A stretch of 64,000 bases of DNA from Dehalococcoidia bacterium (lineage in GTDB: Bacteria > Chloroflexota > Dehalococcoidia > Tepidiformales > Tepidiformaceae), in contig JADZEI010000004.1 of assembly GCA_020850615.1 (NCBI GenBank), positions 186,001-250,000 on the forward strand, read 5' to 3'. Under the pieces are notes generated by a model, which saw nothing but the letters and a program-made list of their open reading frames with translations, did not search any database and was not told the origin of the DNA. Positions within the stretch are counted from its first letter, which is position 1; every line of letters begins with the position of its first letter. The position numbers and the translations under genes are program-made. Below, one piece after another: positions 1 through 64,000 of the stretch.

Positions 1-23
1 AGCCGCCCGGGTGGGCGGCTTTC
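1..23. terminator. GC hairpin downstream of serA
   Basis: The arms AGCCGCCC and GGGCGGCT (1-8 and 13-20) are perfectly complementary around a 4-base loop. Three T follow on the plus strand. It lies 28 bases beyond the serA stop and could end serA or a plus-strand transcript entering from outside the window. Confidence 0.55.
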
Positions 24-48
24 GTATGGGTGGCGGGTGACCCGGGCG

Positions 49-1818
49 CTAGAAGCGGACGAGGCGGACGTTGTAGATGCCGTCGATGGCTTCGACCTGG
101 TCGAGCTGCTCCTCGGTGGGGCATTCGTCGACGGCGATGAGCATGAGGGCGCGGCCGCGGCGGGCGCGGCGGCCGACCTGCATCGAGCGGATGTTGATGT
201 CGGCTTCGCCCATGAGCGTCCCGACCTTGCCGATCATGCCGGGGCGGTCTTCGTTGTCGCAGGCGAGGAGGAAGACGCCGGGCTCGGGCAGGATGTCGAC
301 TTCGAGGCCGTTCAGGCTGACGATGTGCGGCCCGCCGTGCTGGATGGTGCCGCCGACGGTGACCTCGGCCTCGGTCGTCAGGACCTTGACGTGGACGAGG
401 TTCTGGAAGACCTCGTGGGTGGTGCCCATGCGCTCGGCGATCTTCCAGCCGCGGGACTGGGCGACGAGGCTGGCGTTGACGAGGTTGACGTTCTCCTCGC
501 TGATCGGGGCCATGAGGCCGGCGATGACGGAGGCGCGGAGCGGGGTGACGTCGTGCTCGGCGATTTCGCCGTAGTAGTCGATCTCGATGGAGGTGAGCTT
601 TCCGGTGACGAGCTGCGTCGCCGTGCGGCCGACCATCTCGGCGACTTCGAGGTAGGGGCCGACGACCTTGAGGGTCTCGGGCGGGAGCATCGGCGCGTTC
701 ACGGCGTAGCGCGCGGGGCGGCCCTGGAAGATGTCGACGATCTGCTCGGCGACGTCGACGGCGACGCGCTCCTGGGCTTCGGCGGTGGAGGCGCCGAGGT
801 GGGGCGTGATGATGATCTTCGGGTTGTTGAGGAGCGGGTTGTCCGGGTTGATCGGCTCCTGGGTGAAGACGTCGACCGCGGCGCCGGCAACCTTGCCGGA
901 TTCGACGGCTTCGGCGAGGGCCGCTTCATCGATGATGCCGCCGCGGGCGACGTTGATCAGCCGGACGCCGTCCTTCATCTTCGCGAGCTGGTCGGGGCCA
1001 ATCATGCCGGTGGTGCTGGCGGTGAGCGGCGGATGGACCGTGATGAAGTCGGAGATCATGAGGAGCTGCTCGAAGTCGACGGATTCGACGCCGAGGGCGC
1101 GGGTGCGTTCGGCGGGGACGAAGGGGTCGAAGGCGACGACCTGCATCTCCATGCCGACGGCGCGGCGGGCGACTTCGGAGCCGATCTTGCCGAGGCCGAC
1201 GATGCCGAGGGTCTTGCCGCGGATCTCGGTGCCGACGTACTCCTTGCGGGCCCACTTGCCGGCGCGCATCGAGGCATCGGCCTGGGGGATGTGGCGGGCG
1301 AGCGCCATGAGCAGGCCGATCGTGTGCTCGGCGGCGGCGACGGTGTTGCCCTGTGGGGCGTTGACGACGATGACGCCCTTTTCGGTCGCGGCATCGAGGT
1401 CGATGTTGTCGACGCCGACGCCAGCGCGGCCGACGGCGATGAGCTTGCTCGCGGCTTCGAGGATGGGCCGGGTAACCTTGGTCTCGCTGCGGACCACGAG
1501 GGCGTCGTAGTCGCCGATCATGGCGATGAGGGCGTCGGCGGCCTGGCCGGTCTTGACTTCGACCTCGCCGACGGAGCGGAGGAGCTGGATGCCCTCGGGG
1601 GCAACGGGGTCGGCGATAAGGATGCGCGGGCGGGTCTCGGTCATGGCCGGTTGGTCCTCCTTGAGGGTAGCGAGCGCGAGCTCGATGGCGGCGGGGATGC
1701 GGGTCTTGCCGGATTCCCAGCGGCTAATGGTGCCCTGGTCGACGCCGAGGGCAGCGGCGATGGCGGCCTGGGAGAGTCCGAGCGCGGAGCGTTCCCGGGC
1801 GAAGTCGGCAGCGTCCAT
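49..1818 (-). CDS. serA: D-3-phosphoglycerate dehydrogenase with in-frame N-terminal XRE-type HTH extension
   Basis: SerA oxidises 3-phosphoglycerate with NAD to 3-phosphohydroxypyruvate, the first step of serine synthesis. The 531-residue core from ATG 1644 has the usual long-form length: NAD-binding GIVGLGKIG, catalytic Arg in NVARGGIID, Glu in FTQEPIN, His in ITPHLGAS, and a C-terminal ACT domain (DRPGMIGKVGTLM) for effector binding. The reading frame stays open upstream to ATG 1818 (or 1851) and adds about 58 residues with a clear Cro/C1 helix-turn-helix (LGLSQAAIAAALGVDQGTISRWESG). A strong internal Shine-Dalgarno precedes ATG 1644, so a short and a 589-residue HTH-SerA form are both possible. 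Two palindromes overlap the upstream start. The next gene upstream encodes an aminotransferase that could do the SerC step. Function of the dehydrogenase is certain; the role of the HTH part is inference. Confidence 0.93.
   Translation of the reverse strand: MDAADFARERSALGLSQAAIAAALGVDQGTISRWESGKTRIPAAIELALATLKEDQPAMTETRPRILIADPVAPEGIQLLRSVGEVEVKTGQAADALIAMIGDYDALVVRSETKVTRPILEAASKLIAVGRAGVGVDNIDLDAATEKGVIVVNAPQGNTVAAAEHTIGLLMALARHIPQADASMRAGKWARKEYVGTEIRGKTLGIVGLGKIGSEVARRAVGMEMQVVAFDPFVPAERTRALGVESVDFEQLLMISDFITVHPPLTASTTGMIGPDQLAKMKDGVRLINVARGGIIDEAALAEAVESGKVAGAAVDVFTQEPINPDNPLLNNPKIIITPHLGASTAEAQERVAVDVAEQIVDIFQGRPARYAVNAPMLPPETLKVVGPYLEVAEMVGRTATQLVTGKLTSIEIDYYGEIAEHDVTPLRASVIAGLMAPISEENVNLVNASLVAQSRGWKIAERMGTTHEVFQNLVHVKVLTTEAEVTVGGTIQHGGPHIVSLNGLEVDILPEPGVFLLACDNEDRPGMIGKVGTLMGEADINIRSMQVGRRARRGRALMLIAVDECPTEEQLDQVEAIDGIYNVRLVRF
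1655..1662 (-). promoter_or_regulatory. Internal ribosome binding site for the short SerA form
   Basis: Read on the minus strand this is AAGGAGGA, ten bases before ATG 1644, where homology to ordinary SerA begins. It lies inside the HTH-coding frame, so it would allow internal initiation independent of the HTH start, which itself has no visible Shine-Dalgarno. Confidence 0.6.
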
Positions 1819-1822
1819 GGCT

Positions 1823-1835
1823 ATGCATTGTGCAT
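1823..1835. promoter_or_regulatory. Operator-like palindrome ATGCA-N3-TGCAT (site 1)
   Basis: Perfect inverted repeat ATGCA TTG TGCAT just upstream of the HTH start codon at 1818. It has the same ATGCA-N3-TGCAT core as the palindrome at 1846-1866, with centres 27 bp apart. This spacing and symmetry suit a dimeric XRE regulator, plausibly the HTH domain fused to SerA (inference). Confidence 0.5.
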
Positions 1836-1845
1836 GCCGGTCGTG

Positions 1846-1866
1846 TTTCATGCAATCTGCATGAAA
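1846..1866. promoter_or_regulatory. Operator-like palindrome TTTCATGCA-N3-TGCATGAAA (site 2)
   Basis: Perfect 9-bp arms (1846-1854 and 1858-1866) around ATC. It lies between the terminator of the upstream aminotransferase gene and the HTH-serA start, where the serA promoter must be. AT content is clearly above the surroundings. Confidence 0.6.
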
Positions 1867-1871
1867 CAAAC

Positions 1872-1896
1872 GAGCCCCGGCGGTGGGCCGGGGCTC
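1872..1896 (-). terminator. Terminator of the aminotransferase gene
   Basis: Perfect 10-bp stem GAGCCCCGGC / GCCGGGGCTC with a 5-base loop, followed on the minus strand by a T-rich run (GTTTGTTTC). It starts 26 bases after the stop of the gene at 1922. Confidence 0.75.
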
Positions 1897-1921
1897 TATT
1901 CGAATTGCGGTGTCGGGCGGC

Positions 1922-3040
1922 TCAGGCCGTGGGCTTCGCCTCGCCGAGGAGCTTCTCGACGATGTCGAGGGCGTCGCTGACGTCCTGCTTGTTGACCCAG
2001 CCGAGGTGGCCGACGCGGCAGATCTTGCCTTCGAGCTTGCCCTGGCCGCCACCGAGGACGACGCCGAACTCCTCGCGGGCGCGCTTGCTGAGGGCCTTGC
2101 CATCGATGCCTTCGGGCCACCACACGGCGGTGACGGTGTTCGAGGCGTACTGCTCTTCGACCGGGACGAGGGAAAGGCCCCAGCTCTTCACGCGCTCGCG
2201 GGTATAGCTGGCGATGGCTTCGTGGCGGGTGAAGATGCTCTCGAGGCCCTCCGCACGCATGAGCTCGAAGGCCTTGTCGAGGGCGAAGTAGATGGACATC
2301 GCGGGCGTCCAGGGGTTCTGGAGCTTGGCGAGCGAGTCGCGGGTCTTGGCGGCGTCGAAGTAGAAGCGGGGCATCTTCGCCTCGGCGTTCGCGGCCCAGG
2401 CGCGCTCACTCATGTAGACGAAGGCGAGGCCGGGCGGGACCATCCAGCCCTTCTGGGAGCCGCTGACGACGACATCGAGGTCCCAGCGCTCGACGGGGCA
2501 GGGGACCGAGGACATCGAGCTGACGGCATCGACGACGATGAGCCTGTCGCGGGCGCGGACTTCCTTCGCGATGGCCTCGAGCGGGTTGGTGACGCCGGTG
2601 CTCGTCTCGTTGTGGGTGACGAGGACGGCCTTCACACCCGGGTTCTCATCGAGGAGGCGCGCGACTTCGGCGGGCTTGGCGGCTTCGCCCCACTCGAGCG
2701 TGTAGGGGACGATCTCGGCGCCGTAGGTCTTCGCGATGTTGCGGAGTCGGTCGCCGAAGGAGCCGATGGAGACGGAGAGGACCTTATCGCCCGGAGAAAG
2801 CGTGTTGACGACGGCCGTTTCGAGGCCGCCGGTGCCCGAGGTGGTGATGGAGAGGACATCCGAGGAGCTGCCGAACATCCAGTTCAGGCCATCGGTCACG
2901 CGGCGGAGGACCTGGGCGAACTCGGGGCCGCGGTGGTTCATCATCTGGTGGGCGCCAGCGAGGAGGACTTCCTCGGGGCATGGGGTGGGGCCGGGGATAC
3001 GAAGGTTCACGCGGGAGACTCCGGGGAGGTGTCCATTCAT
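1922..3040 (-). CDS. Class V aminotransferase, alanine/serine-glyoxylate (AGXT) family; possible phosphoserine aminotransferase
   Basis: A 372-residue fold-type I PLP enzyme. Family signs are the N-terminal NLRIPGPTPCPEEV, the HRGPEF segment, SGTGGLE for cofactor phosphate contact, VVDAVSSM and the Schiff-base lysine in SGSQKGWMVPPGL. Enzymes of this family use alanine, serine or glyoxylate; some bacteria and archaea lacking a classical SerC use members in serine synthesis. Its place directly upstream of serA on the same strand supports a role in the second serine-pathway step, but the intervening terminator and operators suggest separate transcription. GTG 3010, with CGGAG upstream and beginning right at VNLRIPGP, is an alternative start. 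Confidence 0.88.
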   Translation of the reverse strand: MNGHLPGVSRVNLRIPGPTPCPEEVLLAGAHQMMNHRGPEFAQVLRRVTDGLNWMFGSSSDVLSITTSGTGGLETAVVNTLSPGDKVLSVSIGSFGDRLRNIAKTYGAEIVPYTLEWGEAAKPAEVARLLDENPGVKAVLVTHNETSTGVTNPLEAIAKEVRARDRLIVVDAVSSMSSVPCPVERWDLDVVVSGSQKGWMVPPGLAFVYMSERAWAANAEAKMPRFYFDAAKTRDSLAKLQNPWTPAMSIYFALDKAFELMRAEGLESIFTRHEAIASYTRERVKSWGLSLVPVEEQYASNTVTAVWWPEGIDGKALSKRAREEFGVVLGGGQGKLEGKICRVGHLGWVNKQDVSDALDIVEKLLGEAKPTA

Positions 3041-3216
3041 GGTCGATTAGCCCCGATACGCGGTCAACCGAGGTGAACCCGGTTTCGCATGCGCGGGAGC
3101 GCCGGGCGCGATAGGACTTTCGGTGCGGTGGTATTCGGTGGGCGAATGCAGGCGGGGATCGACCCAGACAGGGCGGCGGGCTTGCGGGCGGGGGGTTGGG
3201 CGGCGAGACTGCGCGC

Positions 3217-4461
3217 GTGAAAGCGGAGATCATCGCCATCGGCACCGAGATCCTTCTCGGCGAAATCGTCGACACCAACAGCGCCTACATCGCGCAGCAA
3301 CTCCCGGAGCTCGGCATCGACCTGTACTTCAAGTCGGTCGTGGGCGACAACATGGGGCGGATCAAGGACACGTTCCAGCGCGCGTGGGACCGTTCGGACA
3401 TCATCATCTGCACGGGCGGGCTGGGGCCGACGGACGATGACATGACGCGCGAGGGCATCGCGGCGATCCTCGGCGAGAAGCCGGAGGTGGACCCGGAGCT
3501 GGAGACGCGGCTGCGCTACTTCTTCGAATCGCGCGGCTACCCGATGCCGGAATCGAACATCAAGCAGGCGTGGCTGATCCCGAGCTCGCGCGCGCTACCG
3601 AACCCGCGGGGGACGGCGCCGGGGTGGTGGGTCGAGCGCGACGGCCGCGTGATCGTCTGCATGCCGGGCGTACCGCCGGAGATGGAGACGATGTGGACCG
3701 AGCAGGTCCGGCCGGAGCTGGAGCGGCGATCCGACGGCGAGGTCCTGGTCACGCGGACGATCAAGACGCTGGGCATCGGCGAGGGGACGGTCGACGAGAT
3801 GGCGCGGCCGCTCTACAGCACGCCGGGCATCGGGATCGGGACGTATGCGCGCGCGGACGGCGTACACCTGCGGATCGGCGCCAAGGCGGCGACGCGCGAG
3901 GAGGCCTGGCACCGGATCATCCCGGTGGAGCAGGAGCTCGACCGGATCTTTGGGGCGGCCATCTGGGGGAAGGACGAGGACACGCTCGAAGGGCACATCC
4001 GGGCGCTGTTCGACGACCGCAAGACGACGCTGAGCACGATGGAGTCGTGCACCGGGGGCCTGATGGCGAGCACGCTGACGGATGTCTCGGGCGCAGCGGA
4101 GTACTTCCGCGGCGGGATCGTGACATACTGGACGGACCTGAAGATCGACTCGGGCGTGCCGGCGGAGGTGATCGAGGAGTTCGGCGTGATCTCGCCGGAG
4201 ACGGCGAAGGCGATGGCCGCCGCGGTGCGGGCGAGGCTCGGCACGGACTACGGCTGCGGGATCACGGGCGTGGCGGGGCCGGACCCGCAGGAAGGCAAGG
4301 CGCCGGGGACGGTGCACGTGGCGGTCGCCGGGCCGGACGGCGAGCCGAGCGTGATCAGCATGTCGATGAACAGCGGGCGAGCTGCGGTGAAGCGCCGGGC
4401 GGTGACGACCGCGATGTTGCTCCTGCGGCGGACGCTGCTCGAGGCGGCGACGGTGCGGTAG
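3217..4461 (+). CDS. cinA: CinA-like competence/damage-inducible protein with nicotinamide-nucleotide amidase domain
   Basis: 414 residues, the full CinA length. Residues 1-170 are a molybdopterin-binding-like (MoCF) domain starting KAEIIAIGTEILLGE, with CTGGLGPTDDDMT. The C-terminal 155 residues are the PncC-type amidase (ESCTGGLMASTLTDVSGAAEYFRGG, TGVAGPDPQEGKAPGTV), which deamidates nicotinamide mononucleotide in pyridine-nucleotide salvage. GTG 3217 is chosen because homology starts at once; TTG 3196 would add seven residues. It diverges from the aminotransferase and lies 11 bases upstream of a small gene pair. Confidence 0.93.
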   Translation: MKAEIIAIGTEILLGEIVDTNSAYIAQQLPELGIDLYFKSVVGDNMGRIKDTFQRAWDRSDIIICTGGLGPTDDDMTREGIAAILGEKPEVDPELETRLRYFFESRGYPMPESNIKQAWLIPSSRALPNPRGTAPGWWVERDGRVIVCMPGVPPEMETMWTEQVRPELERRSDGEVLVTRTIKTLGIGEGTVDEMARPLYSTPGIGIGTYARADGVHLRIGAKAATREEAWHRIIPVEQELDRIFGAAIWGKDEDTLEGHIRALFDDRKTTLSTMESCTGGLMASTLTDVSGAAEYFRGGIVTYWTDLKIDSGVPAEVIEEFGVISPETAKAMAAAVRARLGTDYGCGITGVAGPDPQEGKAPGTVHVAVAGPDGEPSVISMSMNSGRAAVKRRAVTTAMLLLRRTLLEAATVR

Positions 4462-4472
4462 GGAATGGGCCG

Positions 4473-4799
4473 ATGAGCGGAGCCGAAATCGCGTTCGACT
4501 GCACCACTCCCATGGGATTCCGGGTGGTGGTGCCGCGAGAGCGCTGGGAGTACATCGTCAACGAGAAACACCCTGCGATGGCGGGTCGGGAGGGTGATGT
4601 CGCCGCCGCACTTGAGTCGCCCGATGTCATCCGAAGAAGCCGGTCGGACCAGGACGTTCTGCTGTTCTATCGCTCGATGGGGCGCAAGCGTTGGGTTTGT
4701 GTGGTTCTGCGCCCAAAGGATGGTGCAGCGCTGCTCATCACGGCGTACCCTACAGATGCGATCAAACGAGGGGTACAGATATGGCCGCCATCCGCGTGA
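4473..4799 (+). CDS. Small DUF4258-like protein, possible toxin-like partner of the DUF2283 gene
   Basis: 108 residues. The layout FRVVVPRERWEYIVNEKHPAM, a helix with ALESPDVIRRS, then strands LLFYRSMGRKRWVCVVLR and LLITAYPTD resembles the DUF4258/RelE-like small-fold proteins that are often paired with DUF2283. It starts 11 bases after cinA and overlaps the next gene by 19 bases in another frame, so the two are translationally coupled. A toxin-antitoxin-like role is inferred from the pairing only; no catalytic residues can be assigned. Confidence 0.6.
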   Translation: MSGAEIAFDCTTPMGFRVVVPRERWEYIVNEKHPAMAGREGDVAAALESPDVIRRSRSDQDVLLFYRSMGRKRWVCVVLRPKDGAALLITAYPTDAIKRGVQIWPPSA

Positions 4800-4990
4800 T
4801 CTACGACCGTGAGGGTGAATCGCTCGTCGTTTGGTTCGATGAGCCGGCCCGGGAAGCGGTCGCACGAGAAACCGAGGACGACGATCTCGTGCTGATGAAG
4901 GACGCGCGCGGGCGGGTCATTGGCATCGAGCGGCTGAACTTCGATCCGGGTGAGACGCCGCTGAGCTGCACGTTCGAAGCGGCCGGCTGA
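4781..4990 (+). CDS. DUF2283 family small protein
   Basis: 69 residues with the DUF2283 pattern: beta strand IRVIYDREGESLVVWF, an acidic middle (EDDDLVLMKDARGRVIGIERLNF) and a short tail. Such proteins usually follow a DUF4258-like gene, as here, and have been suggested to be antitoxin-like. The reading frame overlaps the end of the preceding gene. Function is unproven. Confidence 0.75.
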   Translation: MAAIRVIYDREGESLVVWFDEPAREAVARETEDDDLVLMKDARGRVIGIERLNFDPGETPLSCTFEAAG

Positions 4991-4997
4991 CCGCCGC

Positions 4998-6077
4998 TCA
5001 GCTTTCGAACCACCACCACTCGAAGGCCCAGGCGGCGAGGATGACGGCGCCGGTTGCGGCGGTGAGCAGGACGTAGGGGAGCCAGGGATAGCGCGGCGGG
5101 CGCTGCCGGAGCGCGCGGAGCTCGTGGTTCGCGGCCACGTCGCGGGCGCGGGCGGTGACGACGATGGGATGGGGGCGCTTGGGCTGCCAGAGCGGGCGCT
5201 TCACGCCGGTCACGCGGATCGGCACCTCCTGCGCCTGGCCGGGCTGCAGGACGACCGATTCCTCTGCGATCTGGGCGGTCACGCCGTAGGCGTCGGTGCC
5301 GGCGTGGAGGTCGAACGCGACGGGCAGGTTGCTGCTGTTGAGCAGCGAGAGGACGAAGTCGCCCGGGCCCTCGGCGGGCTCGACGGTCGCGGTGGTCTCG
5401 ACGTAGCCGTCGAAGAGCACGCGGGTGAGCTCGCGTTCTTCGCGGGGGCGCAGGCGTGAGGCGACGGAGATCGTTACGTCGTGGTGCCCCTGGCGGGCCT
5501 CGGGGGCGCGCGGCGGGCGGATGATGATGGCGACCTCGTCGCGGGCGCCAGGGGAGAGATAGAGCGTGGGCGGCTTGACTTCGACCCAGGCGGGCGGGAG
5601 GGAGAGGACGGACACCTGGAAGTCCTCGGCCGTGCCGCCGATGTTGTGGACTTCGACGGTGAGGGCGCCGAAGTCGCCGGGCTTGATCGGGCGGTCCATG
5701 GGCTGGACGGCGACGTTGAAGGTGTCGGCCGACTGCACGGCCCTGGGCTCGTTGTCGGTGTGTTCGCCGGCGACTTCGGTGAGGATGCCCTGCACCTCGC
5801 CGATGCGGAGAGTGGCACCTTTTTCGAGGGGCGTCGCGACGCCGGGTTCGAGGCGCATGTCATCGAGGAAGGTGCCGCCGGCCGACTGGAGGTCGACCAC
5901 GGCCCAGCCGGCGAACTCGGGGACGAAGCGGACGTGCCAGCGAGCGACGGAGGGGTGGTCGACGACGATGGCGTTGGCACGGTCGCGGCCGAGCGTGATC
6001 TCGTGGTGGGGGAGGTGGCGTTCGATGACCTCGCCGTTGGGGATCGCGATGCGCAGGAGCTCGACCAATCGGTTCAC
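4998..6077 (-). CDS. FHA-domain protein with C-terminal membrane anchor
   Basis: 359 residues. Residues 15-95 form a forkhead-associated phosphothreonine-binding domain (ITLGRDRANAIVVDHPSVARWHVRF, SAGGTFLDD). The middle carries two beta-sandwich segments with the NEW3/CARDB look (PGDFGALTVEVHNIGGTAEDFQVSV, and VLSLLNSSNLPVAFDLHAG). A single transmembrane helix lies near the C-terminus (YVLLTAATGAVILAAWAF). The N-terminus has no signal peptide, so the FHA domain is likely cytoplasmic if the tail anchors it, and the sandwich part may then also be inside. A partner Ser/Thr kinase is not encoded nearby. It converges on the DUF2283 gene with 7 bases between. Confidence 0.8.
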   Translation of the reverse strand: MNRLVELLRIAIPNGEVIERHLPHHEITLGRDRANAIVVDHPSVARWHVRFVPEFAGWAVVDLQSAGGTFLDDMRLEPGVATPLEKGATLRIGEVQGILTEVAGEHTDNEPRAVQSADTFNVAVQPMDRPIKPGDFGALTVEVHNIGGTAEDFQVSVLSLPPAWVEVKPPTLYLSPGARDEVAIIIRPPRAPEARQGHHDVTISVASRLRPREERELTRVLFDGYVETTATVEPAEGPGDFVLSLLNSSNLPVAFDLHAGTDAYGVTAQIAEESVVLQPGQAQEVPIRVTGVKRPLWQPKRPHPIVVTARARDVAANHELRALRQRPPRYPWLPYVLLTAATGAVILAAWAFEWWWFES

Positions 6078-6348
6078 CTCGGGGGCAGGCGCTGGGGGGC
6101 ATTATGCGCCCTCCTGGTTACAGCTTTCGACACCGGACACCGCGGTCAGGAGTGCGGAGCCGGCCATTCGGTATGGCACACGAGGGGCCGGGCGGCCCTG
6201 GACCCGGGGCCGGTCGCACGTGGGCGGGTCGCAAGAGGCATTCGGTAGGCTTACAGCGAGGCGTATCCGTGGCGGACTGGTGCCGGACGCTGACTGAAAC
6301 GGGTGGAGAGCGATGGGTTCACACGACGAACCCCCGCGAGGGCAACGA
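6078..6348. other. Divergent intergenic region
   Basis: About 270 bases between the FHA gene and the lipoprotein gene, which diverge here. It should hold both promoters, but I find no convincing -35/-10 pair and only imperfect GC hairpins (for example around 6185-6220). Confidence 0.4.
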
Positions 6349-7077
6349 ATGATGGCGGGGCGGCGCCTGGTCATGCTTGCGGCGGCGCTGCTGGCTGGCG
6401 TGGCGATCGCGTGCAGCTCCGGCGATGACGAGACGAGCGCGACCCCAACCGCGAGCCAGACGGCCGCCCCGACAGAGAGCCGGACGACCGCGCCGACCGT
6501 GAGCCAAACGGCCACCGCGGCGGCTACCCCGACGGCGTCCGTGCCGACATCGAAGACGCCGCCCGAGCCGACCGTCGCGGAACACGTGCGCTACCACGAC
6601 TACCCGGCCACGACCGGGATTGCGGGCGTCGATACAGTCATCGCGTCGGTTGCCGCGGGGGATGCGGGCGCGCTCATTACGGCCGTGGTCATCCTTGGCG
6701 TGCCGTGCACGCCCAACCCGCAGGGCGTGGGTTCGCTGCCGAGATGCCCGGATGGCGCGGCGGCCGGGACGCTGCTCGAGCTGGTGCCGATGCCGCTGTG
6801 CGAGGGCTACTACGCGGACATGCAGGAGGTCACCGAGCGGATCACGACCGCAATGAGCGAGGCGCCGCGGCTGTACGCCGTGTCCCGTGCGGAGAGCCAG
6901 CCCCTCGGCCAGGCGACCGAAGCCGACTACCTCGTGACCTTCGGTTTCCGGGAGGAGCAGCCTGCGGGGATCTTCCGCGTGGCACTCATGGCGGACGGCA
7001 CCATCACCGGCTTCAGCCTCTGCGGGCTCGGGACGTTGACCCCGCCGGGCGGGGACGTAGTCCTGGGCCCGCGGTAG
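6349..7077 (+). CDS. Thr/Pro-rich lipoprotein of unknown function
   Basis: 242 residues from the ATG-ATG pair at 6349. The N-terminus is a lipoprotein signal (MMAGRR, hydrophobic LVMLAAALLAGVAI, lipobox AIAC with Cys as anchor). It is followed by a Thr/Ala/Pro-rich linker to about residue 70, the type common in exported Chloroflexota proteins. The soluble domain has four cysteines that could form disulfides (VPCTPN, LPRCPDG, PLCEGYY, SLCGLG). I do not recognise a family. ATG 6313 in the same frame would add a hydrophilic leader and is less likely. Confidence 0.72.
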   Translation: MMAGRRLVMLAAALLAGVAIACSSGDDETSATPTASQTAAPTESRTTAPTVSQTATAAATPTASVPTSKTPPEPTVAEHVRYHDYPATTGIAGVDTVIASVAAGDAGALITAVVILGVPCTPNPQGVGSLPRCPDGAAAGTLLELVPMPLCEGYYADMQEVTERITTAMSEAPRLYAVSRAESQPLGQATEADYLVTFGFREEQPAGIFRVALMADGTITGFSLCGLGTLTPPGGDVVLGPR

Positions 7078-7088
7078 AAGTTCGCGCG

Positions 7089-8474
7089 TCAGACGGGATT
7101 GGAGCGGGAGGTGGCGGCGGAGAGCTCGCCGAGCGGGGTGGAGGGCGGGGTGCCCTCGACGTATTCGAGGATGATGCGCTGCCAGGGGCCGCGGGCGTGG
7201 AGGTTCGCCATCACGCCGGCGAGCCCGAAGTTGATGCGTGTGAGGAAGACCATGCCTTCGGGGACGTTGCAGTGGCGGTTGATGGCGCCGCCGTGGCCGG
7301 TGGTCTGGGTGTTGTGGCGGATCATCTCGGCGGCGAGCTCGGGCGTGAAGGTGATCTCCTCCGCCATGATCGGCGCCCAGTACCAGTGCATGTGGTCCCA
7401 GAGCTCGTCGGTGGTGAACGGGGCGTCCTTGCGGAGGATGCCGACGTCCTCGGTGGCGTGGCGCCAGGCCTCGCGGTCGCCGGCGACGAAGGCGGTGATG
7501 ACGGCACCGAACCGGGTGATGACCTCCGGGGAGAACTCGGCGACGCAGCCGTAGTCGACGAAGGCGACGGAACCGTCGGGCATGAGCAGGTAGTTGCCGG
7601 GGTGCGGGTCGCCGTTGAACAGACGATGGCGGTAGATGCTGCCGAAGGCGAAGCGGTAGATGATCTCGCCGATGCGGTCGCGTTCGGCCTGAGGCAGCTC
7701 GTAGGCCTCGGCGAAGGGCCGGCCGCCTTCCATGAACTCCTGGACGAGCACGCGGCTGCGCGTGTATTCGCGGAACACCTTCGGCACGCGGATGAAGGCG
7801 TGGCCTTCGAACGCCTCGTAGAAGCGCTGCTGGTTGGCGGCCTCCTGGCGGTAGTCGAGCTCGGCCTGGATGCCCTCGGTGAGGTCGCGGACGATGGGGC
7901 CGGCTTCGAGGCCACGCGAGACCATGCCCGCGAAGGTGACCAGCATGCCGACGTTCGCGAGGTCGTGCTCGATGGCTTCGCGGACGCCGGGGTACTGGAC
8001 CTTGACGGCGACAGCGGTGCCATCGTGGAGCCAGGCGCGGTGGACCTGGCCGATGGAGGCGGCGGCGAAGGGTTCGCGTTCGAAGCGGCGGAACACCGCT
8101 TGCGGCGACTGGCCGAACTCCTGCTGGAACACCTCTTCGACGAGCTCGTAGGCCATGGGCGGCGCCTTGGCGTGGAGGCTGGCGAGCTCGCGCGTCATCT
8201 CCTCCGGGAGAACGCCGGTCATCATGGAGAGGATCTGCCCGACCTTCATGACCGCGCCCTTCATCTCGCCCATGGTGCGAGTGACGTCGTCGGCGGTGCG
8301 GAGGACGAACTCCTCGCGCTTGCGTTTGCGGCGCTGGCCGAAGACGAGGTAGGTCGCGGCCCAGCGCCGGGCGGCCCGGAGCGCGAGGCGGAGGGGCCCC
8401 GAGGAGCGACGGAGACGGGTCGCGCGGATACGGACGGAAGCCGGGGTAGTGCCCACGATCCGAGTGTGCGGCAT
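7089..8474 (-). CDS. ABC1/AarF (ADCK-type) atypical kinase
   Basis: 461 residues. The family KxGQ motif is present (AVMKVGQILSMM), then SIGQVHRAWLHDGTAVAVKVQYPGV with the ATP-site lysine, a helical insert, NGDPHPGNYLL for the catalytic loop and VAFVDYGCVAEF for the metal-binding Asp. Bacterial members (UbiB/AarF) support isoprenoid quinone synthesis or membrane lipid processes and are ATPase-like rather than protein kinases. It is not next to quinone genes. It converges on the lipoprotein gene. Confidence 0.88.
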   Translation of the reverse strand: MPHTRIVGTTPASVRIRATRLRRSSGPLRLALRAARRWAATYLVFGQRRKRKREEFVLRTADDVTRTMGEMKGAVMKVGQILSMMTGVLPEEMTRELASLHAKAPPMAYELVEEVFQQEFGQSPQAVFRRFEREPFAAASIGQVHRAWLHDGTAVAVKVQYPGVREAIEHDLANVGMLVTFAGMVSRGLEAGPIVRDLTEGIQAELDYRQEAANQQRFYEAFEGHAFIRVPKVFREYTRSRVLVQEFMEGGRPFAEAYELPQAERDRIGEIIYRFAFGSIYRHRLFNGDPHPGNYLLMPDGSVAFVDYGCVAEFSPEVITRFGAVITAFVAGDREAWRHATEDVGILRKDAPFTTDELWDHMHWYWAPIMAEEITFTPELAAEMIRHNTQTTGHGGAINRHCNVPEGMVFLTRINFGLAGVMANLHARGPWQRIILEYVEGTPPSTPLGELSAATSRSNPV

Positions 8475-8536
8475 GGGCCGCGGAGGCTCACGTGGGCGGT
8501 ACCACCGGAGCGGCGCGGCTCCTATGATCGTTTTCG

Positions 8537-9271
8537 ATGGACGCGAAACGGCACGCCGAGGCCCTGGACCGGCTGGATGCGACCGCAGACCCGGCGGCGC
8601 TGCGGTTCGATGGCGGCGAGGAGCTGCGCGGGCGCGTGGCGGTGTTGCCGGCGGCGTACAACCCGCCGACCGTGGCGCACCTCGCGCTGATCGAGCGGGC
8701 GCTCGCGGTGGCGGGCGTGGACGCGGCGGGGGCCCTGCTTTCGACGCGAAACGTGGACAAGGGCGTGCACGGCGCGTCGCTGGCGGACCGCGTGGAGATG
8801 CTGCTGGCAGCGCACGACACAGGCGCGGGCTACGCCGTCCTTGCAACGAACGCGGCGCGGCTGGCGGACCAGGCGGTGGCGTTGCGGGCGGCGTTCCCTC
8901 GCGCGGAGTTCGACTTCGTGGTCGGTTATGACACGCTGGTGCGGTTGTTCGAGGCGCGCTACTACGACGACATGCACGGCACGCTGCGGGCGTTCCTCGG
9001 GCGGCACCGGGTGATCGCGGCGAACCGGGGCGAGGCGGGGCCGGACGCGGTGGCCGCGTTCCTCCACAGGGAAGACGTGGCGCATTACCGCGAGGCGGTG
9101 GTCGTGGTGGAGCTGGAGCTCACCCACGCGGACGTATCTTCGACGCGGGCGCGGGAGGCAGCGGCGAGCGGCGAGGATGCGGCGGCGGTGCCGTCCGCGG
9201 TGGCGCGCTACATCGCGCGGCGAGGCCTGTACCGGGGCAACGCCGCGGGCGCGCATGTCACGCGACTGTGA
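8537..9271 (+). CDS. Nicotinate-nucleotide adenylyltransferase-like nucleotidyltransferase
   Basis: 244 residues with the HIGH-superfamily nucleotidyltransferase fold: VAVLPAAYNPPTVAHLALIERAL (the NPPTxAHL form of the T/HxGH motif), FVVGYDTLVRLFEARYY, and the C-terminal SSTRAREA motif matching ISSTxxR of NadD-type enzymes. NadD transfers AMP to nicotinate mononucleotide in NAD synthesis. An N-terminal extension of about 35 residues and the single gene context make the exact substrate uncertain. It diverges from the ABC1 gene across a 62-base gap. Confidence 0.75.
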   Translation: MDAKRHAEALDRLDATADPAALRFDGGEELRGRVAVLPAAYNPPTVAHLALIERALAVAGVDAAGALLSTRNVDKGVHGASLADRVEMLLAAHDTGAGYAVLATNAARLADQAVALRAAFPRAEFDFVVGYDTLVRLFEARYYDDMHGTLRAFLGRHRVIAANRGEAGPDAVAAFLHREDVAHYREAVVVVELELTHADVSSTRAREAAASGEDAAAVPSAVARYIARRGLYRGNAAGAHVTRL

Positions 9272-9380
9272 GGGATGTCCCGGTAATGCGTGGTTTCCCT
9301 ACGTGAATATCCAGTAGGCAGGACGGACAATGAACTGAGCGTCCCGCCCGGGAAATAGGGGGCGCAAAGGACGGTGCAGG

Positions 9381-10673
9381 GTGGCCTTCGGAAACCGCCG
9401 TCTCGGTGCCCGGGGCATGGTCGCGGTCTACGCGACGCTGGCCATGCTCTGGATCATCGGCGGGGACCTGCTGCTGGGCGGGTTCGCGGGCGAAGACGCC
9501 ACGGTTGTCGCGGCGAACATCGGCAAGGGCGCGGCATTCGTCCTGGTGACGGGCGTGGTCCTGTACTTGCTGGTCCGGAGAGACGAGCAGCTCCTGCTCA
9601 GGGCGAACCGCGAAGTGGTGAACACCGGGGCCGAGGTGGACCGGCTGGCGAGCTTCCCTCGGCTGAGCCCGAACCCGATCGTGGCGCTTTCGAGCGAAGG
9701 CACCGTGGTCTACGCGAACGAAGCCGCGCGGCGGGCGGCGGAGGAAGCCGGCGCGCAGCTGACGTCGATCCTGCCGGTGGGATTCGCCGGGATGGCCGGC
9801 CAATGCCTGGGCACGACGCTGCCGATCAACGGCCAGGAGCGGAGCATCGGCAACCGGATCTGGCGGTGGGACCTCTTCCCGGTGGACGGCGGGAGCGTGT
9901 ACGCGTATGGCGAGGACGCGACCGAGGAGATCGCGCTGCTGGCGCAGCTCACACACGCCGCGAAGATGGAGGCGGTGGGCCGGCTGGCGGCGGGCGTGGC
10001 GCACAACTTCAACAACGCGCTGCTGGCGGTGACCGGCTACACGCAGCTCCTCAAGGACGAGCTCCCGCAGGACGATGAGCGCGTCCAGGACGACCTGCGC
10101 CAGATCGAGCTGGCCGCCGGGCACGCAGCTGACCTGGTCCGGCGCTTGATGGCGTTCAGCCGGCGGGACGCGCCGGTCACGGACGTCACGGACCTGCGCG
10201 AGATGGTGCGCGACGTGCTGCCGCTGGTGCGCCAGCTGATGCCGAAGACGATCGCGCTCGACTCCGTGGTCGACGGGCCGGAGGTGCCGGTGCGGATGCC
10301 GCGCGGCGAAATCGAAGAGGTGCTGATGAACCTGGCGGTGAACGCATCGGACGCGATGCCGGGCGGGGGTCACCTCTTCGTTGCCGTCGAGGAGCACGGG
10401 CAGGGGGAGGCGCGGCGCGCAAACGTGGTGGTGCGCGACACTGGTGTGGGGATCGAGCCGGCGATCCAGGCGCGCATCTTCGAGCCGTTCTTCACGACGA
10501 AACCCGCGGGCAAGGGCACCGGGCTGGGGCTCGCGTCGGCCTACGCGGCGGTGACGCGCCAGGGCGGGACGATCCGCGTGGAGAGCGAGCCCGGGCTCGG
10601 GACGACGTTCACGATTGAGCTGCCGGTCGCCGCGGAGGCGGAGCAGCTGGGGCTCAGAGAAGCAGCATCGTAA
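9381..10673 (+). CDS. Membrane-bound PAS sensor histidine kinase
   Basis: 430 residues. Two transmembrane helices (about 13-32 and 45-65) frame a very short external loop. A PAS-like domain follows (PNPIVALSSEGTVVYANEAARRAAEEAG), then a DHp helix with phospho-acceptor His in GVAHNFNNALLAVTGYTQLL, the N-box VLMNLAVNASDAMPGGG, the G1 box VVRDTGVGIEP and G2 GKGTGLGLASAY. It autophosphorylates and should pass phosphate to a response regulator, but none is adjacent, so it is an orphan kinase. GTG 9381 has AAGGA upstream. Confidence 0.87.
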   Translation: MAFGNRRLGARGMVAVYATLAMLWIIGGDLLLGGFAGEDATVVAANIGKGAAFVLVTGVVLYLLVRRDEQLLLRANREVVNTGAEVDRLASFPRLSPNPIVALSSEGTVVYANEAARRAAEEAGAQLTSILPVGFAGMAGQCLGTTLPINGQERSIGNRIWRWDLFPVDGGSVYAYGEDATEEIALLAQLTHAAKMEAVGRLAAGVAHNFNNALLAVTGYTQLLKDELPQDDERVQDDLRQIELAAGHAADLVRRLMAFSRRDAPVTDVTDLREMVRDVLPLVRQLMPKTIALDSVVDGPEVPVRMPRGEIEEVLMNLAVNASDAMPGGGHLFVAVEEHGQGEARRANVVVRDTGVGIEPAIQARIFEPFFTTKPAGKGTGLGLASAYAAVTRQGGTIRVESEPGLGTTFTIELPVAAEAEQLGLREAAS

Positions 10674-10803
10674 GCGCGATGAGGAAGACGGCCACGAGGA
10701 ACGCGACCGTGAGCGACGGGGCACCGGGCGTGGCGCGCTGAATCGAACGCGAGCCGGGAGCATGCGCGGACCGGCGGAAGCGGTGGGACGGGATCACGGC
10801 CAT
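10654..10803 (-). CDS. Small single-span membrane protein
   Basis: 49 residues: a basic N-terminal half (IPSHRFRRSAHAPGSRS) and a C-terminal transmembrane helix SLTVAFLVAVFLIALTMLLL that ends the protein. GGGGTGA lies seven bases before the ATG, acceptable as a ribosome site. The 3' end overlaps the histidine kinase gene by 20 bases on the other strand. An RNA hairpin GCGATGC-GCCAA-GCATCGC lies just upstream of the ribosome site. The family is unknown; it is real only if translation is confirmed. Confidence 0.5.
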   Translation of the reverse strand: MAVIPSHRFRRSAHAPGSRSIQRATPGAPSLTVAFLVAVFLIALTMLLL

Positions 10804-10895
10804 GGTATTCACCCCGCGCCATCGCGATGCTTGGCGCATCGCGGGCAATGGGGTGAGCCTACCGGCTGGGCCGCTTCGGCCGGGTGGCGGGAAAC

Positions 10896-10939
10896 GCCCC
10901 GGCCATTGCAGCGCAGTCACACTGCGATGGGCCCGGGGC
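10896..10939 (-). terminator. Terminator-like double hairpin after the enoyl-CoA hydratase gene
   Basis: Outer arms GCCCCGGCC and GGCCCGGGGC enclose an inner perfect hairpin GCAGT-CAC-ACTGC. It begins 25 bases after the stop codon at 10964. There is no T-run, so the mechanism is uncertain. Confidence 0.45.
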
Positions 10940-10963
10940 AATCCTTACCAACCGGCGGGCCGC

Positions 10964-11767
10964 TTACCGCCCTTCGAAGACGGGTTCGCGCTTTTCGACG
11001 AAGGCGCGGGCGGCGTTCTTGTGATCGTCCGTCTGGCCGCTGGCGGTCATGTTCTCGGCTTCGATGGTGAGGGTGTCGCCGAGGGTATTCGTGGCGCCGT
11101 AGGCGAAGTTGTGCTTCATGCGGCCGAAGGCGAGCGTTGGGCCGGCGGCGAGCTTGCGGGCGAGCGCCATGGTCTCGTCCCAGAGGTTGTCGTGCGGGAC
11201 GACCGTGGTGACGAGCCCGAGGCCGAGGGCGCGCTGGGCATCGAGCAGCTCGGCGGTGAAGTACAGCTCCTTCGCCTTGCTGGGGCCGACGAGCCGCTGG
11301 AGGAGCCAGGTGCCGCCGAAGTCGCCGCTGAAGCCGACGCGGGCGAAGGCGGTGCCGAGGCGGGCCTGGTCGCTGGCGACGCGGAGGTCGGCGGCGAGGG
11401 CGAGGCTGAGCCCGGCACCGGCGGCCGCGCCGTTGATCGACGCGATCGTGGGCTTGGGCATCTCGTAAAGGAGGCGGCTGATCTCCTCCTGCTTGCGGAG
11501 GACGTCGACGCGGGAGACGAGCCCTCCGCTGGCGGGGCCGCTGCCGAACTGGCCCGCGGCCATGCCCTTGACGTCGCCGCCGGCGCAGAAGGCGCGGCCG
11601 CTGCCGGTGATGACGACGCAGCGGACGGCGGGGTCATCGCCGGCCTTCTGGCCAAGCTCGGCGAGGGTGGTCAGGAGCTCGGCGTTCATGGCATTCATGT
11701 TCTCCGGCCGGTTCAGCCGGATGATGGCGACGGCGCCGTCCTGTTCGTAGAGCACAACATCGGACAT
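10964..11767 (-). CDS. Enoyl-CoA hydratase/isomerase (crotonase) family protein
   Basis: 267 residues from ATG 11767, preceded by a GAGG ribosome site. Crotonase hallmarks are AIIRLNRPENMNAMNAELL, the first oxyanion-hole segment GSGRAFCAGGDVKGMAA, and ASINGAAAGAGLSLALAADLRVAS with FGGTWLLQRLVG after it. Members hydrate, isomerise or hydrolyse acyl-CoA thioesters. The substrate cannot be read from sequence. It stands divergently to a MaoC-type pair, which suggests fatty or aromatic acyl-CoA breakdown. Confidence 0.9.
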   Translation of the reverse strand: MSDVVLYEQDGAVAIIRLNRPENMNAMNAELLTTLAELGQKAGDDPAVRCVVITGSGRAFCAGGDVKGMAAGQFGSGPASGGLVSRVDVLRKQEEISRLLYEMPKPTIASINGAAAGAGLSLALAADLRVASDQARLGTAFARVGFSGDFGGTWLLQRLVGPSKAKELYFTAELLDAQRALGLGLVTTVVPHDNLWDETMALARKLAAGPTLAFGRMKHNFAYGATNTLGDTLTIEAENMTASGQTDDHKNAARAFVEKREPVFEGR

Positions 11768-11913
11768 GGAAAGCCTCGAAGGGTGGGAATCGCCCGATTG
11801 TACGGCGATCCCCACCCGGGCGTGCGCGGGGTTGCAAGCGGGCGTGCATCACGCCGTTGGCGGGCGGGGGCGGCGCGCGTAGGATGCGGCGCGACGACAG
11901 GAGGAGGTGGCGC

Positions 11914-12423
11914 ATGGCCGTGGAGGACGCGCCCGGGCTCATCCCGCCCGAGGCGATGGCGATGGTGGGCGAACCGCTCGGCGACCCGGTCTCCGGCGAG
12001 ATCACGCGGAAGGAAGCGCAGCGGTACGCGAAGGCGGTCGACGACCTGAACCCGATCTACTTCGACGAGGCGGCGGCGCAGGCCGCGGGGTACCGGACGC
12101 TGGTGGCGCCACCGACGTTCCTCGCGCACGTGGTGGTGCAGCACGGCAACGTCGCAGACCTGCGGATCGACGGGATCTACCGGTCCGGGAACCGGCGCGG
12201 GGTGAACCTGCGGGCGAAGCGCGTGATGTTCGGCGGCGAGGAGTGGGACTTCCTTCTGCCGGTCTACGTGGGCGACACGGTCACGGCGCAGACGCGGCTG
12301 CATTCGCTCGAAGAGAAGGACGGCGCCTCGGGGCCGTTCGCGCTGATGACGACGGAGACGACGTACACGAACCAGGCGGGCCAGGTGGTGGCGCGCGCGC
12401 GGGGGAGGTCGATCGCACGATGA
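11914..12423 (+). CDS. MaoC-like hydratase, N-terminal-type subunit
   Basis: 169 residues with the FAS1-like/MaoC N-terminal hot-dog fold: VSGEITRKEAQRYAKAVDDLNPIYFDEAAAQAAGY, LVAPPTFLAHV, NLRAKRVMFGGEEWDFLLPVYVGDTVTAQT and LMTTETTYTNQAGQVVARARG. Such subunits hydrate enoyl-CoA thioesters as dimers with a second hot-dog subunit, here the next gene, which it overlaps by ATGA. GGAGGAGG precedes ATG 11914. It resembles the single gene at 14585. Confidence 0.85.
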   Translation: MAVEDAPGLIPPEAMAMVGEPLGDPVSGEITRKEAQRYAKAVDDLNPIYFDEAAAQAAGYRTLVAPPTFLAHVVVQHGNVADLRIDGIYRSGNRRGVNLRAKRVMFGGEEWDFLLPVYVGDTVTAQTRLHSLEEKDGASGPFALMTTETTYTNQAGQVVARARGRSIAR

Positions 12424-12851
12424 GCGGACAGCGCTACTTCGAGGACGTGCAGGTGGGGGAGGAGCTCCCGCCGATGGTGAAGAACGCGAGCCGGGCACAG
12501 TTGTTCCTGTACAGCGCGGCCAGCTCCAACCCGCACCGGATCCACTACGACCGGGAGTATGCGGCGGTCGAAGGGCACCCGGATGTGCTCGTGCACGGGC
12601 CGCTGCAGGGTGCGTGGCTCTCGCAGTTCGTGACCGACTGGATGGGGCCGGCGGGGCGGCTGCTGAACCTGACCTGGCAGAACCGGGCGCGGGCCTTCCC
12701 GGAGCGGGACCTGACCTTCCGCGGGCGGGTCACGGCGGCGGCCGATGGCGTGGTGGAGCTGGAGCTGCGCGAGGAGGACGACACCGGGCAGGTGTGCATG
12801 CCGGGGACGGCGCGGGTGGCGTTGCCGAGGCGTAAAGGCGTAGAGGCGTAA
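12420..12851 (+). CDS. MaoC-like hydratase, C-terminal-type subunit
   Basis: 143 residues, hot-dog fold with the MaoC hydratase segment YSAASSNPHRIHYDREYAAVEGHPDVLVHGPLQG: the Asp/His pair equivalents are N and H of NPHRIHYD. It probably forms a heteromer with the preceding subunit. The last residues (RRKGVEA) are encoded by a short tandem repeat, so the C-terminus is probably a late addition. Confidence 0.82.
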   Translation: MSGQRYFEDVQVGEELPPMVKNASRAQLFLYSAASSNPHRIHYDREYAAVEGHPDVLVHGPLQGAWLSQFVTDWMGPAGRLLNLTWQNRARAFPERDLTFRGRVTAAADGVVELELREEDDTGQVCMPGTARVALPRRKGVEA

Positions 12852-12861
12852 AGGCGTAGAG
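12827..12861. repeat. Tandem repeat, unit GAGGCGTAAAGGCGTA
   Basis: Two exact 16-bp copies (12827-12842, 12843-12858) plus a partial third. It supplies the last codons and stop of the MaoC C-subunit gene. A related tandem repeat lies at 17349-17381. Confidence 0.8.
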
Positions 12862-12864
12862 TGG

Positions 12865-12878
12865 CGAACGAGCGTTCG
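12865..12878. promoter_or_regulatory. Operator-like inverted repeat upstream of the first HpaB-like gene
   Basis: CGAACG-AG-CGTTCG, perfect 6-bp arms, with a further half site GTTCG at 12886-12890. It lies about 72 bases upstream of ATG 12950, in the promoter position. The symmetry resembles TetR-family operators; no regulator gene is adjacent. Confidence 0.4.
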
Positions 12879-12949
12879 GACGGATGTTCGATTGGCCGCA
12901 AGGATCACGCGGAGTAGCGTGGGGTGGACGTGTAACAGGAGGTCTCGGC

Positions 12950-14359
12950 ATGGGTCTCAAGAATCCGCAGTGGTATCGCGATAGCCTTCGCGACGGTCGC
13001 AGGATCTACATCAACGGGGAGTCGATCCCCGACATCAACGAAAACGACTGGTTCAAGGTGGCCATCAAGAACGGCGCCGAGGACTACAACTACACCGACC
13101 CGGCGACGCGGCCGATCCGCGTGTACGAGACGGAAGACGGGACGGAAGCGCACCGGATCTTCAAGGTGCCGACGAGCCTGGACGACCTCGACAAGCGCAT
13201 CGCGCTGACCGACATCACCAGCGGCGTGACGGGCGTGACCGCGGTCCTGATGGCGCTCTACAACATCAAGGACGATGTCGCGAAGGTGAACGGCCAGTAC
13301 GCCGAGAACATCGAGCGGGTGTACAAGTACTGCCGGGACAACGACCTTCGCGCGGACCAGTGCATCACGGACGCGAAGGGCGACCGCTCGCGGCACCCGA
13401 AGGACCAGGACGACCCGGACCTCTACCTGCGGATCGTGGACCGGAACGCGGACGGCATCGTGGTGCGCGGCGCGAAGCTGCACATCACCTCCGCGTCGCT
13501 GGTGCACGAGCAGACCGTGATGCCTACGAAGGCGATGGGGCCGGGCGAAGAGCAGTGGTCGGTGTCGTTCTCGATCCCGACGAACACGCCGGGGATCAAG
13601 ATCGCGAACCGGGCGTATGCGCGGCCGGACCTCTCGCCGGTGGACTACCCGCACAGCTCGCACCACAACTCGCCCGAAGGTTTCGTCATCTTCGAAGACG
13701 TGCTGGTGCCGTGGGACCGGGTGTTCCTGGCGGGCGAGTACCAGCTGGCGGGCCCGCTGGCGCAGTCGCTCGGCCTCTGGGAGCGGATCGGCGGCCTGCA
13801 GGCGATGGTCAACGGGGCCAAGCTGATGGTCGGCATGGCCCAGGTGCTCACGAAGTACAACGGGATCAACAAGGCGGGGCACATCCAGGAGAAGATCGCG
13901 GAGATGGTCTTCCACGCTGAGATGCTGCGGATGGCGCTCGAGCACTCGATCCGGAACTACAAGACGACGCCGACGGGGATGGTGTACCCGGACCCGATCG
14001 CGATCAACGTGGGCAAGTACTACGGCGCCTCGCACTACCACAAGATGGTCGGCCTGCTGCACGACATGTCGGGCGGCCTGGTGGTGACGATGCCGCTGGA
14101 GACGGACCTCGAGAACGAGGAGCTCTCCAAGCCGCTGCGCAAGTACCTCTACACGCGGGACGACCACAAGGTGGACGACCGGGTGAAGATGTACAACCTG
14201 ATCCGCGACATGACGGCGGACGCGTACGGCGGCTGGAAGCTTGTGACCGAGCTCTCGGCTGGCGGCGGCCTGGCGGCCCAGCGGATCATGACCCTGCGCG
14301 GTTACGACTTCGAGAGCGCCGAGAAGATGGCCAAGAAGGAAGCGGGGATTATCGACTAG
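12950..14359 (+). CDS. HpaB/AbfD-family flavoprotein (4-hydroxyphenylacetate 3-hydroxylase / 4-hydroxybutyryl-CoA dehydratase family), paralogue 1
   Basis: 469 residues spanning the HpaB N- and C-terminal domains. TDAKGDRSRHPKDQDDPDLYL, VDRNADGIVVRGAKLH, VMPTKAMG, GFVIFEDVLVPWDRVFL and GGLVVTMPLETDL closely follow clostridial 4-hydroxybutyryl-CoA dehydratase. From memory of that enzyme, its [4Fe-4S] ligands are two Cys in the SCFQRC segment and a His and Cys in the YHRQSYGGC segment; here these regions read ITSGVTGVTA and LWERIGGLQA, so the cluster ligands are missing. It is more likely an FAD/FADH2-dependent hydroxylase or an altered dehydratase. AGGAGGT precedes ATG 12950. Two paralogues lie at 24778 and 26285. 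Confidence 0.85.
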   Translation: MGLKNPQWYRDSLRDGRRIYINGESIPDINENDWFKVAIKNGAEDYNYTDPATRPIRVYETEDGTEAHRIFKVPTSLDDLDKRIALTDITSGVTGVTAVLMALYNIKDDVAKVNGQYAENIERVYKYCRDNDLRADQCITDAKGDRSRHPKDQDDPDLYLRIVDRNADGIVVRGAKLHITSASLVHEQTVMPTKAMGPGEEQWSVSFSIPTNTPGIKIANRAYARPDLSPVDYPHSSHHNSPEGFVIFEDVLVPWDRVFLAGEYQLAGPLAQSLGLWERIGGLQAMVNGAKLMVGMAQVLTKYNGINKAGHIQEKIAEMVFHAEMLRMALEHSIRNYKTTPTGMVYPDPIAINVGKYYGASHYHKMVGLLHDMSGGLVVTMPLETDLENEELSKPLRKYLYTRDDHKVDDRVKMYNLIRDMTADAYGGWKLVTELSAGGGLAAQRIMTLRGYDFESAEKMAKKEAGIID

Positions 14360-14370
14360 CAGCGCGCCCG

Positions 14371-14419
14371 GCACATATGACGGCCCGCACCGTTTCCTGG
14401 TGCGGGCCGCCTTATGTGC
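14371..14419 (+). terminator. Terminator of HpaB-like paralogue 1
   Basis: Stem CGGCCCGCACC / GGTGCGGGCCG (14381-14391, 14399-14409) extended outward by GCACATA / TATGTGC. It starts 12 bases after the stop. Confidence 0.75.
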
Positions 14420-14465
14420 GATAGTTTACGGACCGGCGTGGTGCGCATGCGACAACCGGTGTCGC

Positions 14466-14562
14466 GCCGTTACTTAGCAGAGGCTAAGCTAGGCTGAAGC
14501 AAGGTGACCCCAGATCCCTTGCCGCTTCGCCCCGGAGAGGTTGCCGCCTCCCGGGGCTTTTT
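14466..14562 (+). ncRNA. Candidate small RNA or orphan leader ending in an intrinsic terminator
   Basis: Three consecutive hairpins: TTAGC-AGAG-GCTAA (14474-14487), AAGCAAGG paired with CCTTGC plus GCTT (14497-14527), and GCCCCGGAGAGG / CCTCCCGGGGC (14529-14557) followed by TTTTT. The T-run shows plus-strand transcription, yet the preceding plus gene already has its own terminator and the next gene is on the minus strand. TACTTA at 14471 could be a -10 element for another start only weakly. I cannot match it to a known RNA family. Confidence 0.35.
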
Positions 14563-14584
14563 CGCGCCCGGGCGTTGGGGGCGC

Positions 14585-15073
14585 TCAGTACTGGATGCCC
14601 GTGCCCTGGACGACAGCGACGACCGTGCCGTCCTGGTTGGTGAACGTGGACTGGGTGGTCACGATGAGCATCTGCCCGAGGCTGGCGTCGCGCTCTTCGA
14701 TGGAGGCGATAGCGGTGCGCTGCACAAGCTCGTCGCCGGCGCAGATATCGGTGAGGTACTCGATGGTGGACCCGCCGGCGAGGCGGCGGGCAAGCGGCCG
14801 GGAGGTGCGCATGGTGGGCGCGGCCTTGCGCCGGCTGGTGGTGGTGTCGGTGAGTTCCGGGTCGAATACGGGGGTGCCGAGGTAGCCGGGCGGGCAGGGC
14901 AGGTCGCGGTACCCCGCGGCGCGGGCCGCATCGACGTCGTAGTAGACGCGGTCGGTGTGGCCGACGGCGCGCGCGAACATGCGGATGCCCATGCGCGTGA
15001 CTTCGTGGGACACGGGGTCGGATTCGACGCCGATGACGGCGCGGGTTTCGGCGGTGATGAGCGGTTCTGCCAC
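14585..15073 (-). CDS. MaoC-like hydratase (FAS1-like N-terminal type)
   Basis: 162 residues from GTG 15073, which has GGAG upstream. It has the same hot-dog pattern as the gene at 11914: VSHEVTRMGIRMFARAVGHTDRVYYDVDAARAAGY, LPCPPGYLGTPVF, LTDICAGDELVQRTAIASIEE and VTTQSTFTNQDGTVVAVVQG. No second subunit follows, so it may pair with another hydratase or act as a homodimer. ATG 15106/15109 would add a poorly conserved leader. Confidence 0.78.
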   Translation of the reverse strand: MAEPLITAETRAVIGVESDPVSHEVTRMGIRMFARAVGHTDRVYYDVDAARAAGYRDLPCPPGYLGTPVFDPELTDTTTSRRKAAPTMRTSRPLARRLAGGSTIEYLTDICAGDELVQRTAIASIEERDASLGQMLIVTTQSTFTNQDGTVVAVVQGTGIQY

Positions 15074-15121
15074 GGGAGCACTCCGGCCGGGGTGATGCAG
15101 CGGCATCATACGGGCGGGGCG

Positions 15122-15158
15122 CCCTCACCCCTAACCCCTCTCCCAGAGGGAGAGGGGT
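15122..15158. repeat. Dispersed intergenic palindromic repeat, copy 1
   Basis: Begins CCCTCACCCC and contains perfect 11-bp arms ACCCCTCTCCC / GGGAGAGGGGT around AGA. Related copies are at 18528 and 18655; all are intergenic. Confidence 0.75.
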
Positions 15159-15188
15159 ACCTGGCGAGCGGCCTGGGTGGCGAGGGTG

Positions 15189-16265
15189 CTAAAGGCGGGC
15201 CTGGTAGTAGGCGTTCATGGGGTGGACGAGGCCGGGCACGCGTTCGAGCTTGCCGAACCCGGCGTTGAGCACGAGCTCGCGCATCTTCGGCTCCGGAAGG
15301 CCGACGGTGCCGAGGGCGAGGCCGTCGGGGGTGCAGCTGGACGAGGACATGCAGAGCATGATCGACGAGCCGTAGAGCATCGGCGCCAGCGGGTTCTGGA
15401 AGTTCTCCTCGAAGTTCTCGCTGCTTTCGATGTCGGCGATGAACCAGGTGCCGTCGGGGGTGATGGCCTTGCGGATGGCGGCGGCGGCCAGGTCCGGGCG
15501 GTTCATGTCGTGCAGGCAGTCGAGGCAGAACACGAGGTCGAACGTGGGCGTGGCGGGCAGGGGGTCGGTGTCGCTGTTGTGGATGGTGACGTTGGTGACG
15601 CCAGCCTCAGCGAGGTGCTTCGCGGCGCGCTCGAGGGCGAAGCGGGAGTTGTCGTAGCCGTGGAACTCGCTCTTCGGGAAGGCTTTGGCGAGGGCGATGA
15701 TGGCGGCGGCGGCGCCACAGCCGACGTCGGCGACCTTCACGCCGGCTTCGAGCCGGGCGATTGCGCCATCGACCTTCGGGAGCGCCTCGCTGATGAGGGC
15801 GGTGCGGTTCCAGGGGCCGAACATGCGGTCGACCATCTCGGCGACGGCAGGGCCATCGTCGTCGTAGGTGAGGCCGATGCCGGTGTGGAACGGGCCCTCG
15901 AGGCGTTCGAACAGGCCCATGACCGAGGGCACGGCCGAGAAGGCGCCGATCGCCGAGGCCGGGTTCTCCTCGTCGGCGAGGACGAGCGCGGCCTCGGGCA
16001 CAAGCTCGTAGGTGTCGTTGCCGCGGTAGTCGAGCAGCGTCGCGGCGGCCTGGCCGCGGAGCCATTCGCGCAGCCAGCGCTCGTGGAGGCCGGTGCGCCC
16101 GGCGAGCTCGGCGCTGGTGAGCGGCCCGGCGCCGGCCATGGCGCGATAGAGGCCGAGGCGTTCGCCGAGGTAGATGGTCCCGGCGGTGACGGCGCCGATG
16201 AGTGCCCCAAAGGCAACGCCGGCCTTCGCTTCGACGACTGCGGGGTCGATCTGGGTGGTGGTCAT
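15189..16265 (-). CDS. Class I SAM-dependent methyltransferase with N-terminal winged-helix domain
   Basis: 358 residues. The N-terminal 100 residues form a winged-helix dimerisation-like domain (LTSAELAGRTGLHERWLREWLRGQAA). The Rossmann part has motif I VKVADVGCGAAAAIIALAKAFP, acidic FHGYDNSRF, and FDLVFCLDCLHDM for motif IV. This layout is common to small-molecule methyltransferases of the O-methyltransferase/Rv2258c type. AGAGGAGG precedes ATG 16265. The substrate is unknown. Confidence 0.83.
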   Translation of the reverse strand: MTTTQIDPAVVEAKAGVAFGALIGAVTAGTIYLGERLGLYRAMAGAGPLTSAELAGRTGLHERWLREWLRGQAAATLLDYRGNDTYELVPEAALVLADEENPASAIGAFSAVPSVMGLFERLEGPFHTGIGLTYDDDGPAVAEMVDRMFGPWNRTALISEALPKVDGAIARLEAGVKVADVGCGAAAAIIALAKAFPKSEFHGYDNSRFALERAAKHLAEAGVTNVTIHNSDTDPLPATPTFDLVFCLDCLHDMNRPDLAAAAIRKAITPDGTWFIADIESSENFEENFQNPLAPMLYGSSIMLCMSSSSCTPDGLALGTVGLPEPKMRELVLNAGFGKLERVPGLVHPMNAYYQARL

Positions 16266-16335
16266 GGTGCCTCCTCTGACGTTGACAACCGGTAGTCACG
16301 CGAGGGGACGGGACATTACATCAATTTCGTGAATT

Positions 16336-16668
16336 CTACTTCGTCGCGTCGCCGCCGGAGGTCCAGCCGCGGAACGCGCCGAGGAGGCGTTCCTTCGCCT
16401 CCTCGGGGACGTCGTCTTCGCGGAGGGCGCCGGTGAGCTGGATGGTTTGCCGAAACTGGGCCAGGTAGCGCGTGCAGCCATCGCAGAGCGAGAGGTGCGT
16501 ATCGAAGCGGGCGCGGTCGAACGGGGTAAGCGCGCCATCGAAGTAGGCGGTGACCAGTTCGACGAGCTCCTGGCAGGTGAGGCCCTGCTCGGGCGCGCTA
16601 GCCGCTGGCGCGGAGGTACGTTTCCAGGGCCAGCCGAACTTTCGCACGCGCTCGATGAAGAAGGACAC
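16336..16668 (-). CDS. Zinc-finger anti-sigma factor
   Basis: 110 residues with a ZAS-type motif THLSLCDGCTRYL (HxxxCxxC) and an upstream Cys in LTCQELVELVTAYFDGAL, typical of soluble anti-sigma factors that hold an ECF sigma factor and may sense redox state. There is no transmembrane helix, so it is cytoplasmic. GTG 16668 lies inside the sigma gene, giving a 71-base overlap and translational coupling. Confidence 0.85.
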   Translation of the reverse strand: MSFFIERVRKFGWPWKRTSAPAASAPEQGLTCQELVELVTAYFDGALTPFDRARFDTHLSLCDGCTRYLAQFRQTIQLTGALREDDVPEEAKERLLGAFRGWTSGGDATK

Positions 16669-17257
16669 GTTGATTAGTCTCCGAAATGCTCAGAACGTTG
16701 CAGACCTCTTCGGAGGACCACCCGGCGATGTCGCGGAGCTCGATGACGGCACGCTGGAGGTCGGAGAGGCCCGCGATGGCGGAATCGATCGTCGCCCGCG
16801 TTTCGTTCGCGAGCAACCGGTGTTCGGGAATTGCCTCCCAGTCATCGGGGATGGAGGACCAGGCACCGGCGGAGGGATGCCCCGCCGGGAAGAAGCGGTC
16901 GGCGGCGACGGTGGGCCCTTCGGGGTCGTCGCCCTGGATGGCGGAGAAGGGGACGCTGCGGTTTTCGCGCACGCCGCGCGTGCGGGCGATGTTGGCGAGG
17001 ATGCCGAAGAGCCAAGTCTTGAGCGACGAGCGGCCTTCGAAACGGTCGAGGCCCTTGAGGAAGCCCAGCCACGTTTCCTGGGCGACCTCCTCGGCCGTCT
17101 CGTGGTCGCGGACGAAGGACTGGGCAACGCGGACCATCTGGAGATGGTAGCGGTCGACGAGCTCGGCGAAGGCGCCCTCATCGCGCTGGCGGATGCGGGC
17201 GATCAGTTCGGCCTCGCCGGCGTGGGGGTCGCCTTGCGCGGACGGGGAGGGGGACAC
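16598..17257 (-). CDS. ECF-family RNA polymerase sigma factor
   Basis: 219 residues. Region 2 is GAFAELVDRYHLQMVRVAQSFV with AEEVAQETWLGFLKGLDRFEGRSSLKTWLFGI, and region 4 is LSDLQRAVIELRDIAGWSSEEVCNVLSISETNQRVLLHRARAKVR. A 40-residue acidic/proline linker separates them. GTG 17257 has GAGGAAGG upstream. The overlapping anti-sigma gene downstream completes the switch. A GCAAC...CGTAC arrangement upstream (around 17292-17313) could be an autoregulated ECF promoter, but its spacer is short. Confidence 0.9.
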   Translation of the reverse strand: MSPSPSAQGDPHAGEAELIARIRQRDEGAFAELVDRYHLQMVRVAQSFVRDHETAEEVAQETWLGFLKGLDRFEGRSSLKTWLFGILANIARTRGVRENRSVPFSAIQGDDPEGPTVAADRFFPAGHPSAGAWSSIPDDWEAIPEHRLLANETRATIDSAIAGLSDLQRAVIELRDIAGWSSEEVCNVLSISETNQRVLLHRARAKVRLALETYLRASG

Positions 17258-17348
17258 GGTGCCTTCCTCGGGGGGCCGGTGGGGGATGAGGGCCGAGAGT
17301 ACGCGCAGGCGGTGCGTGTTGCAAGGCGTAACACGGGGGAGTATGTCA

Positions 17349-17381
17349 GGCGTAGAGGCGTGAAGGCGTAGAGGCGTGAAG
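17349..17381. repeat. Tandem repeat, unit CGTAGAGGCGTGAAGG
   Basis: Two copies of a 16-bp unit, related to the repeat at 12827 (shared AGGCGTRRA half units). It sits in the gap between the sigma-factor gene and the hydrolase gene. Confidence 0.75.
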
Positions 17382-17493
17382 TCGCGTCCGCGGCGGGCAG
17401 GCGCGGGACTTCGCGGGCTTCGCCCTTCGACTTTGCACCTGCGACTGGCCTCCGTATGGTTCGGGGAACGGCGAATACGCCCCGGGAGGCATC

Positions 17494-18252
17494 GTGACGG
17501 CGACAGACGCGTACGAAGGGATGATCGCGGAGACGGTGGTGTACCCGGGTGCGGACGGCGAGCTGATCCACGCGTACCTGGCGCGGCCGGCCGGGCCGGG
17601 GCCGTTCCCGGCGGTCGTGCTGGCCCACCACATGCCTGGGTGGGACGCCTGGTACAAGGAGGCGACCCGGAAAATGGCCTACCATGGGTACGTCGCGCTG
17701 GCGCCGGACCTGTACTGCCGCGCGGGGCACGGCGAGCCGGACGACATCGCGGCGCTGGTGCGCTCGCAGGGCGGCGTGCCGGACCCGCAGGTGGTGGGCG
17801 ACCTTGCGGGCGGGGCGGCGTTCCTGCGGGCGCTGCCGTACACGAGCGGGAAGGTTGGCGTGATGGGCACGTGCTCAGGCGGGCGGCACGCGTACCTCGC
17901 GGCGTGCCTTTCGGACGCGTTCGATGCCTGCGCTGACCTGTGGGGCGGGCACGTGGTGATGGGCGAAGCGGATCTGACGCCGAACCGGCCAGTGGCGCCG
18001 ATCGACTACACGGAGCGGCTGAGCTGCCCCTTGCTGGGGCTGTTCGGGGAGCTGGACAAGGCGCCCACGCCGGAACAGGTGGCCCAGCACGAGGCCGCGC
18101 TCACGGCGGCGGGCAAGCCGTACGAGTTCCACATGTACCCGGACGCGGGGCACGGGTTCTTCTACCACGACCGGCCGGCCGCCTACCGGGCGGAGCAGGC
18201 GGTGGACGGCTGGAAGAAGCTGTTCGCGTTCTTCGGACAGCACCTGGGGTAG
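17494..18252 (+). CDS. Dienelactone hydrolase family protein
   Basis: 252 residues, alpha/beta hydrolase. The nucleophile is Cys in GVMGTCSGGRHAYLA, the GxCxxG type of dienelactone hydrolases; the acid is Asp in LLGLFGELDKAPT and the base His in MYPDAGHGFFYHD. Members cleave lactones or esters in aromatic or chlorinated-aromatic breakdown. GTG 17494 is preceded by GGGAGG. It is followed within six bases by a DUF6295 gene, probably co-transcribed. Confidence 0.87.
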   Translation: MTATDAYEGMIAETVVYPGADGELIHAYLARPAGPGPFPAVVLAHHMPGWDAWYKEATRKMAYHGYVALAPDLYCRAGHGEPDDIAALVRSQGGVPDPQVVGDLAGGAAFLRALPYTSGKVGVMGTCSGGRHAYLAACLSDAFDACADLWGGHVVMGEADLTPNRPVAPIDYTERLSCPLLGLFGELDKAPTPEQVAQHEAALTAAGKPYEFHMYPDAGHGFFYHDRPAAYRAEQAVDGWKKLFAFFGQHLG

Positions 18253-18258
18253 GCGGCA

Positions 18259-18525
18259 ATGTGTACGAACATCAACGCGCAGGCGGCGATCGCGGGGAGC
18301 GGCAAGGCGGGCGGGCAGTGGATGCAGCTGGACACGGCGCACATCGCTTATGACCACCCGCTCCACAGCGACTACGAGCATGCGCTCATGATCGACTTCG
18401 TGAACGGCGGCGCGGGGTTCGGGTCACGGATCGCCTTGGAGCTGAGCCTGGAGGCGGCGGAGCGGCTCGCGGCGGTCATCGGGGAGGCTGTGCGCCAGGC
18501 GCGGGCGTACGAGGACGGGCGGTAG
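18259..18525 (+). CDS. DUF6295 family protein
   Basis: 88 residues beginning MCTNINAQAAIAGSGKAGGQW and containing AYDHPLHSDYEHALMIDFVN, the recognisable pattern of the DUF6295 family. No function is known. It is very likely co-transcribed with the hydrolase gene six bases upstream. Confidence 0.75.
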   Translation: MCTNINAQAAIAGSGKAGGQWMQLDTAHIAYDHPLHSDYEHALMIDFVNGGAGFGSRIALELSLEAAERLAAVIGEAVRQARAYEDGR

Positions 18526-18527
18526 GG

Positions 18528-18573
18528 CCCTCACCCCCCAGCCCCGTCCCCCGCTGCGGCGGGCGAGGGGGAG
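18528..18573. repeat. Dispersed intergenic palindromic repeat, copy 2
   Basis: Starts CCCTCACCCCCC and ends GGCGGGCGAGGGGGAG, forming a GC-rich hairpin. It is nearly identical over 46 bases to the copy at 18655. Confidence 0.8.
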
Positions 18574-18654
18574 GACAGGCGCTGCGCGAGCCGGGCGGGG
18601 TACCCAGGGCGCGCCTGCCCTTCCCTCATGGTCGGGCTACTGATGACGCGGGGA

Positions 18655-18700
18655 CCCTCACCCCCCGACCCCCTCTCCCGCTGCGGCGGGCGAGGGGGAG
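18655..18700. repeat. Dispersed intergenic palindromic repeat, copy 3
   Basis: The same 46-base element as copy 2 in the same orientation, with the same CTGCGGCGGGCGAGGGGGAG end. It lies 18 bases after the end of the minus-strand kinase gene and may also act as its terminator. Confidence 0.8.
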
Positions 18701-18718
18701 TAGGAGCGCGCGGCGGAG

Positions 18719-21082
18719 CTACAGGGGTTGGGATTCGGGGAGGAGGACGCGGAAGCGGGTGCCGGTGCCGGGGCTGGTCGTGAGCCGGATGGCGCCGCGG
18801 TGGGTGCGGCAGATGCCGAGGACAGCGGCGAGCCCGAGGCCGCGCCCGGTGAACTTGGTGGTGAAGAACGGCTCGAAGATGCGCTGGCGGGTGGACTCGT
18901 CCATGCCGGGGCCGGTGTCCGCGACTTCGATGAAGACGCAGGGGCCGGGCTCGGCGGTGTCGCCGAGCTGGCAGGCGTTGAGGTACTTGCGCGACACCAT
19001 CTGCCGGCCGGTGCTCACGCGGATGGACCCCGGCTCGCTGCCGATGGCGTCGGAGGCGTTGATCAGCAGGTTCATCACGACCTGCCGCACCTGCGTGGCG
19101 TCGGCGACGACGAGCGGGAGATCGGCATCGAGCGCGACCGAGATGTGGAGGTGGGCGCCCATCGAAACGCGGAGGAGCTGGACCGTGTCGCGGACGAGCT
19201 CGTTGAGCGAGACGCGGGTGATAGCGGCAGCGGCCTTGCCGGCGTAGGCGAGCATCTGCTGGGCGAGGTCGGCGGCGCGGCGGCCTGAGTGCTCCACTTC
19301 GTCGAGGAGCTCGGTGGCGGGAGAACCCGGCGGGAGCAGGGCGCGGGCGATCGAGGCGTTGCCGAGGATCGCGGTCAGGATGTTGTTGAAGTCGTGGGCC
19401 ATGCCGCCGGCGAGGACGGCGAGGCTCTCGACCTTCTGGGCGTGAAGCAGGCTCGACTCCGCCCGGCGCTGCTCGGTTACGTCGAGCGCCACCCCGGCGA
19501 CGCCGGTCACTTCGCCCCCCAACCCCAGCACGGGCGTGAGGCGCGTTTCGTACACCCTGCTGCCGAAGGTCATCGAGGCTGTGCGTTCGGCGCCGGCGAG
19601 CGCCTCTTCGAGACTGGAACGGGTCTCGGGCGAGGAGGGGAAGCAGTCGAGGGCTCTGCGGCCGATGAGCGATTCGCCAGTCACGCCCATGAGCTTGAGG
19701 GCGTAGCCCTCGGCCATCGTGACGATGCCCTCGCGGTCGACGCTGAAGAAGAGCATCCGCGCGTTTTCGGTGACGGTGCGGAGGCGCTGCTCGACGGCGA
19801 GGCGGGCCTCTTCGGCCACGCGGCGTTCGATGGCGACGCGGACGATACGGACCGCCACGGCGACGAGCTGCTGTTCGCGTTCGGTGGGGCGGCGGGGCCG
19901 GTCGAAGTAGGTCGTGACGATGCCGAGCACTTCGCCGCTGCGGGCCAGGACGGGGTTCGAAAAGCAGGCGTGGAGGCCGAGGGCCGCGGCCGCATGCCTG
20001 ATATGCGCCCAATTGGGGTCGTTGAGGATGTCGTCCACGGTGACCGGCACGCCGAAGAACGCAGCCACTCCGCAGGGCGTGGTGCGCGGTCCGACATGCA
20101 GCCCCTCGAGCCGGGACCATGCGTGGGGGACAGACGGGGCCGCCCCGACGCGGAGCGTGTCGCCCGAGGGATCGACGACGAAGATGGCTGCGCGCACACC
20201 TTCGGACTGGCCCTCGACCATGCGGCAGATGGAATCGAAGACCTCGTCGAGCGGGGCCTCGGAGGCGACCTGGGCGAAGAGCGCCGCCTGTGCGGCAAGG
20301 AGCTGCTTCGTCTGCTGCTGTTCGGAGATGTCGTGCGAATGGGCGACGGCGCCGAGGAGTTCGCCGGAATCGCCGCGGACGGGCGCGACGGTGAGGCGAA
20401 CGGGGAAGGTGCGGCCAGCCGTATCGCGGGCGACGAGCTCGCTCTCCCAGGTGGACCCCGCCCGCACCGCATCGCGGGCGGCTTCGAAGGCGCCGCCGGC
20501 GGATTGGAAGATCGCGAGCTCCGGGAGGCGCCTGCCAACCACGGCGGAGGCCGTGCGGCCGTAGAGCCGCTCGGCAGCGGGTGACCAGTAGACGATGGCG
20601 CCGGTTGTGTCGAAGGCGATCGCGGCCGAGGTGCCCTGGTCCAGGAGTCGCGCCTGGAGACAGATGCGCGCCTCGATCCGGCGGCGCTCGGTGAGGTCGC
20701 GGAGGATGCAGGCGGCGCCGGGCTCACCGTCCACCATGACCCGGACGAGCGAGACGTCGGCGAAGAACTCGGTGCCATCGGCGCGAAGGACAGGCACCGG
20801 AAGGTGGGCGCCCATCGGCCGGGCGATGGGGCCGCTCTCGACGAACTCCAGGACGAGCTCGCGGTGACCGGCGCGGAAAAGCGGCGGCAGGAAGTCGGCG
20901 ATGTTGCGCCCGGAGAGGGAGCTGACGCCAAGCATCGTGTGGGCTACAGGATTCGCGGCATGGATGCGCCCGTGCCTGTCGACCATGATGATCGCCTCAA
21001 GGGCGGACGCGACGACCTGGGCTTCCCAGTGCGCATGTCCCTCCTGCGGCGGTGCGGCTGCCCCGCTCCTTGCCTCGAGCAT
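18719..21082 (-). CDS. Soluble multi-PAS/GAF sensor histidine kinase
   Basis: 787 residues from ATG 21082 (GGGAG upstream). Domains in order: PAS (about 20-130, ALEAIIMVDRHGRIHAANPVA), PAS (135-260, AIAFDTTGAIVYWSPAAERLYG), GAF (270-410), PAS (420-540, LFFSVDREGIVTMAEGYAL), DHp with His in GGMAHDFNNILTAILGNASIA, and HATPase with LLINASDAIGSEPG, ADTGPGMD and GRGLGLAAVLG. There are no transmembrane helices and no receiver domain, so it senses cytoplasmic signals and its regulator is encoded elsewhere. Confidence 0.9.
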   Translation of the reverse strand: MLEARSGAAAPPQEGHAHWEAQVVASALEAIIMVDRHGRIHAANPVAHTMLGVSSLSGRNIADFLPPLFRAGHRELVLEFVESGPIARPMGAHLPVPVLRADGTEFFADVSLVRVMVDGEPGAACILRDLTERRRIEARICLQARLLDQGTSAAIAFDTTGAIVYWSPAAERLYGRTASAVVGRRLPELAIFQSAGGAFEAARDAVRAGSTWESELVARDTAGRTFPVRLTVAPVRGDSGELLGAVAHSHDISEQQQTKQLLAAQAALFAQVASEAPLDEVFDSICRMVEGQSEGVRAAIFVVDPSGDTLRVGAAPSVPHAWSRLEGLHVGPRTTPCGVAAFFGVPVTVDDILNDPNWAHIRHAAAALGLHACFSNPVLARSGEVLGIVTTYFDRPRRPTEREQQLVAVAVRIVRVAIERRVAEEARLAVEQRLRTVTENARMLFFSVDREGIVTMAEGYALKLMGVTGESLIGRRALDCFPSSPETRSSLEEALAGAERTASMTFGSRVYETRLTPVLGLGGEVTGVAGVALDVTEQRRAESSLLHAQKVESLAVLAGGMAHDFNNILTAILGNASIARALLPPGSPATELLDEVEHSGRRAADLAQQMLAYAGKAAAAITRVSLNELVRDTVQLLRVSMGAHLHISVALDADLPLVVADATQVRQVVMNLLINASDAIGSEPGSIRVSTGRQMVSRKYLNACQLGDTAEPGPCVFIEVADTGPGMDESTRQRIFEPFFTTKFTGRGLGLAAVLGICRTHRGAIRLTTSPGTGTRFRVLLPESQPL

Positions 21083-21391
21083 GTCTTCTCCCCCAACCAA
21101 GGGCACACTCCACCAGGTCGCGCATACTGACTATCAGAGTTTGTCCCTATGAAGTGAGGGCGTAAGGGGTTTTCCAGAAAGGTCGATGTTAAACACGAGC
21201 AGATAAGCGGCTTACTGCAAACACGATTGCAACCGGTCGCCGCGACCTGGTTCGGCGGCTGTTCGAAGCTGTTACGCCGGAATTACGAGCACCGGGGCCG
21301 CGAAACGACGCACGGCGGCGGGGTCGCGAATTGCACTCGGGGACAGGGGCGCCGTCGACTCGCTGTGGGCTGCTGCGTAGGCTTTGTGCAA

Positions 21392-22033
21392 ATGGTCACA
21401 CACTCCTGCCTCGAACTGATTCAACCGACTCGACAGGAGCTGTTACGGGCGCTGAAGCAGCATGGCCCGGCGACAGCGGAGTTGCTCGCTGCGGGTGCGT
21501 ACCTTTCGCCCGGCGCGGTGCGCCAGCACCTCATGGCACTGGAGGCCCAGGGCCTGGTGCGGTTCGAGGTCGAGCGTGCCGGTCCCGGCCGGCCGCGGCA
21601 CCTGTTCTCCCTCACGGAAGCGGGCCACCAGCTCTTCCCGCAGGCGTACGACACGCTTTCCCGGGACCTGCTCGACGCGCTCGAAGGCGAAGAGCCAGAA
21701 GTGCGCGCCCGGGTGCTGGACCGGCTGGGGGAGCTGCAGTTCGACCGGCACGCAGGGCAATTCGACCGCAAGGACATCGCAGGAAGAGTCGAGGCGCTCC
21801 ACTCCATTCTCGAGGAGGACGGGTACCTGCCCGTCTTCTTCGCTGGGGACGGCGGTACAACGCTGCGGATGGTGCACTGCCCGCATTGGCGGATTGCGAA
21901 GCAACACCCTGAGGTGTGTGAACTGGAACTGGTCCACCTGCAGCGGGCCCTCGGCGCGGCGGTGCTCGAGCGCATTTCGCACCGGCTGCTTGGCGACCGC
22001 GATTGCAGCTACCGGCTGGCGATCGCGAACTGA
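21392..22033 (+). CDS. SufR-like winged-helix transcriptional regulator with C-terminal cysteine motif
   Basis: 213 residues. A winged HTH (TAELLAAGAYLSPGAVRQHLMALEAQGLVRFEVE, PGRPRHLFSLTEAG) is followed by LFPQAYDTLSRDLLDAL, as in SufR-type iron-sulfur regulators. Three Cys near the end, C163, C176 and C205, are spaced X12 and X28. SufR of cyanobacteria has C-X12-C-X13-C-X14-C; here the third Cys position is Ala, leaving a three-Cys set as in some actinobacterial relatives. It probably senses Fe-S status or redox. No suf genes are adjacent. ATG 21392 begins at the homologous region; an upstream in-frame start at 21227 is unlikely. Confidence 0.75.
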   Translation: MVTHSCLELIQPTRQELLRALKQHGPATAELLAAGAYLSPGAVRQHLMALEAQGLVRFEVERAGPGRPRHLFSLTEAGHQLFPQAYDTLSRDLLDALEGEEPEVRARVLDRLGELQFDRHAGQFDRKDIAGRVEALHSILEEDGYLPVFFAGDGGTTLRMVHCPHWRIAKQHPEVCELELVHLQRALGAAVLERISHRLLGDRDCSYRLAIAN

Positions 22034-22052
22034 GGCTGCGGCGGCGGATGAG

Positions 22053-23369
22053 TCACTCGCGAGGCGGCGCGAGATCCTCGCGGAAGGCGGGGTGGGCGAT
22101 TGCGCACAGGGCATCAGCGCGCTCTTCGAGGGTGCGGCCGCGGAGGTGGGCGACGCCGAACTCGGTGACGACGCGGTCGGCGAGGTAGCGTGGTGTGGTG
22201 ACGATGGCGCCCGCATCGAGCCGGGGGACAATCCGCGAGACGCGGCCCTTCGCGGCGGTTGCGGGGAGGGCGTGGATGGCGATGCCGCCCGGGGCCGCGG
22301 CCGCCGCTTCAACGAAGTCCGGCTGGCCGCCGGGGCCGCCAACCTGGCGGTCGCCAATCGACTCGGCGTTGATCGAGCCATCGAGGGCGACCTGGAGCGC
22401 CGACTGGATCGACACGAACCGGGCGCAGCGGGACACGACCGCCACGCCGTGGGAGTAGGCGGCGGGCGCCATGCGGAGCGCCGGGTTGCGGTGGGCCCAA
22501 TCGAACAGGCGGCGCGTGCCGAGCACTTCGGCGGTAATCACGACGCCACCGTCGAACGTCTTGCGGGCGTTGGTGATAGCACCGCTGTCGACGAGGTCGG
22601 CGATGCCGTCGCTGATCATGCCGGAGTGGACGCCGAGGTCCCGGCGCTCGCCGAGGAGGGACATGAGGGCCTCCGGGATGGCGCCGATGCCGAACTGGAG
22701 GGTCGCGCCGTCGGGCACCTGCGCGAGGACGTGGGCGGCGATGGCGCGGGCTTCGGCGTTCGGCGGCTCGCGGCGCAGCTCGACCAGCTCGCCTTCCATC
22801 TCGACCAGTACGTCGATTTCGTCGCGGCGCAGCTCGCCGGCGCCGAACGTGTAGGGCATGCGCGGGTTCACCTGGGCGATGACCAGCGGGGCGCTGCGGA
22901 CCGCGTCGACCACGCCGCCAACCGAGAGTCCGAGGCTGAAGCGCCCTTCGGGGCCCGGAGGGCTGACCTGCACGAGCACGGCGTCGGCGGCGAGCGGCGC
23001 GCCGGGGAGGAAGAGGTGGCGGGCGTCGGAGTAGCGCGCCGGGACGACGCGGGCGCGGCCGCCGCTGCTCCGGGCGGGCAGGGCGTCGCTGGGCTGGAGC
23101 GATGTGAAGGTGAACGGCTCGCCGGGGTAGCGGGCGGGCGCCGGCACGGCGTGGAGCTGGCCCGTCACGAGCTCGAGGCGGGTCCAGTTGCCGCGCTGGC
23201 GGGCCAGCTCTTCGAGCAACAACGTGGGCATGCCGCAGGCCGAACCCACGAGGACCCGGGCGCCGTCCGCGATGCCGTCGAACGCGCGCGCGGGGGCGAC
23301 GGCCTTGCCGGGCCGCTCACCGCGCGAGGCCGCCAGGTAGGGCGTGAAGTCCGTGGGCGCCGGCATCAT
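22053..23369 (-). CDS. Acetyl-CoA hydrolase/4-hydroxybutyrate CoA-transferase family protein
   Basis: 438 residues, class I CoA-transferase of the Cat1/AbfT type. It has ARVLVGSACGMPTLLLEEL near the start, FSLGLSVGGVVDAVRSAP, ATLQFGIGAIPEALMSLL, and the family active-site region SINAESIGDRQVGGPGGQPDF with VTEFGVAHLRGRTLEERA at the end. It moves CoA between acetyl-CoA and short (hydroxy)acids. Given the HpaB/AbfD-like and MaoC genes in the same 15 kb, a role in C4 or aromatic-derived acyl-CoA metabolism is possible but not shown. Confidence 0.85.
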   Translation of the reverse strand: MMPAPTDFTPYLAASRGERPGKAVAPARAFDGIADGARVLVGSACGMPTLLLEELARQRGNWTRLELVTGQLHAVPAPARYPGEPFTFTSLQPSDALPARSSGGRARVVPARYSDARHLFLPGAPLAADAVLVQVSPPGPEGRFSLGLSVGGVVDAVRSAPLVIAQVNPRMPYTFGAGELRRDEIDVLVEMEGELVELRREPPNAEARAIAAHVLAQVPDGATLQFGIGAIPEALMSLLGERRDLGVHSGMISDGIADLVDSGAITNARKTFDGGVVITAEVLGTRRLFDWAHRNPALRMAPAAYSHGVAVVSRCARFVSIQSALQVALDGSINAESIGDRQVGGPGGQPDFVEAAAAAPGGIAIHALPATAAKGRVSRIVPRLDAGAIVTTPRYLADRVVTEFGVAHLRGRTLEERADALCAIAHPAFREDLAPPRE

Positions 23370-23508
23370 GGGCGCACTATAGGGCGCCCGGGCGAGGCGT
23401 CGACCCGGCGTGCGGGTCCATCAGATTCGCGTTTCAGGTGACAGCAAGGGGGCGCAGCACGGGACGGCGGTATGCTAGGGTCGCGCGACGAAAGGCAGGG
23501 AGGCCGAC

Positions 23509-23982
23509 ATGCAACCCGAACCGACGCAGGAACACCGGTGGCTTGGGCAGCTGGTGGGCGACTGGACGTACGAGTCCGAGGGCATCGGATCCGAAGGGGC
23601 GCCGATGAAGGGCGCGGGCAGGGAGCATGTACGCGCCGTCGGCGAGCACTGGGTGCTCAACGAGATGAGCGAGACGGTCGATGGGCAGGACGTGCTCAAC
23701 CTGCAGATGATCGGCTTCGACCGGAGGAAGGGCAGGTTCGTCGGCACCTTCGTCTCGTCGATGGGGACCGAGCTGTGGGTGTACGACGGCGAGCTCGATG
23801 CGAGCGGCAGGAAGCTCACGCTCTCGGCCGAGGGGCCGGGCATGGATGGCACCGGCACCGCGCTCTACCACGACATCATCGAGATCGTGGACGCAAACAC
23901 GCGGGAGCTGCGTTCAGAAGTGGAGACACCGGAGGGCGAGTGGGTCGAGTTCATGACCATGCGGTCGGTGCGCGCGGGCTGA
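23509..23982 (+). CDS. DUF1579 family protein
   Basis: 157 residues. The opening EHRWLGQLVGDWTYESEG, then EHWVLNEMS, NLQMIGFDRRKGRFVGTFV and ELDASGRKLTLSAEGP fit the DUF1579 beta-barrel family (lipocalin-like fold). No signal peptide. GGGAGG lies upstream of the ATG. The function is unknown; it stands alone between divergent neighbours. Confidence 0.78.
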   Translation: MQPEPTQEHRWLGQLVGDWTYESEGIGSEGAPMKGAGREHVRAVGEHWVLNEMSETVDGQDVLNLQMIGFDRRKGRFVGTFVSSMGTELWVYDGELDASGRKLTLSAEGPGMDGTGTALYHDIIEIVDANTRELRSEVETPEGEWVEFMTMRSVRAG

Positions 23983-24007
23983 GGCCGCGCTGGTATCATC
24001 GCGCGCC

Positions 24008-24451
24008 ATGAACGCGACCTGGAACGACGACAACGACCTGCAGCGGGCCCGGCTGGAGCAGTTGCTCGCCGAGCTGAAGCCGGAGCACTACGGCGCGTCT
24101 TTGGGCGGCGGCTGGACGGTGGGGTCGGCGCTGGCTCACCTGGCGTTCTGGGACCGGCGGGGCCAGCTCATCTTCGAGCACTGGCTGGCCGGCGAGACGC
24201 CGCCCGTGGGGCTGCCGGCGTGGTACGAAGACCTGCCGAACGACGTGCTCCTCGAGCAGTGGACCGCACTCCCGGGGGCCGAGGCGGGACGGCTGGCGCT
24301 GGCGGCGGCAGCTGCGATCGACGCAGTGATCGCGGCCCTGCCGGCGGAGGTGACCGACGCGGTGGTGGCGCGCGACGAGGTGTGGCGGATGCGCCGGGCG
24401 GGGCACCGCGGGGAGCACGTCGACCAGATCCGGGAGGCGCTGGGGCTGTAG
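24008..24451 (+). CDS. DinB/maleylpyruvate isomerase-like four-helix protein
   Basis: 147 residues, all-helical. The metal-site His pattern of DinB-like proteins is visible as ALAHLAFWDRR in the second helix and RRAGHRGEHVDQI in the last, giving three His. Members are thiol-dependent transferases or isomerases using bacillithiol or mycothiol, or have unknown roles. It begins 25 bases after the DUF1579 gene and may share its transcript. Confidence 0.65.
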   Translation: MNATWNDDNDLQRARLEQLLAELKPEHYGASLGGGWTVGSALAHLAFWDRRGQLIFEHWLAGETPPVGLPAWYEDLPNDVLLEQWTALPGAEAGRLALAAAAAIDAVIAALPAEVTDAVVARDEVWRMRRAGHRGEHVDQIREALGL

Positions 24452-24671
24452 GCGGCGTCAGGCTGCAACTGACCGCGGTGGCGCGGCTCGGCATCCTGCC
24501 TGGTGCGCCGTCCGCGGGGCCGCCAACTGGGCCTCCCTGGCGGGTCGCCGCGGAGTCGGGTGTTCAGGCGGTTTGCCCTGCCTTGCAGGTGAAAACGCGA
24601 CGGAATCCTCGCGAAATTCGAAGCAATCGGCCGCGGCGACGGGGCCAGCCGCACGAGCGTTCGCTTGGTGG

Positions 24672-24700
24672 TTGTCGCGGCTGCCTGCAGGGAATATGCT
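24672..24700 (+). promoter_or_regulatory. Candidate sigma-70-type promoter of HpaB-like paralogue 2
   Basis: TTGTCG (24672-24677) and TATGCT (24695-24700) are separated by 17 bases. A hairpin GCTCCC / GGGAGC follows in the leader. The 326-base gap before ATG 24778 contains no other gene I can support. Confidence 0.35.
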
Positions 24701-24777
24701 CGCTCCCATTCCCCAAGGGAGCGCGGCGCCGCAGGACGCGCTGTGCTGTCCCCCAACCCAATGAGGAGGACCCCCAA

Positions 24778-26190
24778 ATGATGATGACTGGTGACCAGTA
24801 TCGCGCGTCCCTTCGCGACGGCCGAGCGCTGTTCATCGAAGGCGAACGGGTTGAGGACCCGGCGACGCACCCGCTGCTGAAGACGGCAGTGGACGCGGCT
24901 GCCGCCGTCTACGACCGGTTCTATTCGCCGGACCCCGAGGCGTATAGCCCGATCTACATCATCCCCCACAACGACGAGGAGCAGAAGGAGCGCGTCGAGA
25001 AGCTCAAGGGCGGGACGGACATGTCCGCCGGCACGAGCTCGGTGAGCGTGCTCGCGCTGGCGACGGCGGCACCGGACCTGGCAAAGGCGAAGCCGGAGTA
25101 CCGCCAGCGGATCTATGACTTCATCGATTATGTCCGGAAGAACGACCTGCGCTGCGCGGAGGCGGTGACCGACGCGAAGGGCAACCGGAAGCTGCGCCCG
25201 CTGCAGCAGGACGACCCGGACATGTATGTCCACGTGGTCGACCGGAACGCGGACGGCGTGTTTATCACGGGCTGCAAGATGCACATCAGCGCGGCCCCGA
25301 TCGAGCACGAGCTGGTCGTGTTCCCCACGAAGGCGATGCGGCCGGGCGAAGAGGCGTACGCGATCTCCTGCTCGGTGCCGGCGAACGCGCCCGGCGTGTC
25401 GATGATCAACACGACGTACGCGCCGCATGGCGAGGACCTGCGCCACTTCCCGGTGAGCGCGCGGATCAACTCGCCGGAGGCGTTCATCGTCTTCGACCGG
25501 GTGTTCGTGCCGAACGAGCGCATCTTCCTCGACGGCGAGACCGAGCACGCGGCGACGCTCGCCTACGCGCTCGGCCTGTGGGAGCGCGCGGGCGGCGGCG
25601 TGCATGCGCGCGAGGGCGAGGACCGGCTGGTCGGCCTGGCGGCGCTGGCGGCCGAAGCGGCGGGCATCGCCGACGAGCCGCACATCCACGACAAGCTCAG
25701 CACGCTCATGATCTTCGCGACGATGTGCCGCGCGGGCCACGAGGCGGCGTGGTCGAACGCGACGACGAACGCGGACGGCAACCTGATGCCCTCGACGCTG
25801 TTCATCAGCGCGACGAAGTACTACCACGCGCAGTTCCACGACCAGATGGTGGACATCCTCCACGACATCGCGGGGGCGCTGGTGGTGAACGCGCCCACGC
25901 TGGCGGACTACGACAACCCCGAGCTGCGCGGCGTGCTCGACGAGCTATTCGCGGCGCCCGGGTTCTCGGCCGAGGAGCGGCTGCGGCTCTACCACTACAT
26001 CCGCGACACGACGGCCGACGCCTACGGCGGCTGGGGCTCGGTGACCGGGAAGCAGGCGGGCGGCGGCCAGTACGCCCAGCGCCTGGTGACGATGCGCAAC
26101 TACGACATGGAGCGCGCGAAGGACCTCGCGCGGAAGGCCGTCCGCATCGGCAACCACGCGCCGGCGCAGGAGCCGGTCGCCACCGCCTGA
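24778..26190 (+). CDS. HpaB/AbfD-family flavoprotein, paralogue 2
   Basis: 470 residues with both HpaB domains: MMMTGDQYRASLRDGRALFIEGE, VTDAKGNRKLRPLQQDDPDMYV, VDRNADGVFITGCKMHISAAP, VFPTKAMRPGEEAYAIS and AFIVFDRVFVPNERIFLDGE. The [4Fe-4S] ligand positions of 4-hydroxybutyryl-CoA dehydratase are replaced (TSSVSVLALA and LWERAGGGVH), so an iron-sulfur dehydratase is unlikely. A strong GAGGAGGA precedes the ATG. Paralogue 3 follows after 94 bases and the two are probably one transcript, perhaps forming a hetero-oligomer. Confidence 0.84.
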   Translation: MMMTGDQYRASLRDGRALFIEGERVEDPATHPLLKTAVDAAAAVYDRFYSPDPEAYSPIYIIPHNDEEQKERVEKLKGGTDMSAGTSSVSVLALATAAPDLAKAKPEYRQRIYDFIDYVRKNDLRCAEAVTDAKGNRKLRPLQQDDPDMYVHVVDRNADGVFITGCKMHISAAPIEHELVVFPTKAMRPGEEAYAISCSVPANAPGVSMINTTYAPHGEDLRHFPVSARINSPEAFIVFDRVFVPNERIFLDGETEHAATLAYALGLWERAGGGVHAREGEDRLVGLAALAAEAAGIADEPHIHDKLSTLMIFATMCRAGHEAAWSNATTNADGNLMPSTLFISATKYYHAQFHDQMVDILHDIAGALVVNAPTLADYDNPELRGVLDELFAAPGFSAEERLRLYHYIRDTTADAYGGWGSVTGKQAGGGQYAQRLVTMRNYDMERAKDLARKAVRIGNHAPAQEPVATA

Positions 26191-26234
26191 GGCACTTCCC
26201 GCCGGCAGGGCCACGCGCCCGGCAGCACAGCGAT

Positions 26235-26261
26235 GCCGGGGCTCTCGGATTGAGCCCCGGC
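26235..26261 (+). other. Intercistronic hairpin between HpaB-like paralogues 2 and 3
   Basis: Perfect 10-bp stem GCCGGGGCTC / GAGCCCCGGC with a 7-base loop and no T-run. It could block 3' decay or give partial termination. The same stem sequence forms the terminator at 1872-1896. Confidence 0.6.
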
Positions 26262-26284
26262 GACCAGGAGAGGATCAGAGAGTC

Positions 26285-27613
26285 ATGCTCACCGGAAACC
26301 AGTACCGCGAATCGCTTCGCGATGGCCGCAAGTCGTTCTTCGAAGGCAAGCTCGTGGAGGACGCGGCCGCCCATCGCCTCTTCGGCATTTCGGCCGACTG
26401 GGTGGCGAAGACGTACGACCGCTACCACTCGACCGACGCGGGTGCGACGAACCCGATGTACAAAACGCCGACCACGGCGGCCGAGCTCGCCGCGCAGATG
26501 GACTTCCTGCTCAACGCCGACCCGACCGCGTCATCGACCGCGGGGAGCATGGCCCTGCGGGCCGTGGCGCACGAGATCGGCGAGCTCAATCCTGCCTACC
26601 GCGCGAACCTCGAGCGATTCCTCGACCGGCTGCGGGATGAGGACCTCCGCGTGGCGGTCGCGCAGGATGACCTCAGCTCGTTCCGCGTTGTCAGCCGGAA
26701 CGCGGACGGCGTCATCGTCAGCGGCGGCAAGCAGCACGTGGTCGGCGGCGCGCTCGTGCACGAGCTGTTCGTGGTGCCCTCGAAGGCGGTCGGCGCCGAC
26801 GAGAAGGACCGGGCGATCGCGTTCGCGATCCCGGTGAACGCGCCGGGCATCAAGCTGATCAGCACGACGACGCAGCCGCGCGCACACGACGACCGGCACT
26901 TCCCGTACAGCCGCGACCACAGCATCCCGGATAGCCTGGTGGCGTTCGAAAACGTGTTCGTGCCGAACGACCGGATCTTCCTGAACGGCGAAGTCGCGCA
27001 TTCGGGCACCTTCAGCGAGACGCTCGGGATCTGGGAACGCGCGCGGTCGACGGCGGTGCAGGCGGACCAGGCGGAGATCCTGCTCGGCGTCGCGCGGACG
27101 GTCGCCGAGATGAACGGCGTGGCGGACGCGAGCCATATCCGGGACAAGCTTTCCGCGATGGCCGTGTATGCGCGGCTCTGCCGGGCGGGCTGGGAAGCCG
27201 CGCTCGCGAACGCGCAAACGAACGCGGCCGGGATGGTCGTGCCGGACGATTCGTACATCTACGCGACGCGCGCCTATGGCGTGACGAACTACAGCGAGAT
27301 GGCCGGCTGGGTGCACGACATCGGCGGCGCGCTCATCCTGACGGCGCCCGCGGTGGCCGACTACGAGAACGAGGCGACGCGCATGTACGTCGAGAAGTAC
27401 ATGAGCACGGGCGCGACGGTGCGCGGCGAAGACCGCATGCGCATCTTCCACCTGATCCGCGACCTGACGGCGGACACGTACTCGGGCTGGTCGAAGCTGA
27501 ACAACCAGATGATCGGCGGCGGCCTGTTCGCGCAGCGGCTCTCGGCGCTGGACACGTACCCGATGGACCATGCGAAGTCGAAGGCAAGCTCGGCCGCGCA
27601 CATCACCGACTAG
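26285..27613 (+). CDS. HpaB/AbfD-family flavoprotein, paralogue 3
   Basis: 442 residues, slightly shorter than paralogues 1 and 2. LTGNQYRESLRDGRKSFFEGKLVED starts the N-domain; VVSRNADGVIVSGGKQHVVGGA, AFENVFVPNDRIFLNGE, and IRDLTADTYSGWSKLNNQMIGGG follow. The TDAKGDR segment of the other paralogues is lost (QDDLSSFRV), and the Fe-S ligand positions are again absent. Divergence from its neighbour suggests a distinct substrate or a non-catalytic partner. A good terminator follows at 27636. Confidence 0.83.
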   Translation: MLTGNQYRESLRDGRKSFFEGKLVEDAAAHRLFGISADWVAKTYDRYHSTDAGATNPMYKTPTTAAELAAQMDFLLNADPTASSTAGSMALRAVAHEIGELNPAYRANLERFLDRLRDEDLRVAVAQDDLSSFRVVSRNADGVIVSGGKQHVVGGALVHELFVVPSKAVGADEKDRAIAFAIPVNAPGIKLISTTTQPRAHDDRHFPYSRDHSIPDSLVAFENVFVPNDRIFLNGEVAHSGTFSETLGIWERARSTAVQADQAEILLGVARTVAEMNGVADASHIRDKLSAMAVYARLCRAGWEAALANAQTNAAGMVVPDDSYIYATRAYGVTNYSEMAGWVHDIGGALILTAPAVADYENEATRMYVEKYMSTGATVRGEDRMRIFHLIRDLTADTYSGWSKLNNQMIGGGLFAQRLSALDTYPMDHAKSKASSAAHITD

Positions 27614-27635
27614 ACGGCGCATTCGGCAGACGTCG

Positions 27636-27668
27636 AACGGCCCGGTGCCAAGCAGGCACCGGGCCGTT
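27636..27668. terminator. Bidirectional-type terminator
   Basis: Perfect 14-bp stem AACGGCCCGGTGCC / GGCACCGGGCCGTT with a 5-base loop, between the convergent paralogue 3 and BON-domain genes. A short A-rich/T-rich pair at the stem ends suits both directions. Confidence 0.8.
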
Positions 27669-27715
27669 GTGCGTTGCGTGACCAGCCATCACACAAGCGA
27701 TGGCCGTGCTTGGTG

Positions 27716-28348
27716 TTACATGCCGTTCGTTGCCTGCTGGGCGCCGACGCGGAGCTGGTTGTGCACGTCGCGCACGCCGGAGACGCACTCCGCGGCCTCC
27801 TCGGCCGCGCGCTTCTGGCGGCGGTCCATGACGGAGCCGGAGAGGTAGACCTCGCCGCCCTGGACGGACACCTCGACCTCGCTCGCGTCGACGCTGCCGT
27901 CTCGCGTCAGGTACTCGCAGACCTCTTCGCAGATCCGGTCGTCGGAGCGCTGGTAGCCCTTCGGGCCCATGCCGGAGTAGCGGCCGGAGCGCGTGCCATA
28001 GCGGTCCCCGCCGGGCCGCTCACGGTTGTCGAAGCTGTCGCCGAAGTAGGTCTCGCCCTGCCAGCGTTCGAGCTGACCGCGCCGGGTGCTCGCGGGGTCG
28101 CCGCCGCGGTAGGGCCCGCCGTCGCCATACGTGCCGGCGCCGACGGGGGTCGACCCGCCGCCGAATGCGCTCCCCTCGCCGTAGGCGCCGGGGTAGCGGC
28201 CCCCTTCGTAGTCGCGGGACTGGATGCGCCCGTAGCCGTCCTCGAACTGTTCGGGGTCGTGGTCGTAGTCGCCGGGGCGCCAGCTGCGCTGTTCGCGGTC
28301 GCGATAGGCGGGGCCGCCCTGCTCGCGGCCGTATTCGCGTCGATCCAT
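27716..28348 (-). CDS. BON-domain protein with long Gly/Tyr/Arg-rich N-terminus
   Basis: 210 residues from ATG 28348 (GGAGG upstream). Residues 1-130 are disordered and rich in Gly, Arg, Asp and Tyr (DRREYGREQGGPAYRDREQ and similar). The last 70 residues are one BON domain (DDRICEEVCEYLTRDGSVDASEVEVSV ... GEVYLSGSVMDRRQKRAAEEAA ... GVRDVHNQL). BON proteins bind membranes or lipids and are often stress-induced; no signal peptide is present here. Confidence 0.83.
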   Translation of the reverse strand: MDRREYGREQGGPAYRDREQRSWRPGDYDHDPEQFEDGYGRIQSRDYEGGRYPGAYGEGSAFGGGSTPVGAGTYGDGGPYRGGDPASTRRGQLERWQGETYFGDSFDNRERPGGDRYGTRSGRYSGMGPKGYQRSDDRICEEVCEYLTRDGSVDASEVEVSVQGGEVYLSGSVMDRRQKRAAEEAAECVSGVRDVHNQLRVGAQQATNGM

Positions 28349-28447
28349 GCGGATGCCTCCTGTGGGTTTGGTAACGAACGTACCGAACCGGGGATTGCAG
28401 CCGCGCATCAGGATGCCGCCCGCGCACATGCGAGTCGCGACACGAAG

Positions 28448-28494
28448 CGGCGGGCGCCACGGCGACGATTTGCCATCGCCGCAAGCGCCCGCCG
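28448..28494 (-). terminator. Two-part GC hairpin between the BON and orphan genes
   Basis: Outer arms CGGCGGGCGC / GCGCCCGCCG and inner arms CGGCGA / TCGCCG with a 10-base loop. It lies in a 341-base gap (28349-28689) that otherwise shows no gene, and is placed to end transcripts from the minus-strand orphan gene at 28690. Confidence 0.5.
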
Positions 28495-28689
28495 GATACC
28501 AGGCGAACCCGCGTTGCGCGGCCCGCCAGGAGCGCAGTTGGGCGGCCTGCTGCAACGGCTGTCCGAAGCGCCGCGGGAGCGCGGGGGTAGCGGAGCACGC
28601 GGAGGAGCGGTCGCCCGGCCGGACTCCACCGGCACCTTCCATCCCGTAAGGGAGGCCGGCGGCTGGCTACGAGTCGTTGAGCGAGCGCA

Positions 28690-29178
28690 TCATGAGTCGA
28701 GGATCGCCCGGATTTCGAACGGGATCCTCGTGTCACTCGTGGCGGAAGGCATCGCTGCCAGCGCGTCGTGCTTGATATCACGGAAGCACGTGGAAAGCCG
28801 CGCTATAAGGTCCGTGTGCGCGATCACTTCAGACACTGGAGGTTCGACAAGGTAGTCCAGTCGAACCTCATCGGCATGCGCATTGAACCGCAGAATGGGC
28901 CCGTGCTCGGGCAGTTCCATCGTCCCGGACTTCCGCTCACGTATCGCATCGATCACCTGGTGCAACGTCCAGATCAACTCGAAAACGGGCACCCATGAGC
29001 TATCACCGCCATCGTGTCCGAAGACGACGGTACCACTCGCCATCGTGATCTCGAGGTCGCCACCAACTGCGAGCATCGGGTCGGACGATCCGAGATAGAG
29101 GCTCGGATCGGTACCGTGACTGGTGGCCGATTCGATCCGTGCAGCTGCAACCACATCCAGGACGAACGTCAGCTTCAT
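28690..29178 (-). CDS. Uncharacterised protein, immunity-protein-like in context
   Basis: 162 residues, no signal peptide or membrane helix. It is mostly beta strands at first (LYLGSSDPMLAVGGDLEITMASGTVVFG) then a helix (VPVFELIWTLHQVIDAIRERKS) and more strands. Codon and base use are visibly less GC-biased than neighbours. I do not recognise a family; size, composition and isolation resemble orphan immunity genes of polymorphic toxin systems, which is inference only. Confidence 0.6.
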   Translation of the reverse strand: MKLTFVLDVVAAARIESATSHGTDPSLYLGSSDPMLAVGGDLEITMASGTVVFGHDGGDSSWVPVFELIWTLHQVIDAIRERKSGTMELPEHGPILRFNAHADEVRLDYLVEPPVSEVIAHTDLIARLSTCFRDIKHDALAAMPSATSDTRIPFEIRAILDS

Positions 29179-29209
29179 ATGGTTACCGCCGCGCCGTGCG
29201 CGGCGAGCC

Positions 29210-30877
29210 CTATGCCCGTTCGGCAGCGAATTCGATGCCCTCGTACCCGCGACTGGCGATGTCGGTGATGGTGTTGACGTATTTCGGGGCGCCGCCGTTG
29301 TAGACGAAGTAGCGGGTCGTCCCTTCGCCGTGGCCTTCGACGTTCGAGTTGTAGCCGGTGAACCAGCTCTTCGCCTTTCGCATCAGGACGCGGCTGTACA
29401 TCTGCTTGACGTGCTCGGTCCAGTCCGCTTCGGCCGCCAGCGTCGCTTCGAGCCGGGCGTAGCCATGGGCGCGCGCGTACTCCAGCAGGCCGGTCACCCA
29501 GTCGACGCCCGATTCGATGCCGCGGGGGTAGTTGGTCGAGGCGGAGGCGCTCTGCGGGCCGGCCACCATCACCAGGTTCGGGAAGCCGTGCACCAGCATG
29601 CCGAGATACGTCTTCGGGCCGTCGCGCCATCGGTCCCGGAGCGTGACACCAGCCACGCCGCGGATGTCGATGCGGTCGTAGGCGCCGGTGATCGCATCGA
29701 ACCCGGTCGCGAAGACGATGATATCGAGGTCGAAGTCGCGCGTGGTCGTGCGGATGCCATCCGGGGTGATCTCCTGGATCGGCGTTTCGCTGATGTCGAC
29801 CAGCTCGACGTTGTCGCGGTTGTAGACCTCGAAGTAGTTCGTCTCCATCGGGACGCGCTGCACCCCAAACCCGTGGTCCTTCGGGATCAGCTTTTCGGCG
29901 ACCTCCGGGTCGTGCACGCGCTGGCGGATGCGGTTTGCGATGTATTCGGAGAACTCGGCGTTCGCTTCTTCGTCCATGAAGATCTCGGCGAAGTTCCGGA
30001 GCCAGATCGCGAAGCCGGGCCGATCGTAGAGCTCGTCCCAGAGCCTGACCCGCTCCTCGCGGGAGACGTTGTAGAAGCCGCGGCGGTCCGGCTCGTGTTC
30101 GAACGCACCGGGCGTGCGGGCGCAGGTTGCGAAGATCTCGTCGTAGCGGGCGCGGATCTCCGCCATCTCGTCCTCGGAGATGGGCCCGTTGTGCAGCGGC
30201 GCGCTCCAGTTCGGCCGCCGCTGGAACACCTTGAGCTCGCCCACCTTGTCCGCGATCTCGGCGATGACCTGGATTCCGGTCGCGCCGGTGCCGATGACGC
30301 CGACGCGCTTGCCGGCGAGCGGCACCGGTTCCTTCGGCCAGTGGAATGTGTGGAACGCCTGCCCGCCGAACCGCTCGATGCCGGGGATCTTCGGCGGTGT
30401 CGGGATCGAGAGCAGGCCCAGGGCGCTCACGACGAAGCGCGTCGTGAGCTGCTCGCCGCCCGCCAGCGTGAGGGTCCAGGTCGCGTCCGCCTCGTCGAAG
30501 CGCAGCTGCTCGACGCGGCAGTTGAAGCGCATGTGCCGGCGAAGGCCGTATTTCCCGGCGACGAAGTCCAGGTAGCGCAGGTTCTCGGGTTGGCCGGAGA
30601 AGCGCTCCTTCCAGTGCCACTCGTCCAGCACCTCCTTTGAGAAGGAGTAGCCGTAGGTGTAGCTCTCGGAGTCGAAGCGGGCGCCGGGGTAGCGGTTCAT
30701 GTACCAGGTGCCGCCGAGGTCGTCGGCGGCTTCGAGGACCACCGCGCGGAAGCCGAGGTCGGCCAGGCGCTTGATCTGGTAGATGCCGGCCACGCCGGCG
30801 CCGATGACGACCACGTCGTACTGGGGCGTCGGTTGCGCGGCCGCCTGTGTCGTCTCGAGCGTCAATTGCTCCGTCAT
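29210..30877 (-). CDS. Baeyer-Villiger-type flavin monooxygenase
   Basis: 555 residues, the normal length for cyclohexanone/phenylacetone monooxygenase-like enzymes. FAD-binding GAGVAG begins at residue 26, the type I BVMO fingerprint FGGQAFHTFHWP is at 170-181, and the NADPH-binding GTGATG at 196-201. ATGFDAITGAY marks the third conserved segment. These enzymes insert oxygen next to a ketone to make esters or lactones. A dienelactone-type hydrolase and acyl-CoA genes elsewhere in the window could act on the products. GGAGG precedes ATG 30877. Confidence 0.92.
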   Translation of the reverse strand: MTEQLTLETTQAAAQPTPQYDVVVIGAGVAGIYQIKRLADLGFRAVVLEAADDLGGTWYMNRYPGARFDSESYTYGYSFSKEVLDEWHWKERFSGQPENLRYLDFVAGKYGLRRHMRFNCRVEQLRFDEADATWTLTLAGGEQLTTRFVVSALGLLSIPTPPKIPGIERFGGQAFHTFHWPKEPVPLAGKRVGVIGTGATGIQVIAEIADKVGELKVFQRRPNWSAPLHNGPISEDEMAEIRARYDEIFATCARTPGAFEHEPDRRGFYNVSREERVRLWDELYDRPGFAIWLRNFAEIFMDEEANAEFSEYIANRIRQRVHDPEVAEKLIPKDHGFGVQRVPMETNYFEVYNRDNVELVDISETPIQEITPDGIRTTTRDFDLDIIVFATGFDAITGAYDRIDIRGVAGVTLRDRWRDGPKTYLGMLVHGFPNLVMVAGPQSASASTNYPRGIESGVDWVTGLLEYARAHGYARLEATLAAEADWTEHVKQMYSRVLMRKAKSWFTGYNSNVEGHGEGTTRYFVYNGGAPKYVNTITDIASRGYEGIEFAAERA

Positions 30878-31059
30878 CCCGGTACCTCCGACATCGTCCA
30901 GCTCCTCGCGCCGCGCCGCGGCGGGGGAGCTGGGGTGGGTGCGTATTGTGACACGCGGGCGGATGGCAGCGACAGGCTCGGGGGGCTTTGGGGTGGGGCG
31001 GGCGTGCCAGAGGGCTCCCGTGAATGACCCGGTCCGTACCACTCGCCAGCTCGGTCCCG

Positions 31060-31656
31060 TCAGTACAAACCGAACCTGGCGGCCACCTCGGCCATTCTCG
31101 CAACCTCTGCGTCGGCGAAAGAACCGTTCCTCGAAGCTATCATCCGCTCGGTCGCGGGATGAGCCAGCTGACTCAGCCCCTGCAAGGCGCCGATTTGAAG
31201 GCACTTCGACGGAGAAGCCAACTGACGGGACAACGCATCGAAGATCGTGTCACGTATTGGCTCATTGCGTTCGGGGATAATCGCTCGAAATCTTCCATCG
31301 GCCGGATCGATTTCAAGCGCCTCTGAACGCATGCAAGTCGAGTCCCAGAAGTACCTCATCGACATAGAACATGGAGAGAATAGCTCACCAATAGACCGGA
31401 CCAGGCTCTCCATGGCATGTACCATGTCACTCCTGGCAGACATGTCTTCCAACATGTCCCACACTATCCATACCGCGGTCCCGCTAACATTGTCGAGAAT
31501 CCTGTCCCAGTCGTGAGCATCTAACGGGAGATCCTTCGCAGACGCAGACAACTGCCCGAGGCGCTTCATTAAGATCGCGCGCCGAAGACCCCGGCACCAC
31601 GTTTCATCGTGTGACTCTTGAGACGCAAATCGGCGCACCCAGTTCTCAAGGCTCAT
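31060..31656 (-). CDS. Uncharacterised protein directly behind an RHS fragment; candidate immunity protein
   Basis: 198 residues, largely helical (LPLDAHDWDRILDNVSGTAV, LQIGALQGLSQLAHPATERM resembles a HEAT-like helix pair). No signal or membrane segment. Its ATG overlaps the stop codon of the upstream RHS reading frame by ATGA, the coupling expected for a toxin-immunity pair. Base composition is lower in GC than the surroundings. The immunity role is inference from position. Confidence 0.62.
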   Translation of the reverse strand: MSLENWVRRFASQESHDETWCRGLRRAILMKRLGQLSASAKDLPLDAHDWDRILDNVSGTAVWIVWDMLEDMSARSDMVHAMESLVRSIGELFSPCSMSMRYFWDSTCMRSEALEIDPADGRFRAIIPERNEPIRDTIFDALSRQLASPSKCLQIGALQGLSQLAHPATERMIASRNGSFADAEVARMAEVAARFGLY

Positions 31657-31800
31657 CGTGGTATGTCCGTTCGTCCCGTGCTGACCACGCCGGTGCCATT
31701 CGGAGGCGTTGCGCTCGTCATCCTTCCCGCATCGTCATACGTGTACGTCGTGATGTCGAGGTCCCGGTCGGTGACAGTACGCCCGGCCGGACCGGTGCGG
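31653..31800 (-). pseudogene. RHS/YD-repeat protein, C-terminal fragment
   Basis: The frame reads GRTVTDRDLDITTYTY and then DDAGRMTSATPPNG, a canonical YD repeat of RHS proteins, and ends 15 residues later in TGA at 31653. Upstream the frame runs into the start of the divergent DUF389 gene, so the large RHS shell is absent. The fragment has no toxin domain after the repeat. It is a relic of a polymorphic toxin locus with its trailing gene retained. Confidence 0.65.
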
Positions 31801-31859
31801 GCCGTGCCCTTGCCCGGGGAGCGGCTTACACTCTCTTCGAGGCTGACACGGAGTAGGCG

Positions 31860-32999
31860 ATGCGTGATCACGACCTGGTAGTGCAGCGAGTCGCGGAGAT
31901 CCGCGAACGGGCTACGCCGGACATCCAGTACTTCCTGCTCATCGCCCTCTCCTGCGTGCTCGCCACCCTCGGACTCGTCACGAACTCGGTCGCGGTCATC
32001 ATCGGAGCGATGCTCGTCGCGCCCCTGATCGGGCCGATCATGGGACTCTCGCTCGCCTCGATCCGGGACGAGCCCCGGATGTACGGCCGGTCGGCGGGCG
32101 CGCTCGCCACGGGCGTCATGGTCGCCGTCGCGCTATCGGCAATCGTGGCCATCCTGGCGCGCGAGCTGCCATTCGACGCCCTGGCCACCCTCCCGCCCGA
32201 AGTCGAAGTGCGCACGCGACCGTCCTTCTTCGACCTTGGCGTCGCTCTCGTGGGTGGCGCGGCCGGGGCCTATGCGGTCGCTCGCATGAAGGACGCCGCC
32301 GCCGTCATCGGCGTCGCGATCGCGACCGCGCTGATGCCGCCGCTCTGCTGCGTCGGCATCGGCCTGGCGATGTCGGACGGTGAGGTTGCGGGCGGGGCGT
32401 TCCTGCTCTTCCTCACGAACTTCGTGGCCATCCTCTTCGCCGCGCTGGTGGTGTTCCTCGCGCTGGGCTTCCGGACGAAGGGGCGCATCTGGGATGCGAC
32501 CCAGACCGTGCTTGCGGCGTCCGGCGTGGCGTTCGTCGCCGTCCTGCTGGTGTTCCTCACGCTTCGGACGGTCAACGATGCGCGACAGGAAAGCCGGGTG
32601 CGAAGGGCGGCGGACGACGCGGTCCACGACGTCATACCGGGGGCGGAACTGCTCGACCTCACGCGTGATTCGGCCGGAGCTCTGCTGCAGCTGCGCATCC
32701 GGGTCCAGGTGCCGGATGGCGCGAGCGAGGACGACGTGCGGGTCATCCAGCAGCACATCGCCGACGACCTGCACCGGCCGGTGGAGCTGACCTTTGTCGG
32801 CGTTCCGACGCTCGTGCTCAGCCGGGTGCAGCCCCAGGTGGAGCCAACGGCGCCTCCGACGCCGAGCCCGACGCTGGTAGTGACCCCGACGGCGACGCCC
32901 ACCGCAACGCGGACGCCCACCCCGGTGCCCACCCCCACGCCGACAGCAACCCCGCCGCTTCCGACGCCGCCCGGGTCAGGGTCGGGGCTCGCGAACTGA
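31860..32999 (+). CDS. DUF389 family integral membrane protein with Thr/Pro-rich tail
   Basis: 379 residues. The DUF389 core has about six transmembrane helices (IQYFLLIALSCVLATLGLV, SVAVIIGAMLVAPLIGPIMG, a segment near 80-100, ATALMPPLCCVGIGLAMS, FLTNFVAILFAALVVFLALG and GVAFVAVLLVFLTL). After it come a soluble domain of about 80 residues and a C-terminal tail of TATPT/TPTPVPT repeats. The tail is the Chloroflexota-style cell-surface linker, which suggests the C-terminus is outside. The transported substrate, if any, is unknown. Confidence 0.85.
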   Translation: MRDHDLVVQRVAEIRERATPDIQYFLLIALSCVLATLGLVTNSVAVIIGAMLVAPLIGPIMGLSLASIRDEPRMYGRSAGALATGVMVAVALSAIVAILARELPFDALATLPPEVEVRTRPSFFDLGVALVGGAAGAYAVARMKDAAAVIGVAIATALMPPLCCVGIGLAMSDGEVAGGAFLLFLTNFVAILFAALVVFLALGFRTKGRIWDATQTVLAASGVAFVAVLLVFLTLRTVNDARQESRVRRAADDAVHDVIPGAELLDLTRDSAGALLQLRIRVQVPDGASEDDVRVIQQHIADDLHRPVELTFVGVPTLVLSRVQPQVEPTAPPTPSPTLVVTPTATPTATRTPTPVPTPTPTATPPLPTPPGSGSGLAN

Positions 33000-33045
33000 A
33001 CGGGACCGGCGCGTGGCCATCGACGGCCCATCGTACGTCGCGGGC

Positions 33046-34146
33046 TTAGCGGGGGGCGAGGTTTCGGCGCACGGCGGCCGCGAGGACCCGGAGCTTTTCG
33101 CGGCGGCGGCCGAGGAAGAGCAGCGAGGGCAGCCCGCCGCGGATGATCCCGTCCTCGGGCGCGAACTGCACCGCCCGGCGGAGTCGTAACCCGCGTTGCG
33201 GCTTCAGGGCGACGATGTCGTCGGGCGACCACGTCGCCCGGGCGATCTTCCGGTGCAGCCAGGGGAGCTCGCGATAGAGCCGCGTGGCAGCGGGCGGGAG
33301 CGGCGTCCCGAGCGTCGCCTGGAGCAGCGAGAGCGCCTGGGCAACGCTCGCGAGGCAGCCCTGCACTTCGGCGCGCTGTCGCACGATGGCCCAATCGACC
33401 GCCCGCTGGCGGATGATCAGATCGAGGTCTTTGAACCAGATGAGCCGGTTGTACCCATGGCGGTGCAGGTGGACTGCGAGGTGGACGATCAGGTCGTGCA
33501 ATTCGAGCACACGCGCCTCGCCCCGCCCGAAGCGCATGGGCTCGGAGCGCTCCCAGATGTCGTCCATGCTGACGGGTTCGAGGCCGATCTGGAGGTGGTC
33601 GCAGTGGACCTCAACGATGTGGCCCTGTCCTTCGTGCACGAAGATGCGCTGGAAGAGCCCGTGGCAGTGGTGGATGCGGCCTTCGTGGCCGTCTTCGTGC
33701 TGCTCGGTGTAGCCGCGCGCTTCGAGGAGCTCCCGGACGACCGGCAGGGCCGATTCGGCGACGAGGATGTCGACATCGCCGAAGGGACGAAGCCCGCGGT
33801 CGGGATAGAACGCGCCCGCCACGCCGGGGCCCTTCAGGACGACAACCGGCACGTCGTTGGCATTGAGGTGGTCGACGATGGTGCTCAGTTCGACCATCAG
33901 CGGCAGGGTTGCGAACGACTGGCGCTGGGCCGCCCGGAGGATCGGCCGAAGGAGCTCCTGGTCGTGGAGAACGGGCGATGTCCGCGCCGCGGCAGCCAGC
34001 CAGGGGGCGACGCGGTGGCGTTCGGCGAGGTCGGCCAACTCGGTCGTATCCGCGAGGGAGGCGATGGCCGACGCCGTCGCGAGGTCGAGCGATGGGCGTA
34101 GGCCCTGGCAGGACCGGCGGAGGATGCCGGGGAGCGCGTCGTTCAT
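33046..34146 (-). CDS. Lasso-peptide cluster nucleotidyltransferase (NTP_transf_5-like)
   Basis: 366 residues. The nucleotidyltransferase core is VPVVVLKGPGVAGAFYPDRGLRPFGDVDILV, with K105-G106, R120 and the metal-binding D124/D126 pair. This family (PF14907) occurs in lasso-peptide clusters such as paeninodin and pseudomycoidin, where it acts with the kinase to decorate the phosphorylated C-terminal serine. It is the last gene of the operon, 14 bases after the permease gene. Its place after kinase and exporter argues for tailoring of the lasso product. The actual modification cannot be predicted. Confidence 0.82.
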   Translation of the reverse strand: MNDALPGILRRSCQGLRPSLDLATASAIASLADTTELADLAERHRVAPWLAAAARTSPVLHDQELLRPILRAAQRQSFATLPLMVELSTIVDHLNANDVPVVVLKGPGVAGAFYPDRGLRPFGDVDILVAESALPVVRELLEARGYTEQHEDGHEGRIHHCHGLFQRIFVHEGQGHIVEVHCDHLQIGLEPVSMDDIWERSEPMRFGRGEARVLELHDLIVHLAVHLHRHGYNRLIWFKDLDLIIRQRAVDWAIVRQRAEVQGCLASVAQALSLLQATLGTPLPPAATRLYRELPWLHRKIARATWSPDDIVALKPQRGLRLRRAVQFAPEDGIIRGGLPSLLFLGRRREKLRVLAAAVRRNLAPR

Positions 34147-34160
34147 GGCTGTATCCCTCG

Positions 34161-34961
34161 TCAGTACTGTGCGAGCGAGCCGGCCCGGCGCGCGTGGGAA
34201 AGCGCCAGCCGCAGGGCGAGCAACCCGGCCGGCACCGTCAGCGCGAAGAGCGCCAACGCGCCGAAATGGACCCCGAGCGACGTCCGCGCCGCGTCCTCCA
34301 GGAGGAGCTGGCGCGCGAGCTCGAGCGAATGCGTGAGCGGGAGCAGCGGCGAAAACGCCTCGATCCAGCCCGGTAGCACGGACGGCGGATAGAGCCCGCC
34401 GCTGAGCATGAGCGAGGCCGCCAGCAACGCCCCGGAGAATGGCTCCGGTTGCTTGAATGCCACCACGAAGGCCGCCGCGAGCAGCCCGAGGCCGATGAGC
34501 GCGGCCATGGTCAGCACGAGCACCACGCCCACCATGAGGAGGTGGTCGGGGCTCACCTCGACGCCGAAGACGACCAGCCCGATGACGATGGCAAGCACGA
34601 GCTGCACGGCGGACAGGAGGATGGGGTAGGCGCCGCCGCTGAACACAATGGCGCCGGCGCTCGCCCGGGTGGTGAGCATCGCCTCGAACGTGCCGGTCAC
34701 CTGGGAGCCGCGCACGGCACCGGCGAACGACTTCACCGCCGGGTAGCTCAGGAAGCTCACCGCCATGCCGACGAGTGCGAAGGCGAAGTAGTCGCCGCCG
34801 TAGGGCGCGAGGTCCGGCGATGACGACCCGTCGAAGAGGTTGCCGACGAACTTGAGGCTCAGCAGCGAGAAGAAGAGCCCCGCATTCTGCGTGAGGAAGC
34901 TCATGCGGTAGCTCCAGGCCACCCGGAAGTCGCGGACAAGGAACGCCCGGAGCGTCTTCAT
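34161..34961 (-). CDS. ABC-2 type exporter permease of the lasso cluster
   Basis: 266 residues with about six transmembrane helices (MSFLTQNAGLFFSLLSLKFVG, FAFALVGMAVSFLSYPAV, the PILLSAVQLVLAIVIGLVVFG and HLLMVGVVLVLTMAALIGLGL segments, and ALFALTVPAGLLALRLAL). It follows the ABC-2/polysaccharide-type permease layout. It overlaps the ATPase gene by ATGA. Most characterised lasso clusters use a single fused ABC exporter (the D protein); here the exporter is split. It should export the mature lasso peptide and give self-protection. Confidence 0.85.
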   Translation of the reverse strand: MKTLRAFLVRDFRVAWSYRMSFLTQNAGLFFSLLSLKFVGNLFDGSSSPDLAPYGGDYFAFALVGMAVSFLSYPAVKSFAGAVRGSQVTGTFEAMLTTRASAGAIVFSGGAYPILLSAVQLVLAIVIGLVVFGVEVSPDHLLMVGVVLVLTMAALIGLGLLAAAFVVAFKQPEPFSGALLAASLMLSGGLYPPSVLPGWIEAFSPLLPLTHSLELARQLLLEDAARTSLGVHFGALALFALTVPAGLLALRLALSHARRAGSLAQY

Positions 34962-35971
34962 GCCAGTGCCTCCCGCGGGACGGGCGCGTGCAGCAGGCGC
35001 TGGAGGACGCCCTGGATTGGCGTGGTGCGCTGCAGGGCGCAGACGGTCACGCCCGATTCGGTGAGCTTCCCGAGGAAGTCGCCGAGGGCGAAGGTAGCGT
35101 CGGCCGCCCAGAGCTCGACCACCTGCTCGTCGCCCATCTGCGAGCAGAGCCGGAACTCGCGCACGCCGGGAAACGCCTGGCCCGCGGCGAGCGCAGCGCT
35201 CGACAGCGACCGCACGGTCAGTGTGAACCCGTCGAGGTCGGCGGTGACGGCGTGCAGCGAATCGGCGGTCGTTTCCAGCGCGACCCTGCCGTCCGCGAGG
35301 ATGGCGACCCGGCTGCAGAGCGAGAAGGCTTCCTGGAGCTGGTGCGTGACGAGGACCAGGCAACCGTCGGCCGCGTCGATCTCTTCGCGCACGAGCTGCC
35401 ATGCCTCGGCGGCGTGCGAGGCGTCGATGCTGCGGGTTGGTTCGTCCATTAACAACACTCGCGGGCGGACGAGCAGGGCGCGGGCGATCGCCAGCCGCTG
35501 CTTCATGCCCGTGGAGTACTGCCAGAAGCCCATGTCGGCGGCGGAAGAGAGGTCGAGCCGGTCCAGGAGCCGCCGGATCCGCTGCCGCGTGGCCGTCTTC
35601 GAAAGCCCGTTCAGGTCGGCGAAGAACTCGAGGTTCTGCCGGCCAGTGAGCCGCCAGTGGAAGCTCCGCTCGTCGGCGAGGACGTAGCTGACCAGCTCAC
35701 GGACCTGGCGGCCGGACCTGACCGCGTCGAAGCCGCACACCTCGACCCGGCCCGAATCGGGCGTGAGCAGCGTGGCGATCGACTTCAGGACGGTCGTCTT
35801 GCCGGCCCCATTCGCGCCGAGCAGCGCCAGGCGGCCGCCCGCCTCCACCTCGAACGTGACGCCGGAGAGGACCGGGACGCGGAGACGCTCGCGCCACAGC
35901 CGCCAGGACGGGCCGGATGCCCGGGCGAAGGCCTTGTGCACATCTTCCAGGCGCACCAGCGGCGCGGTCAT
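34958..35971 (-). CDS. ABC transporter ATP-binding protein of the lasso cluster
   Basis: 337 residues. Walker A GANGAGKTT is at 52-60, the signature YSTGMKQ at 152-158 and Walker B VLLMDEPT at 172-179, followed by the switch His in LVTHQ. A C-terminal 110-residue extension resembles that of ABC-2 drug/antibiotic exporters. It overlaps both neighbours (kinase and permease) by four bases, so stoichiometric translation is likely. Confidence 0.9.
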   Translation of the reverse strand: MTAPLVRLEDVHKAFARASGPSWRLWRERLRVPVLSGVTFEVEAGGRLALLGANGAGKTTVLKSIATLLTPDSGRVEVCGFDAVRSGRQVRELVSYVLADERSFHWRLTGRQNLEFFADLNGLSKTATRQRIRRLLDRLDLSSAADMGFWQYSTGMKQRLAIARALLVRPRVLLMDEPTRSIDASHAAEAWQLVREEIDAADGCLVLVTHQLQEAFSLCSRVAILADGRVALETTADSLHAVTADLDGFTLTVRSLSSAALAAGQAFPGVREFRLCSQMGDEQVVELWAADATFALGDFLGKLTESGVTVCALQRTTPIQGVLQRLLHAPVPREALA

Positions 35972-36960
35972 GACGACCGGGCGTCCTCGATGATGGCGCG
36001 CGCGAGCGCGGGCAGGTTCTCGAAGGTGCGCTGGTAGCGAACTTCGTGGAAGAGCCCGGCGCGGGCGATTGCGGCGGCCGCGCGGAAGCGGTGGGCGCCG
36101 CGCGCGCCAGTGACGAGGTCGGGCATGTACATCGAGCCTGCGAGCGCGATGGCGGAGGTGGCCGCGGGCGGCGTCGCGAAGCTGATGTGCGTGGGGGAGA
36201 GGCTGGGGAGCATCTGGTACACCGCCCGCAGTGGGTAGCTGTCCGAGGGCGGCGCCACGCGCGCGCTATCGAGCGGGACGCGCCGCTTGTCGATCCAGGT
36301 GAGCTGCGTTTCGTGGCACTCCGGGTCGTCGCCCAGCGATTCGATCGAGTCGTCGTAGAGCTTCATGCGCGGGATGTAGGACTGCACGGCGATCCTGTCG
36401 CCGGATACCTGGATGGGCAGCGTGTCGTCCGAAAGGATCGGGAAGCCGAGGCGCGCCATGTGCGCGATGAGGGTGGACTTTCCCCAGCCGCTCGGCGCGG
36501 TTACTGCGACAGCGGTGCCGTCGACCACGACAGCACCGGCGTGGAGCAGCGGGATGCCCATGAGCTGCAGGGCGGCGCCGAGGATGGGCCCGAGCAGGAC
36601 CTGCTCGACGTCGCCCGCGTGTGCCCACGGGTGCGGGGCGAACTGGACGCTCGTCCCGGACTGGTCGACCAGGAACTCGCCGACGGCGGTGACGGACCAG
36701 TAGTAGCCTTCGTCGCACTCCCAGGTGCGCCAGCAATGCTCGTCGTCGCCGAGCTCTCGCACGAGCGTGCCGTGCGGCTCGAGCCGGGCCGCCCGGGCGA
36801 TATGCAGAGTGGCGCGATCGTCGCGCGACCCGTACCCCGGCAGCCGCGGGAGGTCCCGGAACGGGAACTCCGAGCAGATGCCGACGCCGGCGATGCCGTA
36901 GTACCAGGCGGGCCGCCGGTAGGTGCTGATGGGACGTCGGGAAGGCGAAAGGAGCGTCAT
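35968..36960 (-). CDS. HPr-kinase-like lasso peptide kinase
   Basis: 330 residues. The C-terminal HPr-kinase fold has IPLLHAGAVVVDG, the P-loop APSGWGKST at 155-163 and the acidic pair in FPILSDDT (178-179). An N-terminal domain of about 110 residues is variable. HPr-kinase homologues in lasso clusters (PadeK, ThcoK) phosphorylate the C-terminal serine of the precursor. There is no PTS gene here, so a metabolic HPr kinase is unlikely. The gene starts 78 bases after the precursor stop, behind a strong hairpin. The core here ends Ser-Ala rather than Ser, so the target may differ. Confidence 0.85.
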   Translation of the reverse strand: MTLLSPSRRPISTYRRPAWYYGIAGVGICSEFPFRDLPRLPGYGSRDDRATLHIARAARLEPHGTLVRELGDDEHCWRTWECDEGYYWSVTAVGEFLVDQSGTSVQFAPHPWAHAGDVEQVLLGPILGAALQLMGIPLLHAGAVVVDGTAVAVTAPSGWGKSTLIAHMARLGFPILSDDTLPIQVSGDRIAVQSYIPRMKLYDDSIESLGDDPECHETQLTWIDKRRVPLDSARVAPPSDSYPLRAVYQMLPSLSPTHISFATPPAATSAIALAGSMYMPDLVTGARGAHRFRAAAAIARAGLFHEVRYQRTFENLPALARAIIEDARSS

Positions 36961-36981
36961 GTGGTGCTCGAATGGGTGTGG

Positions 36982-37015
36982 GGCTGGCGCCGGCGTATGC
37001 CCCCCGGCGCCAGCC
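36982..37015 (-). other. Perfect hairpin just downstream of the precursor gene
   Basis: 12-bp arms GGCTGGCGCCGG and CCGGCGCCAGCC around a 10-base loop, in the gap between the precursor and kinase genes. There is no T-run. It probably stabilises the upstream message or partly stops transcription, raising precursor over enzyme yield, as is common in RiPP operons. Confidence 0.7.
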
Positions 37016-37038
37016 GGGTTCGTATCCGACGGGTGGGC

Positions 37039-37170
37039 TCAGGCGGAACCCGTGGGCCGGGGCTTCTTTTCGAAAAGGCCCTCACTGAATTCCAAGGCGA
37101 AGGAACCGAGGGTGAGCGAGCGGATGTCGCCATGCTCGGAGAGCCGGGGCGCCTGGTACTGCTTCTTCAT
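37039..37170 (-). CDS. Lasso peptide precursor
   Basis: 43 residues, too short for most gene finders. Leader M1-L21 contains YQAPRLSEHG, the YxxPxLxxxG motif bound by lasso B1 proteins, and Thr20 at position -2, which B2 peptidases require. The core begins G22: ring segment GSFALEFSE, then tail GLFEKKPRPTGSA. Gly at core position 1 and Glu at position 9 fit a nine-residue macrolactam ring. The tail has bulky Phe at core position 12, two Lys, and Thr19/Ser21 as possible tailoring sites; the last residue is Ala. Its ATG overlaps the stop of the C gene, and the exact sequence AAGGAGGTGAT lies upstream. Cleavage and ring are inference from class rules. Confidence 0.9.
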   Translation of the reverse strand: MKKQYQAPRLSEHGDIRSLTLGSFALEFSEGLFEKKPRPTGSA

Positions 37171-39071
37171 TGCGTTATCACCTCCTTTCGTTTCATGGAT
37201 GCCGGGCCCGGCCGTTGGCCAGGTTGTCGGTAAAGGGAAGCGGGAGCCGGGAAGGTGCCCAGCCAGGCGCCGGCGGTAATGGCCCGCCAGTTCGGCTCCC
37301 AGCCCTCGTGGTCGTCCGCCAGCCAGCGGTCGACCTCCTCACGCACGGCTCGCCGGTCGACGCCGTCGACTCGGGCCAGCGCCGCCAGCGCCGCTTCGCG
37401 CCGGGCGGACTCGCGGCGTGCACCGTCGACCAGCAATTCTGAATAGAGGCCGAAGTCGTCCCGGTCCGGGATCGCCCGTGGCAGCACAGCGTATTCGGCT
37501 TCGCGGAGGATGTCCTTCCGGCGGCCTCGGAACCGTTTTTCGCTCTCCGGCACCGACGCGAGAAACTCGACGAGGCGCAGGTCATTGAACGGCGTACGCA
37601 GTTCGTTGCGGTTTACTCCGAACGCCCACCGGTCCCGCCAGCCGATGGTGAGGCCGGCGTGCTGGCGATAGAGGACCCACGTACGCCGGAGGCGCTCGCC
37701 GTCGCTCCAGCCTCCGGCCAGCTCATAGGTGAGGCCGTGCTTCCAGCCTCGATGTGTGTTCACGAAGGGCTGGACCGGGCAGCCTTGCCTGCCGCGGAGC
37801 TCCCGTATGCGGTTGCGGAGCGCGAACGGAAGGTAGGCGCTATACGCCGCACGAGCGAACAGGAGGGAGGCATTCCCCTTTCGCCGCGTCCTCGCCATCC
37901 TCCATGCCGAGATCAGGCGCAACTCGCGCACCTCGGACTCGATGGCCGGCATGCCGGTGAGCCATTCGTCGGCGCCTTCGCCGCCAAAAACGACGCCCAC
38001 GCCGTTTGCCGCCGCCGCGCGTGCCAGGGCAACGTGGGCGGGCGCCTGCGGCGGTTGCGCCGGGCTGTCGAAGGTTTCATCGCCAAGGACGGCGCTGCTC
38101 AGCGACCACCCGTCCGAGATGTCGACCAGCTGCTGTTCGAGGCCGAGGTGGTCGACGACCATCGCGGCATAATTGCGTTCATCCATCCAGCGGGTGGCGG
38201 GGTTGAACACGGTGAACGCGAGCGGCTTCGTGCCCTGCTCCGCCGCGATGGCGGCGATGTAGGAGGAGTCGAGGCCGCCGCTGAGGAAGACGCCGACCTT
38301 GCGGTTCGTGCGCAGGCGGGCGCGCATCGCCTCGGCGAAGAGTGCGCGGAACTCCTCGACATACTCCTCCGGCCGGGCCCCTCGCGGAAGGCGGCGGGTA
38401 CGGGGCCGGTCCCAGTACGTATGGACGGAGACGCAGCCGCGGTGGGCCGTGAGGACCTGCCCGCCGAGGAGCTCGGAGAGCCCGTCGTAGCAGGTGGTGT
38501 TCGGCTGCTGCAGCGCGTCGGCGAGGAAGCGCAGGAGGTAGTCGTGGTTCGGGCGGCGCTCGAGGAAGCCCCCGGCGAAGAACTGGCGCGGCTCGGTCCC
38601 GGCCATCAGCCGGTTGCCCTGTTTCGCCCAGTAGAGGCTGCGCCAGCCGAGGGGGTCCTTCGCGCAGACGAGACGGCGCTCGTGGGCGTCCCAGATCACC
38701 ACGGCCCAATCGCCGAGGAGGTGCTCGACGAAGTCCGTCCCCCACTGCGCGTAGGCGGCGGCGACCAGCTCGGCGTCCGTCGTGACTTCTCCCGCGCGGA
38801 GCTGGATGCCGAGCCGGCGCGCGAGGTCGTCGCGGTTATCCAGGCGGCCGTCCCAGGTGATCCAGTGGCGTCCGTCGAAGGTCGCGGGAAGAGCTTCGTG
38901 CTCGGCCTCGGCGGTCGTGGGCAGGTTGACGTGGCCCAATACGGCTGGCCCGCCGGACCAAAGCACCGGCTGCCGGTCGCCGCGGTGGGCGATCGCGTCG
39001 AGGTGCGGGCGCGCGGACTCGATGTCGAGCGCGTCACCGCGGAGGTCCACAAGGGCAAGGATGCCGCTCAT
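37167..39071 (-). CDS. Lasso macrolactam synthetase (asparagine synthetase-like, C protein)
   Basis: 634 residues. The N-terminal glutaminase-like domain starts MSGILALVD, so the catalytic Cys2 of true asparagine synthetases is Ser, and no glutamine hydrolysis is expected. The synthetase domain has the ATP pyrophosphatase motif SGGLDSS at 264-270 and GGEGADEWLTG further on. In lasso pathways this enzyme adenylates the side chain of Asp/Glu at core position 7-9 and closes the ring on the new N-terminus. It overlaps the B2 gene by ATGA upstream and the precursor ATG downstream. Confidence 0.9.
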   Translation of the reverse strand: MSGILALVDLRGDALDIESARPHLDAIAHRGDRQPVLWSGGPAVLGHVNLPTTAEAEHEALPATFDGRHWITWDGRLDNRDDLARRLGIQLRAGEVTTDAELVAAAYAQWGTDFVEHLLGDWAVVIWDAHERRLVCAKDPLGWRSLYWAKQGNRLMAGTEPRQFFAGGFLERRPNHDYLLRFLADALQQPNTTCYDGLSELLGGQVLTAHRGCVSVHTYWDRPRTRRLPRGARPEEYVEEFRALFAEAMRARLRTNRKVGVFLSGGLDSSYIAAIAAEQGTKPLAFTVFNPATRWMDERNYAAMVVDHLGLEQQLVDISDGWSLSSAVLGDETFDSPAQPPQAPAHVALARAAAANGVGVVFGGEGADEWLTGMPAIESEVRELRLISAWRMARTRRKGNASLLFARAAYSAYLPFALRNRIRELRGRQGCPVQPFVNTHRGWKHGLTYELAGGWSDGERLRRTWVLYRQHAGLTIGWRDRWAFGVNRNELRTPFNDLRLVEFLASVPESEKRFRGRRKDILREAEYAVLPRAIPDRDDFGLYSELLVDGARRESARREAALAALARVDGVDRRAVREEVDRWLADDHEGWEPNWRAITAGAWLGTFPAPASLYRQPGQRPGPASMKRKEVITQ

Positions 39072-39505
39072 TGTTCACCTCCCGTGGTGGCCGGCTGCAC
39101 GAACCGCATGTGGGCAGAACGGTCCGATGTGACCTGCTGGTCATCGATGATCCAGCCGGCGAGCTCGACCCAGGCGTGGGCACGCAGGCGGCCGTCTTCG
39201 ATGCGCGTTCCGATGCAGACCGGTGCCCGCAGGCCCTTGGTCCGGAACATCTCGTGGGTGACGAGCGCGGTTTGGAGGCATTTCACTTCCAACGGCCAGA
39301 TGCGCTTCGCGCGCCAGACGGCCCGCGCCACCCGCCAGACGTCCACGCCGAGGAGGTCGACATCCGCCGCGTCGCTGGGACGGGTGTCCACAGCCTGCCG
39401 CGTGGCACGGGCGGCCGCGCTGGCGCCGCCGAGGCGGAGCACCAGGCTCGAGGTCGCCACCATGCCGAGCGCCCGGGCGGTGTCCATGGCCGCTCCCCAG
39501 CTCAC
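39068..39505 (-). CDS. Lasso leader peptidase (transglutaminase-like, B2 protein)
   Basis: 145 residues. The Cys-His-Asp triad is C76 in EVKCLQTAL, H110 in RAHAWVEL and D121/D122 in GWIIDD, as in lasso B2 proteases, which cut after the leader residue following the conserved Thr. The N-terminal 65 residues are helical. It is a separate protein from B1, the split arrangement usual in Gram-positive-type clusters, and overlaps both B1 and C genes by four bases. Confidence 0.9.
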   Translation of the reverse strand: MSWGAAMDTARALGMVATSSLVLRLGGASAAARATRQAVDTRPSDAADVDLLGVDVWRVARAVWRAKRIWPLEVKCLQTALVTHEMFRTKGLRAPVCIGTRIEDGRLRAHAWVELAGWIIDDQQVTSDRSAHMRFVQPATTGGEQ

Positions 39506-39783
39506 CGGGCGACGACCAGGCCGCGGTCGATGAGGGCGGAGACGAACGACTCGATGTCGCGTGCCAGTTGCCCTTCGGGCGCTTCGAACTGATCCATGAG
39601 GGCGGTTTCGATGGTCTCCAGGCCATCGCCCCGTTCGAGGCCTTTCCAGATGTGCGCACCGACTTCGTTTGCCGAGAAGTACATCCCGGAATCCAGGTCC
39701 AGAATGACGATGTCGGTGCCGACTTCCTGGGCCAGCACCGAAGGTGAGACAGAAAGCACGGCAGGCGCGGTGGGTGCGGTCAC
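39502..39783 (-). CDS. Lasso RiPP recognition element (PqqD-like, B1 protein)
   Basis: 93 residues from GTG 39783, with GGAGA before it. The PqqD fold shows as LAQEVGTDIVILDLDSGMYF, NEVGAHIWKGLERGDG, and DIESFVSALIDRGLVV. It binds the YxxPxLxxxG part of the leader and presents the precursor to the B2 peptidase and the C synthetase. It is the first gene of the eight-gene minus-strand operon. Confidence 0.88.
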   Translation of the reverse strand: MTAPTAPAVLSVSPSVLAQEVGTDIVILDLDSGMYFSANEVGAHIWKGLERGDGLETIETALMDQFEAPEGQLARDIESFVSALIDRGLVVAR

Positions 39784-39837
39784 GACGGGTCTCCGAATGA
39801 GGTTGGGCAGAGCGTGGTGTGTCGTCGTGGGCCGAAT

Positions 39838-39853
39838 GTTGAGCGCGAGTGAA
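39838..39853 (-). promoter_or_regulatory. 16-bp element upstream of the lasso operon
   Basis: GTTGAGCGCGAGTGAA on the plus strand, 55 bases before the B1 start. The identical 16 bases stand at 45452-45467, 51 bases before a glycosyltransferase gene in the same orientation, and a weaker relative at 60044, 57 bases before the Wzz gene. It is likely an activator site or promoter part. Confidence 0.5.
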
Positions 39854-39963
39854 CGGGCGCGACGGCTTTCACGTCGCCGGGAAGGTCCTGGCCCGATGTG
39901 CGGCGCAGCCGGGGTGGTCTCCGGGGCAGCTCCTGCCGCGGCGACACGACCCGGCACGGCGCC

Positions 39964-40764
39964 TCAGGAGTCCTGCCCGCGCCGCTCGAGCATGTAGCCG
40001 GTGCCACGGAGGTTGAGGATGTGTTCGTGCGCCGGGCAGACCTCGCGCAGCTTGCGGCGCATCCGGAGGACGTGGACCTTGAGCTGGCTGACGGCGGACG
40101 TGCTGGGCTCCGGGATGCCCGCGGCAACCAGGATGGCACCGGGGGACATGACGCGACCAGGGGACGAAGCCAGCGCCGAGAGGATGGCGAACTCCATCGC
40201 TGTCAGCTGCACGCTGCGGCCCTGGCATTCCACCATCCGGCGGACCGGGTGGAGGATGAGGTCGCCCACCACTTCGCTCGTCCCGCTCGTGCTGCGCTGG
40301 GCGTGACCGGTGCGGGTGAGCCGGAGCACGCTGCGGACCGTTGCCTCGAGGATGGCGATGGTGTCGGATTCTCGCAGGTAGAGATCGGCGCCGGCGTCGA
40401 GGGCCTCCAGGATACCTGGAACGTTGAACCGCGCGACGACGAGGAGAATGACGGCATCGGTTTGGGCACGGATTGCGTGGACGATCTCGCAATCCCGGGT
40501 ATCCGCAGCATCAACGACGAACAGGATGAGCGCCGGGTCGAGCTGGCGAATGAGCTCGAGGGAGTGCTCGTCGAAGGGGCGTTCCGTCACGCTGAGCCCC
40601 TGCCGCATGAGCATCGAAATCGTCCTGGCGGCCTGGTACGGGCGGCGATTGAGGACAATCGCGACTTTGTCCGGGCGCTGCTGGTCTTCCCAGGATTCCT
40701 GTCCCTGGTTCACGGTTTCTGCTGCCCCCAAGAGGCGGAAACGTTCTGGCGCGATGGCGGACAT
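39964..40764 (-). CDS. OmpR-type winged-helix regulator with degenerate receiver domain (regulator 1)
   Basis: 266 residues from ATG 40764, which has GGGAG before it; ATG 40842 is an alternative. The receiver-like part (KVAIVLNRRPYQAARTIS ... ILFVVDAADTRD) lacks the paired acidic residues after strand 1 and the conserved Lys (LYLRESDT), so normal phosphorylation is doubtful. The C-terminal winged helix is intact (VQLTAMEFAILSALASSPGRVMS, HVLRMRRKLRE, LRGTGYMLE). It is the regulator closest to the lasso operon, 180 bases upstream on the same strand, and a candidate controller of it. Confidence 0.8.
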   Translation of the reverse strand: MSAIAPERFRLLGAAETVNQGQESWEDQQRPDKVAIVLNRRPYQAARTISMLMRQGLSVTERPFDEHSLELIRQLDPALILFVVDAADTRDCEIVHAIRAQTDAVILLVVARFNVPGILEALDAGADLYLRESDTIAILEATVRSVLRLTRTGHAQRSTSGTSEVVGDLILHPVRRMVECQGRSVQLTAMEFAILSALASSPGRVMSPGAILVAAGIPEPSTSAVSQLKVHVLRMRRKLREVCPAHEHILNLRGTGYMLERRGQDS

Positions 40765-40966
40765 CGGACTCCCTGCGTCTGACATGGATGCGTCATCGGG
40801 GGCCGGCTCGGGGTCCTCGGCCTGGTCACGGGACTCGTCCATATCTACGCCGTCACTCTCCACTCCGTCGTCAGGATGGGCGTGGTATCCGGCACGGCCG
40901 TCATGCCAGGCGTTGGCTCCCGCCCGGTGGCTGCCCACCGGGTGCTGGCCTCTCGCTGGATGTCGC

Positions 40967-41002
40967 TCGAACCGCCGGACGCGGTGGCGTCCGGCGGTTC
41001 GA
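40967..41002 (-). other. Perfect hairpin in the leader of regulator 1
   Basis: 14-bp arms TCGAACCGCCGGAC / GTCCGGCGGTTCGA with an 8-base loop. It lies in the 466-base gap 40765-41230, which has no supportable gene, upstream of regulator 1. No T-run; a leader RNA structure or a binding site. Confidence 0.55.
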
Positions 41003-41155
41003 ACTGCGTGTGGCGGGGCAGTCCCGGTGGAGAGATCGCCCGTTCCCCGCCAACGCAACCGCCAACCTTGATGCAGTCCGCGTGGGGGGCAACGCAGCAC
41101 GAACTGAGGTGCGCAGCGTGGCCGCTGCCTGTAAAGGGATTGTGGAGTGGCGGTA

Positions 41156-41184
41156 GCATGGCCGGATCCAACATCCGGCCATGC
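41156..41184 (-). terminator. Perfect hairpin after regulator 2
   Basis: 12-bp arms GCATGGCCGGAT / ATCCGGCCATGC around a 5-base loop, 47 bases beyond the stop of the gene at 41231 and preceded by a further GGCCGGG/CCCGGCC stem. It probably ends the regulator 2-3 message or structures the leader of regulator 1. Confidence 0.55.
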
Positions 41185-41230
41185 AAGAGTGGGCCGGGCG
41201 GAGAACCTCGTAACCCGGCCGGGCCGCTCT

Positions 41231-41920
41231 CTATCGGACGTCGGGGCCGATCAGCAGCGTATAGCCCAGGGTGTGCTTCGACTTGATCTTGACCGGGACG
41301 CCGCCGGCCTTCTCGAGCTTGCGGCGGAGGTGGCACACATGGGTGCGAATGAGCGACGTATCGGGGTCTTCGAGGACCCCCCAGCCGAACGAGAGGAGCC
41401 GCTCAGCGGGCGTGAGGTTCGGCGAGTGCGCGGCCAGGCAGTACAGGACGCGGACTTCGAGCGGCGTCATTGCCAGGTCCTGGCCGTTCTTCCGCACGCG
41501 GTAGCGCTCGGCATCGACCACCAGGTCGTGCAGTTCGACGCGCTGTTCGGCGGATTCCTCGGGTTGAGCCGGACGCGCCCAGGCTTCCAGCCGGAGCAGC
41601 AGCTCGAAGGGGTCGTAGGGGGCGGGAATGACGTCGTGGGCTCCCGCCCGGAAGAGCTCGGCTCGTGCCGCGGCCCTGCGCGCATCCCCGACAACGAAGA
41701 CGGTGGCAGCGGGGAGCGCTTCGCGGGCCGTCCGCACTTCATCCGGCGCAAGCGGCTGGCCAGATGGCTGGACGAGGGCAACGGCTGACGGAGTGAATGG
41801 CAACGGCCGGCGCAGTTGCTCGGCCGATTGGAGGGTGACGACGCTATGGTGATGCCGCCGGGCAGCGAAGGTGAGGAGCTCGCCGTTGAGCTCGCCGGAT
41901 TCCACAACTGCGATACGCAT
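41231..41920 (-). CDS. OmpR-type winged-helix regulator with degenerate receiver domain (regulator 2)
   Basis: 229 residues from ATG 41920 with AGGAGG before it. The receiver-like domain starts MRIAVVESGELNGELL with one acidic residue, has Gln/Pro (ALVQPSG) where the phospho-accepting Asp should be, and no conserved Lys (VIPAPYDPFELL). The DNA-binding half is good (DLAMTPLEVRVLYCLAAHSPNLTPAERLL, SLIRTHVCHLRRKLE, TLGYTLL). It is an atypical, probably phosphorylation-independent regulator, translated one base after regulator 3. Confidence 0.82.
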   Translation of the reverse strand: MRIAVVESGELNGELLTFAARRHHHSVVTLQSAEQLRRPLPFTPSAVALVQPSGQPLAPDEVRTAREALPAATVFVVGDARRAAARAELFRAGAHDVIPAPYDPFELLLRLEAWARPAQPEESAEQRVELHDLVVDAERYRVRKNGQDLAMTPLEVRVLYCLAAHSPNLTPAERLLSFGWGVLEDPDTSLIRTHVCHLRRKLEKAGGVPVKIKSKHTLGYTLLIGPDVR

Positions 41921-41921
41921 C

Positions 41922-42623
41922 TCACGCCTCCTGTGCATCGGCAACGAACGAGTAGCCGACGTTGTGGATGGTCTGGATGTAGCGATCAGGCGCCCCCGCC
42001 TCGTGGAGCTTCTGCCGCACGGCGCTCACGTGCCCCTTCAAGAGGGTCGAGTCCTGGAAGTTCAGGTAGCCCCATATCCGGCTGGTGAGGTACTCATAGG
42101 TGAGGACCTCACCGGGGTAGGAAAGCAGCTCCGATAGCAGTTCAGCTTCGGTGGGCGTGCACTTCAGGTCGCGGCCGCGGAAGGTCACGAGCGGCTCGCT
42201 GGAATCGATGGAAATACCCGCGGCTTCCACGCGCCGGATCGAGCGCGCCGTGTTCGCGGTCCCGGTGGTCCGGCGCGCAACTGCAGAGACACGGGCGAGC
42301 AACTCGTTGGGGTGGAACGGTTTCGTCAGGTAGTCGTCGCCGCCCTGCTCGAGTCCCTGGACGATGTCGCCCGGGGCATCGAGCGTCGAGAGGAAGACGA
42401 CGCCCAGGTCGTTCGCCCCGGCCTTGAGCGCACGGCAGAGGTCGAAACCGGAGCCATCGGGCAGCATCACATCGACGATGGCGAAGTCCGGGGCGCGGCG
42501 CTTCGAGAAGCTGAGCGCGGCGCCGGCGGAAAACGCCTTCACGACTTCGTGGCCACCCCGCTTCAGGGTGTACTCGATCAGGGCTGCGTAGTCTTCGTCG
42601 TCATCGACAACCAGCGTCAACAT
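41922..42623 (-). CDS. OmpR-family response regulator (regulator 3)
   Basis: 233 residues. The receiver is complete: acidic DDD in VVDDDEDYAALI, phospho-acceptor Asp in FAIVDVMLPDGSGFDL, Ser in FLSTLDAP and Lys in YLTKPFHPNELL. The winged helix follows (CTPTEAELLSELLSYPGEVLTYEYLTSRIWG, LKGHVSAVRQKL, NVGYSFV). It is the only regulator in the block able to take phosphate normally, and the small histidine kinase at 43508 is its likely partner. GAGGAG precedes the ATG. Confidence 0.88.
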   Translation of the reverse strand: MLTLVVDDDEDYAALIEYTLKRGGHEVVKAFSAGAALSFSKRRAPDFAIVDVMLPDGSGFDLCRALKAGANDLGVVFLSTLDAPGDIVQGLEQGGDDYLTKPFHPNELLARVSAVARRTTGTANTARSIRRVEAAGISIDSSEPLVTFRGRDLKCTPTEAELLSELLSYPGEVLTYEYLTSRIWGYLNFQDSTLLKGHVSAVRQKLHEAGAPDRYIQTIHNVGYSFVADAQEA

Positions 42624-42633
42624 GGTGTGCTCC

Positions 42634-43332
42634 TCAGGCGGACTTCTGCGGCAACGGGACCGGGCGGGTTCGCCCGCGCGGTAGTTCGCGGCCCTGGGCC
42701 CTGGCGATCAAACTGGCGCGACTCGATGTGTCGAGCTTGATCGCGAGGGAGTGAATGTGTGTGCGCACAGTGCTCGGTGAAATCGTCAATGCGGCGGCGA
42801 TTTCGTCGTTGCTCAACCCCTGCGCAACCAGGAGCAGGACTTCCTGTTCTCGCACCGTCAGAGAAGGAAGCGACGGTGGAGCTGGAGCTTCTGCAGGCCG
42901 TCGCAACGCAGCTTCGGCAATCCACTGCGCGGCTGAGTGCGACAGGTAGAGCGAGTCCGACGAAAGCAGCGCGCGGAACGCGAGATCGAGTTCTTCTGCT
43001 TTGGACCCGAGGGTGATCGCGGCCGACGCACCCATGGAAATGGCCTCGGCGAGCTCTTCGGATGCGTCCCACTCGCCCGCCACGAACATCCACCGCGTCG
43101 TTCCGACGAGATCGATCCGAACGGCCTGGCCCACGGTGTCATCGCAGTGCTCGGTGATCTCGACGCACCGCCACCGGACCTCGAGGTAGGAAACCAGGAG
43201 TTTCCGAAGGACACTTTCTGCCGACCGTACCTGGACGACCTGCGTGGGTTTCCGGCACTCCGGGGTGCGTTTCCGACGTCCTGCCGCTGACGGCGGTCCG
43301 CCGCCAGCTCGCCTTTCTATGTCCACTGTCAT
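42634..43332 (-). CDS. LuxR-type regulator with receiver-like N-terminus (regulator 4)
   Basis: 232 residues. The C-terminal GerE/LuxR helix-turn-helix is canonical (LTVREQEVLLLVAQGLSNDEIAAALTISPSTVRTHIHSLAIKLD). The N-terminal part ends with AEAISMGASAAITLGSKAEELDLAFRALLSSDSLYLS, which resembles the last third of NarL-type receivers, but the Asp and Lys of the active site are missing. A basic N-terminal tail of 35 residues precedes it. A near-consensus promoter lies upstream. It reads into regulator 3 after ten bases. Confidence 0.82.
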   Translation of the reverse strand: MTVDIERRAGGGPPSAAGRRKRTPECRKPTQVVQVRSAESVLRKLLVSYLEVRWRCVEITEHCDDTVGQAVRIDLVGTTRWMFVAGEWDASEELAEAISMGASAAITLGSKAEELDLAFRALLSSDSLYLSHSAAQWIAEAALRRPAEAPAPPSLPSLTVREQEVLLLVAQGLSNDEIAAALTISPSTVRTHIHSLAIKLDTSSRASLIARAQGRELPRGRTRPVPLPQKSA

Positions 43333-43362
43333 TTCACGACTCCACCACGGTTAGGGGAATGG

Positions 43363-43392
43363 GTTATATATTCCCGTTCGGGAAAGTGTCAA
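43363..43392 (-). promoter_or_regulatory. Consensus-like sigma-70 promoter with palindromic operator in the spacer
   Basis: On the minus strand TTGACA (43392-43387) is followed by 16-18 bases and TATATA/TATAAC (43370-43363). The spacer holds the perfect palindrome TTCCCG-TT-CGGGAA (43371-43384). It sits about 30 bases upstream of the LuxR-type gene and drives regulators 4-3-2. A protein bound there would block RNA polymerase. Confidence 0.7.
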
Positions 43393-43507
43393 CCCGGTAG
43401 AAATGAAGTTGCAATTTACGCCCGCTTTACAGACTTACTTTGTCTTAGCGGCATACGGGGTTCCACTCGTACCGGGATAGGTCGTTAGAGTCTAACCTTA
43501 TTCTTGC

Positions 43508-44113
43508 CTAATCGAGGGGGACCGACACCGCTGTCAGAAACCAATCCTCGTGTGATTCAGCGGAGATGCGTGCCCCCGCCGCCTGCGCCAGGCACTGGAG
43601 GATGAGCGTCCCCAGGCCGTAGCCGGCGTGGTGCTTGTCCGCCCGGACGCGGTTTCGGAAGACTACGTGGAGATACGCGCTGTCATGCGAGGCGAACAGC
43701 TCCAGCGGGTGAGAAAGGTCGGCGTGGTCGGAGGCGTTGAGCAGCAGCGACGAGACCAGGCTCTCGAGCACATCCGTGGCGCAGGCAACCAAGACACCGG
43801 GCTCGGGTAGCACACCAACCACCGAGATCCCGAGCTGCTCGATATCCTGGAGCGCCCGGACGAACGCGTCCCGGGCGGAGCCGGGCCCGGCGTCGGCTGC
43901 ACCTCCCAGCGATGCCAGGATTACGCTGCGCGATGTGCGCATGAGCCGCTCGGCAGAGCGTTCGATGCGCTGGCACTGGCCGGCAAGATCGGGATCGCCG
44001 GGGTGGCCCGCCGCGAGAATGCGAGCGGCGGTGGCGATCACGCCGAGTGGCGCTCTCAATTCGTGACATGCGAAGGCAAACGGTTCGAGCTGGGGGGCGC
44101 GAAGTTGTGTCAT
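43508..44113 (-). CDS. Minimal cytoplasmic histidine kinase-like protein
   Basis: 201 residues, only DHp and ATPase regions. The His box is FACHELRAPLGVIATAARIL; the N-box is SLLLNASDHA and the G2 box GYGLGTLIL, but the G1 DxGxG motif is not visible, so ATP binding may be weak. There is no sensor or membrane domain; it may act as a phosphotransfer or partner subunit for the regulators downstream on the same strand. The 175-base gap to the LuxR-type gene holds the promoter above. Confidence 0.75.
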   Translation of the reverse strand: MTQLRAPQLEPFAFACHELRAPLGVIATAARILAAGHPGDPDLAGQCQRIERSAERLMRTSRSVILASLGGAADAGPGSARDAFVRALQDIEQLGISVVGVLPEPGVLVACATDVLESLVSSLLLNASDHADLSHPLELFASHDSAYLHVVFRNRVRADKHHAGYGLGTLILQCLAQAAGARISAESHEDWFLTAVSVPLD

Positions 44114-44174
44114 GGTTGCGAAATGCTATCGGGAGTTACCCCGGGATTTACATCCCCATTTCGGTTGATTTTCC

Positions 44175-44195
44175 GTCTAGTGGTTCTGACTAGAC
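44175..44195. promoter_or_regulatory. Inverted repeat upstream of the minimal histidine kinase gene
   Basis: GTCTAGT-N7-ACTAGAC, perfect 7-bp arms, 62 bases upstream of ATG 44113. The AT-rich sequence around it is unusual for the window and consistent with a promoter-operator. Confidence 0.45.
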
Positions 44196-44243
44196 ATAGG
44201 TCGCTTACGCGCCGGGGATCTCAGAGTGCCATCCCGGGGGTGC

Positions 44244-45401
44244 TCACTCGCTCCGAAGCCGGTCGAGGAGCGGGCGGCGCTCCTTGCCGGAGCGAGGCGT
44301 CCTCGCTGCAGCGGCCCTGGTGAGCGCCAGGATCCGGGCGCCGTTGATGCGCGAATCGAAGTGCTGCTCCGCGTGCGCCCGCGCGCGAGCAGCCAGCTGC
44401 TGTCGAAACGCAACGTCGGAGCGCAACCGGTCGATCGCCTGCACCCAGTCCGCTTCGACGGCTGGGCGGGCGATGAGCCCGGTTTCTTGGTGCACGACGA
44501 TGTCCGGGATGCCACCGACACCGGAAATGACAACCGGCAGCCCGGACGCCATCGCTTCGAGGGCTGCGAGCGAGGAGAGGTCCAGGCTAGTCGGCAGGAC
44601 GAAGCAATCGGCTGCGCGGTAGATCGCCCGCAGCTCCGGTGAGGTGGGTTCGAGGCCGAGATGGAGCCGTATGCCGGCCGTTGCCTCCAGCCGCTCGCGG
44701 TCGTCTGCAGCGAGCTCGGCCGGCGAGGTCACGACGTCGAGCTCGCAGCCGGGCAGGGCGCCGCGCTCGAACAGGCGTAGCAGGAGGTCGCCGCCCTTGC
44801 GGCGGAAGTCGGCGCCGACGAACAGGAGGCGGAACGACCCTTCGTGCGGTGTAGGTTCGCGGTATTCCCACCGCGTGAGGTCAATCCCGGGATGCACGAC
44901 GACCGTGCGGGCGGCCGCGGCCGGGAACGCGTCGGCGGTCATCGCCGCGGTGAAGTTCGACCATGGGACGAAGACGGTGATGCGGCCGAGCACTTTCTTC
45001 CGCAGGAACTCGCGGAGGCCGCGCGTGGGCAGCGGGATGGGTGAGGCGAACGTCCCGCCGGGCGCGTAGGCGCCGTCGTACCAGTACACGATTGGCTCAC
45101 ACCGGCGCAGCGCCCAGTGGAGCAGCCCGTAGTGCACGAGCGTCCCGTAGGCGTGGATGATCGTGGCATCGGGCGGGCGGTGGAGCAGCAGGCCCGCGAG
45201 ATTGAACACGTTCCGGACCCTCATTCGCAGGAACGACGGCAGGCGTGCGGTCCAGTCGGTCTCCGCGTACGTCCGGACCCGTACCCACCGAGGCGATACC
45301 TCGCGGTCGCCGTCCACCACTGGCCGGAAGCCCAGGTAGCGGGTCCGGTTTCCCGCAAGGGTCACCAGGGCGATGTCCAGTCGAAGAGCGCGACGAGTCA
45401 T
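44244..45401 (-). CDS. Glycosyltransferase family 4 protein
   Basis: 385 residues, GT-B fold. The C-terminal donor domain has FRLLFVGADFRRKGGDLLLRLFE, ELRAIYRAADCFVLPTSLDLSSLAALEAMASGLPVVISGVGGIPDIV (the EX7E-like segment). It adds a sugar from a nucleotide donor during polysaccharide assembly. It resembles the gene at 60296 (shared PWSN, GIDL/GVDL, VGADFRRKGGD patterns). It is the first glycosyltransferase of the locus and has the 16-bp element upstream. Confidence 0.87.
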   Translation of the reverse strand: MTRRALRLDIALVTLAGNRTRYLGFRPVVDGDREVSPRWVRVRTYAETDWTARLPSFLRMRVRNVFNLAGLLLHRPPDATIIHAYGTLVHYGLLHWALRRCEPIVYWYDGAYAPGGTFASPIPLPTRGLREFLRKKVLGRITVFVPWSNFTAAMTADAFPAAAARTVVVHPGIDLTRWEYREPTPHEGSFRLLFVGADFRRKGGDLLLRLFERGALPGCELDVVTSPAELAADDRERLEATAGIRLHLGLEPTSPELRAIYRAADCFVLPTSLDLSSLAALEAMASGLPVVISGVGGIPDIVVHQETGLIARPAVEADWVQAIDRLRSDVAFRQQLAARARAHAEQHFDSRINGARILALTRAAAARTPRSGKERRPLLDRLRSE

Positions 45402-45451
45402 GTCAGATGCTTAGCCTCGCAACGATCAGAACGCCGGCCCGTGCAGGCCGC

Positions 45452-45467
45452 GTTGAGCGCGAGTGAA
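45452..45467 (-). promoter_or_regulatory. 16-bp element upstream of the glycosyltransferase gene
   Basis: GTTGAGCGCGAGTGAA, identical to 39838-39853 and in the same orientation and distance from the start (51 bases). Further upstream are an imperfect palindrome GTTTC-N6-GAAAC (45505-45520) and, for the plus-strand side, a direct repeat GCTCAA-N5-GCTCAA near 45595-45610. Confidence 0.5.
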
Positions 45468-45649
45468 GGCCGTTCGAAGCGCGGGGGAGCTGCCGACGAC
45501 GGGTGTTTCGAACGTGAAACCACGCTGAGTTCGCATCCAGCAACCGCACGACGTCGCAACTCGCGGCACGCCCGGCAACGCCATCTCGATCGGTGCTCAA
45601 TGTTGCTCAACGAGATTCGGACATGAGCCGATGGCACAGGACGGGACAC

Positions 45650-46249
45650 ATGACTGCGGTTGCCACACGTCACTCTTCGCGGATCCTGCACCGCCTGGAG
45701 GAGGAGGCCGGCCGGGTACGCCGGATGGGCCTGCTCCGGCTGCGAGCGGCGAACGCGCTCTCCCTTGCCATTCCTGCGCTGACGTTGACGACGCTGCGGG
45801 CCGCCCTCTACCGGCGAGCGGGGTTTCGGATCGCCCGCCGGGTGTCGTTCCAGGGCCGCGTCCATATCCTTGGTCCGGGCCCGGAACTCTACTCGCGGCT
45901 GCGCATCGGCGAAGGCACGACGCTCGGCATGGACGTAGCGATCCAGCTGGATGCGGACGTCACCATCGGTAGCAATGTCGCGGTGGGGCCGGGCGTGCGG
46001 ATCCATTCCGGCACGCACATGCTCGGGCCGCGGTCCTGCCGAATGAACCGGTCCGTGGTCGGGCGGTCGGTCGTGATCGAAGACGGCGCCTGGATAGGAG
46101 CATCTGCGCTCATCCTGCCCGGCGTCACCATCGGCGAGGGGACGGTCGTGGCGGCCGGCTCGGTCGTATCGGAGAGCCTGGCGCCGAACGTGCTCGCCTC
46201 GGGCAACCCGGCCATCGTCACCCAGCGGCTGCCATGGGCCGACCGGTGA
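45650..46249 (+). CDS. Left-handed beta-helix acyltransferase (hexapeptide repeat)
   Basis: 199 residues from ATG 45650; ATG 45623 in the same frame is possible. The N-terminus is helical with a hydrophobic stretch (ALSLAIPALTLTTLRAALY). Hexapeptide repeats run from about residue 75 (LRIGEGTTLGMDVAIQL, VTIGSNVAVGPGVRIHSG, VVIEDGAWIGASALILPGVTIGEGTVVAAGSVV). It transfers acetyl or a related acyl group, probably onto sugars of the exopolysaccharide. The PPTase gene overlaps its end. Confidence 0.85.
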   Translation: MTAVATRHSSRILHRLEEEAGRVRRMGLLRLRAANALSLAIPALTLTTLRAALYRRAGFRIARRVSFQGRVHILGPGPELYSRLRIGEGTTLGMDVAIQLDADVTIGSNVAVGPGVRIHSGTHMLGPRSCRMNRSVVGRSVVIEDGAWIGASALILPGVTIGEGTVVAAGSVVSESLAPNVLASGNPAIVTQRLPWADR

Positions 46250-46665
46250 CCAGCGAGCGAGCGGCTGTAGCGGCGGAGATCGAGGCAGGGCTTCGGCGAA
46301 TCGCCGGGCCTGTCGCCGTCGGCGTCGATGTCGAGCCGGTCGACTCATTCCGCCGGCTAGCGTTCGTCGACAACCGGCGGCTGTACGAGCGGCTGTTCAC
46401 CGCCGCGGAGATCGCCTACTGCCAGGGACAGGCCGACCCGGCACAGCATTTCGCCGCCCGGTTCGCCGCGAAGGAAGCGGTCCTCAAGGCGGGCGGGGCA
46501 GCTCTTGGCCTGAACGTGAGCCAGGTCGAGGTTGTCCGAAGATCGGACGGCGAACCGGTGCTGCGGATCTTCGACGGTGGCGCCGGCGACGAGGCGTCGT
46601 TCCGGGTCAGCCTGGGGCACACGCACGAGCTGGCCTACGCCGTCGCCGTGATGGCCGGGGCCTGA
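46234..46665 (+). CDS. acpS: Holo-ACP synthase-type 4'-phosphopantetheinyl transferase
   Basis: 143 residues. AcpS signatures are VGVDVEPVDSF (Mg-binding Asp) and HFAARFAAKEAVLKAGG (Glu/Lys of the WxxKEA-like motif), then SLGHTHELAYAVAV. It moves phosphopantetheine from CoA to an ACP serine. The ACP gene two genes downstream is the obvious substrate, so this may be a dedicated rather than housekeeping enzyme. GTG 46246, overlapping the previous stop as GTGA, is an alternative start. Confidence 0.85.
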   Translation: MGRPVTSERAAVAAEIEAGLRRIAGPVAVGVDVEPVDSFRRLAFVDNRRLYERLFTAAEIAYCQGQADPAQHFAARFAAKEAVLKAGGAALGLNVSQVEVVRRSDGEPVLRIFDGGAGDEASFRVSLGHTHELAYAVAVMAGA

Positions 46666-46668
46666 GCG

Positions 46669-48900
46669 ATGTCCACCGAGGAGGACGTCCGAGTAACCGC
46701 GTTCCGCATTCAGCTCGCGGTCGACGATGGGGCGCTGGACCAGGCGTCACGTGACATCGCCGGCCTCGCATCGCGCCCGGAAACACGGTCGCTGGTGGCG
46801 CCGCTGCTGGTGCGGCTCGGCGCGGCAAAGCTCGCGGCCGGGAATGCCGAGGCCGCCCTGCAGGCCGCCCGGGATGCGCTGGCCATCGACGAGAACACGC
46901 CCGGGGGCGCGGAGCTCGCGGCTCGCGCGGCAACGCTGGCGGGGGCGCACCACGAAGCCACAGCGCACCTGGCACGCCTCGCCCGGGGCGGCGCGCCCGG
47001 GGACTGCCTGCGGCTCGCGCGTTCGCTGCAGCGAACCGGCGATACGGAAGCGGCCCGCGCCGCGGCCACCCGGGCGGTGCGCGGAGACCAGGACGGGAGT
47101 GTCCTCGCGGCCGCCGCCGATGTGTTCGCGGCCATTGGAGCGCCCGGCCCGGCGACGCCGATTCGCGTTGCCTTCGCCGGGTCGTCGACGCTCGAGCCCG
47201 TGGCCGCGGCGTTCCGCGCGCTGGCCGCGGCGGAAGGTTTCGCGGCGGAGACGTGGCTTGCGCCCTTTGGCCAGTACGCCGAGCAGCTGCTCGACCCGTC
47301 GAGCGGCCTCTACGGCTTCCAGCCGCAGCTGGTGGTCCTCGCTGTCAGTGGCCGCGCGATCGTGCCCGCGATCTACGGCGATCCGCTCTCGATGGACGCC
47401 AACACCCGCCGCATGGCCGCCGAAGGGGCCGCGGACGAGCTCATGGGCATGGTCCGCGCGGCGCGGGCAAACAGTAGCGCCACGATCCTCGTGCACCTCG
47501 CGGCTACGCCGGCGCGGTCGCCGATCGGGATGCTGGACCGGGCCATTCCCTACGGGCAGGCCGAGACCATCGCCCACTTCAACAGCCGCATCTCCGCGGC
47601 CGCGCGGGAGATGCAGGGCGTCTATCCGGTCGACCTGGACCGCCTGGTGGCGGCCCTCGGGGAGGGCGGGGCGTTCGACCGCAGGACCGAGCTCCTCGCG
47701 CGGATCGAAGCCGGGCCGCGGCTGGCGAGCGCACTGGGCGAAACCTACCTCGCCGCCGCCCGCGCGCTGCTCGGCAAGTCGCGCAAGTGCCTCGTGACCG
47801 ACCTGGACAACACGCTCTGGGGCGGAGTGGTGGGCGAGGATGGCGTTGCGGGCATCCAGCTGGGCCACGACTTCCCGGGCAGCGCCTACCGCGCGGTACA
47901 GGAGGAGCTACTCGCGCTCAAGCGCCGCGGCGTGCTCCTCGCGATCAGCAGCAAGAACAACGAGGCGGACGCCATGGAGGTGCTCGAAGGGCACCCGGAC
48001 ATGGTGCTTCGACCGCGTGACTTCGCCGCTATGCGCATCAACTGGCGGGACAAGCACGAGAACCTCGTGGAGATCGCCCGGGAGCTCAACATCGGCCTGG
48101 ACTCGATCGTCTTCCTGGACGACAACCCGGCCGAATGCGCGATGGTGCGGGCGGCGCTCCCGCAGGTCGAAGTGGTCAACCTGCTGGGCGACCCGGCCCA
48201 TTTCGCGGGCATCGTCCGGCGGCTCACGCACTTCGATACGCTGCAGCTCACCGACGAAGACCTGCGCCGGACGGAGATGTACGCCCAGGGCCGGGAGCGG
48301 ACCGCATGGGAACGCGCCCACGCAACGACAATCGAGGAGCACCTCCGCGAGCTCGGCCTGGTGCTCGATGTTGCGCCTGCGCCGGACCACGCGATCGGAC
48401 GGGTCGCGCAGCTCCTGGCCAAGACCAACCAGTTCAACACCACCACGCTCCGGATGCCCGACGACGCGGTGCGCTGCTGGGCCACGACCGAAAGGCAGGG
48501 CGTGCTCTGCGCGCGGGTGCGCGACCGGTTCGGTGACCATGGGCTGGTCGGGGTGGCCATGTGGAGCCGCGCCGGCGACGAGGTCACCATCGACACGTTC
48601 GTCCTGAGCTGTCGCGTGCTTGGACGCGGGGTGGAGCGCGCCTTCCTGGCCGCCGTGGTCGACGACGTCCGCGCCCGCGGCGCGTCACAGGTCCGCGGCC
48701 GGTTCATCCCGACCGCGAAGAACGCGCCGGCCGCCAGTCTGTTCCGCGACTGCGGCTTCGAACAGCTATCCGCCACCGATTGGATGCTGGACGTCCGCGA
48801 ATCGACGGTGGAGCCGCCGGCATGGATTACGACCACTACTGAAGCGCCCGGGCGCGGGTCCGTGGCAGCGCCCGCGATGGAGGTGTCCCTTGTCTCTTGA
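46669..48900 (+). CDS. FkbH-like HAD-IIIC family protein with TPR-like N-terminus
   Basis: 743 residues. Residues 1-160 are TPR-like helices (AAKLAAGNAEAALQAARDALAIDENTP), 165-370 an SGNH-like part, the HAD-IIIC phosphatase core starts with DLDNTLWGGVVGEDG at 378, and the C-terminal 150 residues are GNAT-like (LSCRVLGRGVERAFLAAVVDDVRARG). FkbH proteins dephosphorylate bisphosphoglycerate-derived thioester and load a glyceryl unit onto an ACP. With ACP and PPTase genes on either side it would make an ACP-bound C3 unit, possibly a donor for polysaccharide decoration. Confidence 0.88.
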   Translation: MSTEEDVRVTAFRIQLAVDDGALDQASRDIAGLASRPETRSLVAPLLVRLGAAKLAAGNAEAALQAARDALAIDENTPGGAELAARAATLAGAHHEATAHLARLARGGAPGDCLRLARSLQRTGDTEAARAAATRAVRGDQDGSVLAAAADVFAAIGAPGPATPIRVAFAGSSTLEPVAAAFRALAAAEGFAAETWLAPFGQYAEQLLDPSSGLYGFQPQLVVLAVSGRAIVPAIYGDPLSMDANTRRMAAEGAADELMGMVRAARANSSATILVHLAATPARSPIGMLDRAIPYGQAETIAHFNSRISAAAREMQGVYPVDLDRLVAALGEGGAFDRRTELLARIEAGPRLASALGETYLAAARALLGKSRKCLVTDLDNTLWGGVVGEDGVAGIQLGHDFPGSAYRAVQEELLALKRRGVLLAISSKNNEADAMEVLEGHPDMVLRPRDFAAMRINWRDKHENLVEIARELNIGLDSIVFLDDNPAECAMVRAALPQVEVVNLLGDPAHFAGIVRRLTHFDTLQLTDEDLRRTEMYAQGRERTAWERAHATTIEEHLRELGLVLDVAPAPDHAIGRVAQLLAKTNQFNTTTLRMPDDAVRCWATTERQGVLCARVRDRFGDHGLVGVAMWSRAGDEVTIDTFVLSCRVLGRGVERAFLAAVVDDVRARGASQVRGRFIPTAKNAPAASLFRDCGFEQLSATDWMLDVRESTVEPPAWITTTTEAPGRGSVAAPAMEVSLVS

Positions 48901-49138
48901 ACTCGACGTCCGCATGGTCGTTGCCGACTGCCTGGGGCTGGACCCTTCGAACGTCACTGCCGCGTCATCGCCGCAGGTGCACGCGGAATGGACATCGCTG
49001 GCCCACCTGCGGGTTGCCGTGGCGATCGAAGAAGCGTTCGGGGTCGAACTGAGCGCCGCCGACATCCTCCAGATCGACTCGGTCGCTGGTATCGTGCGGG
49101 TGCTGTCGAGCGGGGTGCCGGCCGGGGCCGCGCGCTAA
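48890..49138 (+). CDS. Acyl carrier protein
   Basis: 82 residues from TTG 48890, which has GGAGGTG six bases before it and overlaps the end of the FkbH gene. The four-helix ACP pattern is present, with the phosphopantetheine Ser in EWTSLAHLRVAVAIEEAFGVEL, where the usual DSL is TSL, and ILQIDSVAGIVRVL at the end. It should carry the unit loaded by FkbH. Confidence 0.82.
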   Translation: MSLELDVRMVVADCLGLDPSNVTAASSPQVHAEWTSLAHLRVAVAIEEAFGVELSAADILQIDSVAGIVRVLSSGVPAGAAR

Positions 49139-49210
49139 GCGACGGGCTGGCGCACGAAACGGGCGAAACGGCGAACGCTTTCCTTATAGATCAGTTGTCC
49201 AGCTGCCTGA

Positions 49211-49819
49211 CTATCCCGGCGGCTTCGCGGGGTGGGCGCACGGGGCGGGGGGCCCGTCACCGGGCGCGGTCTCGTGCATCTCGGGGCAGCGGTGAAGGAT
49301 GCGGGCCGGCACGCCAACGGCTGTGCAGCCGGGAGGAACATCCGCCATCACTACGGCGTTGGCGCCGATCTTGCACCCGGCACCGAGCGTGAGCGGGCCC
49401 AGCACACGAGCTCCGGTCCCGATCTCGACGCCATCTTCGATGGCCGGGAAGTCAGCAACGTTGCGCATGCCAATGGTCACGCCGCCCTGGATGGTGACAT
49501 CGCGGCCGATGCGAAGGGCGGTGACAACCGACCCCACGGTGTGTGGCATGTAGAGCCCCGGGCCGATCGAGAGGGACGACGGGATCTCGATCCCATGGAG
49601 GGTCACGTTCGCCTGTGTGAGGATGGTCGGCACGAACGGGACGTTGTTCGAACAGGCCCAGAAGGCCAGCCGCTGGATGAGCGTGGCGCGAAGCCCGTTG
49701 AACCTCAGCAGCGCGAGACCGGTCCGTACCGGGCCCCTGCCGATGGGCCAGGCGTGCTGTTCCCAGGCGGCGATGTCCTCTCGGAATGGTTCGATGACGA
49801 GAGTCTGGAACGACTTCAT
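49211..49819 (-). CDS. Serine acetyltransferase-like hexapeptide acyltransferase
   Basis: 202 residues from ATG 49819. The N-terminus is helical; from about residue 85 the left-handed beta-helix repeats run (GIEIPSSLSIGPGLYMPHTVG, VTIQGGVTIGMRN, VEIGTGARVLGPLTLGAGCKIGANAVVMADVPPGCTAVGVPARI). The form is that of CysE/VatB-like enzymes found in polysaccharide loci, where they acetylate sugars. It overlaps the flippase gene by ATGA. Confidence 0.85.
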   Translation of the reverse strand: MKSFQTLVIEPFREDIAAWEQHAWPIGRGPVRTGLALLRFNGLRATLIQRLAFWACSNNVPFVPTILTQANVTLHGIEIPSSLSIGPGLYMPHTVGSVVTALRIGRDVTIQGGVTIGMRNVADFPAIEDGVEIGTGARVLGPLTLGAGCKIGANAVVMADVPPGCTAVGVPARILHRCPEMHETAPGDGPPAPCAHPAKPPG

Positions 49820-51339
49820 GCGGATTCCCCTGCCTCGCTCGCGCGCAGCATGCGCCCGACCGCGAACCGGATACCGGCGGGCGAGCGCGGCAGCACGCCG
49901 GCTGCCGCCATGCTGCCCGCGAAGAACACCATCGCCACCGACCCTGCCAACAGCGGGCCCAGGGCGTAGAGACCCACGAGCACTACGAGCGACCCGAGCC
50001 CGAGCGCGACGGCCGCGAGCTGCCGGGCGCGGAGGAGCCGCGCGCGCAGGACGGGCGGCGCCAGCACGACCGCGGCTGCCGCCATGAGGAACTCGATCGA
50101 GACGAGGCTCACGGCAGCCCCCAGCGCGGGCCGGCCGGCGGCTGCGTCGAACACGCGAATCAACACGAGGCCGAATGCCACCTTCGCTGCCAGCGAGGCC
50201 GCCATGATCACGGTCCACCACAGCTGGCGGTCACCGGCGACGTAGGCGCGCGCGATGAACACGTTGATGCTCGTCGGGACGATGGTGAGGGCGAGCACCG
50301 CCGTCACCAGGCCACCATCGAGGAACGACCGCCCGAAGAGAACGTGCGTGACCTCGGTGGAGACGGTGGCCAGCCCGATAGCCATCGGCACCATCGTCAG
50401 GAAGAGCAGGCAGATGGTGTGGTAGCTCAGGTCGGCGAAGTCGCGATGCCCGCGGGCGTGGGCCAGGGAGAGGCGCGGGAAGATGGCGACGGCGAGCACG
50501 TTCGGGATGAACAGCGCCGTGGCGAAGAGCCGCAGGGCAGCGGAGTAGATGCCCACCTGGTGCTCGTCGGCCAGTGCGGAGAGCAGCATGACCTCTGTGG
50601 TCATATAGAAGATGAGGAGGAGCTCGTTGGAGTAGAGCGGTAATCCTTTGACTATGACGCCGCGTACGGCATAGCCGCGGGGACGGACAAGATTGGGCTT
50701 GAACGCGGACCAGGCGAACCAGCTCAGCGTAGCTGTGGTGCCAATCCCGACCACCAGGGTGATCGCGCTGTAGAGCGCGGCGCCTTGCCCGGCGAGGATG
50801 ACGAGGAGCACGGCGCCGAGGAACAGCAGCTTCCCAAGGACATCGAGCGCCGCCTGGTAGCGCATGACCTGCAGGCCCTGGAGCACCGCCATCGCAACGA
50901 CGCCCACACTCGTCAGGGGGACGCCCAGCAGCGCGAGGACGATGAGCAGCTCGGTGTGAGCGTTGTAGCCAAGGAATGGGAGCGCGAGCACCACGACCGC
51001 CACCGCCAGGAGTGACGCCCCGAGGCCCGCGGCGAGCGCGGAGAGCACCGTCTCGGAGGCGGTGCGTCCGCCACGAGCGACCTCCCTCGCGATGAGGGTG
51101 GAGAACCCGAGGCCGGCCGTACCGGCGGCCAGCGTGGCGAAGCTTGCGGCCAGGCTTAGCCGGCCGAACTCGGCCGGTCCGAGATAGCGCGGCAGCAGGA
51201 AGAGCGTAACCGTGGTCACCAGCCAGGTGACAACCTGCGCGCTACCCAGGGCCAGGATGTTCTCGCGCAAGGACCGCGCATTCGCCTCCACGCGAGCACT
51301 CAGGGGCCGGGAGCTGATGGTTGAAGCGGGTGCCGACAC
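49816..51339 (-). CDS. Wzx-type oligosaccharide flippase
   Basis: About 507 residues from GTG 51339, with 12-14 transmembrane helices throughout (NILALGSAQVVTWLVTTVTLF, LPRYLGPAEFGRLSLAASFA, and so on) and the MATE/MOP-type N-terminal pattern of polysaccharide exporters. It moves lipid-linked oligosaccharide repeat units across the membrane. The start is uncertain: the frame is open to a TTG at 51420, and no candidate has a good ribosome site. Confidence 0.85.
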   Translation of the reverse strand: MSAPASTISSRPLSARVEANARSLRENILALGSAQVVTWLVTTVTLFLLPRYLGPAEFGRLSLAASFATLAAGTAGLGFSTLIAREVARGGRTASETVLSALAAGLGASLLAVAVVVLALPFLGYNAHTELLIVLALLGVPLTSVGVVAMAVLQGLQVMRYQAALDVLGKLLFLGAVLLVILAGQGAALYSAITLVVGIGTTATLSWFAWSAFKPNLVRPRGYAVRGVIVKGLPLYSNELLLIFYMTTEVMLLSALADEHQVGIYSAALRLFATALFIPNVLAVAIFPRLSLAHARGHRDFADLSYHTICLLFLTMVPMAIGLATVSTEVTHVLFGRSFLDGGLVTAVLALTIVPTSINVFIARAYVAGDRQLWWTVIMAASLAAKVAFGLVLIRVFDAAAGRPALGAAVSLVSIEFLMAAAAVVLAPPVLRARLLRARQLAAVALGLGSLVVLVGLYALGPLLAGSVAMVFFAGSMAAAGVLPRSPAGIRFAVGRMLRASEAGESA

Positions 51340-51420
51340 AGCGCTGAATCGTCCCCTCGGGGCATGGACGGGACATGGAGTGGGCGTGGCGGGCCATGCG
51401 GGGCTGCCGTCTCGTTGCAA

Positions 51421-51958
51421 GCGCGCGCAGCCGAGAATTTGGTCTCTTGTAAGTATTCTTTTTCCTGTAATTTACACAGGGGGCCTTCGCGCGGTTCCCC
51501 GTCACTATGCCCGAGTATAGGTTCGAACGAGACCCGATAGCACATCAGGAGGATCGCTTTGCGACCTGAACAGCCAACAGAGGGCCATTGTGCCGGTGCG
51601 ACCAAGCCGGACGCATAACGCGATCCGGGGCGGTAGCGCCTCCGGTACCACTGGTGTAGTCACCGTTGCACCAGGACCATCCACCACCGCAGTCACGAAA
51701 CTCAAGCGCAACTTTCACGTTACCACTGCCGACCTGGTACATCGCTGCGAAGTTGCCAAAATGAAGGCCTGGAACTAGTCGCGTGCGCTTTTTTCGAGCA
51801 GCCGCGCACGTTATCCAGACTCTCATCCGTTCGCGTTCATGGGGATCAGAACGCGTTACAAGAGCGGGACAGGAACGCGGAGCTCAGCTGCTGCACATGT
51901 CCAACGTCGCGTGCGTGTCGATGTGGAATGCCAACAGCAACGGCCTGCAGGGGGAATC
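51421..51958. other. Long AT-richer intergenic region with an unassigned 93-codon frame
   Basis: The gap between the flippase and the secreted hydrolase is about 540 bases and much less GC-rich than its surroundings. An AT-rich stretch near 51440-51480 (TTGTAAGTATTCTTTTTCCTG) could hold promoters. A minus-strand frame at 51545-51826 (93 codons, containing VKVALEFRDCGGGWSWCNGDY) has no match I recognise and no ribosome site; it may be a gene remnant. Confidence 0.35.
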
Positions 51959-54613
51959 ATGAAACGATCACTACTCATCATCCCGGGGGCGCTGGTGGGC
52001 CTCCTGTTCGCCGCAGTTTTCACGTTCGCCGGTATCACCGGCTCGTCGGCCGCGGGCCCGGCCGCGTATACGTTCGACGGCCAGCCATCGACGCCGGGCC
52101 CGTTCACGCAGCTGAACCAGGCCGAGTTCGATGTCCAGGCCCACAGCAGGCGGCCCGACACCTGGTACGCCATGGAGTCGATGGAGGCGCAACACGGCCC
52201 GGGGTGCGAGGGGCCAACGATGTCGCACACGATCACGTCGTGGGACGACACGGTCTTCAAGTGCCGGGACCACGTGATGACTGCCGTGAATGCGAGCGAC
52301 TACGGCGTCCTGTACCTGACGCCGAACGCGATGGTCGACTTCTCCGGTGGAGCTGGCGTGATCCAGTTCGAGATGTCGACGCACCGGCAGAGCGTCCGGG
52401 ACTGGCCGGATGTCTGGATTTCGCCATACGACAAGAACCGGGCCCTGCCGCTCGACAGCAATCTGCCGGACCTGCAGGGCCCGCCGCCGAACGCGATCCA
52501 CGTGAGCTTCAACACGACCGAGTTCGCGCCCATCCTGACCGTCATCCGTAATGGGGTGGAGGACAAGCGGGGCAACGGCTGGGAGTTCCCGTCGGCAAAG
52601 GGCGACATCGTGCCCGGCACCAACCAATCGGCCACCCGGCAGACGTTCAAGCTCACCATCGAGGCGGGCCGTGTCACCCTCGAGCGGCTCGCGAGCCCGA
52701 CCGCGACTTACATCAAGTTCTGGAGCCACAGCATCCCCGACCTCGGGTTCCGCCAGGGGGTGGTCCAGTTCGGGCACCACAGCTACACGCCGACGAAGGA
52801 CGACTCCGGCGTCCCCGGGACCCGGCACTGGGACAACATCAGCATCAACCCATCGGTGCCGCTGACCTTCATCAAGGCGGACCGCCGCTTCGTGGACGGC
52901 TCTGGCGGCACCATCAACTTCGCGCAGCCAGCGCCGAGCAACGCCGTCCTTCGCTTCGCGGCGATCGGCCGCGTCACCGTCGACGGCAAGGCCGTGGCGC
53001 CAGTGGATGACATGGGCTTCGCCGAGCACTTCTCGTCCTACTTCGTGCCGATTGCGGCGGGCACCCGGCAGGTCAACATCGGGCTCACCGGCACGGCGTA
53101 TCCCGGCTTCGCGCGTGACTTCGCGATATGGAGCCAGGGCGGCAGCGGCTCGGGCGGCGGCGGTGGCACCGTGATCTCCACGCCGGTGAGCTCCACCGCG
53201 ACACCTGCGGTCACCACCACGCCAACGCACACGGCCACGTCGACCGCGACGCCAACGGTACCAGCGACGTCGACCGCCGCCCCGTCCGCCACGGCGACGG
53301 CGACGTCCACGCCGCCGCCGACGACCCCTACCACCCCGGCCGGCCCAGGGGCGCCCCCCGCAGCAGGCTCGCGGGTCCAGTGGAACGGCCAGGACTGGTA
53401 CCTGTTCGGCGCGAACATGCCCTGGTACAACTGGGCCAGCGACTTCGGTGGCGGGACCAACAACGGCGCGAGCAGCGGAGCTTCGAAGGCGGCCATCGGC
53501 AGCAAGCTGAACGCGGCAGGCACGGCCGGCATGCGGAACATCCGCTGGTGGATGTTCCCGGGCGACGCCTGGCAGATCACCCGCGACGCGTCGGGCAAGC
53601 CCACCGGGCTGAACCCCAACGTCTACAAGGACATCGACGCGGCGCTCGCACTGGCCGCCGACGCCGACGTGTACTTCACGTTCGTCTTCTTCTCCGCGCC
53701 GTCGCACATCCCGCAGAGCTGGCTCACGAACGCGGACCATCAGAAGGCGCTCGCGGACGTGCTCGGCGGCCTGGCGGCGAGGTACAAGACGAACAACCGG
53801 GTGCTCGCCTGGGAGATCATCAACGAGCCCGAGTGGGACATCTGGAACGGCAAAACAGCCCAGGCGCCGGTCCAGGGGCTCGTCCGGTCGGTCGCGGCCG
53901 CGCTGAACGGCGCCGGACCGGCCCACGTGACCGTCGGTTCTGCGATGCTGGACGGCCTCCCGCTGTGGAAGGGGCTCGGCCTCGACTTCTATCAGGTCCA
54001 CTGGTACGACTACATGGCATCGGGCCAGTGGTGCGCGCGCTGCACCGATTACGCGACCGTCCGGGACCGCTACGGGCTGGATGCGCCGCTGGTCATCGGC
54101 GAGTACTACGCGGCGCCAGGGAGCGGCGCCACCGCCCGGTTCGATGACATGTATGCGAAGGGCTACGCCGGCGCGTGGGCATGGTCGCTGTTCAGCGACC
54201 GGACGGACGACCGCATGGCGATCGACATGGCGGCGGCGAAGAGCTTCGCCGACAAGCGAAGCGACGACGGCCCCGGGGGGAGCGGCAGCAGGGCACCCGC
54301 ACCCACCGCCACGCCCGGCCGGACATCGACCGCCGCGGCCACACCGAGCCGGACCGGCACCACGACACCAACGGTGACCACAACACCGACGAGGACTCCC
54401 ACGCCCGCCGCCACGCAGACGCCCCGGCGCCGGTGGTACCAGCCGCGGTCGAGCGATCTACCGCTTGCTCCCGCAAGCGAGACGCCCGCCGCGACCAGCA
54501 CACCGCGCCGCCGGCTCACGGCTGCGCTGGTGCCCGCATCGACGGAGTTCCTGGTCATCGACCCGGCGGAATGGGTCTGCGACACGGCACCCGGCGAGCC
54601 ACTGAGCTCGTAG
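51959..54613 (+). CDS. Secreted two-domain glycoside hydrolase (GH5-like) with an unknown N-terminal beta domain
   Basis: 884 residues with a signal peptide (KRSLLIIPGALVGLLFAAVFTFAG). Residues 35-400 form an unrecognised domain shared with the next gene. A Thr/Pro linker (about 405-465) leads to a TIM-barrel hydrolase at 470-770, with acid/base Glu623 in WEIINEPEWD and likely nucleophile Glu715 in LVIGEYYAAP, as in GH5-type beta-mannanases and cellulases. A second Thr/Pro linker and a tail with LVIDPAEWVCD end it. It probably trims or degrades the exopolysaccharide made by the locus. The linkers suggest a surface or secreted protein. Confidence 0.82.
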   Translation: MKRSLLIIPGALVGLLFAAVFTFAGITGSSAAGPAAYTFDGQPSTPGPFTQLNQAEFDVQAHSRRPDTWYAMESMEAQHGPGCEGPTMSHTITSWDDTVFKCRDHVMTAVNASDYGVLYLTPNAMVDFSGGAGVIQFEMSTHRQSVRDWPDVWISPYDKNRALPLDSNLPDLQGPPPNAIHVSFNTTEFAPILTVIRNGVEDKRGNGWEFPSAKGDIVPGTNQSATRQTFKLTIEAGRVTLERLASPTATYIKFWSHSIPDLGFRQGVVQFGHHSYTPTKDDSGVPGTRHWDNISINPSVPLTFIKADRRFVDGSGGTINFAQPAPSNAVLRFAAIGRVTVDGKAVAPVDDMGFAEHFSSYFVPIAAGTRQVNIGLTGTAYPGFARDFAIWSQGGSGSGGGGGTVISTPVSSTATPAVTTTPTHTATSTATPTVPATSTAAPSATATATSTPPPTTPTTPAGPGAPPAAGSRVQWNGQDWYLFGANMPWYNWASDFGGGTNNGASSGASKAAIGSKLNAAGTAGMRNIRWWMFPGDAWQITRDASGKPTGLNPNVYKDIDAALALAADADVYFTFVFFSAPSHIPQSWLTNADHQKALADVLGGLAARYKTNNRVLAWEIINEPEWDIWNGKTAQAPVQGLVRSVAAALNGAGPAHVTVGSAMLDGLPLWKGLGLDFYQVHWYDYMASGQWCARCTDYATVRDRYGLDAPLVIGEYYAAPGSGATARFDDMYAKGYAGAWAWSLFSDRTDDRMAIDMAAAKSFADKRSDDGPGGSGSRAPAPTATPGRTSTAAATPSRTGTTTPTVTTTPTRTPTPAATQTPRRRWYQPRSSDLPLAPASETPAATSTPRRRLTAALVPASTEFLVIDPAEWVCDTAPGEPLSS

Positions 54614-54637
54614 CGGGCACGCCCCTGGAGGGGAACG

Positions 54638-54673
54638 GTAAAGGGGGCGCCGCGATCGCGGCGCCCCCTTTAC
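54638..54673. terminator. Terminator between the two secreted-protein genes
   Basis: 36-base perfect palindrome: arms GTAAAGGGGGCGCCGC and GCGGCGCCCCCTTTAC around GATC. T residues at the 3' arm end suit an intrinsic terminator for the hydrolase gene. Confidence 0.8.
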
Positions 54674-54718
54674 ACGCGCTCTACACTTACGCCAGCCGCA
54701 GCGCGGAGGTTATGCAAT

Positions 54719-56053
54719 ATGAGGCAGACCAGGGCGCTCGTCCTTTCGGTGGCGGTTAACTTCGTCCTCGTGGGCGTACTCGTTGCGCGCAGCGCAGACG
54801 ACCCCGTCCCCCCGACCAGCGACGCCGGGGAGACGCCTGCCCGCGCGACACCTGCGCTGCGGACGGCCGAGCCCAGCGCGAGCCCTACCGGCACCACCCA
54901 ACCGGCGGCCGACAATTCGCTGCCAGCTCCCCGGATCGCACCGTCAACCGCTGATGGTGCGGGTGTCGTCTACACCTTCGACGGTGCTCCTCCCGGGCCC
55001 GAGACAGCCCTCCGGATCGAGGGCTGGGACACGCAGGCCCACTCCCGGCGGCCGGAAACGTGGCACACGATGGAGGCGATGGAGGCGCAGCACGGGCCGG
55101 CCTGTGAAGCGCCGGCCGCGGCGCACCATGTCTCCGAGTGGGAAGACACGGTGTTCGGCTGCAACAACCACATCATGACGGCGCTGAACGCGAGCGACTA
55201 CGGCGTGATCTACCTCACGCCCGGGGCGCTGGTGGACTTCTCCGGCGGGGCGGCCATCGTCCAGTGGGACATGTCCACCCACCGGCAGAGCGTCCGGGAC
55301 TGGCCGGACGTCTGGATCAGCGCCTACGACGAGAACCTCGCGCTGCCGCTCGATGGAGGGCTGCCGGACCTGCAGGGTCCGCCGGAGAACGCCATCCATG
55401 TGAGCTTCAACACCACCGAATTCACGCCGATCCTCACCGTCGTCCGCGACGGGGTGGAGGATAAGCGGGGCAATGGCTGGGAGTTCCCGACGGCGCGGGG
55501 CGACATCGCACCGGGGACGAACCAGGCCGCCACGCGGCAGACCTTCCGGCTCACGCTCGAAGCCGGCCGGGTCACGTTCGAACGCCTCGCAAGCCCGACG
55601 GCGACCTACATCAGGTTCTGGAGCCACGCGATCCCGGAGCTGGGCTTCCGCCAGGGCGTGGTCCAGTTCGGGCACCACAGCTATACACCCACGAAAGACA
55701 ACTCGGGCGTCCCGGGGACCTGGCACTGGGACAACATCCGGATCTCGCCCGCCAGGCCGTTCACGATCCTGCAGGCGAACGAGCGCTTCGTCGAAGGCGA
55801 TGGCGGCACGGTGACGTTCCCGGCACCCGCGGCAGCTGGCGCCCACCTGCGCTTCGGCGCGATCGGCCGCGTCAAAGTCGATGGCAGGGACATCGAGCCG
55901 GTGGTCCCAACCGAGAAGGCGGAGCACTTCAACTCCTACTGGGTGCCCATCCCCGAGGGGACCACGCAGGTCACCGTGGAGCTCGACGCCGATGGCTGGT
56001 ACGAGGGCCCGTTCTTCGCGCGTGACTTCAGCATCTGGGCTGGCGGCGACTAA
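54719..56053 (+). CDS. Secreted protein homologous to the N-terminal domain of the GH5-like hydrolase
   Basis: 444 residues. A signal anchor (TRALVLSVAVNFVLVGVLVA) and a Thr/Pro/Ala-rich stretch precede a 360-residue domain nearly colinear with residues 35-400 of the upstream protein: both have HSRRPxTWxxMExMEAQHGPxCE, NASDYGVxYLTPxAxVDFSGGA, STHRQSVRDWPDVWIS and QFGHHSYTPTKD. There is no hydrolase domain. Two short Cys pairs could form disulfides. The duplicated domain, rich in beta strands, may bind polysaccharide. GGAGGT precedes the ATG. Confidence 0.8.
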   Translation: MRQTRALVLSVAVNFVLVGVLVARSADDPVPPTSDAGETPARATPALRTAEPSASPTGTTQPAADNSLPAPRIAPSTADGAGVVYTFDGAPPGPETALRIEGWDTQAHSRRPETWHTMEAMEAQHGPACEAPAAAHHVSEWEDTVFGCNNHIMTALNASDYGVIYLTPGALVDFSGGAAIVQWDMSTHRQSVRDWPDVWISAYDENLALPLDGGLPDLQGPPENAIHVSFNTTEFTPILTVVRDGVEDKRGNGWEFPTARGDIAPGTNQAATRQTFRLTLEAGRVTFERLASPTATYIRFWSHAIPELGFRQGVVQFGHHSYTPTKDNSGVPGTWHWDNIRISPARPFTILQANERFVEGDGGTVTFPAPAAAGAHLRFGAIGRVKVDGRDIEPVVPTEKAEHFNSYWVPIPEGTTQVTVELDADGWYEGPFFARDFSIWAGGD

Positions 56054-56670
56054 CCCGCCGGCACCGCGACCTGCGGCGTGCCGGGCTGGCGCAGGTCGCG
56101 AATGACGCGCGCCGGGACACCAGCTGCCAGGGAATAGGGCGGTATGTAGCCCGAGACCACGGCGTGCGCTGCGATCACCGACCCCTTGCCGATGTGGCTC
56201 CCCGGGAGGACGGTCACCCGCGCGGCGAGCCAGACATCTTCTTCGATGACGACGGGGGCGTGGCGGCCTGGCGCGGTGTGGTCGTAGAGGTCGTGGTAAT
56301 CGCAGTCGATCACGATCGCGAACTGCCCGATGTTGGAGCCGCGGCCGATGGTCACGCTTTCGACCGCGGAGATGTCGCAGCCGTAGTTGATGAAGACCTG
56401 GTCCTCGATCTCGAGCCGGCCGCGGCCGAAGACGGAGAGCTGGATGGGGTAGACGGCGCCATTCAGCCGCACGCGGTTGCCGATCGCCAGGTAGCCGCGG
56501 TTCTGCACGATCACGCGGCCGCGGAGGCGCGCGATGCCCAGGCGGTTGGCCCTCCGCAGCTGCCGCACGGCATTGAGGTACTGCCAACCAGACCGTACGA
56601 GGCCGCCGGGGCCCTCCGAACGGAGGACCCGCCGCCCCCCGGCGAGGGCGGTCGCGCGCGCGCCGCTCAC
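56050..56670 (-). CDS. Hexapeptide-repeat acyltransferase
   Basis: 206 residues from GTG 56670, which overlaps the polymerase stop as GTGA. Left-handed beta-helix repeats cover most of it (VIVQNRGYLAIGNRVRLNG, LEIEDQVFINYGCDISAVESVTIGRGSN, VIEEDVWLAARVTVLPGSHIGKGSVIAAHAVV, SLAAGVPARVIRDL), the WbbJ/maltose-acetyltransferase type. It probably acetylates a sugar of the polymer. Its 3' end overlaps the convergent secreted-protein gene by four bases. Confidence 0.85.
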   Translation of the reverse strand: MSGARATALAGGRRVLRSEGPGGLVRSGWQYLNAVRQLRRANRLGIARLRGRVIVQNRGYLAIGNRVRLNGAVYPIQLSVFGRGRLEIEDQVFINYGCDISAVESVTIGRGSNIGQFAIVIDCDYHDLYDHTAPGRHAPVVIEEDVWLAARVTVLPGSHIGKGSVIAAHAVVSGYIPPYSLAAGVPARVIRDLRQPGTPQVAVPAG

Positions 56671-58124
56671 GGCGCCACCTCGCGTCGCTGGCCCGGCAGC
56701 TGGAATGCCAGCCCGAGCGCGATCGCCAACGGCGCGATGGCCCTGGTCGAGGTAAAGGCGATGTCGACCGTCGCGAAGGCGAGGTACATCAGGATCGTCG
56801 CGGCCACGACGAGCGCGAGCAACCAGCCGGGCTGTGACGGCGACATGCCGCGGACGCTCCAGAGCGCGCGCCGAAGCGCGAGCACGGTCACTCCCAGGAA
56901 CACCGTGATGCCGAAGATCCCGAGCTTGAGCCATAACCAGAGCACGTTCTGGTGGGGGACGTAGCTCTGCAGCGGCCAGAAGCTCGTGAGGTCAGGGAGC
57001 GGCCGGAACTGGATGAACGGCTGTCCGAAGCCCACGCCGAACACGCGATTCAGGCGGATCGTCTCCATGACGTTCTGCCGCTCCATGACCCGGTACTCAT
57101 CCGACGACCGGTCGCGCTCGCTCGGGTCGAACTGGGAGCGGATCGCACGCGCCGGCTGGGCGAGCGCACCGTACTCCTTGTTCCAGTAGGCGCCGAGGTA
57201 GCCGGCCATCAGCGCGCCGGCGACCAGTCCCGCGGAAAGGATCAGCAGCGGCCGGTGCCGGAACGTCAGCACGGCGAAGGTGAGCGTGGATGTGAGGAGC
57301 ACGAGCGTGCCCGCCCGCCGGCCCGTGGCAATCAGTGCGAAGAACAGGAGGAGCGCGTACAGGATGAGGGCAGCTCTGCGGCGGTTGCTCTGCTGACCGC
57401 GGACCACGATCCCCGCCGCCAGGACCAGCCCGATCGCCAGGTACACGGGCGTCTCGTGGGCGTAGGCCGCTTCGATGGGTATCCCGCTCGTGCCATCTCG
57501 CATGAACTGGGCGTAGCGCAGAAGCGAAATGACGGCGAGCGCAGCAGTCGAAAGAAGGATGGGCCAGGCGAGGACCTGTAACTGCGCGAGGCGGACGCGC
57601 GATGCAAGGACGAAGATCGCGATCGCGAGGATGAAGCCGCGCGCTTCGTGATAGACCAGGACCCTGTCGGAGCCCCTGGAGAAGCCGTAGGCCATGCCCA
57701 GGAGCAGCGCCAGGGGGGCTGCCCATACCAGCAGGGGCAGCGGCGGGCGCGTGCCCTGCCCGCGCAGGACCACGACGCCGGCCGCCAGCAGGACCACGAG
57801 CTCCATCGGCGAGGTCGTGATGACGAACGCCTCGGACCAGCCCGGGGGCATCAGGTACATCAGCTCCCCGGGGACCCGGGTGAAGTCGAACGACGGCGGT
57901 TCGATGACCGTGGCCAGGCAAAGGACCACTGCGACCGTCGGGTAGGGCCAGAGGACAGCGGCGATGGCGAAAGCCGCGTAGATGGGAAGGACGACCGCCC
58001 AGAGGCCCATCATCAGCAGGGCGACCGAGGCGACGAGGGCCGCCGCGAGCGCGCCGAACATGAGCGCCGGCGGGAGCAGGGCGGCGGCCACGTTGACGTC
58101 CCTCCGGTAGGTCGCGGCAGTCAA
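56667..58124 (-). CDS. O-antigen ligase/polymerase (Wzy-type) membrane protein
   Basis: 485 residues, about 12 transmembrane helices, with the large external loop of Wzy/WaaL proteins near 300-370 (YWNKEYGALAQPARAIRSQFD, GVGFGQPFIQFRPLPDL, YVPHQNVLWLWLKLGI). The VPHNxxL-type motif of the ligase family is present as VPHQNVLWLW. It joins repeat units into polymer on the outer face of the membrane. TTG 58124 overlaps the stop of the small upstream gene, consistent with coupling. Confidence 0.85.
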   Translation of the reverse strand: MTAATYRRDVNVAAALLPPALMFGALAAALVASVALLMMGLWAVVLPIYAAFAIAAVLWPYPTVAVVLCLATVIEPPSFDFTRVPGELMYLMPPGWSEAFVITTSPMELVVLLAAGVVVLRGQGTRPPLPLLVWAAPLALLLGMAYGFSRGSDRVLVYHEARGFILAIAIFVLASRVRLAQLQVLAWPILLSTAALAVISLLRYAQFMRDGTSGIPIEAAYAHETPVYLAIGLVLAAGIVVRGQQSNRRRAALILYALLLFFALIATGRRAGTLVLLTSTLTFAVLTFRHRPLLILSAGLVAGALMAGYLGAYWNKEYGALAQPARAIRSQFDPSERDRSSDEYRVMERQNVMETIRLNRVFGVGFGQPFIQFRPLPDLTSFWPLQSYVPHQNVLWLWLKLGIFGITVFLGVTVLALRRALWSVRGMSPSQPGWLLALVVAATILMYLAFATVDIAFTSTRAIAPLAIALGLAFQLPGQRREVAP

Positions 58125-58267
58125 TCCAGCAACCCCGCCTGGAAGAAGGCCACGACGATGACCCCAACGAGCAGGAACGCCGTCAGCGATTCGGACGGGA
58201 GGACGCGCTGGAGGGGGCTCCAGGACATCAGCATCGCGGCCATGACGACAGCACCCACGAGGATCAT
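58121..58267 (-). CDS. Small two-span membrane protein
   Basis: 48 residues: MILVGAVVMAAMLMSW forms the first helix and LTAFLLVGVIVVAFFQAGLL the second. It starts two bases after the CpsD stop and its own stop overlaps the polymerase start, so it is part of the operon. No family is recognised; a helper of the Wzy or Wzz machinery is possible. Confidence 0.6.
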   Translation of the reverse strand: MILVGAVVMAAMLMSWSPLQRVLPSESLTAFLLVGVIVVAFFQAGLLD

Positions 58268-58269
58268 CG

Positions 58270-58950
58270 CTAGCTTCCGAGGTTCAGCGTCTGTTCGATC
58301 CAGCGCGGGACCACCGACTTGCGGCGGTTCATCACCACGCCGAGGACCTTCACGTCTTTCAGCAACTGCAGGACCCGCTCGAGGTCGCGGCGCGTCGTCT
58401 TGCCGCTGCGCACGACGACGATGACGCCATCGCAACGCCGAGCGAGCACGGGGGCGCTCATCGAGTGCAGCGTCGCCGGGAGGTCGATGACGACGAACTT
58501 GCTCGTGCGCTTCATGTTGTCGATCAGGGTGCCGAGGCTCTCCGAACGGGCAGTGCGGGCCGGGTCTTGCGATGGCCTGCCCGCGGGGATCACGGTGATG
58601 TGGGAGTTCACCCGGTGGGAGACGCCCCCCAGCTCCTGTTCGCCGAGCAGGACATCGACCAGGCCCTCCGACGAGGCAAGCCCGTATTCGCTGCCGATGG
58701 ACGTCGTGTGGAAGTCACCGTCAACGAGGGTCACGTCGGCGTTGAAGTCAGTGGCAAGCGAGGCGGCGAGACCGATGGCGACGGTGGTCTTGCCATCGCC
58801 GAAGTGGGCGCTCGTCACACCGATCGCCATGCCCTCTCGCCTCCTTCTATCTATGGACAGCCCGGACGTGAGATGGATCTCGCGGAGAGCTTCCTTCAGG
58901 TCGAGCCGGGCGCGCGATTCGGCGCCTCCTTTTATGGCGACAGGATTCAT
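58270..58950 (-). CDS. CpsD/Wzc-type bacterial tyrosine kinase (ATPase) domain protein
   Basis: 226 residues. The P-loop HFGDGKTTVA, Walker A' VTLVDGDFH and Walker B FVVIDLPA are those of BY-kinases partnered with Wzz proteins. There is no C-terminal tyrosine cluster, so autophosphorylation in the usual way is doubtful. It overlaps the Wzz gene by ATGA and would act on its cytoplasmic end to control chain length and export. Confidence 0.83.
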   Translation of the reverse strand: MNPVAIKGGAESRARLDLKEALREIHLTSGLSIDRRRREGMAIGVTSAHFGDGKTTVAIGLAASLATDFNADVTLVDGDFHTTSIGSEYGLASSEGLVDVLLGEQELGGVSHRVNSHITVIPAGRPSQDPARTARSESLGTLIDNMKRTSKFVVIDLPATLHSMSAPVLARRCDGVIVVVRSGKTTRRDLERVLQLLKDVKVLGVVMNRRKSVVPRWIEQTLNLGS

Positions 58951-59987
58951 GACAGCGACTCCTCAATAGGATTGCCGATGCCCCGGGCCGTGCGCCGTGC
59001 GAAACCAGACTGGCGCGTCCACGGCAGCCGGCGCACGAGCGGGATCCGCCGGATGAGGCCGGGGGCTGTCAGTTCGGGCACAACACCGAGCGGCACAACC
59101 GCCAGGCCCGAAAGGTCTTCGAACGAGGCGAGCGAATGGTCGGAGCGGTAGCGGACGAAGATGAACGCCGCCGAGATGAGCACGCCGAACAGTACCGCCG
59201 CGAGTGGCATCCCGAATCGCCGGGTGACGGACACGGGAAGCGGAGCGACAGGGGTGACTGGCGCATCCTGCATGGAGAACGCGGCTCGCTGCGAATCCGG
59301 GCTGGATGACAGTCGCAACTCGAGCGACTGGATCTGGTTCGCGAGCTCCTGTACGACCCGGGTCTGGTAATCGACGTTCGCCTGCAGGGCCTGGTACTGC
59401 AGATCCGCCAGCGTCCGCCCGGTCAGCGTCGCGGACGGGTTGGCTGCCAGGAACGTGGCCAGGTCGCCGCGACGCTCTTCGAGCTCGAGCTCAGCGACGC
59501 CGAGCTGCGTCCGGTAGTACTGGGAGGTGCCCTCCAGGCCCTTCTTGCTTTCGTCGGTCGCGCGTGCCAGGTATTCGTCGATCACCGCCTGCACGATGCG
59601 GGGCGCGACATCGGGGGCGGAGGTGACGGCGCCGATCTGGAGCAGGTTCACTCCCGTGGCGCCGGCCCAGATGCTCGAATACGCCGGGGCGGGGTCGTCC
59701 TCGTTTTGCATGAACCCGGCGCGTTGCATCACGGCGAGCCGGAATGCGCGCGTGCTCAGCAGGTCGCTGACCACGATGGCCTGGTTCTGTGCAGGCGTGT
59801 GGTACGCGCTCATGTGGCCGAGCAGCGCATCGCTGTCCACCGGGTCGGAGACCCAGATCGTCGCCGTGGAGCGGTAACTCGGCTGGCTGGTGCTGAAACT
59901 CATCACCACGAGCGGCACGATGATGACCGGCAGGACCAGGGCCAGCTTGTTGCGAAACAGTGTCTCTATGAGCTTCCGAGGGACCAT
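58947..59987 (-). CDS. Wzz-type polysaccharide chain-length determinant
   Basis: 346 residues. A first transmembrane helix (ALVLPVIIVPLVVMSF) and a second near 255-275 (GMPLAAVLFGVLISAAFIFV) enclose a large external, partly coiled-coil domain (QYYRTQLGVAELELEERRGDL). After the second helix the tail lies in the cytoplasm next to CpsD. It is the first gene of the operon wzz-cpsD-small-wzy-acyltransferase. Confidence 0.85.
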   Translation of the reverse strand: MVPRKLIETLFRNKLALVLPVIIVPLVVMSFSTSQPSYRSTATIWVSDPVDSDALLGHMSAYHTPAQNQAIVVSDLLSTRAFRLAVMQRAGFMQNEDDPAPAYSSIWAGATGVNLLQIGAVTSAPDVAPRIVQAVIDEYLARATDESKKGLEGTSQYYRTQLGVAELELEERRGDLATFLAANPSATLTGRTLADLQYQALQANVDYQTRVVQELANQIQSLELRLSSSPDSQRAAFSMQDAPVTPVAPLPVSVTRRFGMPLAAVLFGVLISAAFIFVRYRSDHSLASFEDLSGLAVVPLGVVPELTAPGLIRRIPLVRRLPWTRQSGFARRTARGIGNPIEESLS

Positions 59988-60043
59988 TCTGCGTCCTCTC
60001 CTCCCGCGCCTCAGCGAACGTCCCGGGATGCTAGGGGACGCTT

Positions 60044-60059
60044 GTTGAGAGCCCGTGGT
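60044..60059 (-). promoter_or_regulatory. Weak relative of the 16-bp element upstream of the Wzz operon
   Basis: GTTGAGAGCCCGTGGT shares 11 of 16 bases with the element at 39838 and 45452, in the same orientation and 57 bases from the Wzz start. The rest of the 308-base divergent gap 59988-60295 shows no supportable gene. Confidence 0.3.
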
Positions 60060-60295
60060 TAAAGGTCGGGGCCCGGGCGCCGCGAGCCGGGCGGTTGCCG
60101 GGAGGTTGCACCGGGTTACCGGCGACGGCGCGGGGGCAGGGCTGGCCGCACGCCAGCTTTACTTCTGCGCGATGCGCGCCGTGTCTGCTGCGCGAAGCAC
60201 GCAGGGAGGCGGCGCCGTTGCATATCCCGGGCCGGACCATCGCCAGCACTACGCAGGGCGCGAGGGTGAGCTCCGCGGAGCGCCCGGAGTTGCTC

Positions 60296-61396
60296 ATGCT
60301 CGGCATCGACTACGCGGGCCACGCGACCCGCTTCGCCAACCTCCGCGCAACCATCGGCGCGGACGACCGCTTCGAGACATCGTTCCGGGTGGTCAGTGGA
60401 TGGCGGGAGGATGGCCTTCTCGAACGGTCGCCGTTGCCACGGGCCGTTGCCGGGCGCGCCCGGGCCACCATCACGGCAGGACAGTTCGCCTCGACGCGCG
60501 CCGATGTCGTGTGGAGCTCGGCGGGGCAGCTCCTGCTGCCCTATCTCTGGCGGCAGGCGGGACCGCTGCGCCGGCCGCTCGCCCTGGACCTGGACTGGAC
60601 GCTCGCGCAGCAGGAGGAGTGGGCGCCGGTCTACTACAACCGGCCCTCGAAGAGGGGCGCCGCCCTGCGGCTGGCCCGCCTCCGCGAACGGCTGCTCTGG
60701 CGGGCGACAGACCTCTTCCTGCCCTGGTCGAACTGGGCGGCTGCGTCGCTGGCCCGGCAGGGCGTCCCCGAATCCCGTATCCACGTGCTCCCTCCCGGCG
60801 TCGACCTCAAGGCCTGGCAGCCGCGCGACCGGGCCGCCCGGACAGCGGGACAACCGCTCAAGGTGCTCTTCGTGGGCGGCGACTTCCACCGCAAGGGCGG
60901 GGACATGCTCATTGAGGTCGTGCGGTCGCGGTTCCAGGGGATGGTCGAAGCGCACGTGGTCACCACGGCGGCGGTCGAAAGCGGCGGCGGCATCTTCGTC
61001 CACCGGGCAACCCCGAACTCGCCCGAGCTGCGGGCGCTCTACGCCAGCGCGGACCTGTTCGTGATGCCGAGCCGCGCCGAGTGCTTCGGCATCGCCACGG
61101 TCGAAGCGCTGGCGAGCGGCCTCCCGGCGATCGTCGGCGACGTGGGCGGCGCACCCGACATCGTGGAGGAAGGGCTACACGGCTGGCGCATCGAGCCGGC
61201 GCCGGCGGCACTCGCGGCTGCGCTCCAGCGAGCGCTGGACCAGCGAGAGAGCCTGCCCGCGATGGGGATTCGCGCCCGGCGACACGCCGAGATTCGTTTC
61301 GACGCGCGGAAGAACGACGAGCAGCTCATGCAGCTGCTGCTCCAGCTCGCAGAGCGGCGCCGCAACACGGTAGCCAGCTCGAACGAGCGGGGATGA
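60296..61396 (+). CDS. Glycosyltransferase family 4 protein
   Basis: 366 residues from ATG 60296 (GGAG upstream); GTG 60266 would add ten. The donor domain has LKVLFVGGDFHRKGGDMLIEVV and ELRALYASADLFVMPSRAECFGIATVEALASGLPAIVGDVGGAPDIVEEG with the EX7E motif. It resembles the gene at 44244 in both domains. It is co-oriented with the GT2 gene 60 bases downstream. Confidence 0.86.
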   Translation: MLGIDYAGHATRFANLRATIGADDRFETSFRVVSGWREDGLLERSPLPRAVAGRARATITAGQFASTRADVVWSSAGQLLLPYLWRQAGPLRRPLALDLDWTLAQQEEWAPVYYNRPSKRGAALRLARLRERLLWRATDLFLPWSNWAAASLARQGVPESRIHVLPPGVDLKAWQPRDRAARTAGQPLKVLFVGGDFHRKGGDMLIEVVRSRFQGMVEAHVVTTAAVESGGGIFVHRATPNSPELRALYASADLFVMPSRAECFGIATVEALASGLPAIVGDVGGAPDIVEEGLHGWRIEPAPAALAAALQRALDQRESLPAMGIRARRHAEIRFDARKNDEQLMQLLLQLAERRRNTVASSNERG

Positions 61397-61455
61397 CCCG
61401 GCATCCCATGCCGCACGGGGCCGGCCCAGCCGGCGGCGCCACGAGGAGGAATCGA

Positions 61456-62436
61456 ATGCCAACAACGCCGGCCACAATCGTGGAGGAGGATGTGCCCGCG
61501 GGGCGTTCCGCTCCGAGCGTGACCATTGGGCTGCCGGTCTACAACGGCGAGCTCTTCGTGGCACAGGCCATCGAGTCCGTGCTGTCACAGTCGTTCGCGG
61601 ACTGGGAGCTGGTGATTTGCGACAACGCCTCGACGGACGGGACCGAGCGCATTTGCCGCGCGTATGCGGCGCGCGATTCCCGTATCAGGTACGTGCGCAA
61701 CTCGACGAACCTCGGTGCCGCGCGTAACTTCCGGCGCGCACTGGGCGAGGCGCGCGGGGAGTACTTCAAGTGGCTCGCGGCGGATGACTACCTGGCGCCG
61801 GCGTTCCTCGAACGTGCGGTCGCGGCGCTCGAAGCCCATCCCGGCGCCGTGCTCGCCCATGCGGATGCGCTCTTCGTGGACCCCTCCGGCGTGGAGCTCT
61901 ACCCGAGCACCGCGCTCATGGAGCTGCGCACCTGGCCCGGCGATGCGGTCGAGCGCACCGAGCTGCTCGTGGAGATGCTGATCCGGACCGGGATGGTCGC
62001 GATGCTGACCATCTTCGGGCTGGCGCGGACGGACGCGCTGCGGGCCGTCCGGCCGATGGCGAACTACCACGGCGCCGATTGGATGATCGTCGCCGAGCTG
62101 GCTACGCGGGGCCAGTTCCTCGTCCTGCCGGAGCAGCTGGTGTTCTATCGCCGCCACGAGCGTTCGTCGTCGACGGGCGACCGCTGGGCCGATGCCAACG
62201 TCCAACAGGAGTTCTACGACCCCGCTGTGCGCGGGAGCCTTCGCCGGGAGCTGCAGCAGCTGCGCCGATTCGCGGCGCTGCCGGTGGCGATCCTCCGTTC
62301 CCCCTTGCCGCTGCGGGCACGTGTCCGGCTGGCCGCGAAGGCGGCCTTCCTCGGCGCCCGGCTGGTCGCCCACGAACGGAAAGTGGCGCTCCGACGGTCG
62401 CTCCGGCGCGCGACCCGTGCCCAGGCTGCCGGGTGA
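61456..62436 (+). CDS. Glycosyltransferase family 2 protein
   Basis: 326 residues, GT-A fold. VTIGLPVYNGELFVAQAIESVLSQSFADWELVICDNASTDGT opens the domain, ARNFRRALGEARGEYFKWLAADDYL holds the DxD-type segment, and the C-terminus is basic. It adds a sugar to the growing repeat unit on the cytoplasmic side. GAGGAGGA lies before ATG 61456. Confidence 0.88.
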   Translation: MPTTPATIVEEDVPAGRSAPSVTIGLPVYNGELFVAQAIESVLSQSFADWELVICDNASTDGTERICRAYAARDSRIRYVRNSTNLGAARNFRRALGEARGEYFKWLAADDYLAPAFLERAVAALEAHPGAVLAHADALFVDPSGVELYPSTALMELRTWPGDAVERTELLVEMLIRTGMVAMLTIFGLARTDALRAVRPMANYHGADWMIVAELATRGQFLVLPEQLVFYRRHERSSSTGDRWADANVQQEFYDPAVRGSLRRELQQLRRFAALPVAILRSPLPLRARVRLAAKAAFLGARLVAHERKVALRRSLRRATRAQAAG

Positions 62437-62509
62437 ACAACGCACTACACGCGTGCACCGCTGACGGATGCTTCATGTCGCGATGGATGGCCCGCGGTGG
62501 TGGCCCCGC

Positions 62510-63697
62510 TCAACCGGCGAGCGCTGCCTGCCCGGGCCCGTCCAGGACCGGCACCAGCCGGGGCGTAAGCCCGGACTGCCGGAGGACGGCCGCGATCTCG
62601 TCGAGGTAGTTCGGGTTCATCACCAGCACGGTGGACGGCTTGATGGACGCCAGCTCGGCGGGCGCAAAGATCGCGTGGCCCGTGCCGGGGACATAGCAGC
62701 CCTGCTTCAGCGGGTTCACGTCGACGCAGGCCGCGACCAGGTCGCTCCCCGGGACCAGGTTGAGGAACGTCGCTCCTTTCGAGCCAGCCCCCCAGGCCAC
62801 GACGGGGCCGGCCTCCGCCATCCGCGTCAGCTGCGCGGACCAGTGTGCCACCGTAGTCGCGAAGGCCGCGCCGAATGCATCGAACTGCGCAGCGAGCCGG
62901 GCGACCTCGCCGGCATGGCGCGGCCCGGCCGGGCGATGCGTCGTCCCGGGCACTGCGAAGAGCGAGAGGAACTGACCGCCGAACGACGGACGGAGCTCCC
63001 GCACGCGGTAACCCACCTTCCGGGTGAGTGCGCGCAGCGCCGGTGCGCTGAAGTAGGTGACGTGCTCGTAGACCAGGTCCCAGAACGACCCGGCGTCGAA
63101 CATGTACTCGGCGCGCGGCACCTCCAGGTACATGCCTGCGCCGGTGGAGGACAGCGTCGTCACGAACGTCACCGGATCGGAGACGTGCTCGAGCACGTGG
63201 CGCGCGAGCACGAGGCGCGCGCCTTCGATGTCCGTCACGCCCGCGCGACGGTCATACAGTTCAAGGCGGTCTTCGATCCGGATACCGGGCAGGCTCGGGT
63301 CGAACCCCACCGCCCGGGCACAGCCGGCGCCGACCAGTTCGCGCAGGAAGTCGCCTCGGCCGCAGCCGACCTCCACCGCCAGCCCGCGCTCGAGGTCGAA
63401 CGTCGCGACCAGCGCGCGGGCGAGCGCGGCTGCGTAGCGGCTGAACGCCGGCGAATGGTGCAGCGAGTTCTCGTAGCCCGGGACGTAATCGAGCCGTTCC
63501 TCTTCGAACGCGCCGTTCCAGGTGAGCGAGCAGCTCCCGCAGAACAGGAGGACCAGCTCGCCGCGGGGCACCTGTCGCGCAGCCGCGGCATCGAAGCAGA
63601 GCATGTTGCTCGCGACGGGCAGCGACACGCTGCCGGGCGCCCACGTCCGGGATGACGTGCAACCACACGACGGGCACGCCGGGACGTGGACCGCCAT
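62510..63697 (-). CDS. C-methyltransferase-like protein with zinc-binding N-terminus (TylCIII/NovU type)
   Basis: 395 residues. Cys8/Cys11 and Cys53/Cys56 form the N-terminal zinc site, VEVGCGRGDFLREL is SAM motif I, and the C-terminal third (VVAWGAGSKGATFLNLV, NPLKQGCYVPGTGHAIFAP) is the Rossmann-like domain of this family. These enzymes methylate C-3 of nucleotide keto-deoxysugars; related proteins of unclear activity occur in polysaccharide loci. The start overlaps the stop of the partial gene upstream (TGATG). Confidence 0.83.
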   Translation of the reverse strand: MAVHVPACPSCGCTSSRTWAPGSVSLPVASNMLCFDAAAARQVPRGELVLLFCGSCSLTWNGAFEEERLDYVPGYENSLHHSPAFSRYAAALARALVATFDLERGLAVEVGCGRGDFLRELVGAGCARAVGFDPSLPGIRIEDRLELYDRRAGVTDIEGARLVLARHVLEHVSDPVTFVTTLSSTGAGMYLEVPRAEYMFDAGSFWDLVYEHVTYFSAPALRALTRKVGYRVRELRPSFGGQFLSLFAVPGTTHRPAGPRHAGEVARLAAQFDAFGAAFATTVAHWSAQLTRMAEAGPVVAWGAGSKGATFLNLVPGSDLVAACVDVNPLKQGCYVPGTGHAIFAPAELASIKPSTVLVMNPNYLDEIAAVLRQSGLTPRLVPVLDGPGQAALAG

Positions 63698-64000
63698 CAG
63701 ACGGCCCTCAGCTCGGCGGCGATCCCGAGCCGGTCGAGGTCGCCGCGGATCTCATCGCAATAGACCGGGTTCATGGCGACGACGACATCGGGCGGAGCGG
63801 CCTGCAGCTCGGCCGGCGCGATCACCGGGTGCCCGGTGCCCGCCATGAACTTGCCCCACTTGCGCGGGTTGATGTCCACAGCGGCCGAGATGTAGCCGTC
63901 CGGGTCGAGCGTCGAGAGGAAGGCCACGCCCTTCGAGCCGCCGCCCCAGATAGCGACGCGCTTGCCGGCACGGCGCCACCCGGCGAGGTCCGCCGACCAG
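63697..64000 (-). CDS. C-methyltransferase-like protein, C-terminal part (runs out of the window)
   Basis: The frame is open to the window edge, so only the last 100 residues are seen: VAIWGGGSKGVAFLSTL, then AVDINPRKWGKFMAGTGHPV and VVVAMNPVYCDEIRGDLDRLG. It is the same C-terminal domain as the next gene, so the two are paralogues in tandem. The N-terminal zinc and SAM domains are presumably outside the window. Confidence 0.75.
   Translation of the reverse strand, partial: WSADLAGWRRAGKRVAIWGGGSKGVAFLSTLDPDGYISAAVDINPRKWGKFMAGTGHPVIAPAELQAAPPDVVVAMNPVYCDEIRGDLDRLGIAAELRAV

Follow-up and report, generated by a model that had tools for sequence, protein, structure and literature searches.

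The minus-strand operon at positions 33046-39783 of the window, the whole 64,000-nucleotide stretch of DNA that was analysed here and that belongs to an uncultured Chloroflexota bacterium, is, judged from sequence and with high confidence, a lasso-peptide operon. Its eight genes, in the order B1-B2-C-A-K-D1-D2-NT, form a complete gene set for the synthesis, probable phosphorylation and export of a lasso peptide. All features that define a lasso cluster at the sequence level are present, i.e., the B2 peptidase, the B1 recognition element, the cyclase C, a precursor leader with Thr(-2) and the ring residues, in a class II-like set with a core devoid of Cys, and they support the lasso-peptide interpretation of the original prediction. 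The cluster type is already described: it is a kinase and nucleotidyltransferase lasso cluster like those of paeninodin, pseudomycoidin and bsf. New are its undescribed core and a subfamily of five loci with ABC-2 exporter, kinase and nucleotidyltransferase, in a class that is poorly sampled. The tailoring is the interesting part, namely how a lasso kinase picks its acceptor when the precursor carries no C-terminal Ser.

Searches with curated models and Pfam recovered all eight genes with the families that had been predicted for them; all operon features below lie on the minus strand. The description of the genes as tightly overlapping is close to correct, with 4-nt overlaps at five of the seven junctions (B1/B2, B2/C, C/A, K/D1 and D1/D2) and short gaps of 78 nt and 14 nt that separate A from K and D2 from NT. 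B1 (39502..39783) starts with GTG at 39783, the searches having used 39502-39780. It is a discrete RiPP recognition element of the PqqD fold (PF05402, E 1e-15) with predicted leader binding, and its best PDB match is TbiB1 (5v1u/5v1v, E 3e-9). It stays below the threshold of the lasso_PqqD models NF033530/NF033536, which counts against the lasso reading. The transglutaminase-like leader peptidase B2 (39068..39505) matches PF13471 (Transglut_core3) and reaches 59.8 bits with NF033537 (lasso_biosyn_B2, cutoff 33). The proposed residues C76, H110 and D121 are all there, and the Cys column and the His column (AHAW) are near-invariant in 37 Chloroflexota B2 matches. C (37167..39071) is an asparagine-synthetase-like lasso cyclase (PF00733, E 2e-43), with Ser at residue 2 in contrast to the catalytic Cys of glutaminase domains. 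Its match to the lasso cyclase model NF033535 (E 1.5e-76) lies under the strict cutoff of that model and also counts against the lasso reading.

The precursor gene A (37039..37170) encodes 43 amino acids, MKKQYQAPRLSEHGDIRSLTLGSFALEFSEGLFEKKPRPTGSA, with a leader at residues 1-21 and the 22-residue core GSFALEFSEGLFEKKPRPTGSA. For this core the calculated monoisotopic mass is 2354.19 Da, or 2336.18 Da after loss of one water. The YxxPxLxxxG motif, Thr(-2), Gly1, Glu9 and the core length can all be read in it as predicted. The leader model NF033521 (lasso_leader_L3) matches A at 27.5 bits (cutoff 19), and the leader columns Y, P, G and T are conserved across 15 Chloroflexota precursors. Since NF033521 detects A, the gene is within reach of standard annotation pipelines, and it is doubtful that the precursor was overlooked, as had been claimed. 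DNA with 69% G+C often has short reading frames, and A might be such a chance frame with the true precursor elsewhere. However, a DNA pattern search for Y..P.L...G with T(-2) and G1 gave two matches in the whole 4.17-Mb genome, one of them A, and a control pattern gave five. From these counts about 0.01 matches are expected in the 6.7-kb operon, so that chance is a poor explanation for A, and the pattern revealed no second convincing precursor anywhere in the genome. That A is a real gene follows from its Shine-Dalgarno sequence, the leader match above cutoff, the 4-nt overlap with C and a syntenic precursor with 70% identity in a relative; a chance frame is extremely improbable.

This relative, Dehalococcoidia bacterium SJ161 (locus L023, JADLBJ010000020.1), is the closest named one. 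Its cassette has the identical gene order with 59-89% protein identity (74% for C), and its precursor MKKPYEAPKLSEHGDIRSLTEGEYQLDFSESGIWKKPRPQTGSN is 70% identical to A and takes the same place. No description of the SJ161 cassette was found in the literature. The leader, Thr(-2), Gly1, Ser8 and Glu9 are common to both precursors. The two cassettes are alike in ring pattern, hairpin and ribosome site, but the SJ161 core has 23 instead of 22 residues and is diverged (GEYQLDFSE...). As Gly1 and Glu9 are kept in this diverged core while Glu6 is replaced by Asp6, the comparison gives independent support for the proposed nine-residue Gly1-Glu9 ring, and a threaded Gly1-Glu9 macrolactam is the predicted product. 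A match search of the core against PDB sequences found none, which for such a short query is weak evidence. Literature searches on lasso peptides yielded a single mention, in one paper, for Dehalococcoidia and nothing for Tepidiforma.

The Shine-Dalgarno sequence of A, GAAAGGAGGTGAT (37177..37189), lies within the 3' end of C, occupying its last codons. It is a near-perfect ribosome site, with a 12-nt complement to the anti-Shine-Dalgarno sequence of the 16S rRNA 3' end in its generally known form. This 12-nt match occurs once in the window, both strands considered, and SJ161 retains AAGGAGGTGAT of it. Between A and K a GC-rich hairpin with a 12-bp stem and no T-tract (36982..37015) reaches a z-score of -3.2, with none of 200 shuffles equally stable. 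The SJ161 counterpart has a z-score of -3.6 and maintains the stem despite one C-G to T-A exchange; a strong hairpin stands at the same place in L029 but not in L031. The hairpin probably affects expression, and since it has no T-tract, transcript protection or attenuation is likelier than a standard terminator. Replacement of the intergenic region between lasso genes A and B and removal of hairpins are reported expression strategies (PMC7549694), so that such a role is not new in kind. A scan for sigma-70 promoters found nothing, and terminator-like sites occurred at chance level only.

Directly upstream of B1 and in the same direction, four consecutive regulator genes (39964-43332, minus strand) encode three OmpR-type and one LuxR-type DNA-binding domains; the first two proteins have the C-terminal DNA-binding domain but match no receiver family in Pfam. 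A role of the four genes in regulating the lasso operon is possible; they were left out as cluster members, the closest match of RR1 in the SJ161-like genome G645, which is 78% complete, being only 28%; in the SJ161 contig the region upstream of B1 is cut off. On the other side, a DUF389 membrane protein (31860-32999, plus strand), whose low-complexity tail is rich in Pro and Thr and has a tandem repeat (32897-32954), is convergent with the operon. Further away, around 44244-63697, translations judged by eye suggest a surface-polysaccharide type cluster with glycosyltransferases, flippase-like and polymerase-like membrane proteins, and Wzz-like, FkbH-like and serine-acetyltransferase-like proteins. 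In this region, 51839-54613 and 54719-56053 (plus strand) encode adjacent secreted-looking proteins that have a long similar domain (HSRRP-TWH/Y-ME-MEAQHGP...) and are a probable tandem duplication; in the former, a Thr/Pro-rich linker joins this domain to a glycoside-hydrolase-like one.

K (35968..36960) is an HPr-kinase-like peptide kinase with H140, G158-x-G160-K161-S162, D178 and D179, as looked for in phosphorylated-lasso clusters. No Pfam family matched K, and its hit to the curated NCBIfam model TIGR04352 (E 1.4e-7) is below cutoff, which counts against phosphorylation by K. A profile built from 18 relatives of K has the HPr kinases 1ko7, 1jb1, 2qmh and 3tqf as its four best PDB matches, and the catalytic H, G, K and D are invariant among the relatives. 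The AlphaFold model of K, built from two sequences only, has a mean pLDDT of 33 and is too unreliable to count as support. NT (33046..34146) is an NTP_transf_5 nucleotidyltransferase-like protein (PF14907, E 7e-47; 80% identical in SJ161) whose K105, D126, H181, H226 and W252 are invariant in 15 relatives. Through this family match the operon has the nucleotidyltransferase gene that marks phosphoglycosylated lasso peptides such as pseudomycoidin, and by analogy NT presumably performs a second tailoring step on the phosphate. D1 (34958..35971), an ABC transporter ATPase of the drrA type (TIGR01188, E 2e-58; 89% identical in SJ161), and D2 (34161..34961), an ABC-2 permease (PF01061, ABC2_membrane, E 8e-18; 86% identical), are the presumed exporter pair.

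A terminal Ser, the usual sign of a phosphorylated lasso peptide, is missing, as the precursors end in Gly-Ser-Ala in the window and Gly-Ser-Asn in SJ161. Reviews describe the C-terminal lasso kinases as specifically recognising a C-terminal Ser (PMC8498205), and the lack of the terminal Ser that the characterised enzymes require speaks against a phosphorylated tail here. Of the Chloroflexota loci that carry K, 15 have a candidate precursor, chosen by motif and weak in L039, and ten of these precursors end in Ser or Thr. Because K keeps its catalytic residues, its target is probably the penultimate Ser21 or else, as for BsfK, a Ser in the ring. As the nearest relatives end in Ser, the history is explained most simply by one added residue, with Ser21 as the likeliest acceptor; we put phosphorylation of Ser21 tentatively, at a little under an even chance. 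More tentative is the fuller reading that K phosphorylates the penultimate Ser of a Gly-Ser-X end and the NTP_transf_5 enzyme then builds on this internal phosphate. If true, this would add a third kind of acceptor site to the C-terminal Ser of the paeninodin type and the ring Ser3 of the bsf type, and the tail of a lasso peptide from a Dehalococcoidia lineage would be phosphoglycosylated internally.

The main rival to Ser21 is a ring residue, Ser8 or, in the window species only, Ser2, phosphorylated as BsfK does at Ser3. BsfA likewise has no C-terminal Ser (PMC10368454), and SJ161 shares Ser8, the neighbour of the Glu9 that closes the ring. However, precursors ending in Ser accompany the kinases that are nearest in the tree (those of L029, L030 and L031), the window pair keeps a Ser one residue before the end (GSA, GSN), and a phosphate beside Glu9 might hinder ring closure, all of which makes a ring acceptor unlikely, though a serious competitor. 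The Gly-Ser-X end could also be reconciled with the C-terminal Ser rule reported for such kinases (PMC8498205) if the terminal Ala (Asn in SJ161) were trimmed, leaving Ser21 at the C terminus of a canonical phosphorylated lasso peptide; in the relatives L029 and L040, GS is itself the end of the precursor. But the operon contains no carboxypeptidase gene, and lasso kinases are reported to act before folding (PMC9266682), so that the precursor itself would need to be trimmed, and we regard trimming as rather improbable. An untailored lasso peptide, with K and NT inactive on A, would fit both the absence of the canonical acceptor and the weak matches of K to curated kinase models. Yet K and NT share 73-80% identity with their SJ161 counterparts and keep all catalytic residues, and we consider an untailored product quite improbable. 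Phosphorylation at Ser21 remains the reading that we prefer.

The distribution of the cassette bears on its history. DNA homology between the window and the SJ161 contig, which ends inside B1, stops one base past NT, and the genes downstream of NT differ; the cassette therefore seems to move or to be retained as a unit. Across 38 genomes of the family to which the host belongs, just two have a close C, namely the host itself and G645 (74% identity); the latter probably is SJ161 or close kin. L029 and L031 also have the complete order B1-B2-C-A-K-D1-D2-NT, and L030 follows it as far as its contig end within D2. In the C tree these three loci group with the window with strong support. The K tree joins the window pair and L029 with strong support and the five-member group with weaker values (83/82). 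All five loci use a separate ABC-2 permease, while many other loci have a long ABC protein. Set beside L029/L031, the window/SJ161 pair offers a natural experiment on how a kinase chooses its substrate. Lasso B2 scored above the curated cutoff in 26 of 400 sampled Chloroflexota genomes, so that the phylum is not poor in lasso clusters and such clusters are not very rare.

Some of the other Chloroflexota loci are unusual in themselves. L041 (4922-5505) has two near-identical tandem precursors, one ending in Thr and the other in Ser, beside one kinase, which makes the locus a natural test for the acceptor that the kinase prefers. The precursor cores in L030 (3839-3994) and L031 (5140-5295) would start with Thr if Thr(-2) holds (VTA followed by TLKQFGLAD), an unusual first ring residue. 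In L037, two cyclases and two kinases surround one precursor that ends in Phe.

From these data we infer the following pathway, with the roles of B1, B2, C, K and NT drawn by analogy from paeninodin, pseudomycoidin and bsf (PMC9266682, PMC8498205, PMC10368454). B1 would bind the YxxPxLxxxG leader and present the precursor, and K would phosphorylate a core hydroxyl before folding, most likely Ser21 near the C terminus. B2 would then cut after Leu(-1), and C would activate Glu9, join it to Gly1 and thread the 13-residue tail. Like the pseudomycoidin nucleotidyltransferase, NT may subsequently attach a group to the phosphate, and D1/D2 would export the product. The strong ribosome site before A and the hairpin after it would probably yield more precursor than enzymes.

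In comparison with known systems, where reviews are the source for pseudomycoidin and paeninodin, the pseudomycoidin cluster of Bacillus pseudomycoides resembles the window in having B1, B2, C, kinase and nucleotidyltransferase, and pseudomycoidin is a phosphoglycosylated lasso peptide for which addition of phosphate and then sugar was proposed (PMC8498205). In this Firmicute a C-terminal Ser of the precursor is phosphorylated, whereas the window has a penultimate Ser and an ABC-2 exporter pair. The paeninodin (PadeK) and ThcoK/SyanK systems also combine an HPr-kinase-like tailoring enzyme with split B1 and B2, and their kinase acts on the precursor before folding. However, their acceptor is a C-terminal Ser, which is absent in the window, and their gene order is C-A-K-B1-B2-D as opposed to B1-B2-C-A-K-D1-D2-NT (PMC9266682, PMC5067487). 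The bsf cluster of Bradymonas sediminis is like the window in its kinase, its nucleotidyltransferase and a precursor without C-terminal Ser. It differs in Ile(-2) and the phosphorylated ring Ser3, whereas the window precursor has Thr(-2), no Ser3, and Ser2 and Ser8 in the ring (PMC10368454), and the first Gly of the BsfK motif (G163) corresponds to Ala155 in K of the window.
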